Shown: positions 1 to 64,000 of the stretch, one piece after another
Numbering within the stretch: position 1 is the stretch's first letter
Layout: the number at the start of each line of letters is the position of its first letter
Source: Comamonas sp. 26
GTDB lineage: Bacteria; Pseudomonadota; Gammaproteobacteria; Burkholderiales; Burkholderiaceae_C
Length of the DNA stretch: 64,000 nt
Reading direction: 5' to 3'
Assembly (NCBI RefSeq): GCF_002754475.1
Contig: NZ_PEFL01000001.1
Span: forward strand, 3,065,461 to 3,129,460
The notes under the pieces: generated by a model
What the model saw: the letters and a program-made list of their open reading frames with translations, nothing else
What the model was told of the DNA's origin: nothing
Database searches by the model: none
Program-made: the position numbers and the translations under genes

Positions 1-912
1 ATCAGCCCCATGATCTGGCAAGGTGGCCAAGTAGTCACGCAGCACAGGCAGCAACTCCGGCCGCACTGGAACTTCCCGCCACTTCACGGCACCATGCCAC
101 TGCTTGCTGGTACGCACACGCAGCTTCACGGCATCGAGCATGACTTGCCCACGGGTCAATGTGTAGGCTTCACGCAGCCGCAGCCCAGTCCAGACGATCA
201 CACTGAACAGCGCTGACATCGCCCGCATATCCGGCGCGCTCAATGCACGCTCACGGTCTGGACGCTTCTCACCGGCCATGGCCCGCAACAGCTTGTCTTC
301 CTCGCCCGCAAACAATCGCCGCTCTCTGCTGATGTCCATACGGATGGCCAGCTCAGTAGCACCAGGCTTGGCATTTGCGTTAGCTTCCTCAATCTCTTGA
401 CGGTCCTTGCCGTTGTATGAAGCCAGGCCACGGGGCAGCAGCTTCAACGGGTTGCCCATATTCACGTCTGCAGCATGCCTTAGCCACCAGTCAAAGCAAC
501 GGGACAGTGATCCGATGCGCTTGCGGATGGTGCTGGGCGCATAGTTTTTGTCTGCATCAAGCTTCATCGACTTGACCCAGGCTTCGGCCCATTTGTAATT
601 GACGTCAGCGATCAGAACTTTGCCCAGCTCAATCTGCAGCAACCGCAGGATCTCCAGGTCACTTTTCGCGGGCTGACCGGTATCCATCCAAGCCCCGATG
701 ATGTAGCGCAAGCGCTCAGTCACCTTGGGTTGCACTTCGGTGTTGATCAAATTGGGCGGCACCACGCCACCCGCCAGCAGCATGTCACACTGTTTGCCAT
801 AGGTTTCGGCCGCTTCCCGCGTGTCAAACGACAGATACACCGGTTTGGGCAGCAGCTTGTTTCGGATCGTCAGCTCGAAGCGACCCGTGCGCGTCTCTCT
901 CACACTTGCCAT
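1..912 (-). CDS. tyrosine recombinase / phage-type integrase, C-terminus beyond the window
   Basis: Site-specific recombinase expected to integrate and excise a mobile element. The frame is open from ATG at 912 to the left edge (304 codons, no stop), preceded by GGGGGTG as ribosome binding site. The N-terminal part (MASVRETRTGRFELT) looks like an arm-binding domain, and about residues 85-150 like a SAM-like core-binding domain. The catalytic domain begins with TGLRLREAYTL, the box carrying the first catalytic Arg, followed by a RTSKQWHG...WREVPV strand-turn with the expected Lys. The HxxR and Tyr boxes would lie past position 1. The gene points away from tRNA-Cys, whose 3' end lies about 190 bp upstream, the usual arrangement for tRNA-targeted islands. 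The element it serves would extend to the left. Confidence 0.88.
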   Translation of the reverse strand, partial: MASVRETRTGRFELTIRNKLLPKPVYLSFDTREAAETYGKQCDMLLAGGVVPPNLINTEVQPKVTERLRYIIGAWMDTGQPAKSDLEILRLLQIELGKVLIADVNYKWAEAWVKSMKLDADKNYAPSTIRKRIGSLSRCFDWWLRHAADVNMGNPLKLLPRGLASYNGKDRQEIEEANANAKPGATELAIRMDISRERRLFAGEEDKLLRAMAGEKRPDRERALSAPDMRAMSALFSVIVWTGLRLREAYTLTRGQVMLDAVKLRVRTSKQWHGAVKWREVPVRPELLPVLRDYLATLPDHGAD

Positions 913-927
913 ATACACCCCCAACAG

Positions 928-943
928 CTGTATAAAAACTCAG
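928..943. promoter_or_regulatory. LexA-box-like site upstream of the integrase
   Basis: CTGTATAAAAACTCAG lies 16 bp before the integrase start. It matches the CTGT-N8-ACAG LexA pattern of gamma- and betaproteobacteria in seven of eight conserved positions (TCAG instead of ACAG) with an AT-rich centre. SOS control of the integrase is an inference. Confidence 0.35.
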
Positions 944-1044
944 TGGCGCAGTGTACTCGTCTCACCGCCAAGTAATGCAGATGAGGCGTGGTTTGACCGC
1001 ACTTTTCGCGCGGTCAGCATCGTTTTTGCGGGGGTTTTGCGCGT

Positions 1045-1078
1045 GCAAAAACAAAAAGGCCTCCCGTGTGGGAGGCCT
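1045..1078 (-). terminator. terminator of the tRNA-Gly/tRNA-Cys operon
   Basis: On the minus strand AGGCCTCCC-ACAC-GGGAGGCCT is followed by TTTTTGTTTTT, a canonical intrinsic terminator 27 bp after the tRNA-Cys 3' end. It also separates the tRNA operon from the integrase gene. Confidence 0.85.
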
Positions 1079-1104
1079 AACTTGTTGATTTCCTTGGAGA
1101 AATC

Positions 1105-1178
1105 TGGAGGCGCGAACCAGAGTCGAACTGGTCTAACCGGATTTGCAATCCGGGGCATAACCGCTTTGCTATCGCGCC
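1105..1178 (-). tRNA. tRNA-Cys (GCA)
   Basis: A 74-nt cloverleaf with encoded CCA. The acceptor GGCGCGA pairs with TCGCGCC and the anticodon GCA (complement of 1144-1146) sits in a GGATT-GCA-AATCC arm. It is the last gene of a five-tRNA operon, 16 nt downstream of the last tRNA-Gly. Its 3' end faces the integrase, making it the most likely attachment site of the element on the left. Confidence 0.95.
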
Positions 1179-1194
1179 GTCATCACAAAAAACC

Positions 1195-1270
1195 TGGAGC
1201 GGGAAAACGGGTTCGAACCGTCGACCTATACCTTGGCAAGGTATCGCTCTACCAACTGAGCTATTCCCGC
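1195..1270 (-). tRNA. tRNA-Gly (GCC), copy 1 from the left
   Basis: A 76-nt cloverleaf with encoded CCA, starting GCGGGAATAGCTC and with anticodon GCC inside TACCTT-GCC-AAGGTA. Its sequence appears the same as the three following copies. It is the last Gly gene transcribed before tRNA-Cys. Confidence 0.96.
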
Positions 1271-1327
1271 ATTCAAAAGGCTTTCACCTTTTGATGCGAA
1301 TCTGCATTGCTACAGATTCTGAAAATC

Positions 1328-1403
1328 TGGAGCGGGAAAACGGGTTCGAACCGTCGACCTATACCTTGGCAAGGTATCGCTCTACCAACTGAGCTATTCC
1401 CGC
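1328..1403 (-). tRNA. tRNA-Gly (GCC), copy 2
   Basis: A 76-nt tRNA with anticodon GCC and encoded CCA, exactly 133 bp from copy 1. Confidence 0.96.
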
Positions 1404-1460
1404 TTTCAAAAGGCTTTCACCTTCTGATGCGAATCTGTATTGCTACAGATTCTAAAAATC

Positions 1461-1536
1461 TGGAGCGGGAAAACGGGTTCGAACCGTCGACCTATACCTT
1501 GGCAAGGTATCGCTCTACCAACTGAGCTATTCCCGC
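1461..1536 (-). tRNA. tRNA-Gly (GCC), copy 3
   Basis: A 76-nt tRNA with anticodon GCC and encoded CCA, exactly 133 bp from copy 2. Confidence 0.96.
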
Positions 1537-1593
1537 ATTCAAAAGGCTTTCACCTTCCGATGCGAATCTGCATTGCTACAGACTCTAAAAATC

Positions 1594-1669
1594 TGGAGCG
1601 GGAAAACGGGTTCGAACCGTCGACCTATACCTTGGCAAGGTATCGCTCTACCAACTGAGCTATTCCCGC
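1594..1669 (-). tRNA. tRNA-Gly (GCC), copy 4, promoter-proximal
   Basis: A 76-nt tRNA with anticodon GCC and encoded CCA. It is the first gene of the operon. A TAGAAT hexamer lies upstream on the minus strand, but no convincing -35 box could be paired with it. Confidence 0.96.
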
Positions 1670-1778
1670 ATATCTACCGAAGCCCAACATTCTACAACGT
1701 TGTTTGCTGCGATGGATGAATTGTAGCGCAGTTCTGAGGGGTCCCAGAAAAAACGCCACATTTTTCATAAAAACAAGC

Positions 1779-4196
1779 TTAGTGCTTGATTGCAGCCTCG
1801 GTGGGCTTGGCATCTGCAGCGCTGACAGCAGGCACTGTTTCCTCGGGCAGAGGATCAGGCACGCGCTCCAAAGCGACCTTGAGCACCTGGTCAATCCACT
1901 TCACAGGAATGATCTCCAGACCGCTCTTCACGTTATCCGGAATGTCCTGCAAGTCCTTGGCGTTCTCTTCAGGGATCAGCACAGTCTTGATGCCTCCACG
2001 CAGAGCGGCCAGCAGCTTCTCCTTAAGTCCACCAATCGCCGTGACTTCACCACGCAGGGTGATTTCACCGGTCATAGCCACATCAGCACGCACAGGAATA
2101 CCTGTGAGCGCCGAGACAAAAGCCGTTGTCATGGCCGCGCCAGCGCTGGGACCATCCTTGGGTGTCGCGCCATCGGGCACGTGCACATGAATGTCTTTTT
2201 TCTCAAAGGCTTCATCCTTGATACCCAGCAGGCGTGCGCGGCTGCGCACCACAGTACGGGCAGCTTCCACGGATTCCTTCATCACATCGCCCAGCGAGCC
2301 AGTACGCGTGATGACACCCTTGCCAGGCATGATGGCCGCTTCAATGGTCAGCAAATCGCCGCCCACTTCCGTCCAGGCCAGCCCCACCACCTGACCCACC
2401 TGATTGGCATGCTCTGCACGGCCGTAGCTGAACTTGCGCACACCCAAGTAGTCATTCAGGTTGTCGGCATTCACCACGACCTGAGGCTTGAGCTTGCCCA
2501 GCTGCAATCCCTTGACCACCTTGCGGCAAATTTTGGACAGCTCGCGCTCCAGCGAACGCACGCCCGCCTCACGGGTGTAGTAGCGCACGATGTCACGAAT
2601 AGCGGACTCGGTCACCTCCAGCTCGCTCTCCTTCACACCATTGTTGGTGATCTGCTTGGGCAGCAGGTAGCGCATGGCGATATTGGTTTTTTCGTCTTCG
2701 GTATAGCCCGACAGACGAATCACCTCCATACGGTCCAGCAGCGCCGAAGGAATGTTCATGGAGTTAGAAGTCGCCACAAACATCACGTCAGACAGATCGA
2801 AGTCGACTTCCACATAGTGGTCGCCAAACTTGTTGTTCTGCTCGGGGTCCAGCACTTCCAGCAAGGCGCTCGATGGATCGCCACGGAAGTCCATACCCAG
2901 CTTGTCGATTTCATCAAGCAGGAACAAAGGGTTGCGCGTGCCAACTTTTTCGAGGCTCTGCAACACCTTGCCCGGCATGGCACCGATATAGGTACGGCGA
3001 TGTCCGCGAATCTCAGCTTCGTCACGCATGCCGCCCAGCGCCATACGGACGTACTTGCGCCCCGTGGCCTTGGCAATGGACTGCCCCAGCGAGGTCTTAC
3101 CCACACCAGGAGGACCTACCAGACACAGGATCGGTGCCTTGACCTTGTCCACGCGCTGCTGCACTGCAAGATATTCAAGAATGCGGTCTTTGACCTTATC
3201 CAAGCCAAAGTGATCTTCATTGAGCACTTCTTCGGCATTGGCCAGGTCGTGCTTGATCTTGGTCTTCTTGGACCAAGGCAGACCCGTCAGCACTTCAATG
3301 TAGTTACGCACCACCGACGCCTCTGCCGACATGGGCGACATCAGCTTGAGCTTTTTGATCTCCGCTTCTGCCTTCTTGCGTGCCTCGGCAGGCATCTTGG
3401 CGAGCTTGATCTTCTTTTCGATCTCTTCGATGTCTGCGCCGTCTTCGCCTTCGCCCAACTCCTTCTGAATAGCCTTGACCTGCTCATTCAGATAGAAGTC
3501 ACGCTGGTTTTTTTCCATTTGACGCTTGACGCGGCCACGGATGCGCTTGTCGACGTTGAGGATGTCTACTTCGCGTTCGAGCTGCTCGAACAGGTTTTCC
3601 AGACGCTCCTTGATGTCCACCAGATCCAGAACGGCTTGCTTGCTCTCCAGCTTCAATGGCAGGTGGGCCGCAATGGTGTCAGTCAGACGACCTGCATCGT
3701 CAATGCTGGCGATAGAGGTCAGAATTTCCTGAGGAATCTTCTTGTTGAGTTTGACGTACTGGTCAAACTGCTGGGTCACTGCACGGCGCAGCGCTTCGAT
3801 TTCGCTTTGCGCATGTGCGCCTTCACCCAATGATTCAACAGGCGTGACAGAGGCTGTGAAATGCGTATCTTCGTCATTGATCTGCTTGACGAGAGCGCGC
3901 TGCTGACCTTCGACCAGCACCTTCACGGTGCCATCGGGCAGCTTGAGCATCTGCAAGATGGTGGACACACAGCCCACATCAAACATGTCTTCAGCAGCAG
4001 GCTCATCCTTGGACGCAGTCTTTTGCGCCACCAGCATGATGCGGCGGTCGCCTTCCATGGCCAGCTCCAGAGCCTTGATGCTCTTGGAGCGCCCCACGAA
4101 CAGCGGGATCACCATATGCGGAAACACCACTACATCGCGCAAAGGCAGCAGTGGCAGATTCAGCTCGGTAGAAGGCAAAGATTTTTTTGCAGACAT
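1779..4196 (-). CDS. lon: ATP-dependent protease Lon (La)
   Basis: Cytoplasmic AAA+ serine protease that degrades misfolded proteins and specific regulators. The 805 residues match the usual LonA length. It has the N-terminal substrate-binding domain (starting LPLLPLRDVVVFPHM), a coiled-coil stretch, the AAA+ module with Walker A GPPGVGKTS and Walker B FLLDEID, and the C-terminal protease domain with the catalytic Ser near 684 in KDGPSAG and Lys near 727 in GGLKEKL. The C-terminus has a short Ala/Pro/Glu-rich tail. It is the last gene of the tig-clpP-clpX-lon array, 157 bp after clpX, with its own heat-shock-type promoter. Confidence 0.98.
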   Translation of the reverse strand: MSAKKSLPSTELNLPLLPLRDVVVFPHMVIPLFVGRSKSIKALELAMEGDRRIMLVAQKTASKDEPAAEDMFDVGCVSTILQMLKLPDGTVKVLVEGQQRALVKQINDEDTHFTASVTPVESLGEGAHAQSEIEALRRAVTQQFDQYVKLNKKIPQEILTSIASIDDAGRLTDTIAAHLPLKLESKQAVLDLVDIKERLENLFEQLEREVDILNVDKRIRGRVKRQMEKNQRDFYLNEQVKAIQKELGEGEDGADIEEIEKKIKLAKMPAEARKKAEAEIKKLKLMSPMSAEASVVRNYIEVLTGLPWSKKTKIKHDLANAEEVLNEDHFGLDKVKDRILEYLAVQQRVDKVKAPILCLVGPPGVGKTSLGQSIAKATGRKYVRMALGGMRDEAEIRGHRRTYIGAMPGKVLQSLEKVGTRNPLFLLDEIDKLGMDFRGDPSSALLEVLDPEQNNKFGDHYVEVDFDLSDVMFVATSNSMNIPSALLDRMEVIRLSGYTEDEKTNIAMRYLLPKQITNNGVKESELEVTESAIRDIVRYYTREAGVRSLERELSKICRKVVKGLQLGKLKPQVVVNADNLNDYLGVRKFSYGRAEHANQVGQVVGLAWTEVGGDLLTIEAAIMPGKGVITRTGSLGDVMKESVEAARTVVRSRARLLGIKDEAFEKKDIHVHVPDGATPKDGPSAGAAMTTAFVSALTGIPVRADVAMTGEITLRGEVTAIGGLKEKLLAALRGGIKTVLIPEENAKDLQDIPDNVKSGLEIIPVKWIDQVLKVALERVPDPLPEETVPAVSAADAKPTEAAIKH

Positions 4197-4220
4197 AGAT
4201 ATCCTCGGTTTCTCTGCGGA

Positions 4221-4248
4221 AGATGGTCCGCCTACCGGTGTATTTCAA
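4221..4248 (-). promoter_or_regulatory. sigma-32 (RpoH) type promoter for lon
   Basis: On the minus strand TTGAAA (4243-4248) and GACCATCT (4221-4228) are separated by 14 bp. The RpoH consensus is TTGAAA-N13-17-CCCCATNT, so the -35 is perfect and the -10 matches in five of its seven specified positions. The predicted start is about 20 bp before the lon ATG. Heat-shock control of lon is established in other proteobacteria; its use here is inferred from the motif. Confidence 0.65.
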
Positions 4249-4353
4249 CCCCTGGCTACAAATTGTTTTTTGCTTCTCCAGGGGCATTGCCTTTCAGCCT
4301 GCGGCGGCAAAGCGGTGACTTTTCATCACACGCCTTGCATGCCAGCTACAGTA

Positions 4354-5616
4354 TCAAGCCTTTTTGGCGGCTTCGCGGTAAACCAGCAACGGCTCTTTAC
4401 CGTCCTCAATCGTGGCCTCTTCCACCACGACTTTTTCCACATTCTCTGCTGTTGGGAGCTCGAACATGGTGCTGATCAGCGACTGTTCCACGATGGAGCG
4501 TAGGCCACGAGCACCGGTCTTGCGAGCCAGTGCCTTACGGGCAATTGCCTTAAGCGCTGCAGGACGGATTTCCAACTCCACGCCCTCCATGGCCAGCAGC
4601 TTGCTGTACTGTTTGACCAGAGCGTTCTTGGGCTCGGTCAGAATCTGTACCAGCGCCTCTTCGCTCAGCTCGGACAGTGCAGTTACCACAGGCATACGGC
4701 CAACCAGCTCGGGGATGATGCCAAACTTGATCAGATCTTCAGGCTCAATCTCCTGGAAAATGTCAGAGATAGAACGCTGCTTCTTGCTCTTGACGGCAGC
4801 GCCAAAGCCAATGCCAGAAGCTTCGGTACGGTTCTCAATGACCTTTTCCAGCCCTGCAAACGCGCCGCTGCAGATGAACAGGATGTTGGTCGTATCGATC
4901 TGCAGGAAGTCCTGATTGGGGTGCTTGCGACCGCCCTGAGGAGGGATGCTGGCCATCGTGCCTTCAATCAGCTTGAGCAACGCCTGCTGCACGCCTTCAC
5001 CCGAAACATCACGCGTGATGCTGGGGTTATCAGACTTGCGAGAAATCTTGTCGATTTCGTCGATGTAGACAATGCCGCGCTGGGCACGCTCAACGTCATA
5101 CTCGCAGCTTTGCAGCAGCTTCTGGATGATGTTTTCGACGTCCTCACCCACATAACCGGCTTCGGTCAGCGTGGTGGCATCGGCCATTACAAACGGCACA
5201 TTGAGCTGACGCGCCAGCGTCTGAGCCAGCAGCGTCTTGCCAGAACCCGTGGGGCCAATCAGCAAGATATTGCTCTTGGTCAGTTCCACGTCGTCCTTGC
5301 CAGCCTTGTCCTTGTGATTGAGGCGCTTGTAGTGGTTGTATACCGCCACAGCCAGCGTGCGCTTGGCCTGCTCCTGCCCAATCACATAGTTATCAAGATT
5401 GTTCTTGATATCTGCAGGCGTAGGCAGATCTCCACGACCTTCCTTGGGGTCGACAGCAGGCTGTTCGTCACGAATGATCTCATTGCACAAGTCGATGCAC
5501 TCATCGCAGATGAACACGGACGGGCCGGCAATCAGCTTCTTGACCTCATGCTGGCTTTTGCCGCAGAAGGTGCAATACAAATTCTTTTCGGTGGAAGAGC
5601 CTTTTTTATCGGCCAT
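4354..5616 (-). CDS. clpX: ClpXP protease ATP-binding subunit ClpX
   Basis: Hexameric AAA+ unfoldase that recognises tagged substrates and threads them into ClpP. Length is 420 residues, typical. An N-terminal C4 zinc-binding domain uses Cys15, Cys18, Cys37 and Cys40, Walker A is GPTGSGKT at 121-128, and Walker B is [10 protein letters not shown]. An IGF-type loop that docks on ClpP is visible in GIGFGAA. It lies 176 bp downstream of clpP in the same direction, with hairpins in the gap. Confidence 0.98.
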
Positions 5617-5668
5617 GGGGGCTATGCCTCGTTACGAAAAAACGAAAATTAATGATAACCAAAGACAA

Positions 5669-5778
5669 GGCGGCGTATGCCATCAGGGGCAAACGCCGCC
5701 GAGCAAGCTCTGAAAGCCTTTGAACAGCAATCAGATTTTTGATTGAAGCTGCCTTGTAGCCCAGTCAGGGACTGGGCT
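5669..5778 (-). other. two hairpins in the clpP-clpX gap
   Basis: 5758-5778 is a perfect 9-bp stem (AGCCCAGTC/GACTGGGCT) with a 3-nt loop directly after clpP. 5669-5700 holds GGCGGCGT/ACGCCGCC arms. Neither is followed by a T-run on the minus strand, so mRNA stabilisation or partial attenuation is more likely than full termination. Confidence 0.5.
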
Positions 5779-5792
5779 TGGCGCTAGCAATT

Positions 5793-6401
5793 TCAAGAAC
5801 GCTTGCTGATCACCTGATCAACCAGACCATATTCCTTAGCCTCTTCGGCAGAAAGGTAATAGTCGCGTTCTGTGTCGCGCTGGATGCGCTCCAGCGGCTG
5901 ACCGGTCTGCTCAGCCAGAATCTTGTTCAGGCGTTCGCGCGTCTTGAGGATTTCGCGGGCATGAATTTCAATTTCAGTGGCCTGACCACGCGCACCACCC
6001 AGAGGCTGGTGAATCATGACCTGAGCATTGGGCAATGCATAACGCTTGCCCTTGGCTCCGGCGGACAACAGGAACGCGCCCATACTGGCAGCCATACCTG
6101 TGCACAGAGTGGACACATCAGGCTTGATGAAATTCATGGTGTCAAAAATCGCCATGCCTGCCGACACGCTGCCACCAGGGGAGTTGATGTAGAAAGAAAT
6201 ATCCTTATCAGGATTTTCGCTTTCCAGAAACAGCAACTGAGCAACCACCAGATTGGCGGTTTGGTCATTGACCTCACCGACCAGGAAAATCACGCGCTCT
6301 TTGAGCAGACGCGAATAGATGTCGTAAGAGCGCTCACCGCGACCCGACTGTTCAACGACCATGGGAACCATGCCCAAACCCAGTGTATCCAATGCGCTCA
6401 T
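5793..6401 (-). CDS. clpP: ATP-dependent Clp protease proteolytic subunit ClpP
   Basis: Tetradecameric serine peptidase that works with ClpX. Length is 202 residues. The catalytic triad reads Ser106 (GMAASMGAF), His131 (VMIHQPLGG) and Asp180 (TERDYYLS), with the same spacing as E. coli ClpP. The N-terminal [20 protein letters not shown] is the conserved pore region. It sits between tig and clpX, 135 bp from tig with an attenuator-like hairpin in between. Confidence 0.98.
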
Positions 6402-6444
6402 GTTTTCTCCAGTGCTATGCGCCTACTGTAGCCGCATTCTGAAA

Positions 6445-6480
6445 TGAAAATGGGGCCTGCGCGCAAAAGCACAAGCCCCG
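6445..6480 (-). terminator. attenuator or terminator between tig and clpP
   Basis: On the minus strand GGGGCTTGTGC and GCGCAGGCCCC form an 11-bp stem with two G-U pairs and a TTTT loop, followed by ATTTTC. The short T-run suggests partial termination, which would let tig be expressed above clpP. Confidence 0.6.
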
Positions 6481-6536
6481 CTTTTCAACTTATCAGTACC
6501 TGCCTAGGGCAAGTACCGACAATAGATCAACAGCGA

Positions 6537-7847
6537 TTAAGCCTGACCCATCAGTTCGTCGAAGGACACAGCCTTGTCCGTCACCTTGGCCTTGGCCAGC
6601 ACGAACTCGGTCACGTTGTTTTCGATCACAACAGCTTCCACTTCGGCCAGACGGTTACGGTCGCCGAAGTACCAGCGAACCACGTCTTCAGGCTTTTCGT
6701 AGCTGGAAGCCAGCTCTTCCACGTGAGCCTTGATTTGCTCAGTCGTAGCGTGCAGTTCATTGGTCTTGACCAGCTCGGCCACCACCAGACCCAGACGCAC
6801 GCGACGCTCTGCCTGGGGCAGGAAGATGTCTTCAGGGATTTCAGCCTTGGCTGCGTCCTTGATACCGCGTTGTTCCAGTTCAGCGCGAGCGCCTTCCAGC
6901 AGACGACCCACTTCAGCTTGCACGGAAGCCTTAGGCAGGTCCAACTCAGCCACGGACACCAGAGCGTCCATTACGGCTTGCTTGTTGCGGCCTTGAACGC
7001 GGAACTTCACTTCGCGCTCCAGGTTCTTCTTGATGTCTTCGCGCAGGGCTTCAACTGAACCGCCGTCCACGCCCAGAGTCTTCACAAACTCGGCATTCAC
7101 TTCGGGCAGGATAGCGGCTTCCACCTTCTTCACTGTCACCAGGAAGTCGGCAGTCTTGCCGGCCACGTCTTCACCATGGTAGTCAGCAGGGAAAGCCAGG
7201 GGGAAAGTCTTGGACTCGCCAGCCTTCATGCCGCGGGTTGCGTCTTCGAATTCCTTGAGCATCTGGCCTTCGCCAACCAGGAACTGGAAGTCTTCAGCCT
7301 TACCGCCGGAGAAAGTTTCGCCGTCGATCTTGCCTTCGAAGTCCACAGTCACGCGGTCGCCATCTACAGCAGCTTCAGTGGCTGCGCGCTCGACGAAAGT
7401 GCGACGCTGCTTGCGCAGGATGTCTACAGTCTTGTCGATAGCAGCGTCGTCCACATTGGTGGACAGCTTTTCCACTTCAGCAGCAGTCAGATCACCGATC
7501 TTGACTTCAGGCATCACTTCGAACACTGCTTCGAACAGGGCTTCGCCTTCAGCAGCGCCTTCCTTTTCAGTAATCTTGGGCTGACCAGCAACGCGCAAGT
7601 CGGCTTCAGTCACAGCAGCAGCGAAAGCCTCGCCCACCTTATCGTTCAGCACTTCGTACTGAACAGCGTAACCATGGCGCTGAGCCACAACGCTCATAGG
7701 CACCTTACCAGGACGGAAACCGTCCATCTTCACAGTGCGCGCAACGTTCTTCAGACGTGCATCCACTTCGGACTGGATAGCAGACAGGGGCACGCTCAGC
7801 GTGATCTTGCGCTCGAGCTTTTCAAGAGTTTCAACGTTAACGGCCAT
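6537..7847 (-). CDS. tig: trigger factor, ribosome-associated chaperone
   Basis: Binds ribosomal protein L23 at the exit tunnel and shields nascent chains; its middle domain is a peptidyl-prolyl isomerase. Starting at ATG 7847 gives 436 residues, the normal length; AGGAAA lies before it. The frame continues open upstream to 8000, but that part does not resemble the family. The N-terminal domain carries [12 protein letters not shown], matching the ribosome-binding signature GFRxGKxP. The FKBP-like domain includes [16 protein letters not shown], and a long helical C-terminal domain follows. It is first in the tig-clpP-clpX-lon array. A TATAAT hexamer on the minus strand at 8032-8037 may be its -10 box, but no good -35 was found. 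Confidence 0.97.
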
Positions 7848-8123
7848 GATTTTTCCTAAGAGGGATGAGGACCGTGCAGATTGCTGTGCAACCTGCACCG
7901 TATTGCGCAAAGTCACAGTGCGCGCACATCTAGCGTCATGCGGCACCACAAATTTTCGAAGCCTGCTCCGGTAATGAGCCCCGCGTCTGGCACCGGGCAT
8001 TTATTCAAATCAGAAACAGGCGAAGCCGACCATTATAACGAGCCGCTGCGCTGGCTCCGTCATCGGACATAAGGGGTTTGCCTGAAAAGCTGACACCGGC
8101 TTTGCAAAAAAGCCCTGTGCAGC

Positions 8124-8160
8124 AAAGAAAAAGCCCGCACCTTGTTTGAGGTTGCGGGCT
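8124..8160 (-). terminator. terminator of tRNA-Leu
   Basis: On the minus strand AGCCCGCAACCT pairs with AGGTGCGGGCT (one bulge), followed by TTTTTCTTT, 25 bp past the tRNA-Leu 3' end. Confidence 0.8.
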
Positions 8161-8185
8161 CTTGGCAGCATGAGCTGCCAGTATC

Positions 8186-8272
8186 TGGTGCGCGGAGCCG
8201 GACTCGAACCGGCACGGTGTTGCCACCGTCAGGACCTAAACCTGGTGCGTCTACCAATTTCGCCACCCGCGC
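8186..8272 (-). tRNA. tRNA-Leu (TAG)
   Basis: An 87-nt class II tRNA with encoded CCA. The acceptor GCGCGGG pairs with CTCGCGC-type sequence through CCGCGC, the anticodon TAG lies in CAGGTT-TAG-GTCCTG, and it has the long variable arm expected of Leu tRNAs. It is a single-gene unit with its own promoter candidate and terminator. Confidence 0.95.
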
Positions 8273-8316
8273 GGTCAGTAATGCGCAAATTTACGCTTAC
8301 TGAGGTCAAGACGCAG

Positions 8317-8344
8317 ATTCTAGCCGCAAATTGGCAGCTTTCAG
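8317..8344 (-). promoter_or_regulatory. candidate sigma-70 promoter of tRNA-Leu
   Basis: On the minus strand CTGAAA (8339-8344) and TAGAAT (8317-8322) are separated by 16 bp. The predicted start lies about 40 bp before the mature tRNA. Confidence 0.4.
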
Positions 8345-8354
8345 CACAAAGAGG

Positions 8355-11300
8355 TCAGGCCGTTTCCTTCTTGATACGAAACACTGCCGCATACATGGCG
8401 GGCAGCGCCAGCAATGTGAGCACGGTCGCCACAATCAAGCCGCCCATGATGGCTACCGCCATAGGGCCCCAGAACACGCTGCGTGACAGCGGAATCATGG
8501 CCAGCACAGCAGCAGCGGCAGTCAACACGATGGGGCGCAGACGGTGAACCGCCGCTTCCACAATCGCATCCCACGCGGGCACGCCTTGCGCACGGCCGGT
8601 CTCAATCTGGTCGATCAAGATGACGGAGTTGCGCTGAATCATGCCCATCAAGGCCACCACCCCCAGCAGCGCCACAAAGCCAAACGGGCGGTTCAGCAGC
8701 AGCAATGCCGCAGCCACTCCCGGCACACCCAGCGGGCCGGTGATAAACACCAGCAGCGAGCGGCTGACGCTGCGCAGCTGCAGCATGAGCAGCGTAAACG
8801 TCAGGAACAGCAGCACCGGAATGCCCGCCACGATGGCACCGGAGCCTTTGGAGCTCTCCTCCACCGCGCCGGCGACTTCGATGCGATAGCCAACATCACC
8901 GCCGGCATGCCAAGTCGCCTCCATCTTGCGCAGCTGCGGCAGCAATTCATTGGTGAGCGTCGCACCTTGCAGGCCTTCACGCACATCGCCCTGAACAGTG
9001 ATAGCAAAGTTGCGCTTCTCGCGCCACATCACGCCGGGCTCCCAAACCATGGCAGGCTTGGCGATTTGCGTGAGCGGAATCGACTTGCCGCCGCTGGTGG
9101 TCACATAAACGCCAGCAATATCCGTGATGGCGTCACGATCCTGTTTGGGTGTGCGCATCACGATGTCGATGAGCTTATCGCCCTCGCGGAACTGTCCCAC
9201 GGTGGTGCCGCTGAAGTTCATGCCGGTGGCTTCGGCAATCGACTGGCTGGTCACCCCCAGGGCACGCGCCTTGTCCTGATCGACCTGCAGACGAATAACC
9301 TTGACGGATTCGTTCCAGTTGTCATTCACGCCGCGCATATCGGCGTTGTCCTGCATCAGCTTCTTGACGTTATCGGCATAAGTGCGCAGCTTGGCGGGGT
9401 CAGCCCCCATCACGCGGAACTGCACCGGATATTGCACAGGCGGCCCATTGGGCAACAACTTGGAGCGGGCCCGTACCTCGGGGAATTCCTCGGCCATCAG
9501 TGCCGGCAGCTTTTTGCGAATTTCTTCGCGCGCCTTCAAGTCCTTCGCCACCAGAATGAACTGAGAGACGTTGTTCTGCGGGAACACCTGATCCAGCGGC
9601 AAATAAAAGCGCGGCGCACCGGAGCCAATCCATTCGCTGACAGAGTCCACCCCTTCCAGCTCCAGAAAGCGCTTTTCCACGCGCAACGTGACTTCCTTGT
9701 TGGCACTGAGTGCCGTACCTTCGGGGAACCAGATATCGACCAGCACCTCAGGGCGACTGGAATCTGGGAAGAACTGCTGCTGCACCTTGCCCATGCCCAC
9801 CAGCCCCAGCGCAAACACCAGCACCGTGGCCCCAATCGTCAGCCAGCGGTGCTGCACACACCAGTTCACCATGCGACGAAAGCGGTTGTAGAACGGCGTG
9901 TTGAATAGCTCGTGCTCACCGGCATTGGTGTTGATGCCAGCTTCTTCGGCAGACACCTCGCCAGATGCCACCTCAGGCGGCAGCTTGGCCGCATGTGGCG
10001 GCTTCTTGAGCAGCAGCAAACCCAGATAGGGTACGAAGTAGACCGATGCAAACCAGCTGAGCACCAGCGCGATCACCGTCACCGCGAAGATGGCAAAGGT
10101 GTATTCGCCCGTCATGGACTTGGCCATGCCAATGGGCAAAAAGCCCGCTGCCGTAATCAGCGTACCGGTCAGCATGGGCTTGGCCGTGATTTCATAGGCA
10201 AAAGTAGCGGCGCGGTACTTGTCGTAGCCCTCTTCCATCTTGCGCACCATCATCTCCACGGAAATGATGGCATCGTCCACCAGCAGGCCCAGCGCAATGA
10301 TGAGCGAGCCCAGCGACACCTTGTGCAGCCCGATATCCCAGTACCACATGGCCAGAAAAGTGGCCGCCAGCACCAACGGAATGGTGATGCCCACCACCAG
10401 ACCGGGGCGAGGGTCGATATACCAGCGCCTCCATAGCGGATTCTGGCCCTGACGTTTGTGCAGGCCAAGGCTCAGAAAACTCACGGCCAGCACCACGACA
10501 ACGGCCTCGACCAGCACCTGCAGGAACTCGCTGACCGAATCCGCCACCGCCTTGGGCTGGTTCTGCATATTGTTCAGCGTAACGCCCACAGGCAAACTCT
10601 TGGCGATGCGATCTGTCGTCAGCGTCAGCGCTTTGCCCAGGGCAATGATGTCCCCGCCCTTGACCATGGAGACACCCAGCGCCACCGTAGGCTCGCCCTG
10701 AAAGCGCACCATCACATTGGCGGGATCGGCGTAGCCACGGCGCACCTCGGCAATATCGCCCAGCCTGAACTGGGCACCGCCCGGGCCGGCAATCGGCATT
10801 TCGCGAAGCTGATTCAGATCGTTGAACTGACCTTGCACGCGCAGCACGATGGTTTCAGCAGGCGTTTGCAGCATGCCAGCCGATGCCACGGCGTTTTGCT
10901 GGTTGAGCTGATCGAGCACCTGCTTCAGGTTCAGCCCCATTTGCGTGGCGCGATGTGACAGCTCAACGTAGACCTTCTCGTCCTGCACGCCAAACTGCTC
11001 CACCTTGGCCACGTCGGGCACCTGCAGCAGTTGCAGGCGCACATCGTCGGCCAGCGTCTTCAGTTCGGCGTAGCTGAAGCCCTTAGCCTGCAGCGCGTAG
11101 ATCACGCCATAGACATCGCCAAAATCGTCGTTAAAAAACGGCCCCTGTACGCCCTGCGGCAAGGTGTAGCGCATATCGCCCACTTTTTTGCGCACCGTGT
11201 ACCAGAGCTGCGGCACCTCTTTGGGCGGCGAGTAGTCCTTGACCTGGAAGATGACCTGCGACTCGCCGGGCTTGGAGTAGCTGCTGATCTTGTCGGCATA

Positions 11301-11564
11301 GGGCACCTCTTGCAGAGTGCGCTCTATCTTGTCCGTCACCTGCTGCGCCACCTGCTCCGCCGTGGCGCCAGGCCAGTAGGTACGAATGACCATGGCGCGG
11401 AAGGTAAACGGCGGATCTTCATCCTGCCCCAGCAGGAAAAAGGCCGCAAAGCCCAGCACCATCAGCACAACGATGAAGTAGCGCGTCAGCGCCACATGAT
11501 CGAGTGCCCAGCGGGAAAGATTGAAGTGCGAACCGCCTGTCTTATGCTTGTCTCCGCCGCTCAT
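8355..11564 (-). CDS. RND family efflux permease
   Basis: Inner-membrane proton-driven exporter of the hydrophobe/amphiphile RND family. Length is 1069 residues, within the usual 1020-1070. After a soluble N-terminus come TM1 (TRYFIVVLMVLGFAAFFLLG) and the first large periplasmic loop with the porter-domain signature TYWPGATAEQVAQQV. A TM block with GLLVDDAIISVEMM follows, then a second periplasmic loop and a final TM block with GVVALMGMIQRNSVILID. It overlaps its adaptor gene by 4 bp (ATGA), so the two are translationally coupled. No outer-membrane factor gene is nearby, so a shared TolC-like channel is inferred. The substrate cannot be told from sequence. Confidence 0.93.
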   Translation of the reverse strand: MSGGDKHKTGGSHFNLSRWALDHVALTRYFIVVLMVLGFAAFFLLGQDEDPPFTFRAMVIRTYWPGATAEQVAQQVTDKIERTLQEVPYADKISSYSKPGESQVIFQVKDYSPPKEVPQLWYTVRKKVGDMRYTLPQGVQGPFFNDDFGDVYGVIYALQAKGFSYAELKTLADDVRLQLLQVPDVAKVEQFGVQDEKVYVELSHRATQMGLNLKQVLDQLNQQNAVASAGMLQTPAETIVLRVQGQFNDLNQLREMPIAGPGGAQFRLGDIAEVRRGYADPANVMVRFQGEPTVALGVSMVKGGDIIALGKALTLTTDRIAKSLPVGVTLNNMQNQPKAVADSVSEFLQVLVEAVVVVLAVSFLSLGLHKRQGQNPLWRRWYIDPRPGLVVGITIPLVLAATFLAMWYWDIGLHKVSLGSLIIALGLLVDDAIISVEMMVRKMEEGYDKYRAATFAYEITAKPMLTGTLITAAGFLPIGMAKSMTGEYTFAIFAVTVIALVLSWFASVYFVPYLGLLLLKKPPHAAKLPPEVASGEVSAEEAGINTNAGEHELFNTPFYNRFRRMVNWCVQHRWLTIGATVLVFALGLVGMGKVQQQFFPDSSRPEVLVDIWFPEGTALSANKEVTLRVEKRFLELEGVDSVSEWIGSGAPRFYLPLDQVFPQNNVSQFILVAKDLKAREEIRKKLPALMAEEFPEVRARSKLLPNGPPVQYPVQFRVMGADPAKLRTYADNVKKLMQDNADMRGVNDNWNESVKVIRLQVDQDKARALGVTSQSIAEATGMNFSGTTVGQFREGDKLIDIVMRTPKQDRDAITDIAGVYVTTSGGKSIPLTQIAKPAMVWEPGVMWREKRNFAITVQGDVREGLQGATLTNELLPQLRKMEATWHAGGDVGYRIEVAGAVEESSKGSGAIVAGIPVLLFLTFTLLMLQLRSVSRSLLVFITGPLGVPGVAAALLLLNRPFGFVALLGVVALMGMIQRNSVILIDQIETGRAQGVPAWDAIVEAAVHRLRPIVLTAAAAVLAMIPLSRSVFWGPMAVAIMGGLIVATVLTLLALPAMYAAVFRIKKETA

Positions 11565-12832
11565 TTGCCAGCCCCCACGGCTGCTGCTGGCTGTGCCTTC
11601 GCTTCTGTTTCAGGAGCTGCTTGCGCTTCACCTGCCTGCGCTTGAGGCTGATTTGGCTGTAAATTTTGAGCCGGCTTGGCATATTTATCGCGGTACACAG
11701 TGACCTTTTGCCCCGGTGTCAGCACATGCACACCCGTGGCCACCACCTGCATACCCGGCTGCAGACCAGAGGCAATCACCGCCTCGTTGCCATCCGCTGC
11801 ACCGACTTGCACCGGCTGCAGCTTGACGGAGCCACTGGCCGCGTCATACAGCCACACCGCCGTGCCCTGGCCCTTGTCACCTTCCTGGCGCAAAGCCGTG
11901 GTCGGCAGCTTGATGACCTGCGCGCCCACCGCCTGCTTGCCCGCACCCATGCCTTCGGGGATGACCTGCACCGTTGAGCCCAGCGCGGGCAAATCGGCAC
12001 CCTGCAAGGCTGCCTTGACCAGATAGGTGCGCGTTGCCGCATCAGCACTGGCAGCCACCTCGCGCACCTGTGCATCAATCAGGCGAGATTCATCAGACCA
12101 GGGGCGTACCTTGACGGCCTGCCCGGGCTTGATGGCGCTGCGGCGATCTTCTGGCACGTTAAACACCGCATCCCGCGCGCCATCGAGTGCAATGCGCACC
12201 ACGGGTGAGCCTGCGCTTACGACCTGTCCGGGCTCGGCATCCACGCTGGTCACTACGCCATCGGCATCGGCCAGCAACTGGGTGTAATTTTCCTGATTGG
12301 ACTGGCTGGACAGCTGTGCCTTGGCCTGGTCCAGCGATGCCTGAGCGGCCTTCAAATTGGCCTCATAGCGCTCCATCTCGGCGGCGCTGATGAAGTTCTG
12401 CGCCCGCAGCGTGCGAAAGCGCCTGGCATTGGCATCGGCCAAGTCACGCTGTGTGGTCGCAGATGACAGCTGGGCACGCGCGGCATCGGCGCTGAGCTGG
12501 TAGTCACGCGCATCGAGTCGCGCCAGCACCTGACCCGCCTTGACATGCTGGCCCAGCTCCACCTCGCGCTTGGTGATCTTGCCTGCGACGCGAAAGCCCA
12601 AACGAGACTCCACCTTGGCACGCACATCGCCCGAATATTCTTGAGCCGCTTCGATCGCGCCCTCGCCCACCGTCACCAGTTTGACCGCACGAACCGGCTC
12701 AGGCAGAGGCTCTTTCTTGGAGCATGCCGACAACATGGCCGCAGCCGCCACGATAGACAGGGCCAGCAAAGGAGCAGCATGCCTGCGCGATGAAACCGAC
12801 ACTGCAAAACGACGAAAGGGCGATACAGCCAT
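11561..12832 (-). CDS. RND efflux periplasmic adaptor subunit (lipoprotein)
   Basis: Membrane fusion protein linking the RND permease to an outer-membrane channel. Length is 423 residues. The signal sequence ends in a lipobox (MLSAC, Cys near 37). The barrel-sandwich halves (SRLGFRVAGKITKREVELGQ and YTQLLADADGVVTSVDAEPG) flank a helical hairpin, and a beta-barrel domain follows. The C-terminal tail is rich in Gln, Ala and Pro. It is the first gene of the efflux pair and divergent from hpnC across about 150 bp. Confidence 0.92.
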   Translation of the reverse strand: MAVSPFRRFAVSVSSRRHAAPLLALSIVAAAAMLSACSKKEPLPEPVRAVKLVTVGEGAIEAAQEYSGDVRAKVESRLGFRVAGKITKREVELGQHVKAGQVLARLDARDYQLSADAARAQLSSATTQRDLADANARRFRTLRAQNFISAAEMERYEANLKAAQASLDQAKAQLSSQSNQENYTQLLADADGVVTSVDAEPGQVVSAGSPVVRIALDGARDAVFNVPEDRRSAIKPGQAVKVRPWSDESRLIDAQVREVAASADAATRTYLVKAALQGADLPALGSTVQVIPEGMGAGKQAVGAQVIKLPTTALRQEGDKGQGTAVWLYDAASGSVKLQPVQVGAADGNEAVIASGLQPGMQVVATGVHVLTPGQKVTVYRDKYAKPAQNLQPNQPQAQAGEAQAAPETEAKAQPAAAVGAGK

Positions 12833-12984
12833 GGTGTCCTGGGCTTAAAAAAGAAGAAAAGCGCAGCTACCGGGAAGGCCGCTGCACCAAAGTCAGCGCT
12901 GATTGTGCACGCTCGTACGCTTTTACGCCGTCTTTTTATCGGCCAGCGACAAGCCTTGGCGCAGCTCAGTCCACAATACGGGCC

Positions 12985-13881
12985 GTGAACCATACGCCCC
13001 CCGCAAGCCCCGCGCCCCATGAGCCGGGCAGCATCACGCACTACGAAAATTTCCCCGTCGCATCGTGGCTGTGCCCACCCCAGTTGCGCCCGCCGATTGC
13101 GGCCATCTACCACTTTGCGCGCACCGCCGACGATCTGGCTGACGAGGGTGACTTCAGCACCGAGCAGCGCCTGCTCACGCTGCAGCAATACGCGACCGAT
13201 CTGCAGCACATAGGCACGGCTGGTGAAGCCAGCATGCTGGCCCGCACCGCCTGGCCCCAGGTTTTTGGCCCGCTGGCCGCACAGGTGCAGGTGCACCAGT
13301 TGCCCAAGCAATTGCTGGCCGACCTGCTCAGCGCCTTTGATCAAGATGTGCGCATGACGGGCGCGCAGACTCGCTACACCGACATGGCCCAGTTGCTTGA
13401 CTACTGCCGGCGCTCGGCCAACCCCATAGGGCGGCTGCTGCTGCATCTGTATGGCGTGGGCCATGCCAAGGCACTGATTCAAAGCGACGCCATTTGCACA
13501 GCGCTGCAGCTCATCAACTTCTGGCAGGACTTGAGTCAGGACTTGCCGCGCCAGCGCCATTACTTGCCAGATGCCGATCTGGCCCGCCATGGACTTGCGC
13601 GAAGCGCTATCAAACCCGAAGCGCAAGCGCTGACGCCCGCGCTGCAGACGCTGCTGGATGAACTCAACCGCCAGGCTCGCAGCCTGATGAACCATGGCGC
13701 ACCGCTGGTCCATCAGTTGCCCGGCCGTGCAGGCTGGGAACTGCGTCTGGTGGTGCAAGGCGGGCTGCGCATTCTGAACAAGCTGGACGCCATGCAGGGC
13801 CGCAACCTCTACCAGCGCATCAAGCTGGGCAAAAAAGATGTGCCTGCCATGCTCTGGCAAGCCCTCATCATGTCCACCTGA
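12985..13881 (+). CDS. hpnC: squalene synthase HpnC (hydroxysqualene synthase)
   Basis: Isoprenoid synthase-fold enzyme. In the HpnCDE route it converts presqualene diphosphate to hydroxysqualene. Both Asp-rich metal-binding motifs are present: ARTADDLADEGD and NFWQDLSQDLPRQRHYLP. The frame is open from 12790, but that would overlap the divergent adaptor gene and the extra residues do not resemble the family. The GTG at 12985 gives 298 residues and begins shortly before the conserved HYENFPVASWL, so it is my choice. Its ribosome binding site is weak and the start is uncertain. It is followed by hpnD and hpnE. Confidence 0.88.
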   Translation: MNHTPPASPAPHEPGSITHYENFPVASWLCPPQLRPPIAAIYHFARTADDLADEGDFSTEQRLLTLQQYATDLQHIGTAGEASMLARTAWPQVFGPLAAQVQVHQLPKQLLADLLSAFDQDVRMTGAQTRYTDMAQLLDYCRRSANPIGRLLLHLYGVGHAKALIQSDAICTALQLINFWQDLSQDLPRQRHYLPDADLARHGLARSAIKPEAQALTPALQTLLDELNRQARSLMNHGAPLVHQLPGRAGWELRLVVQGGLRILNKLDAMQGRNLYQRIKLGKKDVPAMLWQALIMST

Positions 13882-13889
13882 ATTCAAGT

Positions 13890-13940
13890 AAAAATAGCTT
13901 CCAGCCCTTTATAGATAGGCGCTAGCAGCTATTAAATTAA
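13890..13940. repeat. dispersed intergenic hairpin repeat, copy 1
   Basis: An ATAGCT arm (13894-13899) and an AGCTAT arm (13927-13932) flank a centre CTTTATAGATAGG, bounded by A/T-rich ends. It lies in the hpnC-hpnD gap. The same design recurs at 30404, 31569, 34911, 37071, 53487 and 53620. Confidence 0.65.
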
Positions 13941-14030
13941 AAGTACGAGCGGCAGTTTTGACTATGCGCAAGCAGCGCATTGCACTCTTGCGCCCGCCAG
14001 ACACCCTTGCCATGTGACAATGCTCCCCCT

Positions 14031-14870
14031 ATGAATCCGGATCAGTACGTCCAAGACAAAGCAGCGTCCTCGGGCAGCAGCTTTTACTACGCCTTCCTCT
14101 TTTTGCCCAAGGAGCGTCGCGCCGCTATCACGGCTTTTTATGCCTTCTGCCGCGAAGTGGATGACGTAGTCGATGAGGTCACCGACCCCGGCGTCGCCGC
14201 CACCAAGCTCGCATGGTGGAAGAGTGAAGTGCACAAAGGCTTTAGCGGTCAGTCCAATCATCCCGTGATGCTGGCGCTGATGCCCCACGCCAAGACCTAT
14301 GGCATTGAAGAACGCCATCTGCAAGGCGTGATCGAAGGCTGCCAGATGGATCTGGACCAGACCCGCTATCTGGACTATGCCGGTCTGCAGCGCTACTGCC
14401 ATCTGGTGGCAGGCGTGGTCGGCGAAGTCGCAGCGCGCATCTTTGGCCAGACCGACGAGCGCACCACCGAATACGCCCACACGCTGGGTCAGGCGCTGCA
14501 GCTCACCAACATCATTCGTGATGTGGGCGAAGACGCCATGCGCGGCCGCATCTACCTGCCCATCAGCGAGCTGCAGCAGTTCGACGTGAAGGCGCACGAG
14601 ATTACCAAGCGCGAGTATTCAGACCGCTTTACCGCGCTGATGCGCTTTCAGGCCGAGCGCGCCCATGGCCTGTATGACAAGGCTTTCTCGCTACTGCCCG
14701 ACGCTGACCGCCGCGCCCAAAAGCCCGGCCTGATGATGGCCAGCATCTATCGCACCCTGCTGCGCGAGATTGAGTCCGAGAACTTTCAGGTACTGCACCA
14801 GCGCATCAGCCTCACGCCACTGCGCAAGCTCTGGCTGGTCTGGAAGATGCAGGCGCTGGGCCGCATGTAA
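14031..14870 (+). CDS. hpnD: presqualene diphosphate synthase HpnD
   Basis: Condenses two farnesyl diphosphates to presqualene diphosphate, the first step of the HpnCDE route. ATG 14031 gives 279 residues, the family norm; the frame is open to 13980 but that part is not conserved. The metal-binding motifs are REVDDVVDEV near residue 45 and NIIRDVGEDAMRGRIYLP near 165. It belongs to the trans-isoprenyl diphosphate/squalene-phytoene synthase family and is 8 bp upstream of hpnE. Confidence 0.93.
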   Translation: MNPDQYVQDKAASSGSSFYYAFLFLPKERRAAITAFYAFCREVDDVVDEVTDPGVAATKLAWWKSEVHKGFSGQSNHPVMLALMPHAKTYGIEERHLQGVIEGCQMDLDQTRYLDYAGLQRYCHLVAGVVGEVAARIFGQTDERTTEYAHTLGQALQLTNIIRDVGEDAMRGRIYLPISELQQFDVKAHEITKREYSDRFTALMRFQAERAHGLYDKAFSLLPDADRRAQKPGLMMASIYRTLLREIESENFQVLHQRISLTPLRKLWLVWKMQALGRM

Positions 14871-14878
14871 TCGCAGCC

Positions 14879-16225
14879 ATGCAAGTTGCCATCATCGGTG
14901 GCGGCTGGGCCGGCATGGCCGCCGCAGTACAGCTCTCGCTCAGCGGCCATCACCCCACAGTTTTTGAAGCCAGCCGCCAGTTGGGTGGCCGCGCCCGCAA
15001 TCTGGATCTACCCAGTGGCATAGACGCCGACAACGGCCAGCACATTCTGATTGGCGCCTATGCCGACTGTCTGCGCCTGATGCGCATGGTTGGCACCGAC
15101 CCCGAAAAAGCCTTGCTGCGCAAGCCACTGGCCATGCGCTATGCCGATGGCAGCGGCCTCTCCTTCCCCAACCTTCCCGCACCGCTGGATGCCTTGATCG
15201 GCATTGCCAGCGCCAGCGGCTGGTCGCTGCGCGAGCGCGCCGCCTTGCTGGGCCGTGCCGTGCGCTGGCGCTTGCAGGGCTTTCGCTGCGCAGACACGGC
15301 CACGGTGGCCGATATCTGCACCGGCCTGCCCGGGCGGCTGCTCGATGAATTTATTGAGCCGCTGTGCGTCTCGGCTCTGAACCTGCCCGCAGCGCAGGCC
15401 AGCGGCAGCATCTTTTTGCGTGTGCTGCACGACGCCCTGTTTGCAGGCACCGGCGGCTCTCACTTTCTGGTACCGCGCTGCGGCTTGGGTGATTTATTTC
15501 CCGTGCCCGCCGCGCAATGGCTGCAAAGCCGGGGCCATGCCGTGCATACGGCCAGCCGCACTCAGGAACTGATTCCCCAAGGCCCGCAATGGCTGCTTCG
15601 CACAGCCAACCCCGTCATCGCCACCGCACTGGAGCAATCGCGCTTTGATGCCGTGCTGCTGGCCTGCCCGCCCCATGAAGCTGCAAGGCTGGCCCTGCTG
15701 GCCGCCGAAGACGAACGCCTGCCCGCCCGAAACGGTGTGCACTACCAAAGCTGGGCACAAACCGCGCAGGCGCTTGAGCACACCGCCATTGCCACGGTTT
15801 ACGCATGCACCAGCCATCGCCTAACAGCTGCCATGCCTTGGCTGGCCCTGCACCCCGGCGAGTCGGCACCCGCGCAGTTTGTGTTTGATCGCGGCCACCT
15901 GCACACCGAAGCTGCTGCCCGGCAAGGCCTGATGGCCTTTGTCATCAGCGACTGCCGGACAGACCGCGAAACGTTGCAGCATCAGGTACTGGAGCAAGCC
16001 CGCCAGCAACTGGGCTGGCAAGACATTGAAGCCGTGCAAACCGTAGTGGAAAAACGCGCCACTTTTGCCTGCACTCCTGCTGCAGAGCGCCCTGAAATGG
16101 CGCTGGGCCATGGCCTGTGGGCCTGTGGCGACTACATTGCCGGCCCCTACCCCGCCACGCTGGAAGGCGCCGTACGCAGTGGCATGGCGGCGGCAGATGA
16201 ACTAGTCAAAGCAGACCAGCTCTAG
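14879..16225 (+). CDS. hpnE: hydroxysqualene dehydroxylase HpnE
   Basis: FAD-dependent amine-oxidase-fold enzyme that reduces hydroxysqualene to squalene, the last step of the module. Length is 448 residues. The N-terminal Rossmann motif is AIIGGGWAGMAAAVQLSLSG, followed by VFEASRQLGGRARN and the conserved DNGQHILIGAY. The C-terminal FAD-contact region GDYIAGPYPATLEGAVRSG is typical. It is the third gene of hpnCDE. Confidence 0.93.
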   Translation: MQVAIIGGGWAGMAAAVQLSLSGHHPTVFEASRQLGGRARNLDLPSGIDADNGQHILIGAYADCLRLMRMVGTDPEKALLRKPLAMRYADGSGLSFPNLPAPLDALIGIASASGWSLRERAALLGRAVRWRLQGFRCADTATVADICTGLPGRLLDEFIEPLCVSALNLPAAQASGSIFLRVLHDALFAGTGGSHFLVPRCGLGDLFPVPAAQWLQSRGHAVHTASRTQELIPQGPQWLLRTANPVIATALEQSRFDAVLLACPPHEAARLALLAAEDERLPARNGVHYQSWAQTAQALEHTAIATVYACTSHRLTAAMPWLALHPGESAPAQFVFDRGHLHTEAAARQGLMAFVISDCRTDRETLQHQVLEQARQQLGWQDIEAVQTVVEKRATFACTPAAERPEMALGHGLWACGDYIAGPYPATLEGAVRSGMAAADELVKADQL

Positions 16226-16368
16226 GCGTTGTAGCCCTCTCATCAGGGTATTCCTGATGCCTGAATAGTCCTGCAGCACCACGTTTGACAGCCGTTTGAC
16301 AGCCACAGTTGCAACCATGGGTTGAGGGCTCACTCTCAGCCAAATAAAACCAAAGCAACGGAGACAAC

Positions 16369-17391
16369 ATGGCATCCACGTTCAACCAATCCACTCGCGA
16401 AGTTCTGACCATCTCGCGCCGCCATCTGCTGACGGGTGCAGGCGCGCTGGCCTGCAGCAGCTTGCTGCCCGGTCTGGCTCAGGCGGCCGATGACAACTGG
16501 CCCAGCCGCCCGATTCGCTTTGTTGTGCCTTTCGCACCCGGGGGCAGCTCAGAAATCGTGGCCCGCTCCACCGCAGCAGAACTCTCCAAGACGCTGGGTC
16601 AGAACGTGTTTGTGGACAACAAACCCGGCGCAGCAGGCAATATCGCCATGCAGGAAGTAGCGCGTGCTGAGGACCAGAGCACCGTCATCCTCGGTCACAT
16701 CGGCACACTGGCCGTCAACCCCTACATTTTTGACAAGCTGTCCTGGGACCCAAAGAAAGATTTTGTGCCTGTGAGCCTGCTGGCCAAGGTGCCTAGCCTG
16801 TATGTGGTGCACCCCGATCTGCCGGTCAAGAACATTGCCGAGCTGGTGGCCTATGCCAAAAAGAACCCCGGCAAGCTGGGCTACGGCTCGGCCGGCAATG
16901 GCAGCGCAGGCCACTTGGCGTTTGAATACCTGAAGATGACCGCCGATATCTTCATGCTGCACGTGCCCTACCGCGGCACCGGCCCCATGATGACCGACCT
17001 GCTCTCGGGCCGTCTTGATGCCGCAGCTGTGGGCGCTGCTGCGCTGCTGCCGTTTATCAAGGCAGGCAAGGTGCGCTGCATTGCGACTGGCTCAACCAAG
17101 CGCCTGCCGCAACTGCCCGATGTGCCGACGGTGGCCGAGCAAGGCTTCCCCGGTTTTGAAATGACACAGTGGTACGGCATGCTGGCCCCATCGACCCTGC
17201 CTCGCGCCCATGTGGACAAGCTGGCGGTTGAATGCGCCAAAGCCGTCAAGGCCCCCGACGCCCTCAAGCGCCTGCTGGGCGATGCGGCGGAGCCCATTGG
17301 CAGCACGCCAGAGCAATTCGCCCAGTTCATCGCCACCGAGCAAAACCGCTGGCAAAAAGTACTGAAGCGCGCGCAAGTCAAGCCGAACTGA
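16369..17391 (+). CDS. Bug-family (TctC-like) solute-binding protein with Tat-type signal
   Basis: Periplasmic binding protein of the tripartite tricarboxylate transporter receptor family, 340 residues. The N-terminus contains SRRHLLTGAGALACSSLL, a twin-arginine-like signal ending at AQA-ADD. The mature part starts WPSRPIRFVVPFAPGGSSEIVAR, the conserved beta1-alpha1 ligand loop of Bug proteins, with VDNKPGAAG following. No TctA/TctB membrane genes adjoin it, so it is an orphan, as is common in Comamonadaceae and Bordetella. The ligand is unknown; a small carboxylate or aromatic acid is likely from the family. Confidence 0.9.
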   Translation: MASTFNQSTREVLTISRRHLLTGAGALACSSLLPGLAQAADDNWPSRPIRFVVPFAPGGSSEIVARSTAAELSKTLGQNVFVDNKPGAAGNIAMQEVARAEDQSTVILGHIGTLAVNPYIFDKLSWDPKKDFVPVSLLAKVPSLYVVHPDLPVKNIAELVAYAKKNPGKLGYGSAGNGSAGHLAFEYLKMTADIFMLHVPYRGTGPMMTDLLSGRLDAAAVGAAALLPFIKAGKVRCIATGSTKRLPQLPDVPTVAEQGFPGFEMTQWYGMLAPSTLPRAHVDKLAVECAKAVKAPDALKRLLGDAAEPIGSTPEQFAQFIATEQNRWQKVLKRAQVKPN

Positions 17392-17403
17392 GTAAAAGCG
17401 GGC

Positions 17404-17474
17404 GCAGCGAAGGTATCCGCCTCCTCCGGCGCTACGCGCCAGAGAGGGGGAAGGCGCAAAGCGCCTCAGGGGGT
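17404..17474. repeat. REP-like intergenic element with two GC-rich mini-hairpins
   Basis: Two short palindromes, GGCGC-TAC-GCGCC (17428-17440) and GGCGC-AAA-GCGCC (17453-17465), are embedded in CCTCCTCC and GAGGGGG tracts that can pair. It fills the gap between the converging Bug gene and the DUF2788 gene and may act as a bidirectional terminator. Only one copy occurs here. I believe similar sequences recur in Comamonadaceae intergenic regions, but that is recollection. Confidence 0.45.
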
Positions 17475-17475
17475 G

Positions 17476-17691
17476 TCAATTACGTTCTATCCACCACTGG
17501 ATAACGATCTTGGCGACGTAGCCAATAAAGCCAACGCCCAGACCCAGACAGATAACAAAGGTGCCGAACTTTCCTGCCTTGGACTGGCGCGCCAGCTGCA
17601 GGATGATGAACACCATGAACAAGATGAAGGCGCCCACGCCCCAGGTCAGAAAAAAGTGGGCGATCTGCTCTTCCGTATAGCCAAATATCAC
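17476..17691 (-). CDS. small DUF2788-like membrane protein
   Basis: 71 residues starting MIFGYTEEQIAHFFLTWGVG. Two predicted membrane helices (about 12-32 and 43-65) flank a positively charged loop RQSKAGKFG, and the protein ends in WWIERN. The EEQIA start and SKAGKFGTF loop fit the DUF2788 family of betaproteobacteria and pseudomonads; no function is known. It is 46 bp downstream of the DUF2189 gene on the same strand. Confidence 0.8.
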   Translation of the reverse strand: MIFGYTEEQIAHFFLTWGVGAFILFMVFIILQLARQSKAGKFGTFVICLGLGVGFIGYVAKIVIQWWIERN

Positions 17692-17737
17692 GACAACCAG
17701 GTCCTTACAGCCTTGCCAGGCCCTGGTCGTGCGGCGC

Positions 17738-18586
17738 TCAGGCGGCAGGCTCTATCGGTTCATCCCTGGAAGCAAATGCCGAGGCATCCACCAAGTCTCG
17801 ATAAGCATGCCAGCTGGCATGGCCCAGCAAGGGCATCACAACCAACAGCCCCAGCAAATAGCTGCCAAGGCCCAGCAAAGTCAACAATACAATCAGCGCC
17901 GCCCACAAAGCCATAGGCCTCGGGTTAGCCAGAACCACGGACCAGCTGGTCAACACGGCCTGGCGCACAGTCACTCGCCTGTCCAGCATCAGCGGCATGG
18001 CCACTACGCTGGACGCAAATATCGGGGCAGCCAGAAAGCTGCCCAAAGCCATCCATTGCATGAAAAGCTGACCATCCTTGGCCAGCACCACATCCGCAAT
18101 GAAGTCCTGCAATGTCTCCACATGCACGGGCGACATCACGGTGATCAACGATGCAGAAATCAGCACCCAGCCTGTGGCCGCCAGCGCCAGCAGCGCACCA
18201 AACTTCACCATGCACCAGTACCCTCCCCGACCCGTGGCATGGCAGCTTTGCCATTGAGTCCAGGTTTTGCGAATCAGACTCCAGTTCGCAGTCTCACCGC
18301 GCTCAATGGCCCGGCTGATGGCATACAGGCTGGTGGCCACCAGAGGCCCTACCACCAGAAAGCCAGACAAGGCTCCTGCCATCAACCAGAAGCGATTGTG
18401 CCCCACGGTCAGGATGGCTGCACCGATCAGGATCAAGATGAGACCATGCGCCATGCTCATTAAAGGAGCGTTAGCAATGTCCCGCAAGGCTCTGGAAAGC
18501 CACACCAGCGGCTGACTCCAGGAGATGGTATGCACCGGCGCCAGTGGCGGCGGGGTGAAAAGGCAGGCGGTCTGGCAGGTAGGCAT
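17738..18586 (-). CDS. DUF2189-like integral membrane protein
   Basis: 282 residues with six or so hydrophobic segments (for example GLILILIGAAILTVG, GALLALAATGWVLIS and ALIVLLTLLGLGSYLLGLLV). ATG 18586 is chosen because GAGGAG lies 7 bp before it; the frame also has a TTG two codons earlier. The N-terminal pattern LSRALRDIANAPLMSMAHG followed by FLVVGPLVATSLYAISRAIE fits DUF2189 membrane proteins, whose role is unknown. It is probably co-transcribed with the small DUF2788 gene. Confidence 0.75.
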   Translation of the reverse strand: MPTCQTACLFTPPPLAPVHTISWSQPLVWLSRALRDIANAPLMSMAHGLILILIGAAILTVGHNRFWLMAGALSGFLVVGPLVATSLYAISRAIERGETANWSLIRKTWTQWQSCHATGRGGYWCMVKFGALLALAATGWVLISASLITVMSPVHVETLQDFIADVVLAKDGQLFMQWMALGSFLAAPIFASSVVAMPLMLDRRVTVRQAVLTSWSVVLANPRPMALWAALIVLLTLLGLGSYLLGLLVVMPLLGHASWHAYRDLVDASAFASRDEPIEPAA

Positions 18587-18631
18587 AGGCAACTCCTCTT
18601 CGCCGACCCGCGCACGCTCTCGCTCGTCAGG

Positions 18632-19381
18632 TCAACGATCTGCCAGCCCCTGACACAACTGCCAAAGGCTGGCGACTGTGACGTGGGGTTCAGGACCCAC
18701 GCAAGGCCATGCTAACTGCTCACGGTTGAGCCACACCGCGTGCATACCCGCATCCATGGCGCCCTGCACATCCAGAGCCGCATCATCGCCGATATGCAGC
18801 ACATGCTCGGGCGCGACGCCCACGGCATCGGCTGCGGCCTGGAAAAAGCGTATATCCGGCTTGGCCATGCCCGCACCGCTGGCCGACAGCGATGCCTTGA
18901 AGTGTTCACCAATGCCAACCACATTCACGTTGGCATTGCCGTTGGAGAGCGCCACGACTGGCCAGCGCTGCGAGAAGAACTGCAGGGCAGGCAATGCGTC
19001 ATCAAACAGATCCACCTGATGGCGTGCCGCAAAAAATTCATCGAATGCAGGCTCGGCCAGTGCCGGGTCGTCCCCAGCACGCGTCAGTGCCAGACGAATG
19101 GATTCGCGACGCAGGCCACTCAGGTCGGTTTTCAGATCAGGGCGCAGCGTCACAATTTCATGGCGCAGTGCCCGCACCGTCGCGGTATCTCCCAGACTTT
19201 GGGCCGTGCCGGGCGCATGCTGCTCCAGCCAGCGCAGCAAAATGCCTTCGGCCTTGGCAATGGTGGGCCAGATAGGCCATAACGTGTCATCCAGATCCAA
19301 GCTGATGGCACGAATCTGGCCGCTAGCGCGCAGCTGCTGCAGAATTTCGATGGCGGGATTGATGGTGTCTTGAGCTTGCAT
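18632..19381 (-). CDS. HAD-IA family hydrolase, YigB-like phosphatase
   Basis: 249 residues from ATG 19381 (MQAQDTINP); the frame is open to 19423. Motif I is SLDLDDTLWPIWP with the nucleophilic Asp, motif II VALSNGN, motif III the Lys in GMAKPDIRFF and motif IV HIGDDAALDVQGAMDAGM. The helical cap is inserted after motif I. YigB-type enzymes act on FMN and 5-amino-6-(ribitylamino)uracil phosphate; the substrate here is inferred only. It is divergent from hemH. Confidence 0.85.
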   Translation of the reverse strand: MQAQDTINPAIEILQQLRASGQIRAISLDLDDTLWPIWPTIAKAEGILLRWLEQHAPGTAQSLGDTATVRALRHEIVTLRPDLKTDLSGLRRESIRLALTRAGDDPALAEPAFDEFFAARHQVDLFDDALPALQFFSQRWPVVALSNGNANVNVVGIGEHFKASLSASGAGMAKPDIRFFQAAADAVGVAPEHVLHIGDDAALDVQGAMDAGMHAVWLNREQLAWPCVGPEPHVTVASLWQLCQGLADR

Positions 19382-19452
19382 ACCCGCAAGGATAGCGGCA
19401 ATGCAAACGCGCAGAGCTGCCACGCTCGCTTCTTAGCTGACACAATTGCGCC

Positions 19453-20550
19453 ATGCCATCACGCTTTGCGCCCGAACCCAGCTTCCGCCACGATCAATCC
19501 GCCCGCACCGGCATTCTGCTGTGCAATCTAGGCACACCCGATGCCCCGACTGCCGCAGCCGTGCGCCCGTATCTGGCCCAGTTTCTGAGCGATGACCGAG
19601 TCGTCGAGATTCCCAAACTCGCCTGGTGGCCGATTCTGCACGGCATCATCTTGCGCACGCGTCCGGCCAAATCGGCCGCCAAGTACGCCACGGTCTGGCA
19701 TGAAAAAGACGGCTCCCCACTTCTGCACTGGACCACGCGCCAGGCCACACTGTTGCGCGGCTGGCTGGGCGAGCGCGGCCACAACGTGCAGGTGCTGCCC
19801 GCCATGCGCTATGGCAAGCCGTCCATCGAGGCGCAACTGGATGCCCTCAAAAAAGAAGGCTGCACGCGCATTCTGATTTTGCCGCTGTACCCTCAGTACT
19901 CGGGCACGACCACGGCCAGCGTGTTTGATGCCGTGTATGACTGGGCCAAGACCCAGCGCCACATTCCTGAGCTGCGCTTTGTGAACCGTTACCACGACGA
20001 TGCAGGCTATATCGACGCACTGGCCCAGCGCATCGAAGCGCACTGGCGCGGCCATGGCCGGGGGGAAAAGCTGGTCATGAGCTTTCACGGCGTGCCCGAG
20101 CGCACCCTGCACCTGGGCGACCCCTATCACTGCGAATCGCACAAAACTGCGCGCCTGCTGGCCGAGCGCCTCAAGCTCAATGCCGATCAGTACCTGGTCA
20201 CCTTCCAGTCGCGATTTGGCAAGGCCAAGTGGCTGGAACCCTATACCGAACCCTCGCTGATTGCCTTGGCGCAGGCCGGAACCCAGCGCGTAGATGTTGT
20301 CTGCCCCGGCTTTACCAGCGACTGCCTTGAAACACTGGAAGAAATCAGCCAGGAAGCACGCGAAGCCTTTCTGCACGCAGGCGGCAAGCAGTTTGAATAC
20401 ATAGACTGCCTGAACGACAGCGCGCCGTGGCTGACGGCTCTGAGCAATATTGCCCAGCAGCACATGCAGGGCTGGCCCACGCAGCGCGAAGACGAAGCCG
20501 AACTCAAGGCCCGAGCCCAGCGCGCCCAATCGACTGGGTCATCTCAGTAA
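19453..20550 (+). CDS. hemH: ferrochelatase
   Basis: Inserts Fe(II) into protoporphyrin IX, the last step of protoheme synthesis. Length is 365 residues, slightly long because of a short N-terminal extension (MPSRFAPEPSFRHDQSAR). Conserved blocks are TGILLCNLGTPDAP, LPLYPQYSGTTTAS, the catalytic His in VMSFHGVPERTL and the acidic metal-loading segment VVCPGFTSDCLETLEEI. The Cys cluster of metazoan [2Fe-2S] ferrochelatases is absent, as expected. It is divergent from the HAD gene. Confidence 0.96.
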   Translation: MPSRFAPEPSFRHDQSARTGILLCNLGTPDAPTAAAVRPYLAQFLSDDRVVEIPKLAWWPILHGIILRTRPAKSAAKYATVWHEKDGSPLLHWTTRQATLLRGWLGERGHNVQVLPAMRYGKPSIEAQLDALKKEGCTRILILPLYPQYSGTTTASVFDAVYDWAKTQRHIPELRFVNRYHDDAGYIDALAQRIEAHWRGHGRGEKLVMSFHGVPERTLHLGDPYHCESHKTARLLAERLKLNADQYLVTFQSRFGKAKWLEPYTEPSLIALAQAGTQRVDVVCPGFTSDCLETLEEISQEAREAFLHAGGKQFEYIDCLNDSAPWLTALSNIAQQHMQGWPTQREDEAELKARAQRAQSTGSSQ

Positions 20551-20605
20551 AACCAGAGCGGCCAAGCACCCGCGAACTGGCACGGCATATGCAGCCTGAA
20601 AGGGC

Positions 20606-21574
20606 ATGCATATCCACGCCCGCTCCATTCGCTATTTCGACATGATTCGCCGCTGCGGCTCCATACGCGAGGCCGCACGCCACCTGCATGTCGCCTCATC
20701 GGCTGTCAATCGCCAGTTGCTGCTGCTCGAAGACGAGATTGGCAGTCCGCTGTTCGAGCGCCTCAGCTCCGGCCTGCGGCTCACGGCTGCCGGCGAGGTG
20801 TTCTCGCGCCATGTCATCACGGTGCTGCAGGACGAGCACCGCCTTGCCACCGAACTGGAGTTGCTGCGCGGCGTGCGCCGCGGCTCTGTCAGCGTGGCTG
20901 CCGTGGAAGGTCTTAACGCCGACCTGATGCCTGCCGTGCTCACCCAGATGCACAGGCGCTATCCGACGATTCAGATTCATGTGCGCACCTGTGGCTCGCA
21001 ACAGGCTGCACAGGCCGTGATTCAGGGCGATGCGGACGTTGGCATCGGCTTTTCAGTCAAGCGCCACGACAATCTGCGCCAGTGCACCATGGGCCGGTTT
21101 GCGCTGGGTGCCATCGTGCCGCCCAAGCACCCGATTGCCCAGCTGGAGCGCGTGGGTTTTGCACAATGCGCGGCCTTTCCGTTGATTCTGCCAACGCCCG
21201 AGCTCTCCATGCACGAGCTGCTGCAGCCCTTGTTGACGCACCACAAGCGTGCATTGCAGGTGCTGCTGGAAACCTCGTCCATAGAGCTGGCCAAAAGTCT
21301 GGTCGAGCGCGGCGTGGGGCTCTCTTTCCAGAGCCGTCTGGGTCTGGAAAGAGAGCTGCGCGAGGGGCGGCTGGTCCATGTGCCGCTGGACACACCCAGC
21401 ACGCTGTATTCCGAACTGGGCGTCTACGTGCGTGCGGGGCGCACGCTGCCTTCGGCACTCGACGCCTTCAACCGCATCGTGGCCGACGCCATAGAAACCC
21501 GCGAGAACGAGGAAAGTGCGGCATTGCGTGAATGGGTCGATAGCTATGGGAAAGCTACGTCCACCCATCCTTAG
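20606..21574 (+). CDS. LysR-type transcriptional regulator
   Basis: 322 residues. The N-terminal winged helix-turn-helix reads FDMIRRCGSIREAARHLHVASSAVNRQLLLLEDE in pieces (about residues 11-45), followed by GSPLFERLSSGLRLTAAGE. The C-terminal two-lobed co-inducer domain follows (GSVSVAAVEGLNADLMP). It lies about 200 bp upstream of, and in the same direction as, the oxygenase/ABC/molybdenum hydroxylase operon and is its likely regulator. The co-directional rather than divergent layout is less usual for LysR genes. The inducer is unknown. Confidence 0.9.
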   Translation: MHIHARSIRYFDMIRRCGSIREAARHLHVASSAVNRQLLLLEDEIGSPLFERLSSGLRLTAAGEVFSRHVITVLQDEHRLATELELLRGVRRGSVSVAAVEGLNADLMPAVLTQMHRRYPTIQIHVRTCGSQQAAQAVIQGDADVGIGFSVKRHDNLRQCTMGRFALGAIVPPKHPIAQLERVGFAQCAAFPLILPTPELSMHELLQPLLTHHKRALQVLLETSSIELAKSLVERGVGLSFQSRLGLERELREGRLVHVPLDTPSTLYSELGVYVRAGRTLPSALDAFNRIVADAIETRENEESAALREWVDSYGKATSTHP

Positions 21575-21775
21575 CAGCAAATCTCAGGCCACCTCAAGTC
21601 CCTGCACCGGCCTTGTGCGCACACCTTCGACTCAATGCACCAACGCCGTGCATCTCTTTACCCGCAAGCGATAACCGCTCACATTTTTAGATCACCCCGC
21701 AGCAAAAGCTGCGCTATCCAGCACAGAGCATGCTTTCTAAACTGGCTCCAGATCTTCAGCTTTTGGAAGCCTTTT

Positions 21776-22729
21776 GTGAGCCACTCTGCCCTCCCCATCA
21801 TCGATATCAGCGGCCTGCGCAGCCATGATCCCGTGGATCAGCACCTGGTGGCAGGGCAGCTGCGCCAGGCTTGCGAGCAACGCGGCTTTTTCTACATCAC
21901 CGGCCACGGCATCGACCCGGCGCTGATCCACAACGTATTTGCCGCCAGCCAGCGCTTCTTTGACCTGCCCATGGCTGAAAAGCTGGCTGTAGACAAAAAA
22001 CTCTCCCGCAGCAATCGCGGCTATGAACCGCTGCGCGCCCAGACGCTGGAGAGCGGCGCACCACCCGACCTCAAGGAAAGCTTTTATGCGGGTGCCGAGG
22101 TTGCCGCCAACGACCCGCGCGTTCTGGCCGGCCGCTTCAATACCGGACCCAACCAATGGCCAGAGACTCTGCCCGATTTCCGCACCGTAATGCAGAGCTA
22201 CTACCAGGCGGCCTATGGCCTGGGTGCTACCGTCGTACGCGGCCTGGCCCTGTCGCTGGGCCTGCCGATCAGCCACTTCGATGGCTATCTGCATGAAGCC
22301 GCCGCCACCCTGCGCCTGCTGCACTACCCGCCTCAGCCCGCCAACCCCGAACCCGGCGAAAAAGGCTGTGGCGCGCACACGGACTTTGGCGGCGTGACGC
22401 TGCTGCTGCAGGACGAGGCTGGCGGTCTGCAGGTCTGGGACAAAGATGGGCAAAGCTGGATCGATGCACCACCCGTGCCCGGAGCCTTCGTGGTCAATAT
22501 CGGCGACCTGTTTGCACGCTGGACCAATGACCGCTATGTATCCACCTTGCACCGGGTGATCAATATCTCGGGCCGCGAGCGCTACTCCGTGCCTTTTTTC
22601 TTCACCGGCAACCCGATGCACAAGGTGGAATGCATTACCACCTGCCTGGACGAAGGCGAACAGCCCAAGTACCCGGCCGTCACGGTGGAGCAGCACCAGA
22701 TCGAATGCTATCGCCGCACCTACGGTTGA
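21776..22729 (+). CDS. 2-oxoglutarate/Fe(II)-dependent oxygenase, isopenicillin N synthase family
   Basis: 317 residues from GTG 21776, chosen because GGAAG stands 7 bp upstream and the protein then opens SALPIIDISGL, the standard start; the frame is open to 21635. The jelly-roll iron site is visible: His and Asp in GCGAHTDFGG and the distal His in STLHRVI. The 2OG-binding Arg-x-Ser lies in RYSVPFF. The N-terminal DIOX_N segment contains QRGFFYITGHGID. This family includes fungal thymine 7-hydroxylase and plant hormone oxygenases, so the substrate is open. It is the first gene of a nine-gene co-directional run, 11 bp before the hydrolase. Confidence 0.9.
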   Translation: MSHSALPIIDISGLRSHDPVDQHLVAGQLRQACEQRGFFYITGHGIDPALIHNVFAASQRFFDLPMAEKLAVDKKLSRSNRGYEPLRAQTLESGAPPDLKESFYAGAEVAANDPRVLAGRFNTGPNQWPETLPDFRTVMQSYYQAAYGLGATVVRGLALSLGLPISHFDGYLHEAAATLRLLHYPPQPANPEPGEKGCGAHTDFGGVTLLLQDEAGGLQVWDKDGQSWIDAPPVPGAFVVNIGDLFARWTNDRYVSTLHRVINISGRERYSVPFFFTGNPMHKVECITTCLDEGEQPKYPAVTVEQHQIECYRRTYG

Positions 22730-22740
22730 CGGAGGCCACG

Positions 22741-23541
22741 ATGACAAACTCACGCAATATGGTGCTGATCCACGGGGCCTGGCAGGGCAGCTGGGCTTTT
22801 GCAGCCTGGATTCCCCTGCTGCAGGCCAAAGGCTGGAACGTGATTGCCGTCAACCTGCCGGGCAACGATGCATCGACCGAAGACGAGGGCCACGCCCACC
22901 TGAGCGGCTACACGAATCATGTGCTGCGGGTGCTGGAATCGCTGGACGGCCCTGCCGTGGTGATCGGCCACAGCGGCGGTGGCATCACAGCCTCTCAGGT
23001 CGCACAGGCCGCACCGGAGCGCGTCAGCGCCCTGGTCTACCTGGCCGGCATGATGCTTCCCAGCGGCATGGGCTATGCCGATGTGATCCGGCAATGCCGG
23101 GCCGCCGACCCAACGTTTCGCTACGAAGGCATAGGACCTCATTTGATCTGGAATGAGGATCACAGCGCCAGCAGCGTCGCGCTGGATGCAGCCATGACCG
23201 TGTTTCTTCATGACTGCAATCCGACCGCGGCGCTCAAGGCTGCCAGCCGCCTGTGCGTCCAACCCGAGACGGGCCGAGCCATGCTCAACCAGCTCAGCGC
23301 GGAACGCTTTGGCCGGATACCTCGCATCTATGTGGAATGCCGCCATGACCGGTCCGTGACGCTGCATCTGCAGCAGCGCATGCAGCAACTCACGCCGGGC
23401 GCCAGGCGTATCAGCCTCGACTGCGGCCATGTGCCCCAACTGGCCTGCCCGCAAGAGCTGACCGATGCCTTGCTGCCCGCTTTGAATGAAATTGCCTTCA
23501 AGCCATTGATGGATTTGCGCATACCGCTCATCAATGTATAG
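22741..23541 (+). CDS. alpha/beta hydrolase, methylesterase/hydroxynitrile-lyase type
   Basis: 266 residues from ATG 22741, which follows a good GGAGG. The oxyanion-hole segment is VLIHGAWQGSWAF, the nucleophile elbow GHSGGG with Ser, and the late His lies in LDCGHVPQLACP. The HGAWxGxW opening is shared with plant methylesterases, hydroxynitrile lyases and bacterial relatives. The gap to the oxygenase is 11 bp and to the ABC binding protein 40 bp. An ester, amide or C-C hydrolysis step in the operon's pathway is inferred. Confidence 0.85.
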   Translation: MTNSRNMVLIHGAWQGSWAFAAWIPLLQAKGWNVIAVNLPGNDASTEDEGHAHLSGYTNHVLRVLESLDGPAVVIGHSGGGITASQVAQAAPERVSALVYLAGMMLPSGMGYADVIRQCRAADPTFRYEGIGPHLIWNEDHSASSVALDAAMTVFLHDCNPTAALKAASRLCVQPETGRAMLNQLSAERFGRIPRIYVECRHDRSVTLHLQQRMQQLTPGARRISLDCGHVPQLACPQELTDALLPALNEIAFKPLMDLRIPLINV

Positions 23542-23581
23542 CAAACAACTCTCCCACCTTCGCACTATTCAGGAAGCTCCC

Positions 23582-24580
23582 ATGACCCGCCGCAGCACCT
23601 CCTTCAAACTCTCCGCCCTTGCCGCCATGCTCATCGCCGGTGGCGGTGTCGCTCAGGCCGCCGATAAGCTCACCGTGCAACTGGACTGGCTTCCCGGCGG
23701 CGACAAATCCTTTGTCTATGCCGGCTTGCAGCAAGGCTTTTTCAAGGAAGAAGGCCTGGACGTGAGGATTGTTCCCGGCCGCGGCTCGGCCGATGCCGTG
23801 ACCAAGGTCGCCTCGGGCTCGGCCGATGTAGGCTTTGGCGGTATCTCGGCGCTGATGATGGCCGCCGCCGAAGGCAAGATTCCGGTCAAAGCTGTGATGT
23901 CGCTGTACTCCAAACAACCCGATGCGCTCTTCACGCGTGCCGACAGCAAAATCAAAAGCCTCAAGGACATGGAAGGCAAGACTGTGGCCATGCCAACCTT
24001 CTCCTCCTCCAATGCGCTGTGGCCCATCGTGCTGCAAAAAAACGGCGTGGATGCCAGCAAGATCAAGGTCATCAAATCCGACCCGGCCACACTGGCCCCC
24101 ATGCTGGCCCAGGGCCGTGTGGACGCGACCATCAACTGGGTGACCGTGGCCCCCGCCTTCGGTGCCGTGCTCAAGCAAGCCAACAAAGACCTGTCGGTCC
24201 TTCCCTGGACGCAGTTCGGCCTGGACGGCTATGGCTGGTCTGCCATGGCCAGCGACAAGACCATCAAGGAGCGCCCCGAGGTGCTCAAGCGCTATGTGCG
24301 CGCGCTGACCAGATCGCTGGAATTTTCCATGCAAAGCCCGCAAAAGGCTGCCGAATCGCTGAAGGCCCAGGTGCCCGAAGCCGAAGTTGCCGTGATCAAG
24401 GCCGAATTTGAAGCCTCGATTCCGCTGCTCAGGAACGAGATCAGCCAGCGCGACGGCCTGGGCAAGTTCGAGCCCAAGCTGCTGGCATCGACCTGGAACT
24501 GGGTGGCCCAGTCCATGAGCTACGACCTCAAGAAGCTTGACCCCGAGACTTTGGTCGACCGCAGCTTTCTGAGCAAATAA
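23582..24580 (+). CDS. ABC transporter substrate-binding protein, NMT1/THI5/SsuA-like
   Basis: 332 residues with a Sec signal (KLSALAAMLIAGGGVAQA-AD). The mature protein starts DKLTVQLDWLPGGDKSFVYAGLQQ in effect, the NMT1-like fold whose members bind pyrimidine precursors, sulfonates, nitrate or riboflavin. YAGLQQGFFKEEGLDV and GSADVGFGG are characteristic. Followed by ATPase and permease genes, it forms a complete importer. The ligand is presumably the operon's substrate and cannot be read from sequence. Confidence 0.9.
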   Translation: MTRRSTSFKLSALAAMLIAGGGVAQAADKLTVQLDWLPGGDKSFVYAGLQQGFFKEEGLDVRIVPGRGSADAVTKVASGSADVGFGGISALMMAAAEGKIPVKAVMSLYSKQPDALFTRADSKIKSLKDMEGKTVAMPTFSSSNALWPIVLQKNGVDASKIKVIKSDPATLAPMLAQGRVDATINWVTVAPAFGAVLKQANKDLSVLPWTQFGLDGYGWSAMASDKTIKERPEVLKRYVRALTRSLEFSMQSPQKAAESLKAQVPEAEVAVIKAEFEASIPLLRNEISQRDGLGKFEPKLLASTWNWVAQSMSYDLKKLDPETLVDRSFLSK

Positions 24581-24589
24581 GTCCCGCAT

Positions 24590-24612
24590 GACGGCAGCAC
24601 AGTGCTGCCGTC
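24590..24612. other. intercistronic hairpin after the binding-protein gene
   Basis: GACGGCAGCAC and GTGCTGCCGTC form a perfect 11-bp inverted repeat around one base, with a T-rich stretch following. It may be a partial terminator or an mRNA 3'-end stabiliser that raises binding-protein levels over the downstream genes. Confidence 0.55.
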
Positions 24613-24649
24613 GATTCTGCTTTTGCTTCTCTTTCCTTGATCGCCTGCC

Positions 24650-25429
24650 ATGCAATATGTAATCGATCTGAACGCGGTCACCCAGACCTTTGTCTCCAGT
24701 GATGGCAGCCCTGTCACAGCCCTGCAGGGCGTGGACCTGCATCTGCGCCGTAATGAGTTTGTCTCGCTGATCGGTCCTTCGGGTTGCGGCAAATCCACCA
24801 TCCTGCGCCTGCTTGCAGGCTTGCTGCGCCCCAGCAGCGGCGAGGTACGCATCTTCGATCTTCCCGTCAACGAGCCCCGCGATGAAATCGGCATGGTGTT
24901 CCAGAAACCCACTCTGCTGCCCTGGCTCACGGTGCTGGACAACATCACCTTCCCCATGCGCCACAAATACGGCCAAGTGGAAATGAAGGAAGAAGCCCGC
25001 GCCAAGCAGTTACTGGCCATGGTCGGCCTCAAAGAATTTGCCCACAAGCGTCCGCACGAGCTGTCTGGCGGCATGCAGCAGCGCGTCTCGATTGCCCGCT
25101 CGCTACTGCATGACCCCGATATTTTGCTGATGGACGAGCCTTTTTCTGCGCTCGATGCCCTCACCCGCGACGAGATGAGCTTTGAGCTGCTGCGCATCTG
25201 GAACGAGCGCCCCAAGACCGTTGTCTTCGTGACCCACTCGATTCAAGAAGCCTTGCTGCTTTCCGATCGCATCGTGGTCATGAGCGCTCGCCCCGGCCGC
25301 GTGGCCGAGATCATCGATGTGCCACTGCCGCGCCCGCGCAGCATGGCCACGCTGGCCGACCCTGTGTTCACTGAAATGGCCAATGACATTCGCGTCAAGG
25401 TCTTCAGCAAACACCCTGCACACACTTAA
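24650..25429 (+). CDS. ABC transporter ATP-binding protein, SsuB/TauB-like
   Basis: 259 residues. Walker A GPSGCGKST, Q-loop MVFQKPTLLPWLTV, signature LSGGMQQRVSIARSL, Walker B ILLMDEPFSALD and the switch His in VFVTHSIQEA are all present. It energises the importer encoded with the preceding binding protein and the following permease. Confidence 0.95.
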   Translation: MQYVIDLNAVTQTFVSSDGSPVTALQGVDLHLRRNEFVSLIGPSGCGKSTILRLLAGLLRPSSGEVRIFDLPVNEPRDEIGMVFQKPTLLPWLTVLDNITFPMRHKYGQVEMKEEARAKQLLAMVGLKEFAHKRPHELSGGMQQRVSIARSLLHDPDILLMDEPFSALDALTRDEMSFELLRIWNERPKTVVFVTHSIQEALLLSDRIVVMSARPGRVAEIIDVPLPRPRSMATLADPVFTEMANDIRVKVFSKHPAHT

Positions 25430-25461
25430 AGCCCCACCCGCAGCTCCTAGAGGCCACTTTT

Positions 25462-26223
25462 ATGCCCGCATTGCTTCAACGCCACGCCTCGCTGCTGGTT
25501 TTTCTCGCCGCCCTAGCGATCTGGGAATGCTCCTGTCGCCTGGCGCAGATACCTGAATACATTTTCCCGGCCCCCAGCGTCATCTGGAGCGCCGCCGCAG
25601 AGCTGGGTCTGCCCCGCTGGCTGGAGCATGTCACGGCCACCTTGCAAGTTGCACTGATCGGCTATGTGCTGGCGATTGCGCTGGCCATTCCGCTGGCCAT
25701 TGCCATCACACGTTCAAAATTGCTGTCCAAGATCATCATGCCCTGGCTAGTGGTGATCCAGTCCACGCCCATCGTGGCTGTGGCCCCCATCATCGTCGTC
25801 ACGCTCGGGGCCGGACTGTTGCCGCGCGTGGTCATCACCACACTGATTGCCTTTTTCCCGCTGGTGGTTTCAACGGCTCTGGGCCTGGCATCGGTGCCGA
25901 CAGAACTGGTAGAGCTGTCGCGTTCGCTTCGCGCCACTACCAGCCGTCAGTACTGGCAGATTCGCATGCCGTTTGCCGTGCCCTATGTGTTCTCGGCCCT
26001 CAAAGTCTCCATCACGCTGGCCATTGTGGGTGCCGTGGTCGCCGAGTTCGTGGCTGCGGAAAAAGGTCTGGGCTATCTGATTTTGTTTGCCACCTCTTCG
26101 TTCAAGGTACCGGTCGCCTTTGCCGCGCTGGGCCTGCTGGTGCTGTGCAGCCTGCTGCTTTACGGTGCGGTGCAGCAGTTGCACAAACGCCTCTTCCCCT
26201 GGAGCCAGAGCACTCCCGCCTGA
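25462..26223 (+). CDS. ABC transporter permease, SsuC/TauC-like
   Basis: 253 residues with about six membrane helices. It carries the BPD_transp_1 EAA loop (SLRATTSRQYWQIRMPFAVPY region) that contacts the ATPase. The N-terminus HASLLVFLAALAIWE and the segment FAAPSVIW-like FPAPSVIWSA are typical of the nitrate/sulfonate/pyrimidine permease family. It is third in the importer set. Confidence 0.93.
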   Translation: MPALLQRHASLLVFLAALAIWECSCRLAQIPEYIFPAPSVIWSAAAELGLPRWLEHVTATLQVALIGYVLAIALAIPLAIAITRSKLLSKIIMPWLVVIQSTPIVAVAPIIVVTLGAGLLPRVVITTLIAFFPLVVSTALGLASVPTELVELSRSLRATTSRQYWQIRMPFAVPYVFSALKVSITLAIVGAVVAEFVAAEKGLGYLILFATSSFKVPVAFAALGLLVLCSLLLYGAVQQLHKRLFPWSQSTPA

Positions 26224-26243
26224 CCCAAACAAAGACCAATCCA

Positions 26244-26756
26244 ATGACCAACACCACATTCCCCCCGCAAGGCCTGACGCCAACTCCCGAACAGATACAG
26301 CGCAATCTGCGCCACGCACAGGCCGTGGCCGAGCGTGCCACACAAATGGGCCACCACCCGTTTGGTGCTGTGCTGGTCGGGCCTGATCAGGAAACCGTGC
26401 TCATGGAGCAATGCAATATCGACACCGTCAACCACGCCGAGTCCACCTTGGCCCGCATCGCGGCCACCAATTACACGCCCGATTTTCTCTGGAGCTGCAC
26501 GCTCTACACCAATGTGGAGCCCTGCTGCATGTGCGCCGGCACCGCCTACTGGGCCAATATCGGCCGCATCGTGTTCGGCATGACCGAGCACCGACTGTTG
26601 GAATGCACGGGCAGCCATGGCGAGAACCCGACCATGAGCGTCTCCTCGCGCTATGTCTTCGAGCATTGCCAGAAAGCGGTGGAACTGATCGGCCCCGTGC
26701 CCGAGATGGAAGCCGAAATCGCCGCGCAACAGCAAGCGTTCTGGGCGCAGCGCTAA
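26244..26756 (+). CDS. CDA-fold deaminase, guanine-deaminase-like
   Basis: 170 residues from ATG 26244. The zinc site is the His-Ala-Glu motif in TVNHAESTLARI and the Cys pair in EPCCMCAGTAYWANIGRIVFG. The latter pattern and the short single-domain layout fit nucleoside/nucleobase deaminases such as CDA-type guanine deaminase or TadA relatives. Its position between an ABC importer and a molybdenum hydroxylase argues for a catabolic nucleobase-like substrate rather than tRNA editing. Deamination of an aminopurine, pterin or related heterocycle is inferred. Confidence 0.85.
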   Translation: MTNTTFPPQGLTPTPEQIQRNLRHAQAVAERATQMGHHPFGAVLVGPDQETVLMEQCNIDTVNHAESTLARIAATNYTPDFLWSCTLYTNVEPCCMCAGTAYWANIGRIVFGMTEHRLLECTGSHGENPTMSVSSRYVFEHCQKAVELIGPVPEMEAEIAAQQQAFWAQR

Positions 26757-26777
26757 GCGCCAGAAGAAAGCCGCGTC

Positions 26778-27575
26778 ATGCTGCTCACCCATCCCTCATC
26801 GCCCCAGGCAGCGCAGGCTCTGGCCCGAAAGCTGGGCCAGACCGCCTGCTTTATCGCCGGGGGAACGCTGCTGCAGCAATCCTGGGCAGAGCCGCGTCTG
26901 GCACCCCAGGCCACGCATTTCATCAATGTGATGCACTGGCCAGAGATGCAGCAGATCAGCCTGACCCCCCAATACCTGCGCATAGGCGCGGGCATGCGAC
27001 TGGAAGCCGTCCGCTGCAATCCACTGGTGCAGCAGCATGCGCCCGTGCTGGTACAGGCCCTGGAACAGCTAGGTGCCATGGGGGTGCGCCGACTGGGCAC
27101 CCTGGGCGGCAATATAGGCTGGGGCGAGGGTGATTGCTGCCCCGTGCTGCTGGCCATGGATGCGCAAGTCGAGCTGACGGATGGAAACATCCAGTCGCTG
27201 GCGCAGACGCTGCAGCTCATGGATAAGCCTCTGATGCTGTCCTTTTTTCTGCCCCGCAGTGATGTGATGCCGCCCCGGCCACTGATCTTCGAGAAGGCCG
27301 GCTATCGCGCGGCATTCTCCCCGGCGCGGCTTCGCATGACCATACGCTGGATGGATGGGCAAGAACCACTGAGCGTGGACCGTATTGCCGCAGCCACCCC
27401 CGGCATCGGCGTACACCGCCTGCTGGCCACGGAAAAACTGCTGGCCTATGCGCATGAGTTGCAGGTTCGTCCCACTGTCAGCGATATCCGCACCACCTGT
27501 CAGCAGACCCTGCCCCCGGATCTGGCCATGATCGCCAGCCGCCTGATTGCGGGACATTGCAAGCTGCTTGCCTGA
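26778..27575 (+). CDS. xanthine dehydrogenase family FAD-binding subunit
   Basis: 265 residues. The FAD pyrophosphate loops are recognisable: FIAGGTLLQQSW near residue 30 and RRLGTLGGNIGWGEGDC near 105. The latter replaces the usual NxGGNI followed by SP with an acidic and Cys-containing stretch. It is somewhat shorter than CoxM/XdhB proteins (about 285-300). It moves electrons from the [2Fe-2S] subunit to an acceptor. Only 6 bp separate it from the molybdenum subunit. Confidence 0.87.
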   Translation: MLLTHPSSPQAAQALARKLGQTACFIAGGTLLQQSWAEPRLAPQATHFINVMHWPEMQQISLTPQYLRIGAGMRLEAVRCNPLVQQHAPVLVQALEQLGAMGVRRLGTLGGNIGWGEGDCCPVLLAMDAQVELTDGNIQSLAQTLQLMDKPLMLSFFLPRSDVMPPRPLIFEKAGYRAAFSPARLRMTIRWMDGQEPLSVDRIAAATPGIGVHRLLATEKLLAYAHELQVRPTVSDIRTTCQQTLPPDLAMIASRLIAGHCKLLA

Positions 27576-27581
27576 GCCGTC

Positions 27582-29864
27582 ATGGAATTCCCCATCCCTC
27601 ACCACATCCGCGACCTGGGCTACGAGTCCTTGCAGCCCAGACCCGACGCCGTAGCCAAGCTCGGAGGCAACCCTGGCTTTCTGACCGATCGCATACGGCC
27701 CGGCCAACTGCGCGGTGCCATTCTGGGCAGCCCCCACCCCCATGCCCGCATTCTGCGCATCGAGACCGGTGCGGCCAAAGCCCTGCCAGGCGTTCATGCC
27801 GTGGTCACCCATGCCGATATCAGCGGCATCAAGTACTACGGCCTGCGCAAGGTGGACCGGCCCGTGCTCTGCATCGACAAGGTGCGCCATGTGGGCGACC
27901 CGGTTGCCGCCGTTGCGGCTGTTGACATGGCTACGGCCCTGCAGGCGCTGGCACTGATTGAGGTCGAATACGAGCTCCTGCCTTTGGTCTGCGACCCCCT
28001 TGCCGCGCTTGACGGAGCACAAACCGCCGACCAACTGGTGCATGAGGGTGGCAACCTGCTGCATGGCATCAGCCACCGCCGTGGCGACATGCATGCAGCC
28101 CAGGCGGCCACCGTCCACTGGGTTCAGGACAGCTATGCAACGCCGCGCCAGATGCATGCCTTTCTTGAGACCGAAGGCGGCGTGGCCGAACCCGATGGCG
28201 CAGGCGGCCTGAGCCTGTTCTTCGGCAGCCACAACCCCGCCCGGGAAAAGCAGGTCATCGCCGACATGCTGGGAATGCCGCACGACAAGGTGCATGCCGT
28301 CGGTACGCCCGTGGGCGGCTCCTACGGCGGCAAGGATGAGCTGACGATTCAGCCCATCGCCGCCCTGCTGGCCTGGAAGGCACAGCGACCTGTGCGCCTG
28401 CATTTGACGCGCCCGCAATCGGTGGATCTGGGCGTCAAGCGCCACCCCATGCAGATCCGAATGCGCACGGGCTGCGATGCGCAGGGAAAACTCACCGTTC
28501 ACCAAGTCGAAATTCTGGCCGACACCGGTGCTTATGCCACGCATGGCCCCGAGGTCCTGGATGCGGCGCTCGAGCATGCACCAGGACCCTACCAATATCT
28601 GGTACTGGACCTGAGCGCCAGACTGGCCTACACCAACAACGGCATCTCCGGGGCATTTCGCGGTTTCGGTGCCGTGCAGGCGCAGTTTGCGCTCGAGCAG
28701 CAGATCGACAGATTGGCCCAGCTCGCGGGCATGACACCGGATACCTTTCGCGCCCTCAACCTTGCCCCACCCGAGGCGCCCGGCCCGCTGGGTCAATACC
28801 TCGTGCCGTTTGACGGACCGCAGCGCGCACTCGATGTGGCCCGCCAACAGCCGCTGTGGCGCGGCCCGCATCGCTGGCACAGCGAAGACGGCCGCCATCT
28901 GCATGGTGTGGGCATGACGCTGATCCATCGCAGCGATGGCTTTGGCAAGGGCGGCCCCAGCGACTGCCGCATTGAGCTGGCCTTGGCCGCCGACGGCGCG
29001 ATCGAGCTGCGTTGCGGCTTTACCGAGCTGGGTCAGAACCTGGTCGGTGCCATACAAAGTCTTTGCGCGCAGCAACTGGGCTGTGCGCCAGATCGCGTCA
29101 GACCGATGCTGGGCGATACCCGGCTGACGCCCGACTCAGGCCCCGTGGCCGCATCACGCGCCACCACTCTGGTGTGGCGTGCCTTGCAAGAGGCTGCGCA
29201 ACCCTGGCAGGAATCTCTGCTCTCAGCCGCCTCAGCGCTGCGGCCCGATGCAACTCTGTGCTGCGGCAAGCAAGGCATAGAGAACGCCCAGGGCCTGCTG
29301 CTAGGCTATGCCGAGCTAGCCCTGGCCATGGCTGAAGAACGCCCGCTCATCGCCATTCACCTGCATGCGGAAGATCCGGATGGCAATGCACATGACAGCC
29401 ATTTCGTCTTTGGTGCCTGCGCGGCGATTGCCGAAGTGCGCATCGATACCTGGAGCGGCATGGTACAGGTTCAGAACCTGGTGATGTGCACGGCGCTGGG
29501 ACCCGTGGCATCGGCCCAGGGCTATCTGGGCCAGATGGAGGGTGGAGCCGTGATGGGTCTGGCCATGTGCACGCAGGAAGAGCTGGAATGCGTGGGCGGC
29601 CATTACCAGGCGCGCAATCTCGACGGCTACCTGATCCCCACGTTGGCCGACGCTCCCGCCATGCAGGTGCTGGCGATTGAAAATCTGCCGGCAGGCGACC
29701 CCATAGGCCCACGTGGTGCCGGCGAGATCAGCGTCAACTTTGCCCTGCCCGCAGTGGCCAATGCCATGGCTACTGCGCTGCAGCACCCCATCACTCAGCT
29801 CCCCATGACGCCGGCCCGCGTGATTGCGCTGCTGGAAGCCGGCCCGGAGTCATCCACACCATGA
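27582..29864 (+). CDS. xanthine dehydrogenase family molybdenum-binding subunit
   Basis: 760 residues, typical for the catalytic subunit of three-subunit molybdenum hydroxylases, which hydroxylate N-heterocycles or aldehydes with water. The N-terminal domain contains GAILGSPHPHARILRIET and VRHVGDPVAAVAA; the pterin-binding part has GTPVGGSYGGKDE and GAFRGFGAVQAQFALE. The catalytic Glu lies near the end in GPRGAGEISVN. No Sec or Tat signal is evident. It overlaps the [2Fe-2S] gene by 4 bp. The substrate is inferred to be that of the upstream importer. Confidence 0.93.
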   Translation: MEFPIPHHIRDLGYESLQPRPDAVAKLGGNPGFLTDRIRPGQLRGAILGSPHPHARILRIETGAAKALPGVHAVVTHADISGIKYYGLRKVDRPVLCIDKVRHVGDPVAAVAAVDMATALQALALIEVEYELLPLVCDPLAALDGAQTADQLVHEGGNLLHGISHRRGDMHAAQAATVHWVQDSYATPRQMHAFLETEGGVAEPDGAGGLSLFFGSHNPAREKQVIADMLGMPHDKVHAVGTPVGGSYGGKDELTIQPIAALLAWKAQRPVRLHLTRPQSVDLGVKRHPMQIRMRTGCDAQGKLTVHQVEILADTGAYATHGPEVLDAALEHAPGPYQYLVLDLSARLAYTNNGISGAFRGFGAVQAQFALEQQIDRLAQLAGMTPDTFRALNLAPPEAPGPLGQYLVPFDGPQRALDVARQQPLWRGPHRWHSEDGRHLHGVGMTLIHRSDGFGKGGPSDCRIELALAADGAIELRCGFTELGQNLVGAIQSLCAQQLGCAPDRVRPMLGDTRLTPDSGPVAASRATTLVWRALQEAAQPWQESLLSAASALRPDATLCCGKQGIENAQGLLLGYAELALAMAEERPLIAIHLHAEDPDGNAHDSHFVFGACAAIAEVRIDTWSGMVQVQNLVMCTALGPVASAQGYLGQMEGGAVMGLAMCTQEELECVGGHYQARNLDGYLIPTLADAPAMQVLAIENLPAGDPIGPRGAGEISVNFALPAVANAMATALQHPITQLPMTPARVIALLEAGPESSTP

Positions 29865-30391
29865 CGACAAACACACCAGACCACACCGGCATGCCCTACT
29901 CGGCGGCCACAAAGGAGGCCGAGACTTTCCAGCTGCAGCTGAACCTGAACGGCCAGTCGGTCAGCGCGGCCTGCAGCCCCGACACCCGGCTGCTGACATT
30001 GCTGCGCGAGCATTGGCTGGTGACCGGCGCCAAGCCCGGCTGCGAAGTAGGCCGCTGCGGCGCATGCATGGTCTGGCTCAATGGCGAGCCAGTGAATGCC
30101 TGCCTGCTCATGGCCTATCAAATCCAGGGCCAGGCCGTGCGCACCATAGAGTCATTGGCGCAGGACAGCGCCAGCGAGCCAGTGCGCGACGCACTCGCGC
30201 GCTGCGGCGGTGTGCAATGCGGCTATTGCACGTCCGGCATGGTCATGAGCATGAGCTGGCTGCACCAGCAGCAGCCACGCCCCACAGCCACTGAAGCCGA
30301 AGCCCTGATGTGCGGAAACCTTTGCCGATGCACGGGCTATGGCAGTATCCGACGTGCCTTGCGCGAGCTGTTTCCAGCTCAAAAATCCTGA
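29861..30391 (+). CDS. xanthine dehydrogenase family [2Fe-2S] subunit
   Basis: 176 residues. The plant-ferredoxin-type cluster ligands are in GCEVGRCGACMVWLNGEPV and the Cys of VNACLL; the second cluster uses CGYC and CRC in the C-terminal four-helix domain (CGNLCRCTGYGSIRRAL). It has an N-terminal extension of about 20 residues over most homologues. It overlaps the molybdenum subunit (ATGA) and ends the operon. Confidence 0.94.
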   Translation: MTTNTPDHTGMPYSAATKEAETFQLQLNLNGQSVSAACSPDTRLLTLLREHWLVTGAKPGCEVGRCGACMVWLNGEPVNACLLMAYQIQGQAVRTIESLAQDSASEPVRDALARCGGVQCGYCTSGMVMSMSWLHQQQPRPTATEAEALMCGNLCRCTGYGSIRRALRELFPAQKS

Positions 30392-30403
30392 TTGATATTC
30401 AGA

Positions 30404-30448
30404 TTTGATAGCTTCATGCACTTATAGATAAAGCGTTACAGCCATTAT
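30404..30448. repeat. dispersed intergenic hairpin repeat, copy 2
   Basis: TTTGATAGCTTC, then CACTTATAGATAAAGCG and TTACAGCCATTA. It lies 13 bp after the end of the molybdenum hydroxylase operon and is a degenerate member of the family described at 13890. Confidence 0.6.
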
Positions 30449-30611
30449 TTCCATGAATTTTGAGAGCTGCATCAGCCCTGTGGCTGTTCATGACCCCAGG
30501 CCATAAGCAGACAAGTTTTTCATCGTTGGCCTTCTTGACCCAAGACAGGACAATAGAGGCATTGGGCATAGCCAAGCCCGCTTTACGACTCGGCACCGTC
30601 CGACTCCTGCC

Positions 30612-31568
30612 ATGAAAAACTCTCTAACCACCTATGCGCTGGGTCTGGGCTTGGGCCTGACTGCCAGCAGTTGGACGCTTGCCGCCCAGCCCTTGCTCAC
30701 TCCTGAACAATTGCAACCCCTGCTGCAGCAGGCCGACGTGCGCCTCATCGATATCCGCGACCCCAAAGCCTTTGAGGCCGGTCACATCGACAAGGCCGCT
30801 AACGCTCCCTATGGCAAATGGCGCGGCCCTGCGACCAACCCCGGCGAGCTGCCTGACCAGCCCAAGCTGGTGGCGCTGGTGCAATCGCTGGGCCTGACGC
30901 CTGCGACCCACGCCGTGGTGATTTCCAGCGGTGCCGACGCGACAGACTTTGGTGCCACAGCCCGCGTGTACTGGACGCTCAAGAGCCTTGGCCTCAAGGA
31001 GCTGTCCATCGTCAATGGCGGTATGAAGGCATGGCAAGCCGCAGGCAAGCCCGTGGGCAAGACCACCCTGCAGATCAACCCCAGCAGCTACGCACCCAGT
31101 TTTGACGCTAACTGGCTGGCCACACAGCAAGATGTGGGCAAGCACGTAGACCTGTCCAACGCCGCGCTGGTTGATTCGCGTCCCGATGCTTTCTACCAAG
31201 GTAAGACCCGCGCGCCTGCTGCCAAACTGTCTGGCACTTTGCCCGGCGCCCAGCAGCTGGATTTCAACCAGTGGTTTGTGCCCGGCAGCACGCTGTTTGT
31301 CGATGCGGCAAAGGCCAAGACCATTGCCAGCCAGATCCAGCGCCAGCAAGGTCAGGACATGGTGTCCTTCTGCAACACCGGCCACTGGGCGGCCACCGAC
31401 TGGTTTGGCCTGTCTGAAATGGCCGGCCTGCCCAATGTGAAGCTCTACGCAGGCTCCATGGTGGACTGGACGCAATCCAAGGATGCTCCGCGCATGGCCA
31501 ATCAGCCGGGTCGCGCCCAATCGCTGGCATACGACGCCCAAAAGTGGTGGGAAAAGACTTTTAAATAA
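30612..31568 (+). CDS. periplasmic tandem-rhodanese sulfurtransferase
   Basis: 318 residues with a Sec signal (LGLGLGLTASSWTLAAQP). Two rhodanese domains follow: the first (about 30-150) has VRLIDIRDPKAFEAGHI but no catalytic Cys in its active loop; the second (about 170-290) has the loop SFCNTGHWAATDWFG with the nucleophilic Cys. It would transfer sulfane sulfur from a donor such as thiosulfate in the periplasm. It is followed within 60 bp by a YeeE-type transporter, pointing to a shared role in sulfur acquisition or detoxification. Confidence 0.9.
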   Translation: MKNSLTTYALGLGLGLTASSWTLAAQPLLTPEQLQPLLQQADVRLIDIRDPKAFEAGHIDKAANAPYGKWRGPATNPGELPDQPKLVALVQSLGLTPATHAVVISSGADATDFGATARVYWTLKSLGLKELSIVNGGMKAWQAAGKPVGKTTLQINPSSYAPSFDANWLATQQDVGKHVDLSNAALVDSRPDAFYQGKTRAPAAKLSGTLPGAQQLDFNQWFVPGSTLFVDAAKAKTIASQIQRQQGQDMVSFCNTGHWAATDWFGLSEMAGLPNVKLYAGSMVDWTQSKDAPRMANQPGRAQSLAYDAQKWWEKTFK

Positions 31569-31614
31569 AAATAGGCTCCAGCGCTTATGCATCAAGCGCT
31601 GGAAGCTATCAAAT
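31569..31614. repeat. dispersed intergenic hairpin repeat, copy 3 (best preserved)
   Basis: A perfect CCAGCGCTT/AAGCGCTGG stem with the loop ATGCATC, flanked by ATAGGCT and AAGCTATCAAAT. It sits directly after the rhodanese stop and 11 bp before the next start, where it could affect transcript stability. Confidence 0.7.
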
Positions 31615-31625
31615 CAATACCAAGA

Positions 31626-32723
31626 ATGAAACGACTTCCCATTACGGCCCTGCTGGCCATCTTCTTTGGCTGGCTGCTGTGGTCCGTCTCGGTGCGTCAG
31701 GCGGCCTTGTTTGCCGTGGGCATTGGCCTGGGTGCCGTGCTGGCTGGCAAGCGCTTTGGCTTCACCACCGGCTGGCGCATGCTGGTCGAGGAAAAAGACG
31801 GTAGCGGCATCTTTGGCCAGCTCTTGCTGCTGGCCCTGGCTGCAGCCCTCGCCATGCCCCTGCTGGGCCATTTTCCTGAGCTGACTGCCGCACTTGGCCC
31901 ACCCAGCATCAGCTTGCTGGTGGGGGCTTTTGTCTTTGGCCTGTGCATGCAGATTGCCGACGGCTGCGGCAGCGGCACGCTGTACAAGGCGGGCATGGGC
32001 ATCCCCATGAACACGGCTATCTTGCCGCTGTTTGCCATTGGCAGCTTTATGGGCAGCCTGCACCTGGGCTGGTGGCTGGATCTGGGCAATACCGCGCCCG
32101 TGGGTCTGGTGACTGAATGGGGCTGGGCACCGGCGCTGATCGCCACGCTGGCCGCACTGGCCGTAGTGGCAGCAGGCGTGGCGCTGTACGTCAAAAAAGC
32201 CAACGCAACTCTTAACCGCCCTGCCAAGCCGCTGCTGGTGCGCAAGTGGCTGGTAGGTGCCGTGCTGCTGGCAGTGCTGGCTACGCTGAACCTGATCATT
32301 GCAGGCCAGCCCTGGGGCGTGGTCTATGGCTTTGGCCTGTGGGCCGCCAAGGTGGCCAATGCCACGGGTGCAATCGATCTGGCCAGCAACTGGTTCTGGA
32401 GCCAGCCCGGCAACGCCGCGCGCCTGCATGAGACCGTGCTGCTGGATGTGACCAGCATCACCAATATAGGCATTCTGGGCGGCGCACTGTGGATTGCAGC
32501 GGGCAAACCCGCGACAGCCAAGGCGCTGACCGGCACGCAATGGGTCGTGGCCCTGGTCGCGGGGCTGGTGCTGGGCTATAGCTCGCGTCTGGCCTTTGGC
32601 TGCAATGTGGGGGCCATGCTATCGGGCATTTCCACGGGCTCCATCCACGGCTGGATCTGGGTGCCGCTAGCGTTTGCGGGCACCATCTTCGGCCTGCGTA
32701 TCCGCCGCCATTTCGGCTTCTGA
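31626..32723 (+). CDS. YeeE/YedE family membrane transporter (TsuA-like)
   Basis: 365 residues from ATG 31626 with about nine or ten membrane segments. Two characteristic Cys motifs occur in related half-repeats: IADGCGSGTLYKAG near residue 120 and LAFGCNVGAMLSGI near 330. In TsuA (YeeE) such Cys residues relay thiosulfate through the membrane. The preceding periplasmic rhodanese supports a thiosulfate or sulfane-sulfur substrate. Substrate and direction are inferred. Confidence 0.87.
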   Translation: MKRLPITALLAIFFGWLLWSVSVRQAALFAVGIGLGAVLAGKRFGFTTGWRMLVEEKDGSGIFGQLLLLALAAALAMPLLGHFPELTAALGPPSISLLVGAFVFGLCMQIADGCGSGTLYKAGMGIPMNTAILPLFAIGSFMGSLHLGWWLDLGNTAPVGLVTEWGWAPALIATLAALAVVAAGVALYVKKANATLNRPAKPLLVRKWLVGAVLLAVLATLNLIIAGQPWGVVYGFGLWAAKVANATGAIDLASNWFWSQPGNAARLHETVLLDVTSITNIGILGGALWIAAGKPATAKALTGTQWVVALVAGLVLGYSSRLAFGCNVGAMLSGISTGSIHGWIWVPLAFAGTIFGLRIRRHFGF

Positions 32724-32735
32724 GCAAGGAACTTC

Positions 32736-32909
32736 ATGACTTCACCCAATACCTTGCGCGCCGTCTTCTGGGCCGTACTGCTGGTCTTTCTGGCCTGGGA
32801 CTTTCAGACATCGCCAGCCATTGACCTGCGCTTCGAAGCACCGCTGATTGCCGCCGGCTCCGGCCAGGCGGCACAGGGCGGACATTGCTCCATGCCGACC
32901 GGCAAATAA
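32736..32909 (+). CDS. small single-span membrane protein in the rhodanese/YeeE operon
   Basis: A 57-residue frame starting MTSPNTLRAVFWAVLLVFLAW, with AAGGA-type spacing (CAAGGAACTTC) before its ATG and 12 bp after the transporter stop. One hydrophobic helix is followed by a short periplasmic-looking tail ending GGHCSMPTGK, with a single Cys close to the C-terminus. I do not recognise a family. Its position, ribosome binding site and Cys suggest a subunit or sulfur carrier for the YeeE/rhodanese system. Confidence 0.6.
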   Translation: MTSPNTLRAVFWAVLLVFLAWDFQTSPAIDLRFEAPLIAAGSGQAAQGGHCSMPTGK

Positions 32910-32965
32910 GCGCCGCTATCCCCGACGCCCTGTCCGCTGGTCAGGGCGTTTTCTTTTGCGCCGTA

Positions 32966-33916
32966 TCAGGCCTCGGGCTTTTCCAGCTCAAAGCCCGCCG
33001 CCTCCCAGGCGGACAGTCCCCCGGTCAAGGGCCGTACATTGTGAAATCCCGCACGCTGCAATTGCCGGGCCACACGCGCAGCGGAGATCTCGTCGGGACA
33101 GTCGCAATACACCACCAGGCCATGCTCATGCTGCTCGCGCGGCAGCAAATGTTCGTAGGCCGGCCTGCCCTTGCCCTGGTGTTCCAGCCAGGAACTGGCT
33201 CCAGGAATATGACCCTGACCGAATAGCAGGGGTTCGCGCACATCGATCACCGTCGGTGTCGTGCCCCGGGCATTGAGCCCCGCCAGTTCTTCGACCGACA
33301 TGCGCGGCATCTTCAGCGAGCGCACCACGCGCTGTCTCTGCCACCACTTGCGTGCCACGAACACGGCAAACGCCACCGCTAGCAGCAGCAGCCCCCATTT
33401 GCCCAGCGCCGTCAGCACATCGAGCAAATCCTCCACGGTGGAGCTGAACAGCGAGCCCAGAAACACGGCCGAGCCAACCCAGATCAGGGCCCCCAGCGTA
33501 TCGAAAAGCACAAAGGTGCGAAAAGGCGTGCCCACCACGCCGGCCAGGGCACTGGCGATGGAGGCAAAACCCGGCACGAACTTGGCCACCAGCAAGGACT
33601 TGGCACCCCAGCGGCCGTACACAGATTCCGTCTGGCGAATGCAGGCATCAGGCGAGAGCGAGATGCGGCAGATCTGCCCCAGCACCTTTTGCCCATAGGC
33701 CTTGCCCGCGCGATACCAGAGCACATCCGCAATCAGGGCTGCAACCACGGCAATCAGCGTAAGCAAGCCCAGCCGCGCCATGCTTGTGCCCTCCAGCGCG
33801 CCCGTCACTACCAGCACCGGATAAGCTGGAATGGGTGCCCCCATCTGCTCAATCAGCACATTGAGAAAAACAATGCCGAAGCCGTATTCCCGAATCAGAT
33901 CCACGACAAAGCCCAT
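32966..33916 (-). CDS. DedA-family membrane protein fused to a rhodanese domain
   Basis: 316 residues. Residues 1-200 form a DedA/VTT membrane domain (FVPGFASIASALAGVVGTPFRTF is the conserved segment) with a helix near 175-195. Residues about 210-310 form a cytoplasmic rhodanese domain with TVIDVREPLLFGQGHIPGA and the active loop VYCDCPDEISAARVA, where one Cys is the likely nucleophile. DedA proteins act in lipid-carrier recycling and membrane homeostasis; the fusion adds sulfur transfer or sensing. It converges on the rhodanese/YeeE operon. Confidence 0.9.
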   Translation of the reverse strand: MGFVVDLIREYGFGIVFLNVLIEQMGAPIPAYPVLVVTGALEGTSMARLGLLTLIAVVAALIADVLWYRAGKAYGQKVLGQICRISLSPDACIRQTESVYGRWGAKSLLVAKFVPGFASIASALAGVVGTPFRTFVLFDTLGALIWVGSAVFLGSLFSSTVEDLLDVLTALGKWGLLLLAVAFAVFVARKWWQRQRVVRSLKMPRMSVEELAGLNARGTTPTVIDVREPLLFGQGHIPGASSWLEHQGKGRPAYEHLLPREQHEHGLVVYCDCPDEISAARVARQLQRAGFHNVRPLTGGLSAWEAAGFELEKPEA

Positions 33917-34000
33917 GACCCACGCTCCTTACCCTGCCCAAGGTTAGCTCCCGATGCTAGCGAGACGCAAACATCCCCGAGTCCGCGAGGTTGTTGGGTT

Positions 34001-34897
34001 TCAAGCCAGATGCAGATGGGACTGGATTGCCTCGAAATGCGCGCTCACATTAAGCGCTGGTGCATGGCCGCAGCCCGGCACCTCCAGCCACGTTAGCAGC
34101 CCTTGGGCACCGGGACCGCGCTGCATCATCTGCTCGGCCACCGGCTTGAGCACCAGATCAGACGCCTCGCCGCGCAGCAGCAGCACAGGCAGTTGCAGCG
34201 CATCATAGTGATCCCAGAGCAGATAGTCGTTGTCGTGCTCGGTGAACTGCTCGATCATGCGCGGGTCGTAATGCGGGGTGATGCGGCCGTCGTCCGTGCG
34301 ACGCGTGCTGGTCTCGGTCAGCTTGCGCCACTCGACATCGCTGAGCCAGCCGTAAGGCTTGTAGGCCGCACGGAAAAAGGCTTCCAGCTCGGCCACGGTG
34401 TCAAACACCGGCGGGCGACCGGCATAGCCTTTGATGCGGGCCAGAGCAGCCTCGGCCAGCTCGGGAGCATTGTCGTTGAGGGTGAGCGTGAGAATACGGC
34501 GCTTGAGATCCGGCTCGAACAGGCCGGACGCGCACACCGTACCGATGGCACCGCCCATGCTGGTTCCCACCCAATGCACCTGCGACAGTGCCAAAGCATC
34601 CATCAACTCACGCGCCAGCCGGGCATAAAACCGCAGCTGGTATTCCTCGCTGGAGTTGCGGCTCCACTGGCTCAGTCCTCGCCCCAACGTATCCGGGCAG
34701 ATGACGCGATAGCCTTGTGCCACGAGAAACTGTGCCAGGGCATCCATATCGCGCCCTGTGCGAGCCAGGCCATGCCAGGCGATCACTGTGGCAACGGGCT
34801 CAGCAGTCGGCTGCCAGTCCATGTAATGAATTTCATAGCCGGCACAGGTGACGTAGCAGGAAGCAGGCTGGAGCAAAAACAAAGCATTCGAACTCAT
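34001..34897 (-). CDS. alpha/beta hydrolase downstream of the liv/phaZ genes
   Basis: 298 residues from ATG 34897 (MSSNALFLLQ); the frame is open to 34993. The oxyanion segment is WHGLARTGRDMD, the nucleophile elbow GTSMGG, and the late His lies in PGCGHAPALN. There is no signal peptide, so it is cytoplasmic. It lies 67 bp after livM on the same strand, separated by a hairpin repeat. From context it may cleave imported 3-hydroxybutyrate oligomers, but the sequence itself supports only a generic esterase/lipase-fold hydrolase. Confidence 0.83.
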   Translation of the reverse strand: MSSNALFLLQPASCYVTCAGYEIHYMDWQPTAEPVATVIAWHGLARTGRDMDALAQFLVAQGYRVICPDTLGRGLSQWSRNSSEEYQLRFYARLARELMDALALSQVHWVGTSMGGAIGTVCASGLFEPDLKRRILTLTLNDNAPELAEAALARIKGYAGRPPVFDTVAELEAFFRAAYKPYGWLSDVEWRKLTETSTRRTDDGRITPHYDPRMIEQFTEHDNDYLLWDHYDALQLPVLLLRGEASDLVLKPVAEQMMQRGPGAQGLLTWLEVPGCGHAPALNVSAHFEAIQSHLHLA

Positions 34898-34910
34898 GAT
34901 TTTTAAATGA

Positions 34911-34953
34911 AATTGGCCGAAGCGCTTATCTATCAAACGCTTGCAGCTATCAA
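34911..34953. repeat. dispersed intergenic hairpin repeat, copy 4
   Basis: AAGCGCTTATCTATCAAACG plus CTTGCAGCTATCAAAT. It is between livM and the hydrolase gene. The stem AGCGCTT/AACGCTT carries one mismatch. Confidence 0.62.
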
Positions 34954-34964
34954 ATCCAAAGTGA

Positions 34965-36038
34965 TTACGGCTTGTGCGACAGCACCGCTGCACGCAGCCG
35001 CCCCACTAACCCGGTGGGGAAGTAATAGACCGAGAGCACAAACAGCAGACCCAGCCACAACAGCCAGCGATCCGGTGACAGCAGAGCCGACAGCCATGGC
35101 AGGCCGACTGCCGCTTCGCTGCCGATGCGCAGCAAATCCTGCAGATAGCTTTGCGCGACGAGAAAGATGACGGAGCCAATCACCGCGCCATAAATCGTGC
35201 CCATGCCGCCAATGACGACGATGAGCAGGCAGTCCATCATGATCTCGAAGGACAGCGTGGTGTCGGGGCCGTTGTAGCGCAGCCAGACGGCCAGCATGGC
35301 ACCGGCCACGCAGGCGAACAGGGCCGAGAGCACGCTCGACGTGGTGCGGTAAACCACCACGCGGTAGCCAATGGCCTCGGCACGGAATTCGTTCTCGCGG
35401 ATGGCCTGCAGCACACGGCCAAAGGGCGAGTTGACGATGCGCAGCAGCATCAGCACCAGCAGCAGGGCCAGTACAAACAGCAGGTAGTAGCTGATGATCT
35501 TGCCGTCGACGAGCACGCCAAAGATTTCGTTCTCGAACGGCTCGAAGCTAGGCGACAGCCATTCGGGCATCTTGAAGGTCAGGCCGTCTTCGCCCCCCGT
35601 CCAGTCGGACAGCTGCGAAGCCAGGGTCTGAAATGCCGCCGCGACAGCCAGCGTGATCATGGCAAAGAAGATGGCGCGCACACGCAGCGAGAACAGGCCG
35701 ATGGCCAGCGACAAGACCAGCGACACCAGCAGCGCCGCACCCAGTCCCAGCGCCAGTGCGCCCCAGCCAGCTCCCAGCTTGCTGGATGCAATGGCTACGC
35801 CATAGGCACCTATGCCGAAAAACATGGTGTGGGCAAAGCTGACGATGCCGGTATAGCCCAGCAGCAGATCAAAGCTGGCCACCAGCACCACAAAGATCAC
35901 GACCTTGGCCGCGACATTGAGCGCCTTGACGCCCGGAAAGACAAACGGTGCCACGGCCAGGCCAATAAAAATGACCAGCAGCAGCACCGCCAAAATGCGG
36001 CTACGCGGTAGATCGCCGGAGAGCAAACGATTGAGCAT
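34965..36038 (-). CDS. livM: branched-chain amino acid type ABC permease (LivM family)
   Basis: 357 residues from ATG 36038, preceded by AAGGAG; a GTG three codons upstream is also in frame. About ten membrane segments, with the LivM-type segment GYTGIVSFAHTMFFGIGAYG and the cytoplasmic loop RVLQAIRENEFRAEAIGY that couples to the ATPase. It pairs with the LivH-type permease 12 bp upstream. A non-amino-acid substrate is possible given the phaZ gene in the cluster. Confidence 0.9.
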   Translation of the reverse strand: MLNRLLSGDLPRSRILAVLLLVIFIGLAVAPFVFPGVKALNVAAKVVIFVVLVASFDLLLGYTGIVSFAHTMFFGIGAYGVAIASSKLGAGWGALALGLGAALLVSLVLSLAIGLFSLRVRAIFFAMITLAVAAAFQTLASQLSDWTGGEDGLTFKMPEWLSPSFEPFENEIFGVLVDGKIISYYLLFVLALLLVLMLLRIVNSPFGRVLQAIRENEFRAEAIGYRVVVYRTTSSVLSALFACVAGAMLAVWLRYNGPDTTLSFEIMMDCLLIVVIGGMGTIYGAVIGSVIFLVAQSYLQDLLRIGSEAAVGLPWLSALLSPDRWLLWLGLLFVLSVYYFPTGLVGRLRAAVLSHKP

Positions 36039-36050
36039 GGTGTCCACTCC

Positions 36051-37034
36051 TTAGCGATTGGCGACGGGAAAGACGCCTTGTGGGCGCCACAGCAGGATGG
36101 CGACCATGAGTGCAATATTGGAAAACAGCGCCACCTTGGGAGCTAGAAAGCCCGTGTAGTTGGCCATCAGCCCTACCAGCAGCGACCCGATCAACGCGCC
36201 GCCCGTGCTGCCCAGGCCACCGATGATGATGACGATGAAGATCAGCACATTGACCTGCGCGCCCATCTGCGGAATCACGTTCTGCTGGTACAGCCCCCAC
36301 ATCACACCACCCAGCCCGGCCAGGGCCGAGCCCGCCACAAACACGCCGATGAACAGGTTGCGCACGCGGTAGCCCAGGGCTTCAACCATCTCGCGATCCT
36401 GCACGCCGGCGCGGATCAGCAACCCCAGCTTGGTCCGCGTCAACGTCCAGAACAGCACGGCAAACACCAGCGCACCCACCAGCACGGCAAACACGCGGTA
36501 TTTCTCCACGGCCGCATCACCCAGCAACCACGCGCCTTTCATCGCCTCGGGCAAGGGCAGCGGAATTTGCTGCGGGCCCCAGATGACCTTGATCAGCTCT
36601 TCACCAATGATCATGCCGCCCATGGTGATGAGAATCTGCTTGAGATGCTGACCATAGACGGGGCGCACGATAAAGCGCTCGAATGCCAGCCCCACGGCGC
36701 CAGCCACCAGCATCGCGACCAGCATGGCGGGAAACACCGCCACCAGATTGCGCCAGAGCTGGTCCGACCCCGTCCAGTCGCCCATGGCGCCGAGTACGCT
36801 GGTGGCCACAAAAGCGCCCAGCGCGATGAACACGCCATGGCCAAAGTTAAGCACATCCATGAGGCCGAACACCAGCGTCAGGCCCGAAGCGATGATGAAG
36901 ATGATCATGCCCATGGCCAGGCCGGCCACGGTGAGCGTCAGCCAGGTGCTGGGCGAGCCCACCAGCGGCAAGGTGACCAGTGCCAGCAGCGGCACCAGCA
37001 ACAGCGGCTTGTAATCCATGTCCTTGAAACTCAT
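36051..37034 (-). CDS. livH: branched-chain amino acid type ABC permease (LivH family)
   Basis: 327 residues with about eight membrane segments. It shows the LivH signature DVLNFGHGVFIALGAFVA and the coupling loop AGVQDREMVEALGYRVRNLF. It forms a heterodimeric channel with the following permease. Confidence 0.9.
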   Translation of the reverse strand: MSFKDMDYKPLLLVPLLALVTLPLVGSPSTWLTLTVAGLAMGMIIFIIASGLTLVFGLMDVLNFGHGVFIALGAFVATSVLGAMGDWTGSDQLWRNLVAVFPAMLVAMLVAGAVGLAFERFIVRPVYGQHLKQILITMGGMIIGEELIKVIWGPQQIPLPLPEAMKGAWLLGDAAVEKYRVFAVLVGALVFAVLFWTLTRTKLGLLIRAGVQDREMVEALGYRVRNLFIGVFVAGSALAGLGGVMWGLYQQNVIPQMGAQVNVLIFIVIIIGGLGSTGGALIGSLLVGLMANYTGFLAPKVALFSNIALMVAILLWRPQGVFPVANR

Positions 37035-37070
37035 GCAAGCGCCCTCCAGCTGCGTGTCAACGCTTTCATA

Positions 37071-37118
37071 TTCATAGCTTCTTGCTTATACTGGATAATC
37101 ACTTGCGGCATTTTTGAT
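37071..37118. repeat. dispersed intergenic hairpin repeat, copy 5 (degenerate)
   Basis: TTCATAGCTTCTTGCTTATA followed by CTGGATAATCACTTGCGGCA and TTTTTGAT, in the livF-livH gap. The outline matches the family (ATAGCT...CTTAT...AT...CTTGC) but the stem is poor. Confidence 0.4.
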
Positions 37119-37128
37119 GTAATTTTTC

Positions 37129-37863
37129 TCATAACGACAAGCCCAGCAGCGACTGCTGCAGCTGCGCATCGGCCGCCAGATCCGCCATGCGCCCCGCGTG
37201 AATCACACGGCCGTTGTCCATCACCGCCACGCCGTCACCCAGACGTTTGGCAAAGTCGATGTTCTGCTCCACCAGCAAGATGCTCACGCCGCTGGCCTTG
37301 AGCTGGGCAAAGGCCGCGATCATGTTGTTGATGATGGCGGGAGCCAGGCCCTTGCTGGGCTCGTCGACGATGAGCAGATCGCGCGGCTCGACAATCGCGC
37401 GGGCCACAGCCACCATCTGTTTTTGCCCGCCGCTGAGCTTGCCCGCAGGCGCATTCCAGAACTTCTGCACGGCAGGAAAAAGCTGGTAAATCCAGTCCAG
37501 TCGTGCCCCATCCATCTGGCCCGCATGGGCGGCAGCGCGAGCGGCCAGAAGCAGGTTCTCCTTGACCGTGAGATCGGCGAAGATGCCCATGTTCTCGGGA
37601 ACATAGGCAATATTGAGGCGTGCAATGGCCGGCGTGGACAGCTGGCTGATGTCCTTCTCCCCAAACTGAATGCGGCCCTGGCTGGCCTGCCACAGACCCA
37701 TGATGGTGCGCAGCGTCGTGGTCTTGCCAGCGCCGTTGCGGCCCAGCAGCATGGTGACCTCGCCACGCGGCACCACCAGATCCACGCCATGCAGTATGTG
37801 ATAGGCACCGATATGGGTGTGAACGCCGGACAGCTGCAACAAAGCGGTGGCGGTATTGCTCAT
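37129..37863 (-). CDS. livF: branched-chain amino acid type ABC ATPase (LivF family)
   Basis: 244 residues with Walker A GRNGAGKTTTLRTIMG, signature KLSGGQKQMVAVARAI, Walker B LLIVDEPSKGLAP and switch-His-region SILLVEQN. It overlaps livG by 4 bp (ATGA), so the two ATPases are translationally coupled. Confidence 0.93.
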   Translation of the reverse strand: MSNTATALLQLSGVHTHIGAYHILHGVDLVVPRGEVTMLLGRNGAGKTTTLRTIMGLWQASQGRIQFGEKDISQLSTPAIARLNIAYVPENMGIFADLTVKENLLLAARAAAHAGQMDGARLDWIYQLFPAVQKFWNAPAGKLSGGQKQMVAVARAIVEPRDLLIVDEPSKGLAPAIINNMIAAFAQLKASGVSILLVEQNIDFAKRLGDGVAVMDNGRVIHAGRMADLAADAQLQQSLLGLSL

Positions 37864-38633
37864 ACGTCCTCCTTCACGGCATTGCCAAGATAGGCCTGCT
37901 GCACCACGGGCGATGCAATGACTTCGGCCGGCTTGCCATCGGCCACCAGTTGCCCATTGGTCAGCACGATGATGCGGTCGGCCAGCTCCCGCACCACGTC
38001 CATCTTGTGCTCCACCAGCAGGATGATCTTGCTGCGGTCTTTTTTGAGTTCGCGTATCAGGTCCAGAATCACCGGCGCCTCGTCATGGCTCATGCCCGCC
38101 GTGGGCTCGTCAAACATATAGACCTGAGGCTCCAGCGCCATCAACAGCGCCACCTCCAGCTTGCGCTGGTCGCCATGCGGCAGGCTGGCGACAACGGTAT
38201 CAGCACGCTCGGACATGGAGACCTTGTCCAGGATTTGCTGTGCCCGTTGCGTGACGGCCCGGTGATCGCTCCAGATGCTCCAGAGGTTCAGGCCCCGGCG
38301 ATGCGGCCCTGCCATGCTGGCCTGCACCGCCAGGCGCACGTTCTCCCGCACGCTCAGATTGGGAAAGAGATTCGTGAGCTGAAAGGCCCGACCCAGCCCG
38401 GCACGCGTGCGCGCCGAAGCAGGCAGCCCCGTCAGGTCGCGCGCCCCCAGAGTAACCGTGCCGGAGCTGGCCTTGAGCTGGCCTGAGATCAGGTTGAAAT
38501 AGGTGGTCTTCCCTGCGCCATTGGGGCCCACGATGGCCGTGAGCGTGCCCGGCTCGAACGAGCAGGTTACAGCGCTCACGGCCACATGGCCGCCAAAGCG
38601 GATGGTGAGATCTTTAGTTGCCAGAATGCCCAT
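37860..38633 (-). CDS. livG: branched-chain amino acid type ABC ATPase (LivG family)
   Basis: 257 residues with Walker A GPNGAGKTTYFNLISG, the LivG-type FQLTNLFPNLSVRENVRLA, Walker B YMFDEPTAGMSHDE and HKMDVVRELADRI. It starts 39 bp after the phaZ stop on the same strand, so depolymerase and importer genes are probably co-transcribed. Confidence 0.93.
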   Translation of the reverse strand: MGILATKDLTIRFGGHVAVSAVTCSFEPGTLTAIVGPNGAGKTTYFNLISGQLKASSGTVTLGARDLTGLPASARTRAGLGRAFQLTNLFPNLSVRENVRLAVQASMAGPHRRGLNLWSIWSDHRAVTQRAQQILDKVSMSERADTVVASLPHGDQRKLEVALLMALEPQVYMFDEPTAGMSHDEAPVILDLIRELKKDRSKIILLVEHKMDVVRELADRIIVLTNGQLVADGKPAEVIASPVVQQAYLGNAVKEDV

Positions 38634-38672
38634 GAAAGCGGATCTTTCCTTCTCGTTGCGTGCGGCGGCTGC

Positions 38673-40214
38673 TCAGGGGCAGGTTCCGATCACGTAGTAG
38701 TTGCTGCCGGTCTGCTTCAGCGTGGTGGTGTAGAACACGTTCCACAGGCCCATGTTCTGCGCCGAGCCGTTGGCATAGGCATAGCCGCCCTGCTGATAGG
38801 CGCGATTGGCCTGTACATGGGCGTAGTTGCTGGCCGTGGTACAGGTACCAGCAGGACTGCTGCCGGTCAGTGTCGAAGCACTCACCGCAGCAGAATCGGC
38901 ACTCTCGGCACCATTGCCGTCCACAGCCCGTACCGTCCAGCTATAGCTGGTGGAGGGACTCAGTGCCGAGTCGACATAGCTGGTGGCATAGACCGTGAGC
39001 GCATTGGCCTTGTTGCCGTTGCGATAGACGTTGTAGCCCGCAGCACTCGTCACGGGGCCCCAGTCCAGTTGCATGCTGGTGCTGGTGGCGACAGACGCAC
39101 CCAGTCCCGTGGGTGCTGCCAGGGCCGGTTGGGTCGGAGTACCTCCGCCGGTCCCACCACCGGTGCCCGAGCCTGTGCCGGAGGCAATGCGGTCGATCAT
39201 GGCCTTGATGGCCGTCATCTGCACGCCGCTCTTTTGCGCGAAATTGTTGCCATACCAGCCTATCCAGTCCCAGCAGGCATTGGGATTGGCCAGCGAACCG
39301 CTCTTGCTCGTGCTGCGGTTGTTGTTGTCCACCTGGGTCTGCGGATACAGCACGATGATGTTGTTGGTATCCGCCCAGCGGCTGAAGCCGGTGTTCCTGA
39401 CGAACTTGTCGCCGATCTTGTCGGTGCTCTGCTGGCAGCCGTGCAGCACCACATGCAGCTTGCACTGCGTGCCGCTCGCGCAGCTTTGCGGCACGTACAG
39501 CCAGCCGGTGCTGGCCATGCCCGGATTGGCATTGGAATAGGCCGACTGGTTGAACTCGATGTAGTTGCCGCTGGCCGGAGCAGCGTTGCGCGGATTGAGC
39601 GCGCCATAGAAATGCGTGAGCACGGCCTTGGCGCCGTCATAGCCGCAATTGCTGATGTAGGGCGAAGCACTGCTGCTGCAGGCGTTGTTGCCGCTGCTGT
39701 CGAAGTCGGTGGGCAGAACATGGGCTGCACCCGAGCGCTTGACATAGGCGATGTTGGCTTGCGGCACTGCGTTGTTGAGGTACTGGGTTTGCAGCGCATC
39801 GGTGAGATTCGGGCCCACCGTGTAGTCGCTGGTGCCCGTGAAGATGTAGATCTTCTGCGCCGCTATCCGGCTCTTGGCATCGATGCTTGCGGCGCTGCTG
39901 TAGCTGTCAATGCTGCTTTGCATGGCATTGAGCTGTGCGCTCGTGATGCTGGCGTTGTACATGCAGGCCGTGTAATTGTTCAGGCCCGCACACATATATG
40001 GACCCGCAGCAAAGATGCCCACCCCCATGAAGGTTGCCGAATAGGCATTGCCCAGCTGGTTCGCCATGAAGCCACCCGACGACAGGCCCGACACGCTGAT
40101 CTGGTCGGTGGCAATGTTGTATTGCCCCAGCGGCACGGCCGCCCCCGCAGCCATGTTCACGCCGCCCCATAGCGCCAGGGCGGCAACACCACTTCTCCAG
40201 GATTGAACTCGCAT
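38673..40214 (-). CDS. phaZ: extracellular poly(3-hydroxybutyrate) depolymerase
   Basis: 513 residues, close to the Comamonas enzymes. Sec signal (residues 1 to about 25, ending AAGAA). The catalytic domain has its lipase box early, VSGLSSGGFMANQ with the likely nucleophile Ser45, the arrangement of type 2 PHB depolymerases. An Asp region FTGTSDYTVG and a His region VVLHGCQQS follow. A Gly/Thr linker near 355 leads to a fibronectin type III domain (about 370-455) and a C-terminal domain of about 50 residues with YAHVQANRAYQQGGYAYANG, the likely polymer-binding part. It hydrolyses extracellular PHB granules to 3-hydroxybutyrate and short oligomers. It is placed between the binding-protein and ATPase genes of a Liv importer. 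Confidence 0.93.
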   Translation of the reverse strand: MRVQSWRSGVAALALWGGVNMAAGAAVPLGQYNIATDQISVSGLSSGGFMANQLGNAYSATFMGVGIFAAGPYMCAGLNNYTACMYNASITSAQLNAMQSSIDSYSSAASIDAKSRIAAQKIYIFTGTSDYTVGPNLTDALQTQYLNNAVPQANIAYVKRSGAAHVLPTDFDSSGNNACSSSASPYISNCGYDGAKAVLTHFYGALNPRNAAPASGNYIEFNQSAYSNANPGMASTGWLYVPQSCASGTQCKLHVVLHGCQQSTDKIGDKFVRNTGFSRWADTNNIIVLYPQTQVDNNNRSTSKSGSLANPNACWDWIGWYGNNFAQKSGVQMTAIKAMIDRIASGTGSGTGGGTGGGTPTQPALAAPTGLGASVATSTSMQLDWGPVTSAAGYNVYRNGNKANALTVYATSYVDSALSPSTSYSWTVRAVDGNGAESADSAAVSASTLTGSSPAGTCTTASNYAHVQANRAYQQGGYAYANGSAQNMGLWNVFYTTTLKQTGSNYYVIGTCP

Positions 40215-40257
40215 GCTTTGTCTCCGTGAATCTGTGAAATAGGAATGAGCAATGCCA

Positions 40258-40319
40258 GCCCTCGTGTTTCCGAGGGTTCATCAATTGAGAGGACGGGTCG
40301 AACCGGGAAGATTTCCCGG
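40258..40319. other. two hairpins between the binding-protein gene and phaZ
   Basis: CCGGGAA-GAT-TTCCCGG (40303-40319) and CCCTCG/CGAGGG around GTGTTTC-type loop sequence (40258-40276). Neither has a terminal T-run on the minus strand. They may stabilise the binding-protein message or reduce read-through into phaZ. Confidence 0.5.
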
Positions 40320-40324
40320 CTGGT

Positions 40325-41512
40325 TCAGCGCTGATTGCGAACGGGAACCTTCATTTCTTCAGGCTTGATCTCGCGCACCAGTTCTGGAACGCCCCAGGCC
40401 ATGGCCGGGTCGTTCTTGATCCTGAAGTGGTACATGCTCTGCATGGCCTGGTGATCTTCCTTGCGGAACGTCATGACACCTTTGGGCGTATCAAAACTCA
40501 TGCCTTCCATGGTCTTGATCAAGGTGTTGGTCTTGGTGTCGCCACTGGTCTTCTTGAGTGCCGTGACGATGGCCATGGCGGCCGAGAAGCCACCAGCCGT
40601 GAAGAAGTCCGGCGGAGCCTTGTACTGCTTGTAGCTCATGGCGACCATGGCCTCGTTCACCGGGTTCTTGGGAATGCCGAAGTAGTAGTAGGTCGCCCCC
40701 TCCATGCCCGGCAGGTTCTTGTAGGCGGCCATGGCGGGCAGGATGTTGCCGCCGGTGGCGATCTCGATGCCGTAGCGCTTGAGGTCCATGTCGGCAATCT
40801 TGAAGGGGTTGCCAGCCCCGGCCCAGACCACCCAGATCACCTTCTTGCCCGGAACATCCTTGAGCCTGTCGATCAGGCGCTGGGCTCCGGCCGTGAAGTC
40901 GGTGGTGGCAGCGGGCAGATATTCCTCATGCACCAGCTTGCCCTTTTTCACGGCTTCCTTGAAAGCCTTGACACCGTCGCGACCAAAGGCATTGTCCTGG
41001 GCCAGCGTGGCAATCTGAACGCCGGGCTTGTCGATGGCCACCGCATTGCTGATCGCGTCCTGGCTGGAGTTGCGGCCGGTGCGGAAGATGTACTTGTTCC
41101 ACTTGTCGCCCGTGATCGAGTCTGCCACCGCCGGCTCGACGAGCAGAATTTTCTTGTATTCCTCAGCCACGGGCAGCATCGCCAGGGCCACTCCCGATGA
41201 GCTAGGGCCCACCGCCAGGTCCGCCTTGTCGTCCGAATAGGCCGCAGCCAGCAGACTCTTGCCTAGGTCGGGCTTGCCCTGGTCGTCCTTTTCGATCACG
41301 ACAAGCTTCTTGCCTGCCACTGTCATGCTGCCGCCCGTGGCATACTCCAGCCCCATCATCAGCCCCGCCTGCGTCTGTTTGCCGTAGGCCTCCAAAGGCC
41401 CGGTCTTGCTATAGACATGGGCGATGCGGATTTCGGATTGAGCCAGAGCGCCCGGAACATGGGCGACCATGGCGGCCAGAGCCGCGAACTGCAGCAGGCT
41501 GCGCTTGTGCAT
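40325..41512 (-). CDS. ABC transporter substrate-binding protein, LivK-like (type I fold)
   Basis: 395 residues from ATG 41512 (MHKRSLLQFAAL), preceded by CAAGGAG; the frame is open to 41611. Sec signal ends at GALAQ. The mature protein starts SEIRIAHVYSKTGPLEAYGKQ, the Peripla_BP_6 fold used for branched-chain amino acids, aromatic acids, amides and other small molecules. LAVGPSSSGVALAM is the ligand-binding loop. It is the first gene after a sigma-54 promoter and is followed by phaZ and livGFHM. A 3-hydroxybutyrate or oligomer ligand is inferred from context only. Confidence 0.9.
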   Translation of the reverse strand: MHKRSLLQFAALAAMVAHVPGALAQSEIRIAHVYSKTGPLEAYGKQTQAGLMMGLEYATGGSMTVAGKKLVVIEKDDQGKPDLGKSLLAAAYSDDKADLAVGPSSSGVALAMLPVAEEYKKILLVEPAVADSITGDKWNKYIFRTGRNSSQDAISNAVAIDKPGVQIATLAQDNAFGRDGVKAFKEAVKKGKLVHEEYLPAATTDFTAGAQRLIDRLKDVPGKKVIWVVWAGAGNPFKIADMDLKRYGIEIATGGNILPAMAAYKNLPGMEGATYYYFGIPKNPVNEAMVAMSYKQYKAPPDFFTAGGFSAAMAIVTALKKTSGDTKTNTLIKTMEGMSFDTPKGVMTFRKEDHQAMQSMYHFRIKNDPAMAWGVPELVREIKPEEMKVPVRNQR

Positions 41513-41571
41513 GTATTGTCTCCTTGAGGATGTTTGCGGTGGTTCCGCTTGTACTTGTATGGTGAGCAGAT

Positions 41572-41587
41572 AGCAGTCTTCGTGCCA
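41572..41587 (-). promoter_or_regulatory. sigma-54 (-24/-12) promoter before the binding-protein/phaZ/liv genes
   Basis: On the minus strand TGGCACGAAGACTGCT. The consensus is TGGCACG-N4-TTGCW, so the -24 element is perfect, GG and GC have the required spacing, and one base of the -12 element differs (CTGC for TTGC). The predicted start is about 50 bp before ATG 41512. A sigma-54 activator gene lies 3.2 kb upstream in the same cluster. Confidence 0.75.
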
Positions 41588-41639
41588 GTCTGGTTTTCCT
41601 CTGGAGAGCATGCATGCACAGCTTGCAACTGTTCAAAAA

Positions 41640-41675
41640 TCAGACAGAAATGCCTTGAATTCAGACATTGCCTGA
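41640..41675. promoter_or_regulatory. two operator-like repeats (candidate activator sites)
   Basis: TCAGACAGAAATGCCTTGA (41640-41658) and TCAGACATTGCCTGA (41661-41675) share the frame TCAGACA...TGCCT-GA; the second is a near-perfect 15-bp palindrome (TCAGRCA-N-TGYCTGA). They lie about 80-115 bp upstream of the predicted sigma-54 start, the normal position for bacterial enhancer-binding protein sites. Confidence 0.55.
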
Positions 41676-41735
41676 TTCAAAGACACTTCACCGGGCTCGC
41701 GCCGTGGACGCTTCCCGGCCTCAAGCAAGCCGCAA

Positions 41736-41763
41736 TGAAAAAAGGATCACCGAGGTGATCCTT
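41736..41763 (-). terminator. terminator after the amidohydrolase gene
   Basis: On the minus strand GGATCACCTCGGTGATCC followed by TTTTTTCATT, a compact intrinsic terminator 8 bp after the amidohydrolase stop. It isolates the AACS/amidohydrolase unit from the sigma-54 unit downstream. Confidence 0.85.
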
Positions 41764-41770
41764 CTTGCTA

Positions 41771-42652
41771 TCACGCGGCATCGCGTTTTTTGTCGAATTC
41801 GAGCAGGCGCACGGCATTGTCCTTGAGGATGCCGGGCATGACCTCGGGCTTGAAACCGGCGACCTCGAAGTCCTTCATCCAGCGCTCGGGCGTGATCAGC
41901 GGGAAGTCGCTGCCGAAGAGAACACGATCTTTCAGCAAGGTGTTGGCGTACTGCACCAGCTGCTTGGGGAAATACTTGGGGCTCCAGCCCGACAGATCAA
42001 TCCAGACATTGGGCTTGTGCAGCGCCACCGAGATCGCCTCGTCCTGCCAGGGAAAGCTGGGGTGGGCCATGACGATCTGCATATCGCCGAAATCCACAGC
42101 CACGTCGTCCAGCAGCATGGGGTTGCTGTAGGCCAGACGCAGGCCGCCGCCGCACTTCATGCCACTACCGATGCCGCTGTGGCCGGTGTGGAAGATGGCG
42201 GGCAGCTTGTAGTGGTTGATGACCTCGTAGATGGGCCAGGCCATGCGGTCGTAGGGATGGAAGCCCTGCACCGTGGGATGGAACTTGAAGCCCTTGACGC
42301 CGCATTCGGTGATCAGGCGCTCGGCCTCGCGCGCACCCATCTTGCCCTTGTGCGGGTCGATGCTCGCGAACGCCACCATCATGTCGCTGTTCTCGCGCGC
42401 GGCATCGGCAATCTCTTCGTTGGGAATGCGGCGGCGGCCCAGTTGCGCCTCGCTGTCCACCGTGAACATCACCAGACCGATCTTGCGCTCGCGGTAATAA
42501 GCAATGGTTTCGGCGATCGTCGGGCGCAGCGAGCTGCCGAAGTATTTGTCGGCCGCGCGGTCGTACTCCTCGCCATAGCTGTCAAAGGGATTGCGGCAGC
42601 TGACTTCGGCATGGGTGTGGAAGTCGATGGCGATCAAATCTTGATGGTTCAT
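41771..42652 (-). CDS. amidohydrolase family metal-dependent hydrolase/decarboxylase
   Basis: 293 residues, TIM-barrel amidohydrolase-2 family. Metal ligands: His-x-His in AIDFHTHAEV, the His in AIFHTGHSG, the His of IVMAHPSFPWQDE and the Asp in LFGSDFPLITPERW. Relatives include gamma-resorcylate and aminocarboxymuconate semialdehyde decarboxylases and lactone hydrolases, so decarboxylation or C-N/C-O hydrolysis are both possible. It is 47 bp downstream of the acetoacetyl-CoA synthetase gene. The substrate is unknown. Confidence 0.85.
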   Translation of the reverse strand: MNHQDLIAIDFHTHAEVSCRNPFDSYGEEYDRAADKYFGSSLRPTIAETIAYYRERKIGLVMFTVDSEAQLGRRRIPNEEIADAARENSDMMVAFASIDPHKGKMGAREAERLITECGVKGFKFHPTVQGFHPYDRMAWPIYEVINHYKLPAIFHTGHSGIGSGMKCGGGLRLAYSNPMLLDDVAVDFGDMQIVMAHPSFPWQDEAISVALHKPNVWIDLSGWSPKYFPKQLVQYANTLLKDRVLFGSDFPLITPERWMKDFEVAGFKPEVMPGILKDNAVRLLEFDKKRDAA

Positions 42653-42699
42653 GGGTGGGTCTGCTTTGGGTATTGAGTCAAATCAGCCTCAAGCGCTTG

Positions 42700-44688
42700 T
42701 CACGCCTGCGGCACCTGCTCTCGAAATTGAATAAAGAAATCAATGCTGGACGGATTGACCATGGCATCGGGGCTGGCCACCTTGGCGGCGTCCGCCCCCA
42801 GCAGCAGCTTGCGCACAGGCACTTCCATCTTCTTGCCCGTGAGGGTGCGCGGAATCTCGGCCACTTGCACCACCACATTGGGCACATGGCGTGCCGAAGC
42901 CTTGGTCTTGATGGCGTTCTTGATCTGGGCAGTCAGCTCGCCCGTCAATGCCTGGCCTTCGGCCAGGGTCACGAACAGCGGCATGAAGGAAGGTCGGCCC
43001 AGGTATTCGAGGTCGACCACCAGGCTGTCCTTGACGGCGTCGAGCTCCTCGACGACACGGTAAATCTCTGCCGTGCCCATGCGTATGCCGAAGCGGTTGA
43101 TGGTGCTGTCCGAGCGCCCGTAGATCACGGCCGTTCCGCGCTCGCTGAATTCGATCCAGTCGCCATGACGCCAGTAGCCGGCAAACACATCGAAATAGCT
43201 GTCGTAGTAGCGCGCGCCGCTCTCGTCGTTCCAGAAGAACACGGGCATGGAGGGCATGGGCTCGGTAATCACCAGCTCGCCGACTTCGGCAACCACCTTC
43301 TGCCCCTGTTCGTTGAAGGCGTGGGCCGCCACGCCCAGTTCGCGGCACTGAATCTCGCCCGCATTGACCGGCAGTATGGGAGCGCAGGCCACAAAGCCCG
43401 AGGCGATATCCGTGCCGCCGCTGATCGAGGCCAGCCATAGATCGCTTTTGACGTTCTCATAGACCCAGGCATAGGCATCGAGAGGCAGCGGCGAGCCCGT
43501 GGAGTTGATGGCACGCAGCTTCTCGAACTGGCGCCCCTTCTTCGGCGAGACACCATCCTTCATGCTCTTGATGAGGAAGGCCGCACCGCAACCAAAGATG
43601 CTGACCTGGTATTGGTCTATGAAGTCCCAGAGCGCATCATCATGGGGCGCCGTCGGATTGCCGTCGGACAGGACCACGGTCGCGCCAGCCAGCAGGCTGC
43701 CTATCATCAGATTCCAGACAATCCAGCCCGTGCTGCCAAGGAACATGAAGCGATCGCCGGGCAACACATCGTGCTGCAGGCGATTGGTCTTCAGGTGCGT
43801 GAGCACAATGCCGCCATGGCTGTGCACCATGGCCTTGGGCAGGCCGGTGGTTCCCGAGGAGTACACCACCCATAGCGGATGGGAGAACGGCAGGCGCTCG
43901 AACTGCAGCGGCGCTGCATGGTGCGTTGCCTCGTCCCAGCGCATGCAGTCACGCCAGGGCACGTCCGCATGCTCGGCATCGCTGCCGAACAAGGGCCCCG
44001 GCACATGAATCACCCGGGCGATATCGGGCAGACCCTGGAGCACTTCGTTCAGCACCTCACGGCGATCGAACCGTTTGCCAGCATAGGTATAGCTGTCGGT
44101 CGCAAAAATCAGCTTGGGGGCAATCTGCTGGAAGCGGTCCAGCACCACGGATACGCCCATCTCCGGCGCGCAACTGGACCAGATGGCGCCAATGCTGGCA
44201 CAGGCCAGAAACGCCACCACGGTCTGCGGCACATTGGGCAGATAGGCCACCACACGATCGCCAGGCCCAATGCCCAGACCGCGCAGGCTTGCCGCCAGGG
44301 CACCCACATCGCGCTGCAGCTGCTGCCAGGAGACTTCGACCGGAGCATGGCCCTCGCAGCGCGCAATGATGGCCGGGCGCTGATCGCTGGCCTGGCGGAA
44401 GATATGCTCGGCATAGTTGAGCCGGGTGTCGGGAAACCACTGAGCACCCGGCATCTTGCGGCCGGCCAGCACCTGCGTCGGGTCACCATCGGCCTGAATC
44501 TCGAAGTAGTCCCAGATCGAGCGCCAAAAGCCTTCGATATCGGTGGCCGACCATTGCCACAGCGCCTCATAGTCGGAGCAGTCACGGCCACGGCTGTCGC
44601 GCAGCCAGTTCATGTAATGCCACAGGCCGCTTTGCTCCTGCTGTTGCTGCGTGGGCCTCCACAATTCTTGCCCTTGTACCAATGCCAT
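42700..44688 (-). CDS. acetoacetate-CoA ligase (acetoacetyl-CoA synthetase)
   Basis: 662 residues, the usual length of AACS-type enzymes, which activate acetoacetate with ATP and CoA. Adenylation motifs: VYSSGTTGLPKAMVHSHGG, FLGSTGWIVWNLMIGSLLAGA, YGRSDSTINRFGIRMGTAEIY and the C-terminal catalytic Lys in PRTLTGKKMEVPVRKLL. The N-terminal WQWSATDIEGFWRSIWDYFE is typical of AACS rather than acetyl-CoA synthetase. With an extracellular PHB depolymerase in the same cluster, it fits the route 3-hydroxybutyrate to acetoacetate to acetoacetyl-CoA. Confidence 0.9.
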   Translation of the reverse strand: MALVQGQELWRPTQQQQEQSGLWHYMNWLRDSRGRDCSDYEALWQWSATDIEGFWRSIWDYFEIQADGDPTQVLAGRKMPGAQWFPDTRLNYAEHIFRQASDQRPAIIARCEGHAPVEVSWQQLQRDVGALAASLRGLGIGPGDRVVAYLPNVPQTVVAFLACASIGAIWSSCAPEMGVSVVLDRFQQIAPKLIFATDSYTYAGKRFDRREVLNEVLQGLPDIARVIHVPGPLFGSDAEHADVPWRDCMRWDEATHHAAPLQFERLPFSHPLWVVYSSGTTGLPKAMVHSHGGIVLTHLKTNRLQHDVLPGDRFMFLGSTGWIVWNLMIGSLLAGATVVLSDGNPTAPHDDALWDFIDQYQVSIFGCGAAFLIKSMKDGVSPKKGRQFEKLRAINSTGSPLPLDAYAWVYENVKSDLWLASISGGTDIASGFVACAPILPVNAGEIQCRELGVAAHAFNEQGQKVVAEVGELVITEPMPSMPVFFWNDESGARYYDSYFDVFAGYWRHGDWIEFSERGTAVIYGRSDSTINRFGIRMGTAEIYRVVEELDAVKDSLVVDLEYLGRPSFMPLFVTLAEGQALTGELTAQIKNAIKTKASARHVPNVVVQVAEIPRTLTGKKMEVPVRKLLLGADAAKVASPDAMVNPSSIDFFIQFREQVPQA

Positions 44689-44722
44689 GCTGTCTCCGGA
44701 CTCAAATTAGATATTTTTTATA

Positions 44723-44750
44723 ACTATAAAAACAAATAGAGTCCTCTCAA
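44723..44750 (-). promoter_or_regulatory. candidate sigma-70 promoter of the acetoacetyl-CoA synthetase gene
   Basis: On the minus strand TTGAGA (44745-44750) and TATAGT (44723-44728) are separated by 16 bp, each one mismatch from consensus, in an unusually A/T-rich gap. The predicted start is about 30 bp before the ATG. Confidence 0.5.
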
Positions 44751-44773
44751 CCAAGGACAATCCCTAGCAAGGC

Positions 44774-46315
44774 TTAGAAATTCAGCTTCTCCAGCCTGTC
44801 ATAGAGCTTGGCTCGCGATATGCCGAGAGCCTTGGCGACCGCCAGCTTGTTGCCCGCATGCGCCTGCATGGCCGCCCGTATCGCACGGGCTTCAAGTTCG
44901 GCCATCTGCTCGGACAGCGGCCTGATGAGTTCACCGGCCACCGGCTGTTGGACAAGCGGCTCCTGCGTCAGCGGCAGCGATAACCGATGTGAAGGAGCTA
45001 GTGGCTCGACCCCGGAAGAGCGCAGCACCTGCGCCAGCAGTCCGGCATCGATATGCGAGTCATCACAGCGCATGGCAGCTTGTTCCAGCACATTGCGCAG
45101 CTCGCGAATATTGCCGCGCCAGGCCTGTGCGACCAGCAGTTCCAGCACCCCACGGCCCAGCTCCGGTGGCGCCATGTCATTGCGCAGCGCCAGATCCTCG
45201 CACAGCATTTCCACCAGCGCGGGAATATCGCTGCTGCGCTGCCTCAACGGTGGCACATGCACCGGCAGCACATGCAGTCGGTAGAAAAGGTCTTCTCTGA
45301 ACAAGCCATCGCGCACCATCTGCAGCAGATCGCGAGAGGTGGCGGCCACCACCCGGGCATCGAAATGCACGATCTGGTTGGAACCCAGTGGTTCGATCTC
45401 CCCCTCCTGCAAGGCACGCAACAATTTGGCCTGCAAGCTCGCAGGCATGTCACCGATCTCATCGAGAAACAAGGTTCCGCCATCGGCCAGCTTGAATTTG
45501 CCATCGCGCGCTTTGCGGTCGGCGCCGGTAAATGCACCAGGAACCACGCCAAAGAACTCGGCCTCCAGCAAGGCTTCAGGAATGGCGGCGATATTGACGG
45601 TGACAAACGGCCCCAGGGATCGTGTCGAAGCAGCATGGATGGCATGGGCCAGCACTTCTTTGCCGGTACCTGTCTCGCCCAGCAACAAAACCGGACTCAT
45701 GGACTGAGCCGCGCGCCGGGCCTGGCGCTTGACCTCCACTGCCGCCGGGCTGCTGCCCACAAAGCTGGCGAAGCTGTATTTGCTGCGACGCGCACCTTGC
45801 ATGGACACCTTCAGGCTGCGGCTGCGCTGGGTGGCAAGCTCCCGCCTGGCTTCGTCCAGATCGCGCTGCAGTCTCGCGAACTTGCTGATCAAAGGCTGCA
45901 AAGTGGTTTCAGGCTGGTCGAACAGCACAATGCCGATGGCGCCGATCACGCCCCCCTCATCGTCATGCAGCGGCAGACGGCTCACGACAAACGTGCCCGC
46001 ACTGTTGGTCAGCAAATCGATCAAAACAGGTTTGCCGGTTTCCAGAACACCACGCATCTGGGTGTTGGGAATAACCTCATCCACCAGATGTCCGAGAAAG
46101 TCGCCGACACCAGCCATACCCAGCCGGGGAAGAAAGCGTTCATACCCTTTGTTGACCCAGACAATGCGCCCGGTTCTGTCAACCAGAAACATGCCCTGGC
46201 TCATCGAGGAGAATAGCTGAAACATGGAACGCGCCGCCAAGGCATAAATGCCGTCGGCATCTTCAGGCAGCTGGGAAGCGAAGTCGTTGGGTGCCAGTTG
46301 GCTCATTTCCATCAT
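44774..46315 (-). CDS. sigma-54-dependent transcriptional activator with PAS domain
   Basis: 513 residues from ATG 46315; a TTG ten codons upstream and ATGs at 46312 and 46306 are also in frame, and no ribosome binding site decides. Domains: N-terminal PAS sensor (about 25-130, SMSQGMFLVDRTGRIVWVNKG), then an AAA+ domain with Walker A GETGTGKEVLA, the sigma-54 contact loop GAFTGA, Walker B GGTLFLDEIGD and the arginine-finger region WRGNIRELRNVL. A C-terminal Fis-type helix-turn-helix follows (GNKLAVAKALGISRAKLYDR). It is just upstream of the AACS gene and is the likely activator of the -24/-12 promoter at 41572. Confidence 0.93.
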   Translation of the reverse strand: MMEMSQLAPNDFASQLPEDADGIYALAARSMFQLFSSMSQGMFLVDRTGRIVWVNKGYERFLPRLGMAGVGDFLGHLVDEVIPNTQMRGVLETGKPVLIDLLTNSAGTFVVSRLPLHDDEGGVIGAIGIVLFDQPETTLQPLISKFARLQRDLDEARRELATQRSRSLKVSMQGARRSKYSFASFVGSSPAAVEVKRQARRAAQSMSPVLLLGETGTGKEVLAHAIHAASTRSLGPFVTVNIAAIPEALLEAEFFGVVPGAFTGADRKARDGKFKLADGGTLFLDEIGDMPASLQAKLLRALQEGEIEPLGSNQIVHFDARVVAATSRDLLQMVRDGLFREDLFYRLHVLPVHVPPLRQRSSDIPALVEMLCEDLALRNDMAPPELGRGVLELLVAQAWRGNIRELRNVLEQAAMRCDDSHIDAGLLAQVLRSSGVEPLAPSHRLSLPLTQEPLVQQPVAGELIRPLSEQMAELEARAIRAAMQAHAGNKLAVAKALGISRAKLYDRLEKLNF

Positions 46316-46436
46316 TGCGCCATGGTAGGCGACATTGCATCTCAACCATCAGCACAGAGCTGTAGCAGAGTCCTCCGCACTATCAATACATGAGCAAATA
46401 ACGTCTTTTTCTCGATGGCTGGAGTCTGCATGCATA

Positions 46437-46471
46437 AAAAAATCCCCTGCTCAGCTCACCGAACAGGGGAT
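46437..46471 (-). terminator. terminator of the tctCBA genes
   Basis: On the minus strand ATCCCCTG and CAGGGGAT form a stem around a 12-nt loop, followed by TTTTTTTATG, about 55 bp after the tctA stop. Confidence 0.75.
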
Positions 46472-46525
46472 ATGAATGCAACGGGCTCCATGCGTAAAGC
46501 ACCCGCAGCAGGCTAGGAAACAAGA

Positions 46526-48043
46526 CTAGGCGGCGACAGCCTCTCGTGTCTGTTTGGCATCTGCCATGCGCTTGAGGACGCGGGGAACGATCAGCACCGA
46601 CAGCACAATGATGATCAGCGTCAGCGACATGGGGCGCTGCAGGAAAATCCACCAGCTGCCTTCGCCAATCGACACGGCGTTACGCATCTGTGCTTCGGCC
46701 AGAGGGCCCAGAATCATGCCAACCACAACTGGGGCTGTGGGGAAGTCAAAGCGACGCATGATCACGCCCAGCACGCCAATGCCGTAGAGCAGGAACAGAT
46801 CGAATGCGCTCTGGCGCATGCCGTAAGCACCCACCGTTGCGAAGATCAAGATGCCAGCGTACAGCTGAGGACGTGGAATCTTCAGCAGCTTGACCCACAG
46901 GCCGACCATGGGCAGGTTCAGCACCAGCAGCATCACGTTGCCAATGTACAGCGATGCAATCAGCGCCCAGACCAGGGCCGCCGAGGTCGTGAACAGTTGC
47001 GGGCCGGGGTTGATGCCGTAGTTCTGGAATGCACCCAGCAGCACCGCAGTGGTGTTGCTGGTAGGAATGCCCAGCGTCAGCAGAGGAATCAGCGCAGCCG
47101 TCACCGTTGCGTTGTTGGCGGCTTCAGGGCCGGCCACACCTTCAATAGCGCCTTGCTTGCCGAACTCAGCCTTGTCTTCACCCTTGGCCAGCTTCTTTTC
47201 GGTGGCGTAGCTCAGGAAGGTAGGGATCTCGGTACCTCCGGCAGGAATACAGCCAAACGGTGTACCGATGACGGTGCCGCGAATCCAGGCAGGAACAGAG
47301 CGCTTCCAGTCGCGCTTGGTCATGTGCACGCGGGTCAGCTTGTTCTGCGATTCTTCAACCTTGCCTTCGTAGATGGCCGCATACAGCACTTCAGCCACGG
47401 CAAACAGGCCCACAGCCACCAGCACGATGTCGATACCGTCCAGCAGTTCCATCTTGCCGCCGGTGTAACGGGCAGCGCCAGAGATCTGGTCCATGCCAAT
47501 ACAGCCAGCAGCCAGACCGACAAACAGCGCCGTCATACCGCGCAGCGAGCTTTGACCCAGCACCGCACTCACGGTGGTGAAGGCCAGAACCATCAGCATG
47601 AAGTATTCAGGCGGGCCCAGCTTGACGGCAAAGTCAGCCACAAACGGGGCAAACAGCGTGACCACAACCGTGGCAAAAGTACCGGCAAAAAAGGAGCCGA
47701 TCGCCGCCGTAGCCAGCGCCGCACCGGCTCGCCCGCTCTTGGCCATTTTGTTGCCTTCCATGGCCGTGACCATGGAAGCGGTTTCACCGGGCGTATTCAG
47801 CAAGATGGAGGTGGTCGAGCCACCGTACATCGCGCCGTAGTAAATGCCCGAGAAGAAAATCATCGAAGCCGTCACATCCACCTTGGCGGTGATGGGCAGC
47901 AACATCGCCACCGCCACCGCAGGGCCTATGCCGGGCAGCACGCCCACAGCAGTACCCAGCGCGCAACCGACCAGCGCCCACAGCAGATTGACAGGAGTGA
48001 TGGCCGTGGCAAAGCCAGCCATTAGAGCGTTAAAAATATCCAT
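46526..48043 (-). CDS. tctA: tripartite tricarboxylate transporter permease TctA
   Basis: Large membrane component of a sodium/proton-coupled tricarboxylate importer, 505 residues and about ten to twelve helices. ATG 48043 overlaps the tctB stop as TAATG, a coupling arrangement; a GTG three codons earlier is also in frame. Signatures: [22 protein letters not shown] near the start, [15 protein letters not shown], and [20 protein letters not shown]. Confidence 0.95.
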
Positions 48044-48636
48044 TACAGCCACCCCGTCTGAGTCAGGCCCGGCAGATTGATGGCCAGGAATTGGGTAAAC
48101 ATCCAGAACACGGGTGCAGAGATCAGCAGTCCGGTAATCACATCCTTCACCCAGGTGCTGGGTGCAGAGACATTCTTCTCATGGGCTGCGCGGCGCAGGC
48201 CTTGCACGGCCAGCACGTAGCAGATGGTGCAGCTGAAGATGAAGCCAAGCGTGCTGATCAGCGCAGCATTGATCAGCAGGCCTGCAGAGACCCAGACAAA
48301 GGCACCAATGTCAGCCTTGGCACCACCACCGGGGTCGGCTGCATGGCGAAAGCCGCCGGTCTGAGCTTCCCAGATCAGCAAAGCACCACAGATGCCCAGC
48401 ACTGCCGCGCACACCCAAGGCAGAAAGTTGGGGCCTACGCCGCCGTAGCCTGCATCCCCAGGGATTTGCAGCGCGCCAACGGCCAGGCTAATGGCAACCA
48501 GCAGCACGCCACTGCCCACGATGGTTTGCGCCACCTTGGACGGGACATTCGGGCTTTGCGGCTCGTTAGGGTCTGCGTAGGCCGAAACCTGCGCGGCCTC
48601 TGCGGCCTTGGCTAGATCTTGGTAAGAATCAGACAT
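48043..48636 (-). CDS. tctB: tripartite tricarboxylate transporter small membrane subunit TctB
   Basis: 197 residues from ATG 48636 ([15 protein letters not shown]); the frame is open to 48771. After a hydrophilic N-terminus of about 35 residues come four membrane segments, with [21 protein letters not shown] matching TctB. It is coupled to tctA through TAATG. Confidence 0.9.
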
Positions 48637-48909
48637 GATTTTGAAGACTTGATGTTCAAAGGCTCGGTCATTCGTCAAAGCGGCTGATCTGGGACTTTTG
48701 TCCTTAACCACCACTCCAACACCAATCACCGGGGTGCAAACGCCCCAGCCTTGCATTTGCGGCAAGACCATTGAACATTTGCGGGGGTAAAACTCAGGGT
48801 CGCGAAGAAGAAAAACCGGTCAGCAAGAATGCTATGTTCGCGCCCTGTGGCAAGAGATAAAAAACAGACAGTGGGCAGCTCTGTCGAATGCAAAGCTGCC
48901 TGGCCGTCA

Positions 48910-49875
48910 TCAGATCATTCCAGACTTGGCCATGGTGGCGCGCAGGCTGGCAAACTCGTCGTCCACAAACTTGGCGAAGGCATCACCGCCCAGCCATGCA
49001 GGTGTCCAGTCGTTCTTTTGCAGCGCTTCGGCCCAGGCCTTGCTCTTGGTGGCTTTTTCGATCTGAGCAATCAGCTCGGTACGCTGAGCCGCAGAGATGC
49101 CGGGTGCGCCATACACACCGCGCCAGTTGCCGATCTCCACGTTGATACCCTGCTCCTTGAGCGTGGGGATGCTGGAGGCCGCACCCTTGAGGCGCTGAGC
49201 CGAGGTCACGCCAATGGGCTTCATCTTGCCGGTGGTGATGTACTCAGCAAACTCGCTGAAGCCACTGCCGCCCACGGTCACATTGCCGCCCAGAATGGCG
49301 GAGATTGCCTCACCGCCCCCACGGAATGCCACGTAGTTAATCTTGGAGGGGTCCACGCCCACTTCGCGGGCAATCATGGCCGCAGCAATGTGCTCGGTCG
49401 ATCCACGCGAACCGCCGCCCCACTTGATCGAGCCAGGGTCCTTCTTGAGCTGAGCCACCACTTCGGCCATGTTCTTGTAAGGCGAGTTGGCGGGCAACAC
49501 GAACACGTTGTATTCGCTGGTCAGGCGGGCCAGAGGCGTTGCCTGTGTCAGATTCACTGGTGGCTTGCCAGTGATGATGCCACCCAGCATCACGGCGCCC
49601 ATCACCATCATGGCGTTGGGATCACCCTTGCTGCCGTTGACAAACTGAGCCAGACCAATCGCGCCCGCAGCGCCGCCCTTGTTGTCATACGTGACGGAAG
49701 AAGCCACACCCGCGTCCTGCAAAGCCTTGCCCAGGGCTCGGCCTGTCGTGTCCCAGCCGCCACCGGGGTTGGCGGGCAGCATCATCTTGATGGCTGTCGC
49801 AGCCTGTGCCGACAGAGGCAAAGCACCAGCTGCCGCAAGGGCTGCCAGAGACTTCAGAAACGTATCACGACGCAT
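48910..49875 (-). CDS. tctC: tripartite tricarboxylate transporter solute-binding protein TctC
   Basis: Periplasmic receptor of the Bug family, 321 residues. Sec signal (LKSLAALAAAGALPLSAQA-AT). AIKMMLPANPGGGWDTTGRALG is the ligand loop typical of citrate-type TctC proteins, distinct from the APGGSSE version in the orphan Bug protein at 16369. AAGGAG precedes its ATG. A gap of 273 bp with no gene separates it from tctB, possibly a processing or attenuation zone. It is divergent from tctD. Confidence 0.93.
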   Translation of the reverse strand: MRRDTFLKSLAALAAAGALPLSAQAATAIKMMLPANPGGGWDTTGRALGKALQDAGVASSVTYDNKGGAAGAIGLAQFVNGSKGDPNAMMVMGAVMLGGIITGKPPVNLTQATPLARLTSEYNVFVLPANSPYKNMAEVVAQLKKDPGSIKWGGGSRGSTEHIAAAMIAREVGVDPSKINYVAFRGGGEAISAILGGNVTVGGSGFSEFAEYITTGKMKPIGVTSAQRLKGAASSIPTLKEQGINVEIGNWRGVYGAPGISAAQRTELIAQIEKATKSKAWAEALQKNDWTPAWLGGDAFAKFVDDEFASLRATMAKSGMI

Positions 49876-50021
49876 GGTGAGCTCCTTATGTATTTGGTGA
49901 ACGAATGATGATGAGCCTGCCTGTCAAACAGCTGTCCAAACGCCTAGGGCATTCCCTTAAGCGGTATCGGTAGTTTCACGAATTGCCCGTGGGTTCTCGG
50001 CGCAGTGCTATGTTCTGCCCC

Positions 50022-50711
50022 ATGCAATTACTGCTTGTTGAAGATGATTCCGCCATGCGCACCACGCTGCAGCGCACCCTCATGCGCCGCGGCCTGCATG
50101 TCGAGGTAGCGGCCGACGGACCCAGCGCCCTGGCTCACTGGCTGACCCGTGAACCCGATGCCGTGGTGCTGGATCTGAGCCTGCCCGGCCTCGACGGCCT
50201 GCAAGTGCTGGAGCGCGCCCGCGCACAGGGCCTGCGCACCCCCGTACTGATACTCACCGCACGCGGCACGGTGGGTGACCGCGTAATGGGTCTGAATGCC
50301 GGTGCCGACGACTATCTGGCCAAGCCTTTTGACCTGGATGAGCTGGAAGCACGCCTGCGCGCACTGCTGCGCCGCAGCCAAGACAGCTTCACACCTAAAT
50401 CCGCGCCTGAGACAATCATGCTGGGCGCTCTGCGCTATGAAAAAGAAAGCGGTGCTATCTATCTGAACGATGCGGTGCTGGAGCTGACGCCACGTGAGCT
50501 GTCCATGATGCACGCCCTTCTGGCCCGCCCCGGCCACGCCGTAACCAAGGAGCGCCTGTTCAGTCTCGTCTTCCCCGGTGAGGTCGATGTTCAGTACGAA
50601 GCCGTAGAAGTCGTGGCCTATCGCCTGCGCAAAAAACTCAGCGGCACAGGCGTTCAACTGGTCACGCTGCGAGGCCTCGGCTATCTCATCAAGGTCGAGG
50701 TCAGTACATGA
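50022..50711 (+). CDS. tctD: response regulator TctD
   Basis: OmpR-family regulator, 229 residues from ATG 50022; the frame is open to 49983. The receiver domain has acidic residues LLLVEDDS, phospho-acceptor Asp51 in VVLDLSLPG and Lys in YLAKPFDLDELEARL. The C-terminal winged helix (about 130-225) ends KLSGTGVQLVTLRGLGYLIK. It overlaps tctE by 4 bp and is divergent from tctCBA, which it is expected to activate in response to tricarboxylates. Confidence 0.94.
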   Translation: MQLLLVEDDSAMRTTLQRTLMRRGLHVEVAADGPSALAHWLTREPDAVVLDLSLPGLDGLQVLERARAQGLRTPVLILTARGTVGDRVMGLNAGADDYLAKPFDLDELEARLRALLRRSQDSFTPKSAPETIMLGALRYEKESGAIYLNDAVLELTPRELSMMHALLARPGHAVTKERLFSLVFPGEVDVQYEAVEVVAYRLRKKLSGTGVQLVTLRGLGYLIKVEVST

Positions 50712-52189
50712 GCACCAGCACAGGCCCGGCCAGTGGGCGGCGCCGGGCTGCCTGGTCTCTGCGGCGCCTGCTGCTCACCGGTATTCTGCTGCCAGTGCTG
50801 CTGCTTATTGCGCTGAACGCCTGGAGCCTGTATCAGCAAACCCTGTCATCGCTGCACACGGCGTATGACAGAACGCTGCTGGCATCGGCCAAGAGCATCA
50901 GCGAACAAATTGGCGTTGAGGGCTACGACGAAAAGGCCCATCTGCGCGCAATGGTGCCCTACTCGGCGCTGGAGATTTTTGAAGCCGATAACCAGAGCCG
51001 CATGTTCTACCGAGTCTCCACGCTCGATGGAGCACTGGTCTCGGGCTTCAGCGAGCTGCCCGTGTGGCATGGCAAGATTCCGCCGCGCCCGCCCTATGCC
51101 GCGCTAGTGGATTTTTATGACGATGAGTTTCGCGGCCACCCAGTGCGCGTCGCCGTACTGCTGCAACCTGTCGCCAGCGCCAACGGCCGCGGCATGGCGG
51201 TTATTCAAGTGGCTGAAACACTGGAGCTGCGCCAGTCTCTGGCTCTGCAGATTCTGCGAGATACGCTGATTCGCCAAGCACTGCTGGTACTGGTCGTGGC
51301 CCTTATCGTCATCATCGTGGTGCAGCGCGCAACCAAGCCCATTCGCCAGCTCAGCGAAGATTTGCAGGAGCGGGCTCAGGGCGACCTCAGCCCTCTCGAC
51401 GCCCCCGAAGCCCCGCGTGAAATACAGCCGCTGCTGGACGCTACTAACCAGACCATGCTGCGCCTGCAGCGCCTGCTCAGCAATCAGAAGCGCTTTGTGC
51501 GCGATGCATCGCACCAGTTGCGCACGCCACTCGCCGTGCTCAAGGTGCAGGTGCAATCCGCCAAGCGCGGCGATATTCCACCTGCGCAAGCCTTTGCAGA
51601 AATTGACGACACCGTAGACCGCGCCACCCGCGTCGCCAACCAGATGCTGGCGCTGGCCAAGGTCGAGCAGCTGCGCCAGGAAGACAGCAGCCAGCCGAGC
51701 ACCATGCTGGCCCAGTTAGACGACATCGTGCGCGATGTAGCGCTTGAGCTGTCACCGCTGATTGCCGATCTGGACATGGACTTTGGCATTGAAACCCAGC
51801 CCTGCCACGTGCCCGCCCATGAATGGATGGTGCGCGAGCTGACCCGCAACCTGCTGCACAATGCACTGCGCCATACGCCGCGAGGTGGGCGACTGCAAGT
51901 CGATGTGCGTCAGCAAGACGGCATGGCCTTACTCAGCATTGAAGACAGCGGCAGCGGCATTGATGACGAACTGGCCCAGCGCCTGTTCCAGCCTTTCTCA
52001 GCGGGGAATGCACGCAGCGGATCGGGCCTCGGCCTGGCCATCTGCCAGGAAATTGTGCAAACCCTGGGGGGCCAGATCGAGCTGCGCAATCTGCACGATA
52101 TATGCGGACAGGTTTGCGGTCTGCGCGCGCTGGTGAAACTGCCGCTGCAGCATGCGGAAGCACAGAGCCTTGATACACAACTGTCTTGA
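50708..52189 (+). CDS. tctE: sensor histidine kinase TctE
   Basis: 493 residues. TM1 (about 24-44), periplasmic sensor domain (about 45-190, containing ISEQIGVEGYDEKAHLRAMV), TM2 (LLVLVVALIVIIVVQ), a HAMP-like linker, and a HisKA domain with the phospho-His in RDASHQLRTPLAVLK. The ATPase domain has N-box NLLHNALRHTPRGG, DSGSGID and GSGLGLAICQEI. The stop region overlaps the tctD coupling arrangement upstream. Confidence 0.94.
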   Translation: MSTSTGPASGRRRAAWSLRRLLLTGILLPVLLLIALNAWSLYQQTLSSLHTAYDRTLLASAKSISEQIGVEGYDEKAHLRAMVPYSALEIFEADNQSRMFYRVSTLDGALVSGFSELPVWHGKIPPRPPYAALVDFYDDEFRGHPVRVAVLLQPVASANGRGMAVIQVAETLELRQSLALQILRDTLIRQALLVLVVALIVIIVVQRATKPIRQLSEDLQERAQGDLSPLDAPEAPREIQPLLDATNQTMLRLQRLLSNQKRFVRDASHQLRTPLAVLKVQVQSAKRGDIPPAQAFAEIDDTVDRATRVANQMLALAKVEQLRQEDSSQPSTMLAQLDDIVRDVALELSPLIADLDMDFGIETQPCHVPAHEWMVRELTRNLLHNALRHTPRGGRLQVDVRQQDGMALLSIEDSGSGIDDELAQRLFQPFSAGNARSGSGLGLAICQEIVQTLGGQIELRNLHDICGQVCGLRALVKLPLQHAEAQSLDTQLS

Positions 52190-52221
52190 ATCTCGGCCCA
52201 GACTCGCCGCAAAATATCTGC

Positions 52222-52668
52222 ATGAGCGAAATTCAATCCATGCGTCTGGACAAATGGCTGTGGTGCGCGCGGTTCTACAAGACCCGCAGCTTGGCTGTTG
52301 AGGAAATTGGCAAGGGCCGCGTCACCGTCAACAAGTCCAATGCCAAGGCCTCGCGTGAAATACGCCCCGGCGACACCATCGACCTGCGCCAGGGCAGCAT
52401 TCCCAAAGAAGTCATCGTGCGCAGCCTGAGCAATATGCGCGGCCCGGCCCCTGTGGCCCAGCTGCTGTATGAGGAAACGTCGCAGAGCATGGCCCAGCGC
52501 GAGCAACTGGCCGAGCAGCGCCGCCTGGCGCCAGAGCCCGCAGACACGCTGGCTGCCCTGCATGCAGGCCGCCCCACCAAACGCGACCGCCGCGAGATTG
52601 ACCGCGTCAGCAAAGACCACCGCAGCAGCGGCTGGGGTGATCGCTGGAGCGCATCGATTGACGACTAA
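52222..52668 (+). CDS. hslR: Hsp15-like S4-domain RNA-binding protein
   Basis: 148 residues from ATG 52222. The S4 RNA-binding fold opens SMRLDKWLWCARFYKTRSLAVE and continues KGRVTVNKSNAKASREIRPGD. The C-terminal tail is rich in Arg and Asp (PTKRDRREIDRVSKDH). Hsp15 rescues stalled 50S subunits carrying peptidyl-tRNA in E. coli. It is 32 bp after tctE; no heat-shock promoter was found. Confidence 0.92.
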   Translation: MSEIQSMRLDKWLWCARFYKTRSLAVEEIGKGRVTVNKSNAKASREIRPGDTIDLRQGSIPKEVIVRSLSNMRGPAPVAQLLYEETSQSMAQREQLAEQRRLAPEPADTLAALHAGRPTKRDRREIDRVSKDHRSSGWGDRWSASIDD

Positions 52669-52683
52669 AACCCTGCAGCAGCC

Positions 52684-53481
52684 ATGATCCGCAGACAACT
52701 GATCTCACTGGCGGGTGCATTGACTGCCGGGTCCCTAGGCTGGTGGTGGCTGCGCAAGGATGCTGCGGCGGAAGATAGACACGACATCATTCGTGCCGTC
52801 TTCACCGCCAACGCTCTACCGACTTTCTCAGCGCAACATTTGCTGCTGATACGCCAGTTGCACGTGAACTGGGTTCCCGAAGAATCAGGTGCACCAGGCA
52901 TTGATCCTGTGCAGCCGCTATGGAGTTCCAGCGCAAACGTCAATACAAGCACCGAAGCAGACTCTGCCTTGCGCACTGCCCTTCACATTCTGCAAACCAC
53001 AGACCGCACGCGGGCCACCCGCCTGCTGGCCGAAGTCTGCTTGCTCATTCCTGAATTCGTCGCCTCAGCCACGCTGCCTGCAGGCAGCTATTCATTACCT
53101 TCTGGCTTTGTGCAGCCCAAGCAGCACGCCAGCGCAAGCCAGGCGTTTCAGTTTCTGCCCGCACATCAATTGCTGCTCAACGCCGCCCAATGGCGCGAGG
53201 TCAGCAGCGACAGCATTGACGACGTGTTGAACGACGAAGACCCCAGCCAGCCGCTGTGGCCTATGCCCTATATCGATGGCAAGCGGCCTTATGGCAATCG
53301 CAGCTACTACCAGATCGACATGGCGGAGTTGCTGGGTCAGCCCTATGCCAAAAATGCTCAGGGCAAATACATTCTCCCGCCCGATAAAGATCAGGCTCTG
53401 GCCAGCTTGCACCAGCAGACGCAGGCAGCGCTGCAAGTGCTGTTCATGTACGGGACACCCGGCACTTCCATACAAGGCTAA
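52684..53481 (+). CDS. unrecognised protein with N-terminal membrane/signal segment
   Basis: 265 residues, starting 15 bp after hslR. The N-terminus IRRQLISLAGALTAGSLGWWWL is a signal anchor or Tat-like leader (RRQLI). The rest is soluble, with a helical stretch (ALRTALHILQTTDRTRATRLLAEVCLLIPE) and a conserved-looking YIDGKRPYGNRSYYQIDMAELLG near residues 200-220. I do not recognise the family. The composition is like its neighbours. Confidence 0.75.
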   Translation: MIRRQLISLAGALTAGSLGWWWLRKDAAAEDRHDIIRAVFTANALPTFSAQHLLLIRQLHVNWVPEESGAPGIDPVQPLWSSSANVNTSTEADSALRTALHILQTTDRTRATRLLAEVCLLIPEFVASATLPAGSYSLPSGFVQPKQHASASQAFQFLPAHQLLLNAAQWREVSSDSIDDVLNDEDPSQPLWPMPYIDGKRPYGNRSYYQIDMAELLGQPYAKNAQGKYILPPDKDQALASLHQQTQAALQVLFMYGTPGTSIQG

Positions 53482-53486
53482 AAGTC

Positions 53487-53515
53487 ATCTAGCGCTTACA
53501 GCTCAAGCGCTACCT
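53487..53515. repeat. dispersed intergenic hairpin repeat, copy 6 (core only)
   Basis: A perfect 8-bp TAGCGCTT/AAGCGCTA stem (53490-53497, 53505-53512) with the loop ACAGCTC, 8 bp after the stop at 53481. The flanking ATAGCT arms are missing. Confidence 0.6.
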
Positions 53516-53619
53516 GCTCTGAATTCATGAGCAAGAGACAATCTTCAGCATCTTTCAGTTACTTAAAATAAGAGCTGCCAGCGATTGTCATGCAAGCCTT
53601 TGATGGAACTTCAAGCCTG

Positions 53620-53664
53620 AAATAGCTTCTATGCATACGCAAGCAGCTATCTTTTCAATAGCTC
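53620..53664. repeat. dispersed intergenic hairpin repeat, copy 7
   Basis: AAATAGCTTCTATGCATACG followed by CAAGCAGCTATCTTTTC, with ATAGCT and AGCTAT outer arms and a loop resembling copies 1 and 3. It lies upstream of the endonuclease gene. Confidence 0.58.
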
Positions 53665-53729
53665 ATCCTCGCCTTTGCGGCACGCTTTTTCTGGTCGATT
53701 AACGACCATTCCCCCGTCTCTGCTCTCGA

Positions 53730-54632
53730 ATGTCACTCGCTTTTTACCGGTCTGCTCACGCCCTCCCCGTAACTTCAGGCCAGCGCCTTGCACGCTATGC
53801 CGCCTTGGCCCTGCTGTCCATCAGCAGCATGGCCTGCACGGCCAAGATGCCGCTGCCGCTGCCGTCGTCGCCCACCGCTCCAGCGGGTCAACTGCAAGTC
53901 TCCAACCCCACGCGCAGCACTCAGGGGTTTAGCCAGTGCCCCCAGTTCTTTGCAGGCGGCAAGCCTCCAGTTCTCAACGATCAGCCCAAGCTGCGTGCAC
54001 TTTGCTATGACGCATTTGCCATTCTGCACAGTGGCCAGAGCAAGACACCCGTCTTTGTCGCCCAGCGCTTGAACAAGGCATTGGTGGAAGACGCAGACGA
54101 AAAACGCACCAACAAGTTCTTCAGCGACGCCCGCCTGCCCCGCGACGAACGGGCCGAGCTGGACGACTACAAGCGCTCCGGCTACTCACGCGGCCACATG
54201 GCACCTGCCGGTGACATGCCCACTGCACAGGCCATGGCCCAGAGCTTTTCACTGGCCAATATGGTGCCTCAGTCCAGCAAACAAAACGGCGGCCCCTGGG
54301 CTCGCATCGAAAAAGACACACGCAGCTACGCCCAGCGTGCTGCTGGCGATGTCTACGTCATCACCGGGCCCGTATTTGCCGCGGATACGAGTGCCGTCGG
54401 AAGCAACCAGGTACGAGTCCCCAGCTTTCTGTACAAGCTGGTCTACGACGCCCAGAACCAACGCGCCTGGGCCCACTGGCAAGCCAATGACGATGCCGCC
54501 CGCGTAACCCAGCCCATCAGCTACGAAGAATTGGTGCGCCGCACCGGCATCGAGTTCCTGCCCTCCACAGCACTACGCAGCGCAGGCAAGATCCAGCAGG
54601 TTTCCGCACCTGCATCTGTCCTGCAACGCTAA
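53730..54632 (+). CDS. secreted DNA/RNA non-specific endonuclease
   Basis: 300 residues of the NucA/Serratia nuclease family. The active-site region is YSRGHMAPAGDM with the general-base His; the usual first residue of the DRGH motif is Ser here. The Asn metal ligand is expected in SLANMVPQSSKQNGGPWARIE. The N-terminus has a signal segment (AALALLSISSMAC) that could be a weak lipobox, so it is secreted or lipid-anchored. The C-terminus contains VITGPVF and SFLYKLVYD typical of the fold. It converges on the rsuA-like gene. Confidence 0.87.
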   Translation: MSLAFYRSAHALPVTSGQRLARYAALALLSISSMACTAKMPLPLPSSPTAPAGQLQVSNPTRSTQGFSQCPQFFAGGKPPVLNDQPKLRALCYDAFAILHSGQSKTPVFVAQRLNKALVEDADEKRTNKFFSDARLPRDERAELDDYKRSGYSRGHMAPAGDMPTAQAMAQSFSLANMVPQSSKQNGGPWARIEKDTRSYAQRAAGDVYVITGPVFAADTSAVGSNQVRVPSFLYKLVYDAQNQRAWAHWQANDDAARVTQPISYEELVRRTGIEFLPSTALRSAGKIQQVSAPASVLQR

Positions 54633-54650
54633 GCCTGCTCTTCAAACAAC

Positions 54651-54682
54651 AAAAGCCTGCTGGCTATGCCAGCAGGCTTTTT
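54651..54682. terminator. bidirectional terminator between nuclease and pseudouridine synthase genes
   Basis: AAAAGCCTGCTGGC-TATG-CCAGCAGGCTTTTT, a perfect stem with an A-run on one side and a T-run on the other, so it can serve both converging genes. Confidence 0.9.
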
Positions 54683-54698
54683 GCATTGCATTCAGTAT

Positions 54699-55445
54699 TT
54701 AGTTGCCGGGCTTGAGCAATTCCAGCTCATCCGCCGTCAGCCAGCGCCATTCGCCTGGCGCAAGATTTTCCGGCAACACCAGCCCACCAATTCGCCAGCG
54801 GTGCAGACTTTCCACGCGGTTGCCCACGGCAGCCAGCATGCGCTTGACCTGGTGATACTTGCCTTCAGTCAGCGTCAAATCCAGCACATGCGTATCAATC
54901 AGCTCGCATGCGGCAGCCTTCACAGGCTTGGGATCATCATCCAGCACCACGCCATCCAGCAGGCTCTGCACCTGCTTCGCATCGACAGGATGCTTGCAAG
55001 TCACGCGATAGACCTTGGAGACATGCTTTTTGGGCGACGACATGCGGTGAATGAACTGACCGTCATCGCTGAGCAGCAGCAAGCCCGTCGTATCCTGATC
55101 CAGGCGGCCCACCGCTTGCACGCCCTGCACGGCACCCTTATTGGGTCGCAAGCGCAAAGGCGGTGGCAGCAGGCTGTAGATGCTGGGGTGAGCTGAGGGC
55201 TTTTGGGAGCATTCGGTTCCAGCTGGCTTGTGCAGCAGCACATAGCCCAAAGCGTGATACGCCCATTCCACGCCCTGCACCTTAAAGCTCATCCCCTCAG
55301 GATCAATGTCCAAAGTGGAGTCAAGCACCACATCCCAAGACTCGGTCTCGGTGTTCCACAGCTCCACCCAGCCCTGCTGCACCAAACCGGAGCACACACG
55401 ACGAATGCCAAAGCCCTGTGAATACAACATATCCTGCAGCTGCAT
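54699..55445 (-). CDS. rsuA: rRNA pseudouridine synthase, RsuA family
   Basis: 248 residues from ATG 55445, preceded by AAGGAA; a GTG eight codons earlier is in frame. The N-terminal S4-like domain begins MQLQDMLYSQGFGIRRVCS. The catalytic Asp is in the motif VGRLDQDTTGLLLLSDDG, and EGKYHQVKRMLAAVGN is the conserved late block. RsuA makes pseudouridine 516 in 16S rRNA; among RsuA, RluB, RluE and RluF the exact target is inferred. It is directly downstream of the rRNA operons in the same direction, beyond their terminator. Confidence 0.87.
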   Translation of the reverse strand: MQLQDMLYSQGFGIRRVCSGLVQQGWVELWNTETESWDVVLDSTLDIDPEGMSFKVQGVEWAYHALGYVLLHKPAGTECSQKPSAHPSIYSLLPPPLRLRPNKGAVQGVQAVGRLDQDTTGLLLLSDDGQFIHRMSSPKKHVSKVYRVTCKHPVDAKQVQSLLDGVVLDDDPKPVKAAACELIDTHVLDLTLTEGKYHQVKRMLAAVGNRVESLHRWRIGGLVLPENLAPGEWRWLTADELELLKPGN

Positions 55446-55510
55446 GCCTGATTCCTTCTCTTTGTCCACTACTGCGCAAGCAATATCAAGAATACTGATT
55501 TATCAAATAA

Positions 55511-55543
55511 AAAACCCCGTAATCTTTCGATTACGGGGTTTTT
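55511..55543 (-). terminator. terminator of the left rRNA operon
   Basis: AAAACCCCGTAA and TTACGGGGTTTT form a perfect 12-bp stem with the loop TCTTTCGA, T-rich on the minus strand, 11 bp past the 5S gene. Confidence 0.85.
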
Positions 55544-55553
55544 CTCTGTAAGA

Positions 55554-55668
55554 GCCTGACGATGACCTACTTTCACACGGGAACCCGCACTATCATCGGC
55601 GCTAAGTCGTTTCACGGTCCTGTTCGGGATGGGAAGGAGTGGTACCAACTTGCTATGGTCATCAGGCA
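55554..55668 (-). rRNA. rrf: 5S rRNA (left operon)
   Basis: About 115 nt, beginning GCCTGATGACCATAGCAAGT and ending with the pairing CGTCAGGC-type sequence. Internal landmarks CCATCCCGAACAG and GTAGGTCATCGTC are diagnostic. It appears identical to the copy at 61312. Confidence 0.95.
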
Positions 55669-55847
55669 TAAACTTTTTGTCAGATTGATCGCTCTTCGAT
55701 TAACTTCTTAATCAAAGCTCACTTTCAATCCAACGAATTCATAGAGTCTCGATCAGCTTATTCGATTGCGCCTTTTTGGCATAACTTGAATGATCACTTG
55801 CATGATTCATTCTGTCTTTTCATTTCTGAGCTAAACCCAAAGTTATA

Positions 55848-58725
<2,878 letters not shown>

Positions 58726-58982
58726 CCTATAACTTTGACGTCTCTTGCGAAACACAAAGCTCTAGATTTCAAAGACTGGTGAGGTCTTGCACCTCACGCG
58801 TTATGCCGTAATGTGAATATCTTTGGCTGTATCTTTCGATACAGCTTAGAGAATATTCGTCATTACTAAATATCTTTGCTTTCGCAAAATATTTGTTTTG
58901 ACGCAATCAAAAAGTTGCTGATGGCACGGTGCACAAACCTTGGTTTGCGCTTTCCACCAGCAACGCTGATTTCGACTCTATG

Positions 58983-58998
58983 AATTTTTAAAGAACAG
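58983..58998 (-). promoter_or_regulatory. boxA antitermination element in the 16S-23S spacer
   Basis: On the minus strand CTGTTCTTTAAAAATT, close to the E. coli spacer boxA TGCTCTTTAACAATT. It lies within the 58726-59144 spacer between tRNA-Ala and 23S, which otherwise holds only A/T-rich hairpins such as GCTGTATC/GATACAGC. Confidence 0.7.
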
Positions 58999-59144
58999 CC
59001 TATTGATCAAAGATCAATATAAAAGCAGTCTGCTTCAGACTGCTTTTATATTGAATTTCTGTTTTCTTGCTTCTCAACCTCATGCCTTGCAACATCTGCT
59101 GAGCCAACGATTATAGCACCTTCAGGCGCTATCATTTTTAAACT

Positions 59145-59220
59145 TGGTGGAGGATGACGGGATCGAACCGACGACCCCCTGCTTGCAAAGCAGGTGCTCT
59201 CCCAGCTGAGCTAATCCCCC
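59145..59220 (-). tRNA. tRNA-Ala (TGC)
   Basis: 76 nt with encoded CCA, starting GGGGGATTAGCTC and with anticodon TGC in CTGCTT-TGC-AAGCAG. It is in the rRNA spacer, 29 nt after tRNA-Ile. Confidence 0.97.
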
Positions 59221-59249
59221 AGGATCCTCTTGCACTGGCATTGGAATCT

Positions 59250-59326
59250 TGGTGGGTCTAGTTGGGCTCGAACCAACGACCCCTGCGTTATCAACACAGT
59301 GCTCTAACCAGCTGAGCTACAGACCC
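59250..59326 (-). tRNA. tRNA-Ile (GAT)
   Basis: 77 nt with encoded CCA, starting GGGTCTGTAGCTC and with anticodon GAT in TGTGTT-GAT-AACGCA. It is the first spacer tRNA, about 100 bp after 16S. Confidence 0.97.
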
Positions 59327-59425
59327 ATTCCTCAACACAACAAGCAAGTTTCCTTGCCTATCAAGCTTTGGCTTGTTCCAACAACCGATAAGTGTGGACG
59401 TTCAATTTAAAGCAGCATTTTTCCA

Positions 59426-60959
<1,534 letters not shown>

Positions 60960-61118
60960 GATCTTGAATTTAAAGTCTTTCGACTGCTCACTCACTTGAC
61001 GGAATCAAGAAGAATAAATTCTTCAATAATTACTGTTTTTGTGAGCGCTTGATACTCCGAAGAGTTTTGTTCCGAAGAACTGGCTGCTTGCCATCAAACG
61101 CCCACGCTTATCGGCTGT

Positions 61119-61132
61119 ATTTTTTTAAGGAA
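61119..61132 (-). promoter_or_regulatory. leader boxA of the left rRNA operon
   Basis: On the minus strand TTCCTTAAAAAAAT followed by ACAGCCGATAAGCGTGGGCG, the layout of betaproteobacterial rRNA leaders (boxA then a conserved GTGGGCG segment), about 160 bp before 16S. Confidence 0.55.
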
Positions 61133-61199
61133 CCGAGAACTCAAAACCGGCAGAACCACTTTTGAATTTCGTTGCTTGCTGTGATCAGCGAAGCCTTAG

Positions 61200-61228
61200 A
61201 TTTTAGCACTGTTTTGCAGCACTTTAAA
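61200..61228 (-). promoter_or_regulatory. candidate promoter of the left rRNA operon
   Basis: TTTAAA (61223-61228) and TAAAAT (61200-61205) with a 17-bp spacer on the minus strand, A/T-rich sequence upstream and a leader of about 240 bp. The -35 box is poor, so the assignment is tentative. The 60960-61311 region holds nothing else except the boxA above. Confidence 0.4.
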
Positions 61229-61274
61229 AACGTTTTTGCGTTTTCTTCTCACCCCTCTTTCGAAGAGAGAGAAG

Positions 61275-61302
61275 AAAACGCCTGGCGTGAGCCAGGCGTT
61301 TT
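61275..61302 (-). terminator. terminator of the right rRNA operon
   Basis: AAAACGCCTGGC-GTGA-GCCAGGCGTTTT, a perfect 12-bp stem ending in T residues on the minus strand, 10 bp past the 5S gene. It is unrelated in sequence to the terminator of the left operon. Confidence 0.88.
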
Positions 61303-61311
61303 GGCGTAAGA

Positions 61312-61426
61312 GCCTGACGATGACCTACTTTCACACGGGAACCCGCACTATCATCGGCGCTAAGTCGTTTCACGGTCCTGTTCGGGATGGGAAGGAGTGG
61401 TACCAACTTGCTATGGTCATCAGGCA
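61312..61426 (-). rRNA. rrf: 5S rRNA (right operon)
   Basis: Appears identical to the copy at 55554, displaced by 5758 bp. The 5S-23S spacer (61427-61605) also appears identical to the left one. Confidence 0.95.
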
Positions 61427-61605
61427 TAAACTTTTTGTCAGATTGATCGCTCTTCGATTAACTTCTTAATCAAAGCTCACTTTCAATCCAACGAATTCAT
61501 AGAGTCTCGATCAGCTTATTCGATTGCGCCTTTTTGGCATAACTTGAATGATCACTTGCATGATTCATTCTGTCTTTTCATTTCTGAGCTAAACCCAAAG
61601 TTATA

Positions 61606-64000
<2,395 letters not shown>

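Follow-up and report, generated by a model that had tools for sequence, protein, structure and literature searches.

How PHB building blocks are taken up during biodegradation has so far rested on little direct evidence. The locus examined here, from a 64,000-nucleotide stretch of the Comamonas sp. 26 genome (the window), joins in one block a gene for a bioplastic-degrading enzyme and an importer of a type that usually bears the label amino-acid transporter, suggesting an uptake route for these building blocks in Comamonas and many relatives. Is this block a functional unit, and what would its importer carry? An earlier note on this DNA proposed a PHB scavenging unit. Its sigma-54 control, operon-like layout and linkage between the depolymerase gene (phaZ) and the importer find support in the sequence, whereas its inclusion of an acetoacetyl-CoA synthetase does not. 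We consider it likely, with a probability of roughly 0.7, that the block is an operon under sigma-54 control that serves to scavenge extracellular PHB, and whose importer would carry 3-hydroxybutyrate (3HB) and perhaps short oligomers.

Organization of the locus

All genes of the block lie on the reverse strand (Table 1). From upstream to downstream they encode a sigma-54 activator, an acetoacetyl-CoA synthetase and an amidohydrolase, followed by a -24/-12 promoter and then the binding protein, phaZ, livG, livF, livH, livM and an alpha/beta hydrolase (abH). The order, strands and families agree with the earlier description, which placed phaZ between the binding-protein gene and livGFHM with 39 bp to livG, a hydrolase gene after livM (here of family PF00561), and a synthetase (TIGR01217) and an activator (a PAS-AAA-Fis protein) upstream. 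Not mentioned there is the amidohydrolase, whose gene follows that of the synthetase and precedes the binding-protein gene. For the binding protein, ATG 41512 is the most probable start, since the sigma-54 site falls inside the longer open reading frame; for abH it is ATG 34897. The layout is operon-like and suggests a single transcript.

Table 1. Features of the Comamonas sp. 26 block, in window coordinates.
Feature	Position	Strand	Evidence or remark
Sigma-54 enhancer-binding protein (PAS, AAA+ Sigma54_activat, Fis-type HTH)	44774..46315	-	PF00158 219.8 bits, PF02954 37.5, PF08448 31.9
Acetoacetate-CoA ligase, local addition	42700..44688	-	TIGR01217 792.9 bits, cut-off 520.9
Amidohydrolase (Amidohydro_2), local addition	41771..42652	-	PF04909 157.5 bits; distribution restricted like synthetase
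Upstream dyad 1, putative activator site	41669..41685	-	2 mismatches to TGYCTGANNNTYAGRCA; motif kept in relatives
Upstream dyad 2, putative activator site	41651..41667	-	2 mismatches to TGYCTGANNNTYAGRCA; motif kept in relatives
Upstream dyad 3, putative activator site	41630..41646	-	2 mismatches to TGYCTGANNNTYAGRCA; motif kept in relatives
Sigma-54 promoter (-24/-12) TGGCACGAAGACTGCT	41572..41587	-	11/12 consensus positions
Periplasmic binding protein (Peripla_BP_6), signal peptide by eye; proposed 3HB binder	40325..41512	-	PF13458 175 bits; PDB 3n0x 574.6 bits
phaZ, extracellular type 2 short-chain-length PHA depolymerase, signal peptide (by eye) and Fn3 domain	38673..40214	-	NF050059, PDB 2d80, fn3
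livG-type ATPase	37860..38633	-	PF00005, PF12399
livF-type ATPase	37129..37863	-	PF00005
livH-type permease	36051..37034	-	PF02653 127.8 bits
livM-type permease	34965..36047	-	PF02653 127.6 bits
Short gap, empty here; 3HB-oligomer hydrolase gene (PF10605) there in relatives such as L064, L074	34898..34964	-	
Alpha/beta hydrolase (abH), usual last operon gene; no signal peptide by eye	34001..34897	-	PF00561 61.3 bits

The synthetase is where the earlier proposal fails. Only three of the mapped loci, those of the window and its nearest two relatives (L064 and L067), contain a close homologue, and a sigma-54-type promoter precedes it in none of the three (0/3). This restricted distribution, together with the missing promoter, rules it out as part of a conserved unit.

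Promoter and activator

The promoter is a conserved property of the operon. Of the 108 distinct upstreams of the binding-protein gene in the family, 99 contain it, compared with 3.2% of shuffles; before other genes it occurs at 0-5%, near the shuffle rate. At least two dyads are present in 77 of 109 upstreams (0.0% of shuffles), although the dyad was derived from the same upstreams and the count is thus no independent test; both counts exclude loci with a cut binding-protein match or a cut upstream. Within the 64-kb window, dyads allowed three mismatches are no commoner than in shuffles (34 matches against a mean of 30), so only the three-dyad cluster beside the promoter counts. A whole-genome dyad search was uninformative for a regulon: it gave 245 matches where the reversed control gave 110, the pattern being palindromic.

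The PAS-AAA-Fis protein is the probable activator of the operon. Its homologues occur at 38/62 named phaZ loci, 32/60 unnamed phaZ loci and 32/40 phaZ-free importer loci. Sigma-54 control, as claimed earlier, thus draws sequence support from the promoter, the upstream dyads and the nearby activator, all of which are kept in relatives, and the placement of the promoter speaks against separate transcripts.

The depolymerase and its linkage to the importer

By family, the phaZ product is a type 2 extracellular short-chain-length (scl) PHA depolymerase with predicted PHB activity, scoring 387.9 bits against NCBIfam NF050059 (cut-off 280) and 320.3 bits against the PHB depolymerase of PDB 2d80. Its lipase-box, GLSSGG at residues 43-48, lies near the N-terminus and contains Ser 45, which aligns with the serine replaced by alanine in 2d81 and is presumably the catalytic serine. 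The Fn3 domain scores 29.6 bits (cut-off 25), the signal peptide was judged from the N-terminus, and no Pfam family was reported for the region C-terminal of Fn3, where a substrate-binding domain would be expected. A search of the genome with PF10503 (Esterase_PHB) misses PhaZ (21.1 bits against a cut-off of 23), whereas the NCBIfam type 2 model finds it.

In a sample of 299 genomes of the family, 160 possess the importer, and 38 of 69 phaZ places have a listed binding-protein gene at most 2.5 kb away, where chance would give about 0.05 adjacent cases. For depolymerases of at least 50% identity, the one from the window included, the number is 35/45, or 37/45 when the regions are read directly. 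The linkage is therefore conserved in relatives, and the lack of linkage that would speak against a common unit was not found. One and the same site in the importer operon is filled by depolymerases from several clades, with identities as low as 33% (the tree leaves out the short L084 and L089). Against the linkage, 35 of 109 distinct depolymerases are located elsewhere.

A second enzyme, the 3HB-oligomer hydrolase (3HBOH), recurs beside the importer. In the family sample, 47 of its 100 merged places are no more than 9.5 kb from a listed binding-protein gene; 27 of the 148 listed importer operons have it without an adjacent phaZ, and beside the importer it and phaZ tend to occur together (odds ratio 3.4, p 0.002). 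By gene content, the family thus has a constant importer operon with two optional sites, one for a depolymerase and the other, after livM, for 3HBOH.

Binding protein and importer

With two permeases, two ATPases and a type I binding protein in one operon, the importer is of the Liv/HAAT type. The model of the binding protein is confident (mean pLDDT 93.5) and superimposes on 3n0x with a TM score of 0.96. In LivJ, we take Thr 102, Tyr 202 and Glu 226 to contact the amino acid and Ser 79 to contact the carboxylate. The first three positions are Val, Gly and Ile in Comamonas sp. 26, and in the binding-protein alignment, gaps included, the LivJ residues are kept in 0/104 family and 0/15 other sequences, while Ser 79 is conserved in all 119. 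The missing contacts speak against a binding protein that takes only amino acids.

An ordinary branched-chain amino-acid importer into which the depolymerase gene was inserted by chance would fit the annotation of the transporter family, but it is very improbable given these absent contacts and the repeated linkage with diverse depolymerases and 3HBOH. Moreover, among the matches listed, no subunit reaches any Liv or Urt NCBIfam cut-off. A urea importer does not fit either, as the UrtA-E equivalog scores fall below their cut-offs (e.g., 214.5 against 285.8 for UrtE).

At 83/148 listed importer operons neither phaZ nor 3HBOH is nearby, and the importer-only loci examined mostly retain the operon and promoter, which leaves room for cargo other than PHB products. 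The importer may instead serve general uptake of short-chain hydroxy- or keto-acids, or other monocarboxylates, with phaZ and 3HBOH among several extracytoplasmic esterases feeding it and 3HB just one of its cargoes. The liganded folds nearest to the binding-protein model are, by their titles, binders of hydroxybenzoates, which are aromatic monocarboxylates, and this counts for the PHB reading as well; binding-site motifs are nearly identical inside and outside the family; and at L165 the 3HBOH site holds a carboxylesterase (PF00135) that is unrelated to 3HBOH and has a lipobox-like N-terminus. Against this, PHB depolymerase and 3HBOH are, by annotation, the only enzyme families that the mapped loci show repeatedly at the optional sites. 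We regard general uptake as a serious possibility, somewhat short of probable; it overlaps with the PHB reading, and our confidences in the two are not exclusive.

Outside the family, and against the PHB reading, phaZ accompanies the importer at 0/16 loci and 3HBOH at 1/16, so that one of the 16 is PHB-linked. Other kinds of neighbour also occur there, such as GGDEF/EAL proteins, and those at L209, a hydrolase, an enoyl-CoA hydratase and an acyl-CoA ligase, would suit general uptake. A sigma-54 site within 300 nt is found at none of the 16, and L203 and L207 have an 11-of-12 match ~305 nt upstream. A full Liv set lies near 3HBOH in only 2 of 18 loci examined outside the family (28 places listed).

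A second, distantly related Liv-type importer stands beside the same enzymes at L226, L229 and L102. Its binding-protein family is generic and multi-copy (in 196/299 genomes when searched alone), so this linkage rests on the three closely read loci. Comparison of match lists places second-family members near 3HBOH also in G182, G077, G034 and G075.

Monomer or oligomer

The Comamonas sp. 26 genome has no match to 3HBOH (PF10605), whereas in relatives the enzyme is a member of the same operon. Because this genome is without the enzyme that cleaves oligomers in relatives, the 3HB monomer is the likelier cargo. The same absence, with abH retained, would also fit an importer that carries linear 3HB oligomers and not the monomer alone, to be split by abH in the cytoplasm, as the earlier note had worded it. 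Consistent with this, abH is present in phaZ-free loci, in 16/20 with the importer only (some cut by contig ends) and 20/20 with importer and 3HBOH. However, the N-terminus of 3HBOH is lipobox-like in 53/62 distinct sequences, so relatives probably cleave oligomers before import, and abH of the window scores just 33.9 bits against the intracellular PHA depolymerase model (cut-off 300). Import of oligomers in addition to the monomer seems rather unlikely.

Proposed mechanism

The gene families, their order and linkage, the conserved promoter and dyads, the optional enzyme sites and the three absent LivJ contacts can be read from the sequences, and on them the following scheme may be built. The PAS-containing activator would bind the dyads upstream of the -24/-12 promoter and, on a presumed inducer, turn on one transcript for the binding protein, depolymerase, livGFHM and hydrolase. 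The secreted depolymerase would free 3HB and short oligomers; in relatives, the usually lipoprotein-like 3HBOH would complete cleavage outside the cytoplasm. The importer, judging from its linkage, would bring in (R)-3HB, and possibly also dimers or trimers, which abH might then cleave in the cytoplasm. Away from this locus the genome encodes a 3HB dehydrogenase (TIGR01963, 353.5 bits, cut-off 307), which would convert 3HB to acetoacetate; in the C. testosteroni group, the neighbouring synthetase could activate that product.

More tentatively, and with a little under an even chance, the loci may represent a modular polyester-scavenging operon, in which a constant sigma-54-controlled 3HB ABC importer is combined with a secreted depolymerase at one optional site and a surface lipoprotein 3HBOH or other esterase at the other. 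Importer-only lineages would live on monomer freed by neighbours, and the association of the second importer with these enzymes would seem to have arisen independently.

Comparison with known systems

The importer shares with E. coli LivJ/K-HMGF two permeases, two ATPases and a Peripla_BP_6 binding protein, and differs in its unkept amino-acid contacts, the polyester hydrolase in the operon and the sigma-54 promoter. The binding protein RPA4397 of Rhodopseudomonas palustris (PDB 3n0x, 3nnd) has the same fold, 70% identity over the model, and the EPAVAD and GGNI motifs in common; the titles of its structures name no ligand, and RPA4397 appears neither in the main text of PMC3223731 nor in the open-licence PMC literature searched. 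PhaZ of Comamonas testosteroni 31A, produced and assayed as a PHB depolymerase according to the accessible portion of PMC7142370, has a theoretical mature mass of 50.6 kDa against 50.65 kDa computed here; that portion of the paper does not describe its operon. A search of open-licence PMC literature, including the accessible portions of PMC3223731, PMC12146267, PMC7142370 and PMC10130141, found no description of a Liv-type 3HB importer or such an operon, which is not proof of absence.

If correct, the PHB reading would assign a substrate to the importer of 160/299 sampled family genomes, an importer whose transporter family takes its name from branched-chain amino acids. It would also name a likely regulator with its sites, and provide a genetic marker distinguishing PHB degraders from monomer scavengers.

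The hbtABC genes of Ruegeria pomeroyi encode a TRAP system. In the accessible part of a 2023 paper (PMC10130141), hbtABC (SPO2571-2573) is described as the sole confirmed bacterial 3HB uptake system. The role proposed here, 3HB uptake, is common to both, but hbtABC consists of three genes, whereas in Comamonas sp. 26 a Liv-type ABC importer lies in one block with a depolymerase.

Gene block in the window

The block has the gene order and strand given in its first description, with all genes on the minus strand, and searches of Pfam, NCBIfam and PDB bear out the families. Scoring 387.9 bits against NF050059 (cut-off 280), the depolymerase belongs to catalytic type 2; it has a signal peptide recognized by eye and an Fn3 domain. 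Its lipase-box serine is S45, the corresponding residue being alanine in 2d81. The nearest named relative found is Comamonas testosteroni JL40 (L064), whose block proteins are 89-99% identical to those of the window (depolymerase, 95%). A TctA-like permease gene adjoins the activator gene and has a similar counterpart close to the operon in many relatives. Downstream of the operon lies a gene, shared by some relatives, whose product joins a VTT-domain membrane protein to a rhodanese domain.

Linkage of PHB enzymes with the importer

Three queries (depolymerase, binding protein and 3-hydroxybutyrate (3HB)-oligomer hydrolase, PF10605) were run on one identical draw of 299 family genomes. The depolymerase was found at 69 places in 64 genomes and the oligomer hydrolase at 101 places in 94, and the binding protein matched in 160 genomes at E 1e-100; binding-protein linkage counts use the matches listed (150 places, 148 genomes). 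Among these, 38 of the 69 depolymerase places lie within 2.5 kb of a binding-protein gene, against ~0.05 expected under random placement. By the same measure, depolymerases of at least 50% identity are near one in 35 of 45 cases and weaker ones in 3 of 24. Counted directly on the fetched regions, the figure is 37 of 45, because the phaZ-adjacent binding-protein copies of two genomes (G063 and G198) are absent among the matches listed. Linkage in relatives, which the earlier note had set as a check, is thus present, though species are akin and contigs possibly cut, so that the events counted are not independent.

With tandem copies and gene fragments merged, the matches listed comprise 148 importer operons and 100 oligomer-hydrolase places, 47 of the latter near a binding-protein gene. 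Both enzymes occur at 20 of these operons, the depolymerase only at 18 (window included) and the oligomer hydrolase only at 27 (26 once G063, which holds both, is corrected). At the importer, presence of one enzyme goes with presence of the other (odds ratio 3.4, p 0.002), and importer-bearing genomes more often have phaZ (odds ratio 2.8) and the oligomer hydrolase (odds ratio 2.3). The block of importer and PHB enzymes is genuine and conserved as a unit, promoter included, and its scavenging role is well supported by gene context. The strongest doubt about this reading comes from the 83 of 148 importer operons listed, over half, that have neither PHB enzyme.

A constant core with optional enzymes

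We mapped 62 named loci and 100 unnamed regions. The usual order is activator, binding protein, (depolymerase), livG, livF, livH, livM, (oligomer hydrolase), (second binding protein), hydrolase, which shows the importer operon to be a constant core with two optional enzyme sites. The binding protein is present in 41 and the four liv genes in 39 of the 62 named phaZ loci, and in 39 and 38, respectively, of the 60 unnamed phaZ regions. Thirteen of these 60 duplicate named ones; distinct sequences were counted once for the depolymerase site, N termini and contact residues, and promoters.

Of 109 distinct depolymerases, 68 occupy the site and 35 lie elsewhere; a further 6, at contig ends, are consistent with a place in it. 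A tree of 107 rows, built by a quick method with long branches flagged, requires 15 changes between in-site and elsewhere; the in-site depolymerases belong to two main clades or are isolated, divergent rows. In Acidovorax loci, livGFHM are 79-88% identical to those of the window and the depolymerase only ~53%, whereas in Hydrogenophaga loci (L037, L039 and L041) livG and livF are 69-72% identical and the depolymerase 64-67%. Given these contrasting identities, it seems that the depolymerase gene at this site has been exchanged.

The binding-protein gene occurs twice in tandem ahead of the depolymerase in L042, L103 and L121. Some loci, L094, L095, L117 and L125 among them, have a second Peripla_BP_6 gene that follows the oligomer hydrolase and precedes the alpha/beta hydrolase; for the copy of L074, the nearest solved relative is 3lop.

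The earlier note had also counted the acetoacetyl-CoA synthetase as part of the unit, which was not supported: of the mapped loci, only the window, L064 and L067 have synthetase and amidohydrolase beside the importer, where they separate the activator gene from the operon, and no sigma-54 site (at least 10 of 12 positions, within 300 nt) precedes either gene (0/3 each). The 3HB dehydrogenase, described in the note as missing from the block, has a match at another place in the genome (353.5 bits against TIGR01963, above the cut-off).

Sigma-54 promoter and upstream dyads

A promoter was scored when at least 10 of 12 positions matched the -24/-12 elements within 300 nt before a gene, with Markov shuffles as control. 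Of 108 distinct family upstreams of the binding-protein gene, 99 have such a site (shuffles 3.2%). Many of the 108 were fetched on account of phaZ; among importer-only loci, 17 of the 19 scored reach 10. Sites are rare before the depolymerase (4/105), livF (5/110; shuffles 2.3%), activator (3/90) and hydrolase (1/102), and none precedes livG, livH, livM, the oligomer hydrolase, the second binding protein or tctA at this threshold and distance.

A 17-base dyad derived from the family upstreams, TGYCTGANNNTYAGRCA, is present at up to 3 mismatches in at least one copy in 96 of 109 upstreams (shuffles 3.1%) and in at least two in 77 (shuffles 0.0%). In the window three copies stand 59-98 bases upstream of the -24 element, their starts spaced by 18 and 21 bases. 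Conservation of promoter and dyads in relatives, with an activator nearby, argues for the sigma-54 control proposed at the outset, and would fit one transcript driven by that activator.

Site of oligomer hydrolysis

A PF10605 search of the window genome gave no match, nor did the control genomes, yet 94 of 299 relatives match. Among mapped loci, a readable N terminus is available for 62 distinct oligomer hydrolases, and in 53 of them it carries a lipobox-like motif, in most cases LAAC and then GG; near-misses are L055 and L109 (TAACGG) and L184 (LGACGG), and inspection of the N termini of L054, L056, L059, L112, L150 and L183 revealed no such motif. These N termini point to oligomers being cut outside the cytoplasm in relatives and, in turn, to the monomer as the probable main cargo. 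No signal peptide was seen by eye at the N termini of the alpha/beta hydrolase. In L165, an unrelated carboxylesterase (PF00135) fills the oligomer-hydrolase site, and its N terminus contains the lipobox-like LMLVACGGSDD.

Binding protein and cargo

Four LivJ residues, S79, T102, Y202 and E226, contact the ligand. S79 is kept in all 104 family and 15 other binding-protein sequences; T102, Y202 and E226 are kept in none of either set. EPAVAD and GGNI-type motifs are almost invariant. The AlphaFold model of the window protein (mean pLDDT 93.5) superposes on Rhodopseudomonas palustris RPA4397 (3n0x) with a TM score of 0.96 at 70% identity; the main text of PMC3223731 does not mention RPA4397. Of the structures titled with a ligand, complexes with p-hydroxybenzoic acid and related compounds come next (22-28% identity), ahead of those with leucine or urea. 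A carboxylate is thus a plausible ligand, and we infer 3HB as the putative cargo.

Importers outside the family

A search for the importer in 398 genomes of the phylum gave a match in 23. The 16 loci outside the family all keep the binding protein, and 15 keep livGFHM. None has the depolymerase or a sigma-54 site within 300 nt. L201 is the only one with the oligomer hydrolase, which there follows an acyl-CoA ligase, and 1 of the 16 upstreams has a dyad copy at up to 3 mismatches. L203 and L207 have an 11-of-12 sigma-54 match ~305 nt upstream, beside an activator homologue of 44% identity. In L202 and L205, both from another class, the importer is flanked by GGDEF/EAL proteins.

The oligomer hydrolase occurs in 25 of 300 genomes of the order. 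Of 28 places listed outside the family, 18 were fetched. A complete Liv set of a different kind adjoins the hydrolase in two of them (L226 and L229); in the remaining 16 no complete set is near. The binding protein of L226 shares 67% identity with its L229 counterpart and 26% with that of the window; a type 2 depolymerase gene is also present in L226. Inside the family, L102 carries this same importer beside a depolymerase. These three loci suggest that a second, distantly related Liv-type importer may have joined PHB enzymes independently.

Coordinates of features in the window and in mapped loci
Feature	Locus	Position	Strand	Also present
Synthetase and amidohydrolase	window	41771-44688		
TctA-like permease	window	46526-48052		
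VTT-rhodanese fusion	window	32966-33916		
Carboxylesterase	L165	3311-5050	-	
Second Liv-type importer with PHB enzyme(s)	L226	3669-15605		porin, further binding protein
Second Liv-type importer with PHB enzyme(s)	L229	8970-18545	-	acyl-CoA ligase
Second Liv-type importer with PHB enzyme(s)	L102	9198-17492	-	chemotaxis-receptor-like gene, sigma-54 activator
GGDEF/EAL proteins	L202	2526-5666	-	
GGDEF/EAL proteins	L205	10909-12654	-	

Comparison with known systems

Among open-licence PMC papers, judged by title and abstract start, we found no description of a Liv-type 3HB importer or of this operon, and its novelty is provisional. According to PMC10130141, hbtABC is the only confirmed bacterial 3HB uptake system. 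The window depolymerase has a computed mature mass of 50.65 kDa, which agrees with the 50.6 kDa that PMC7142370 gives for C. testosteroni 31A PhaZ, a likeness in mass.
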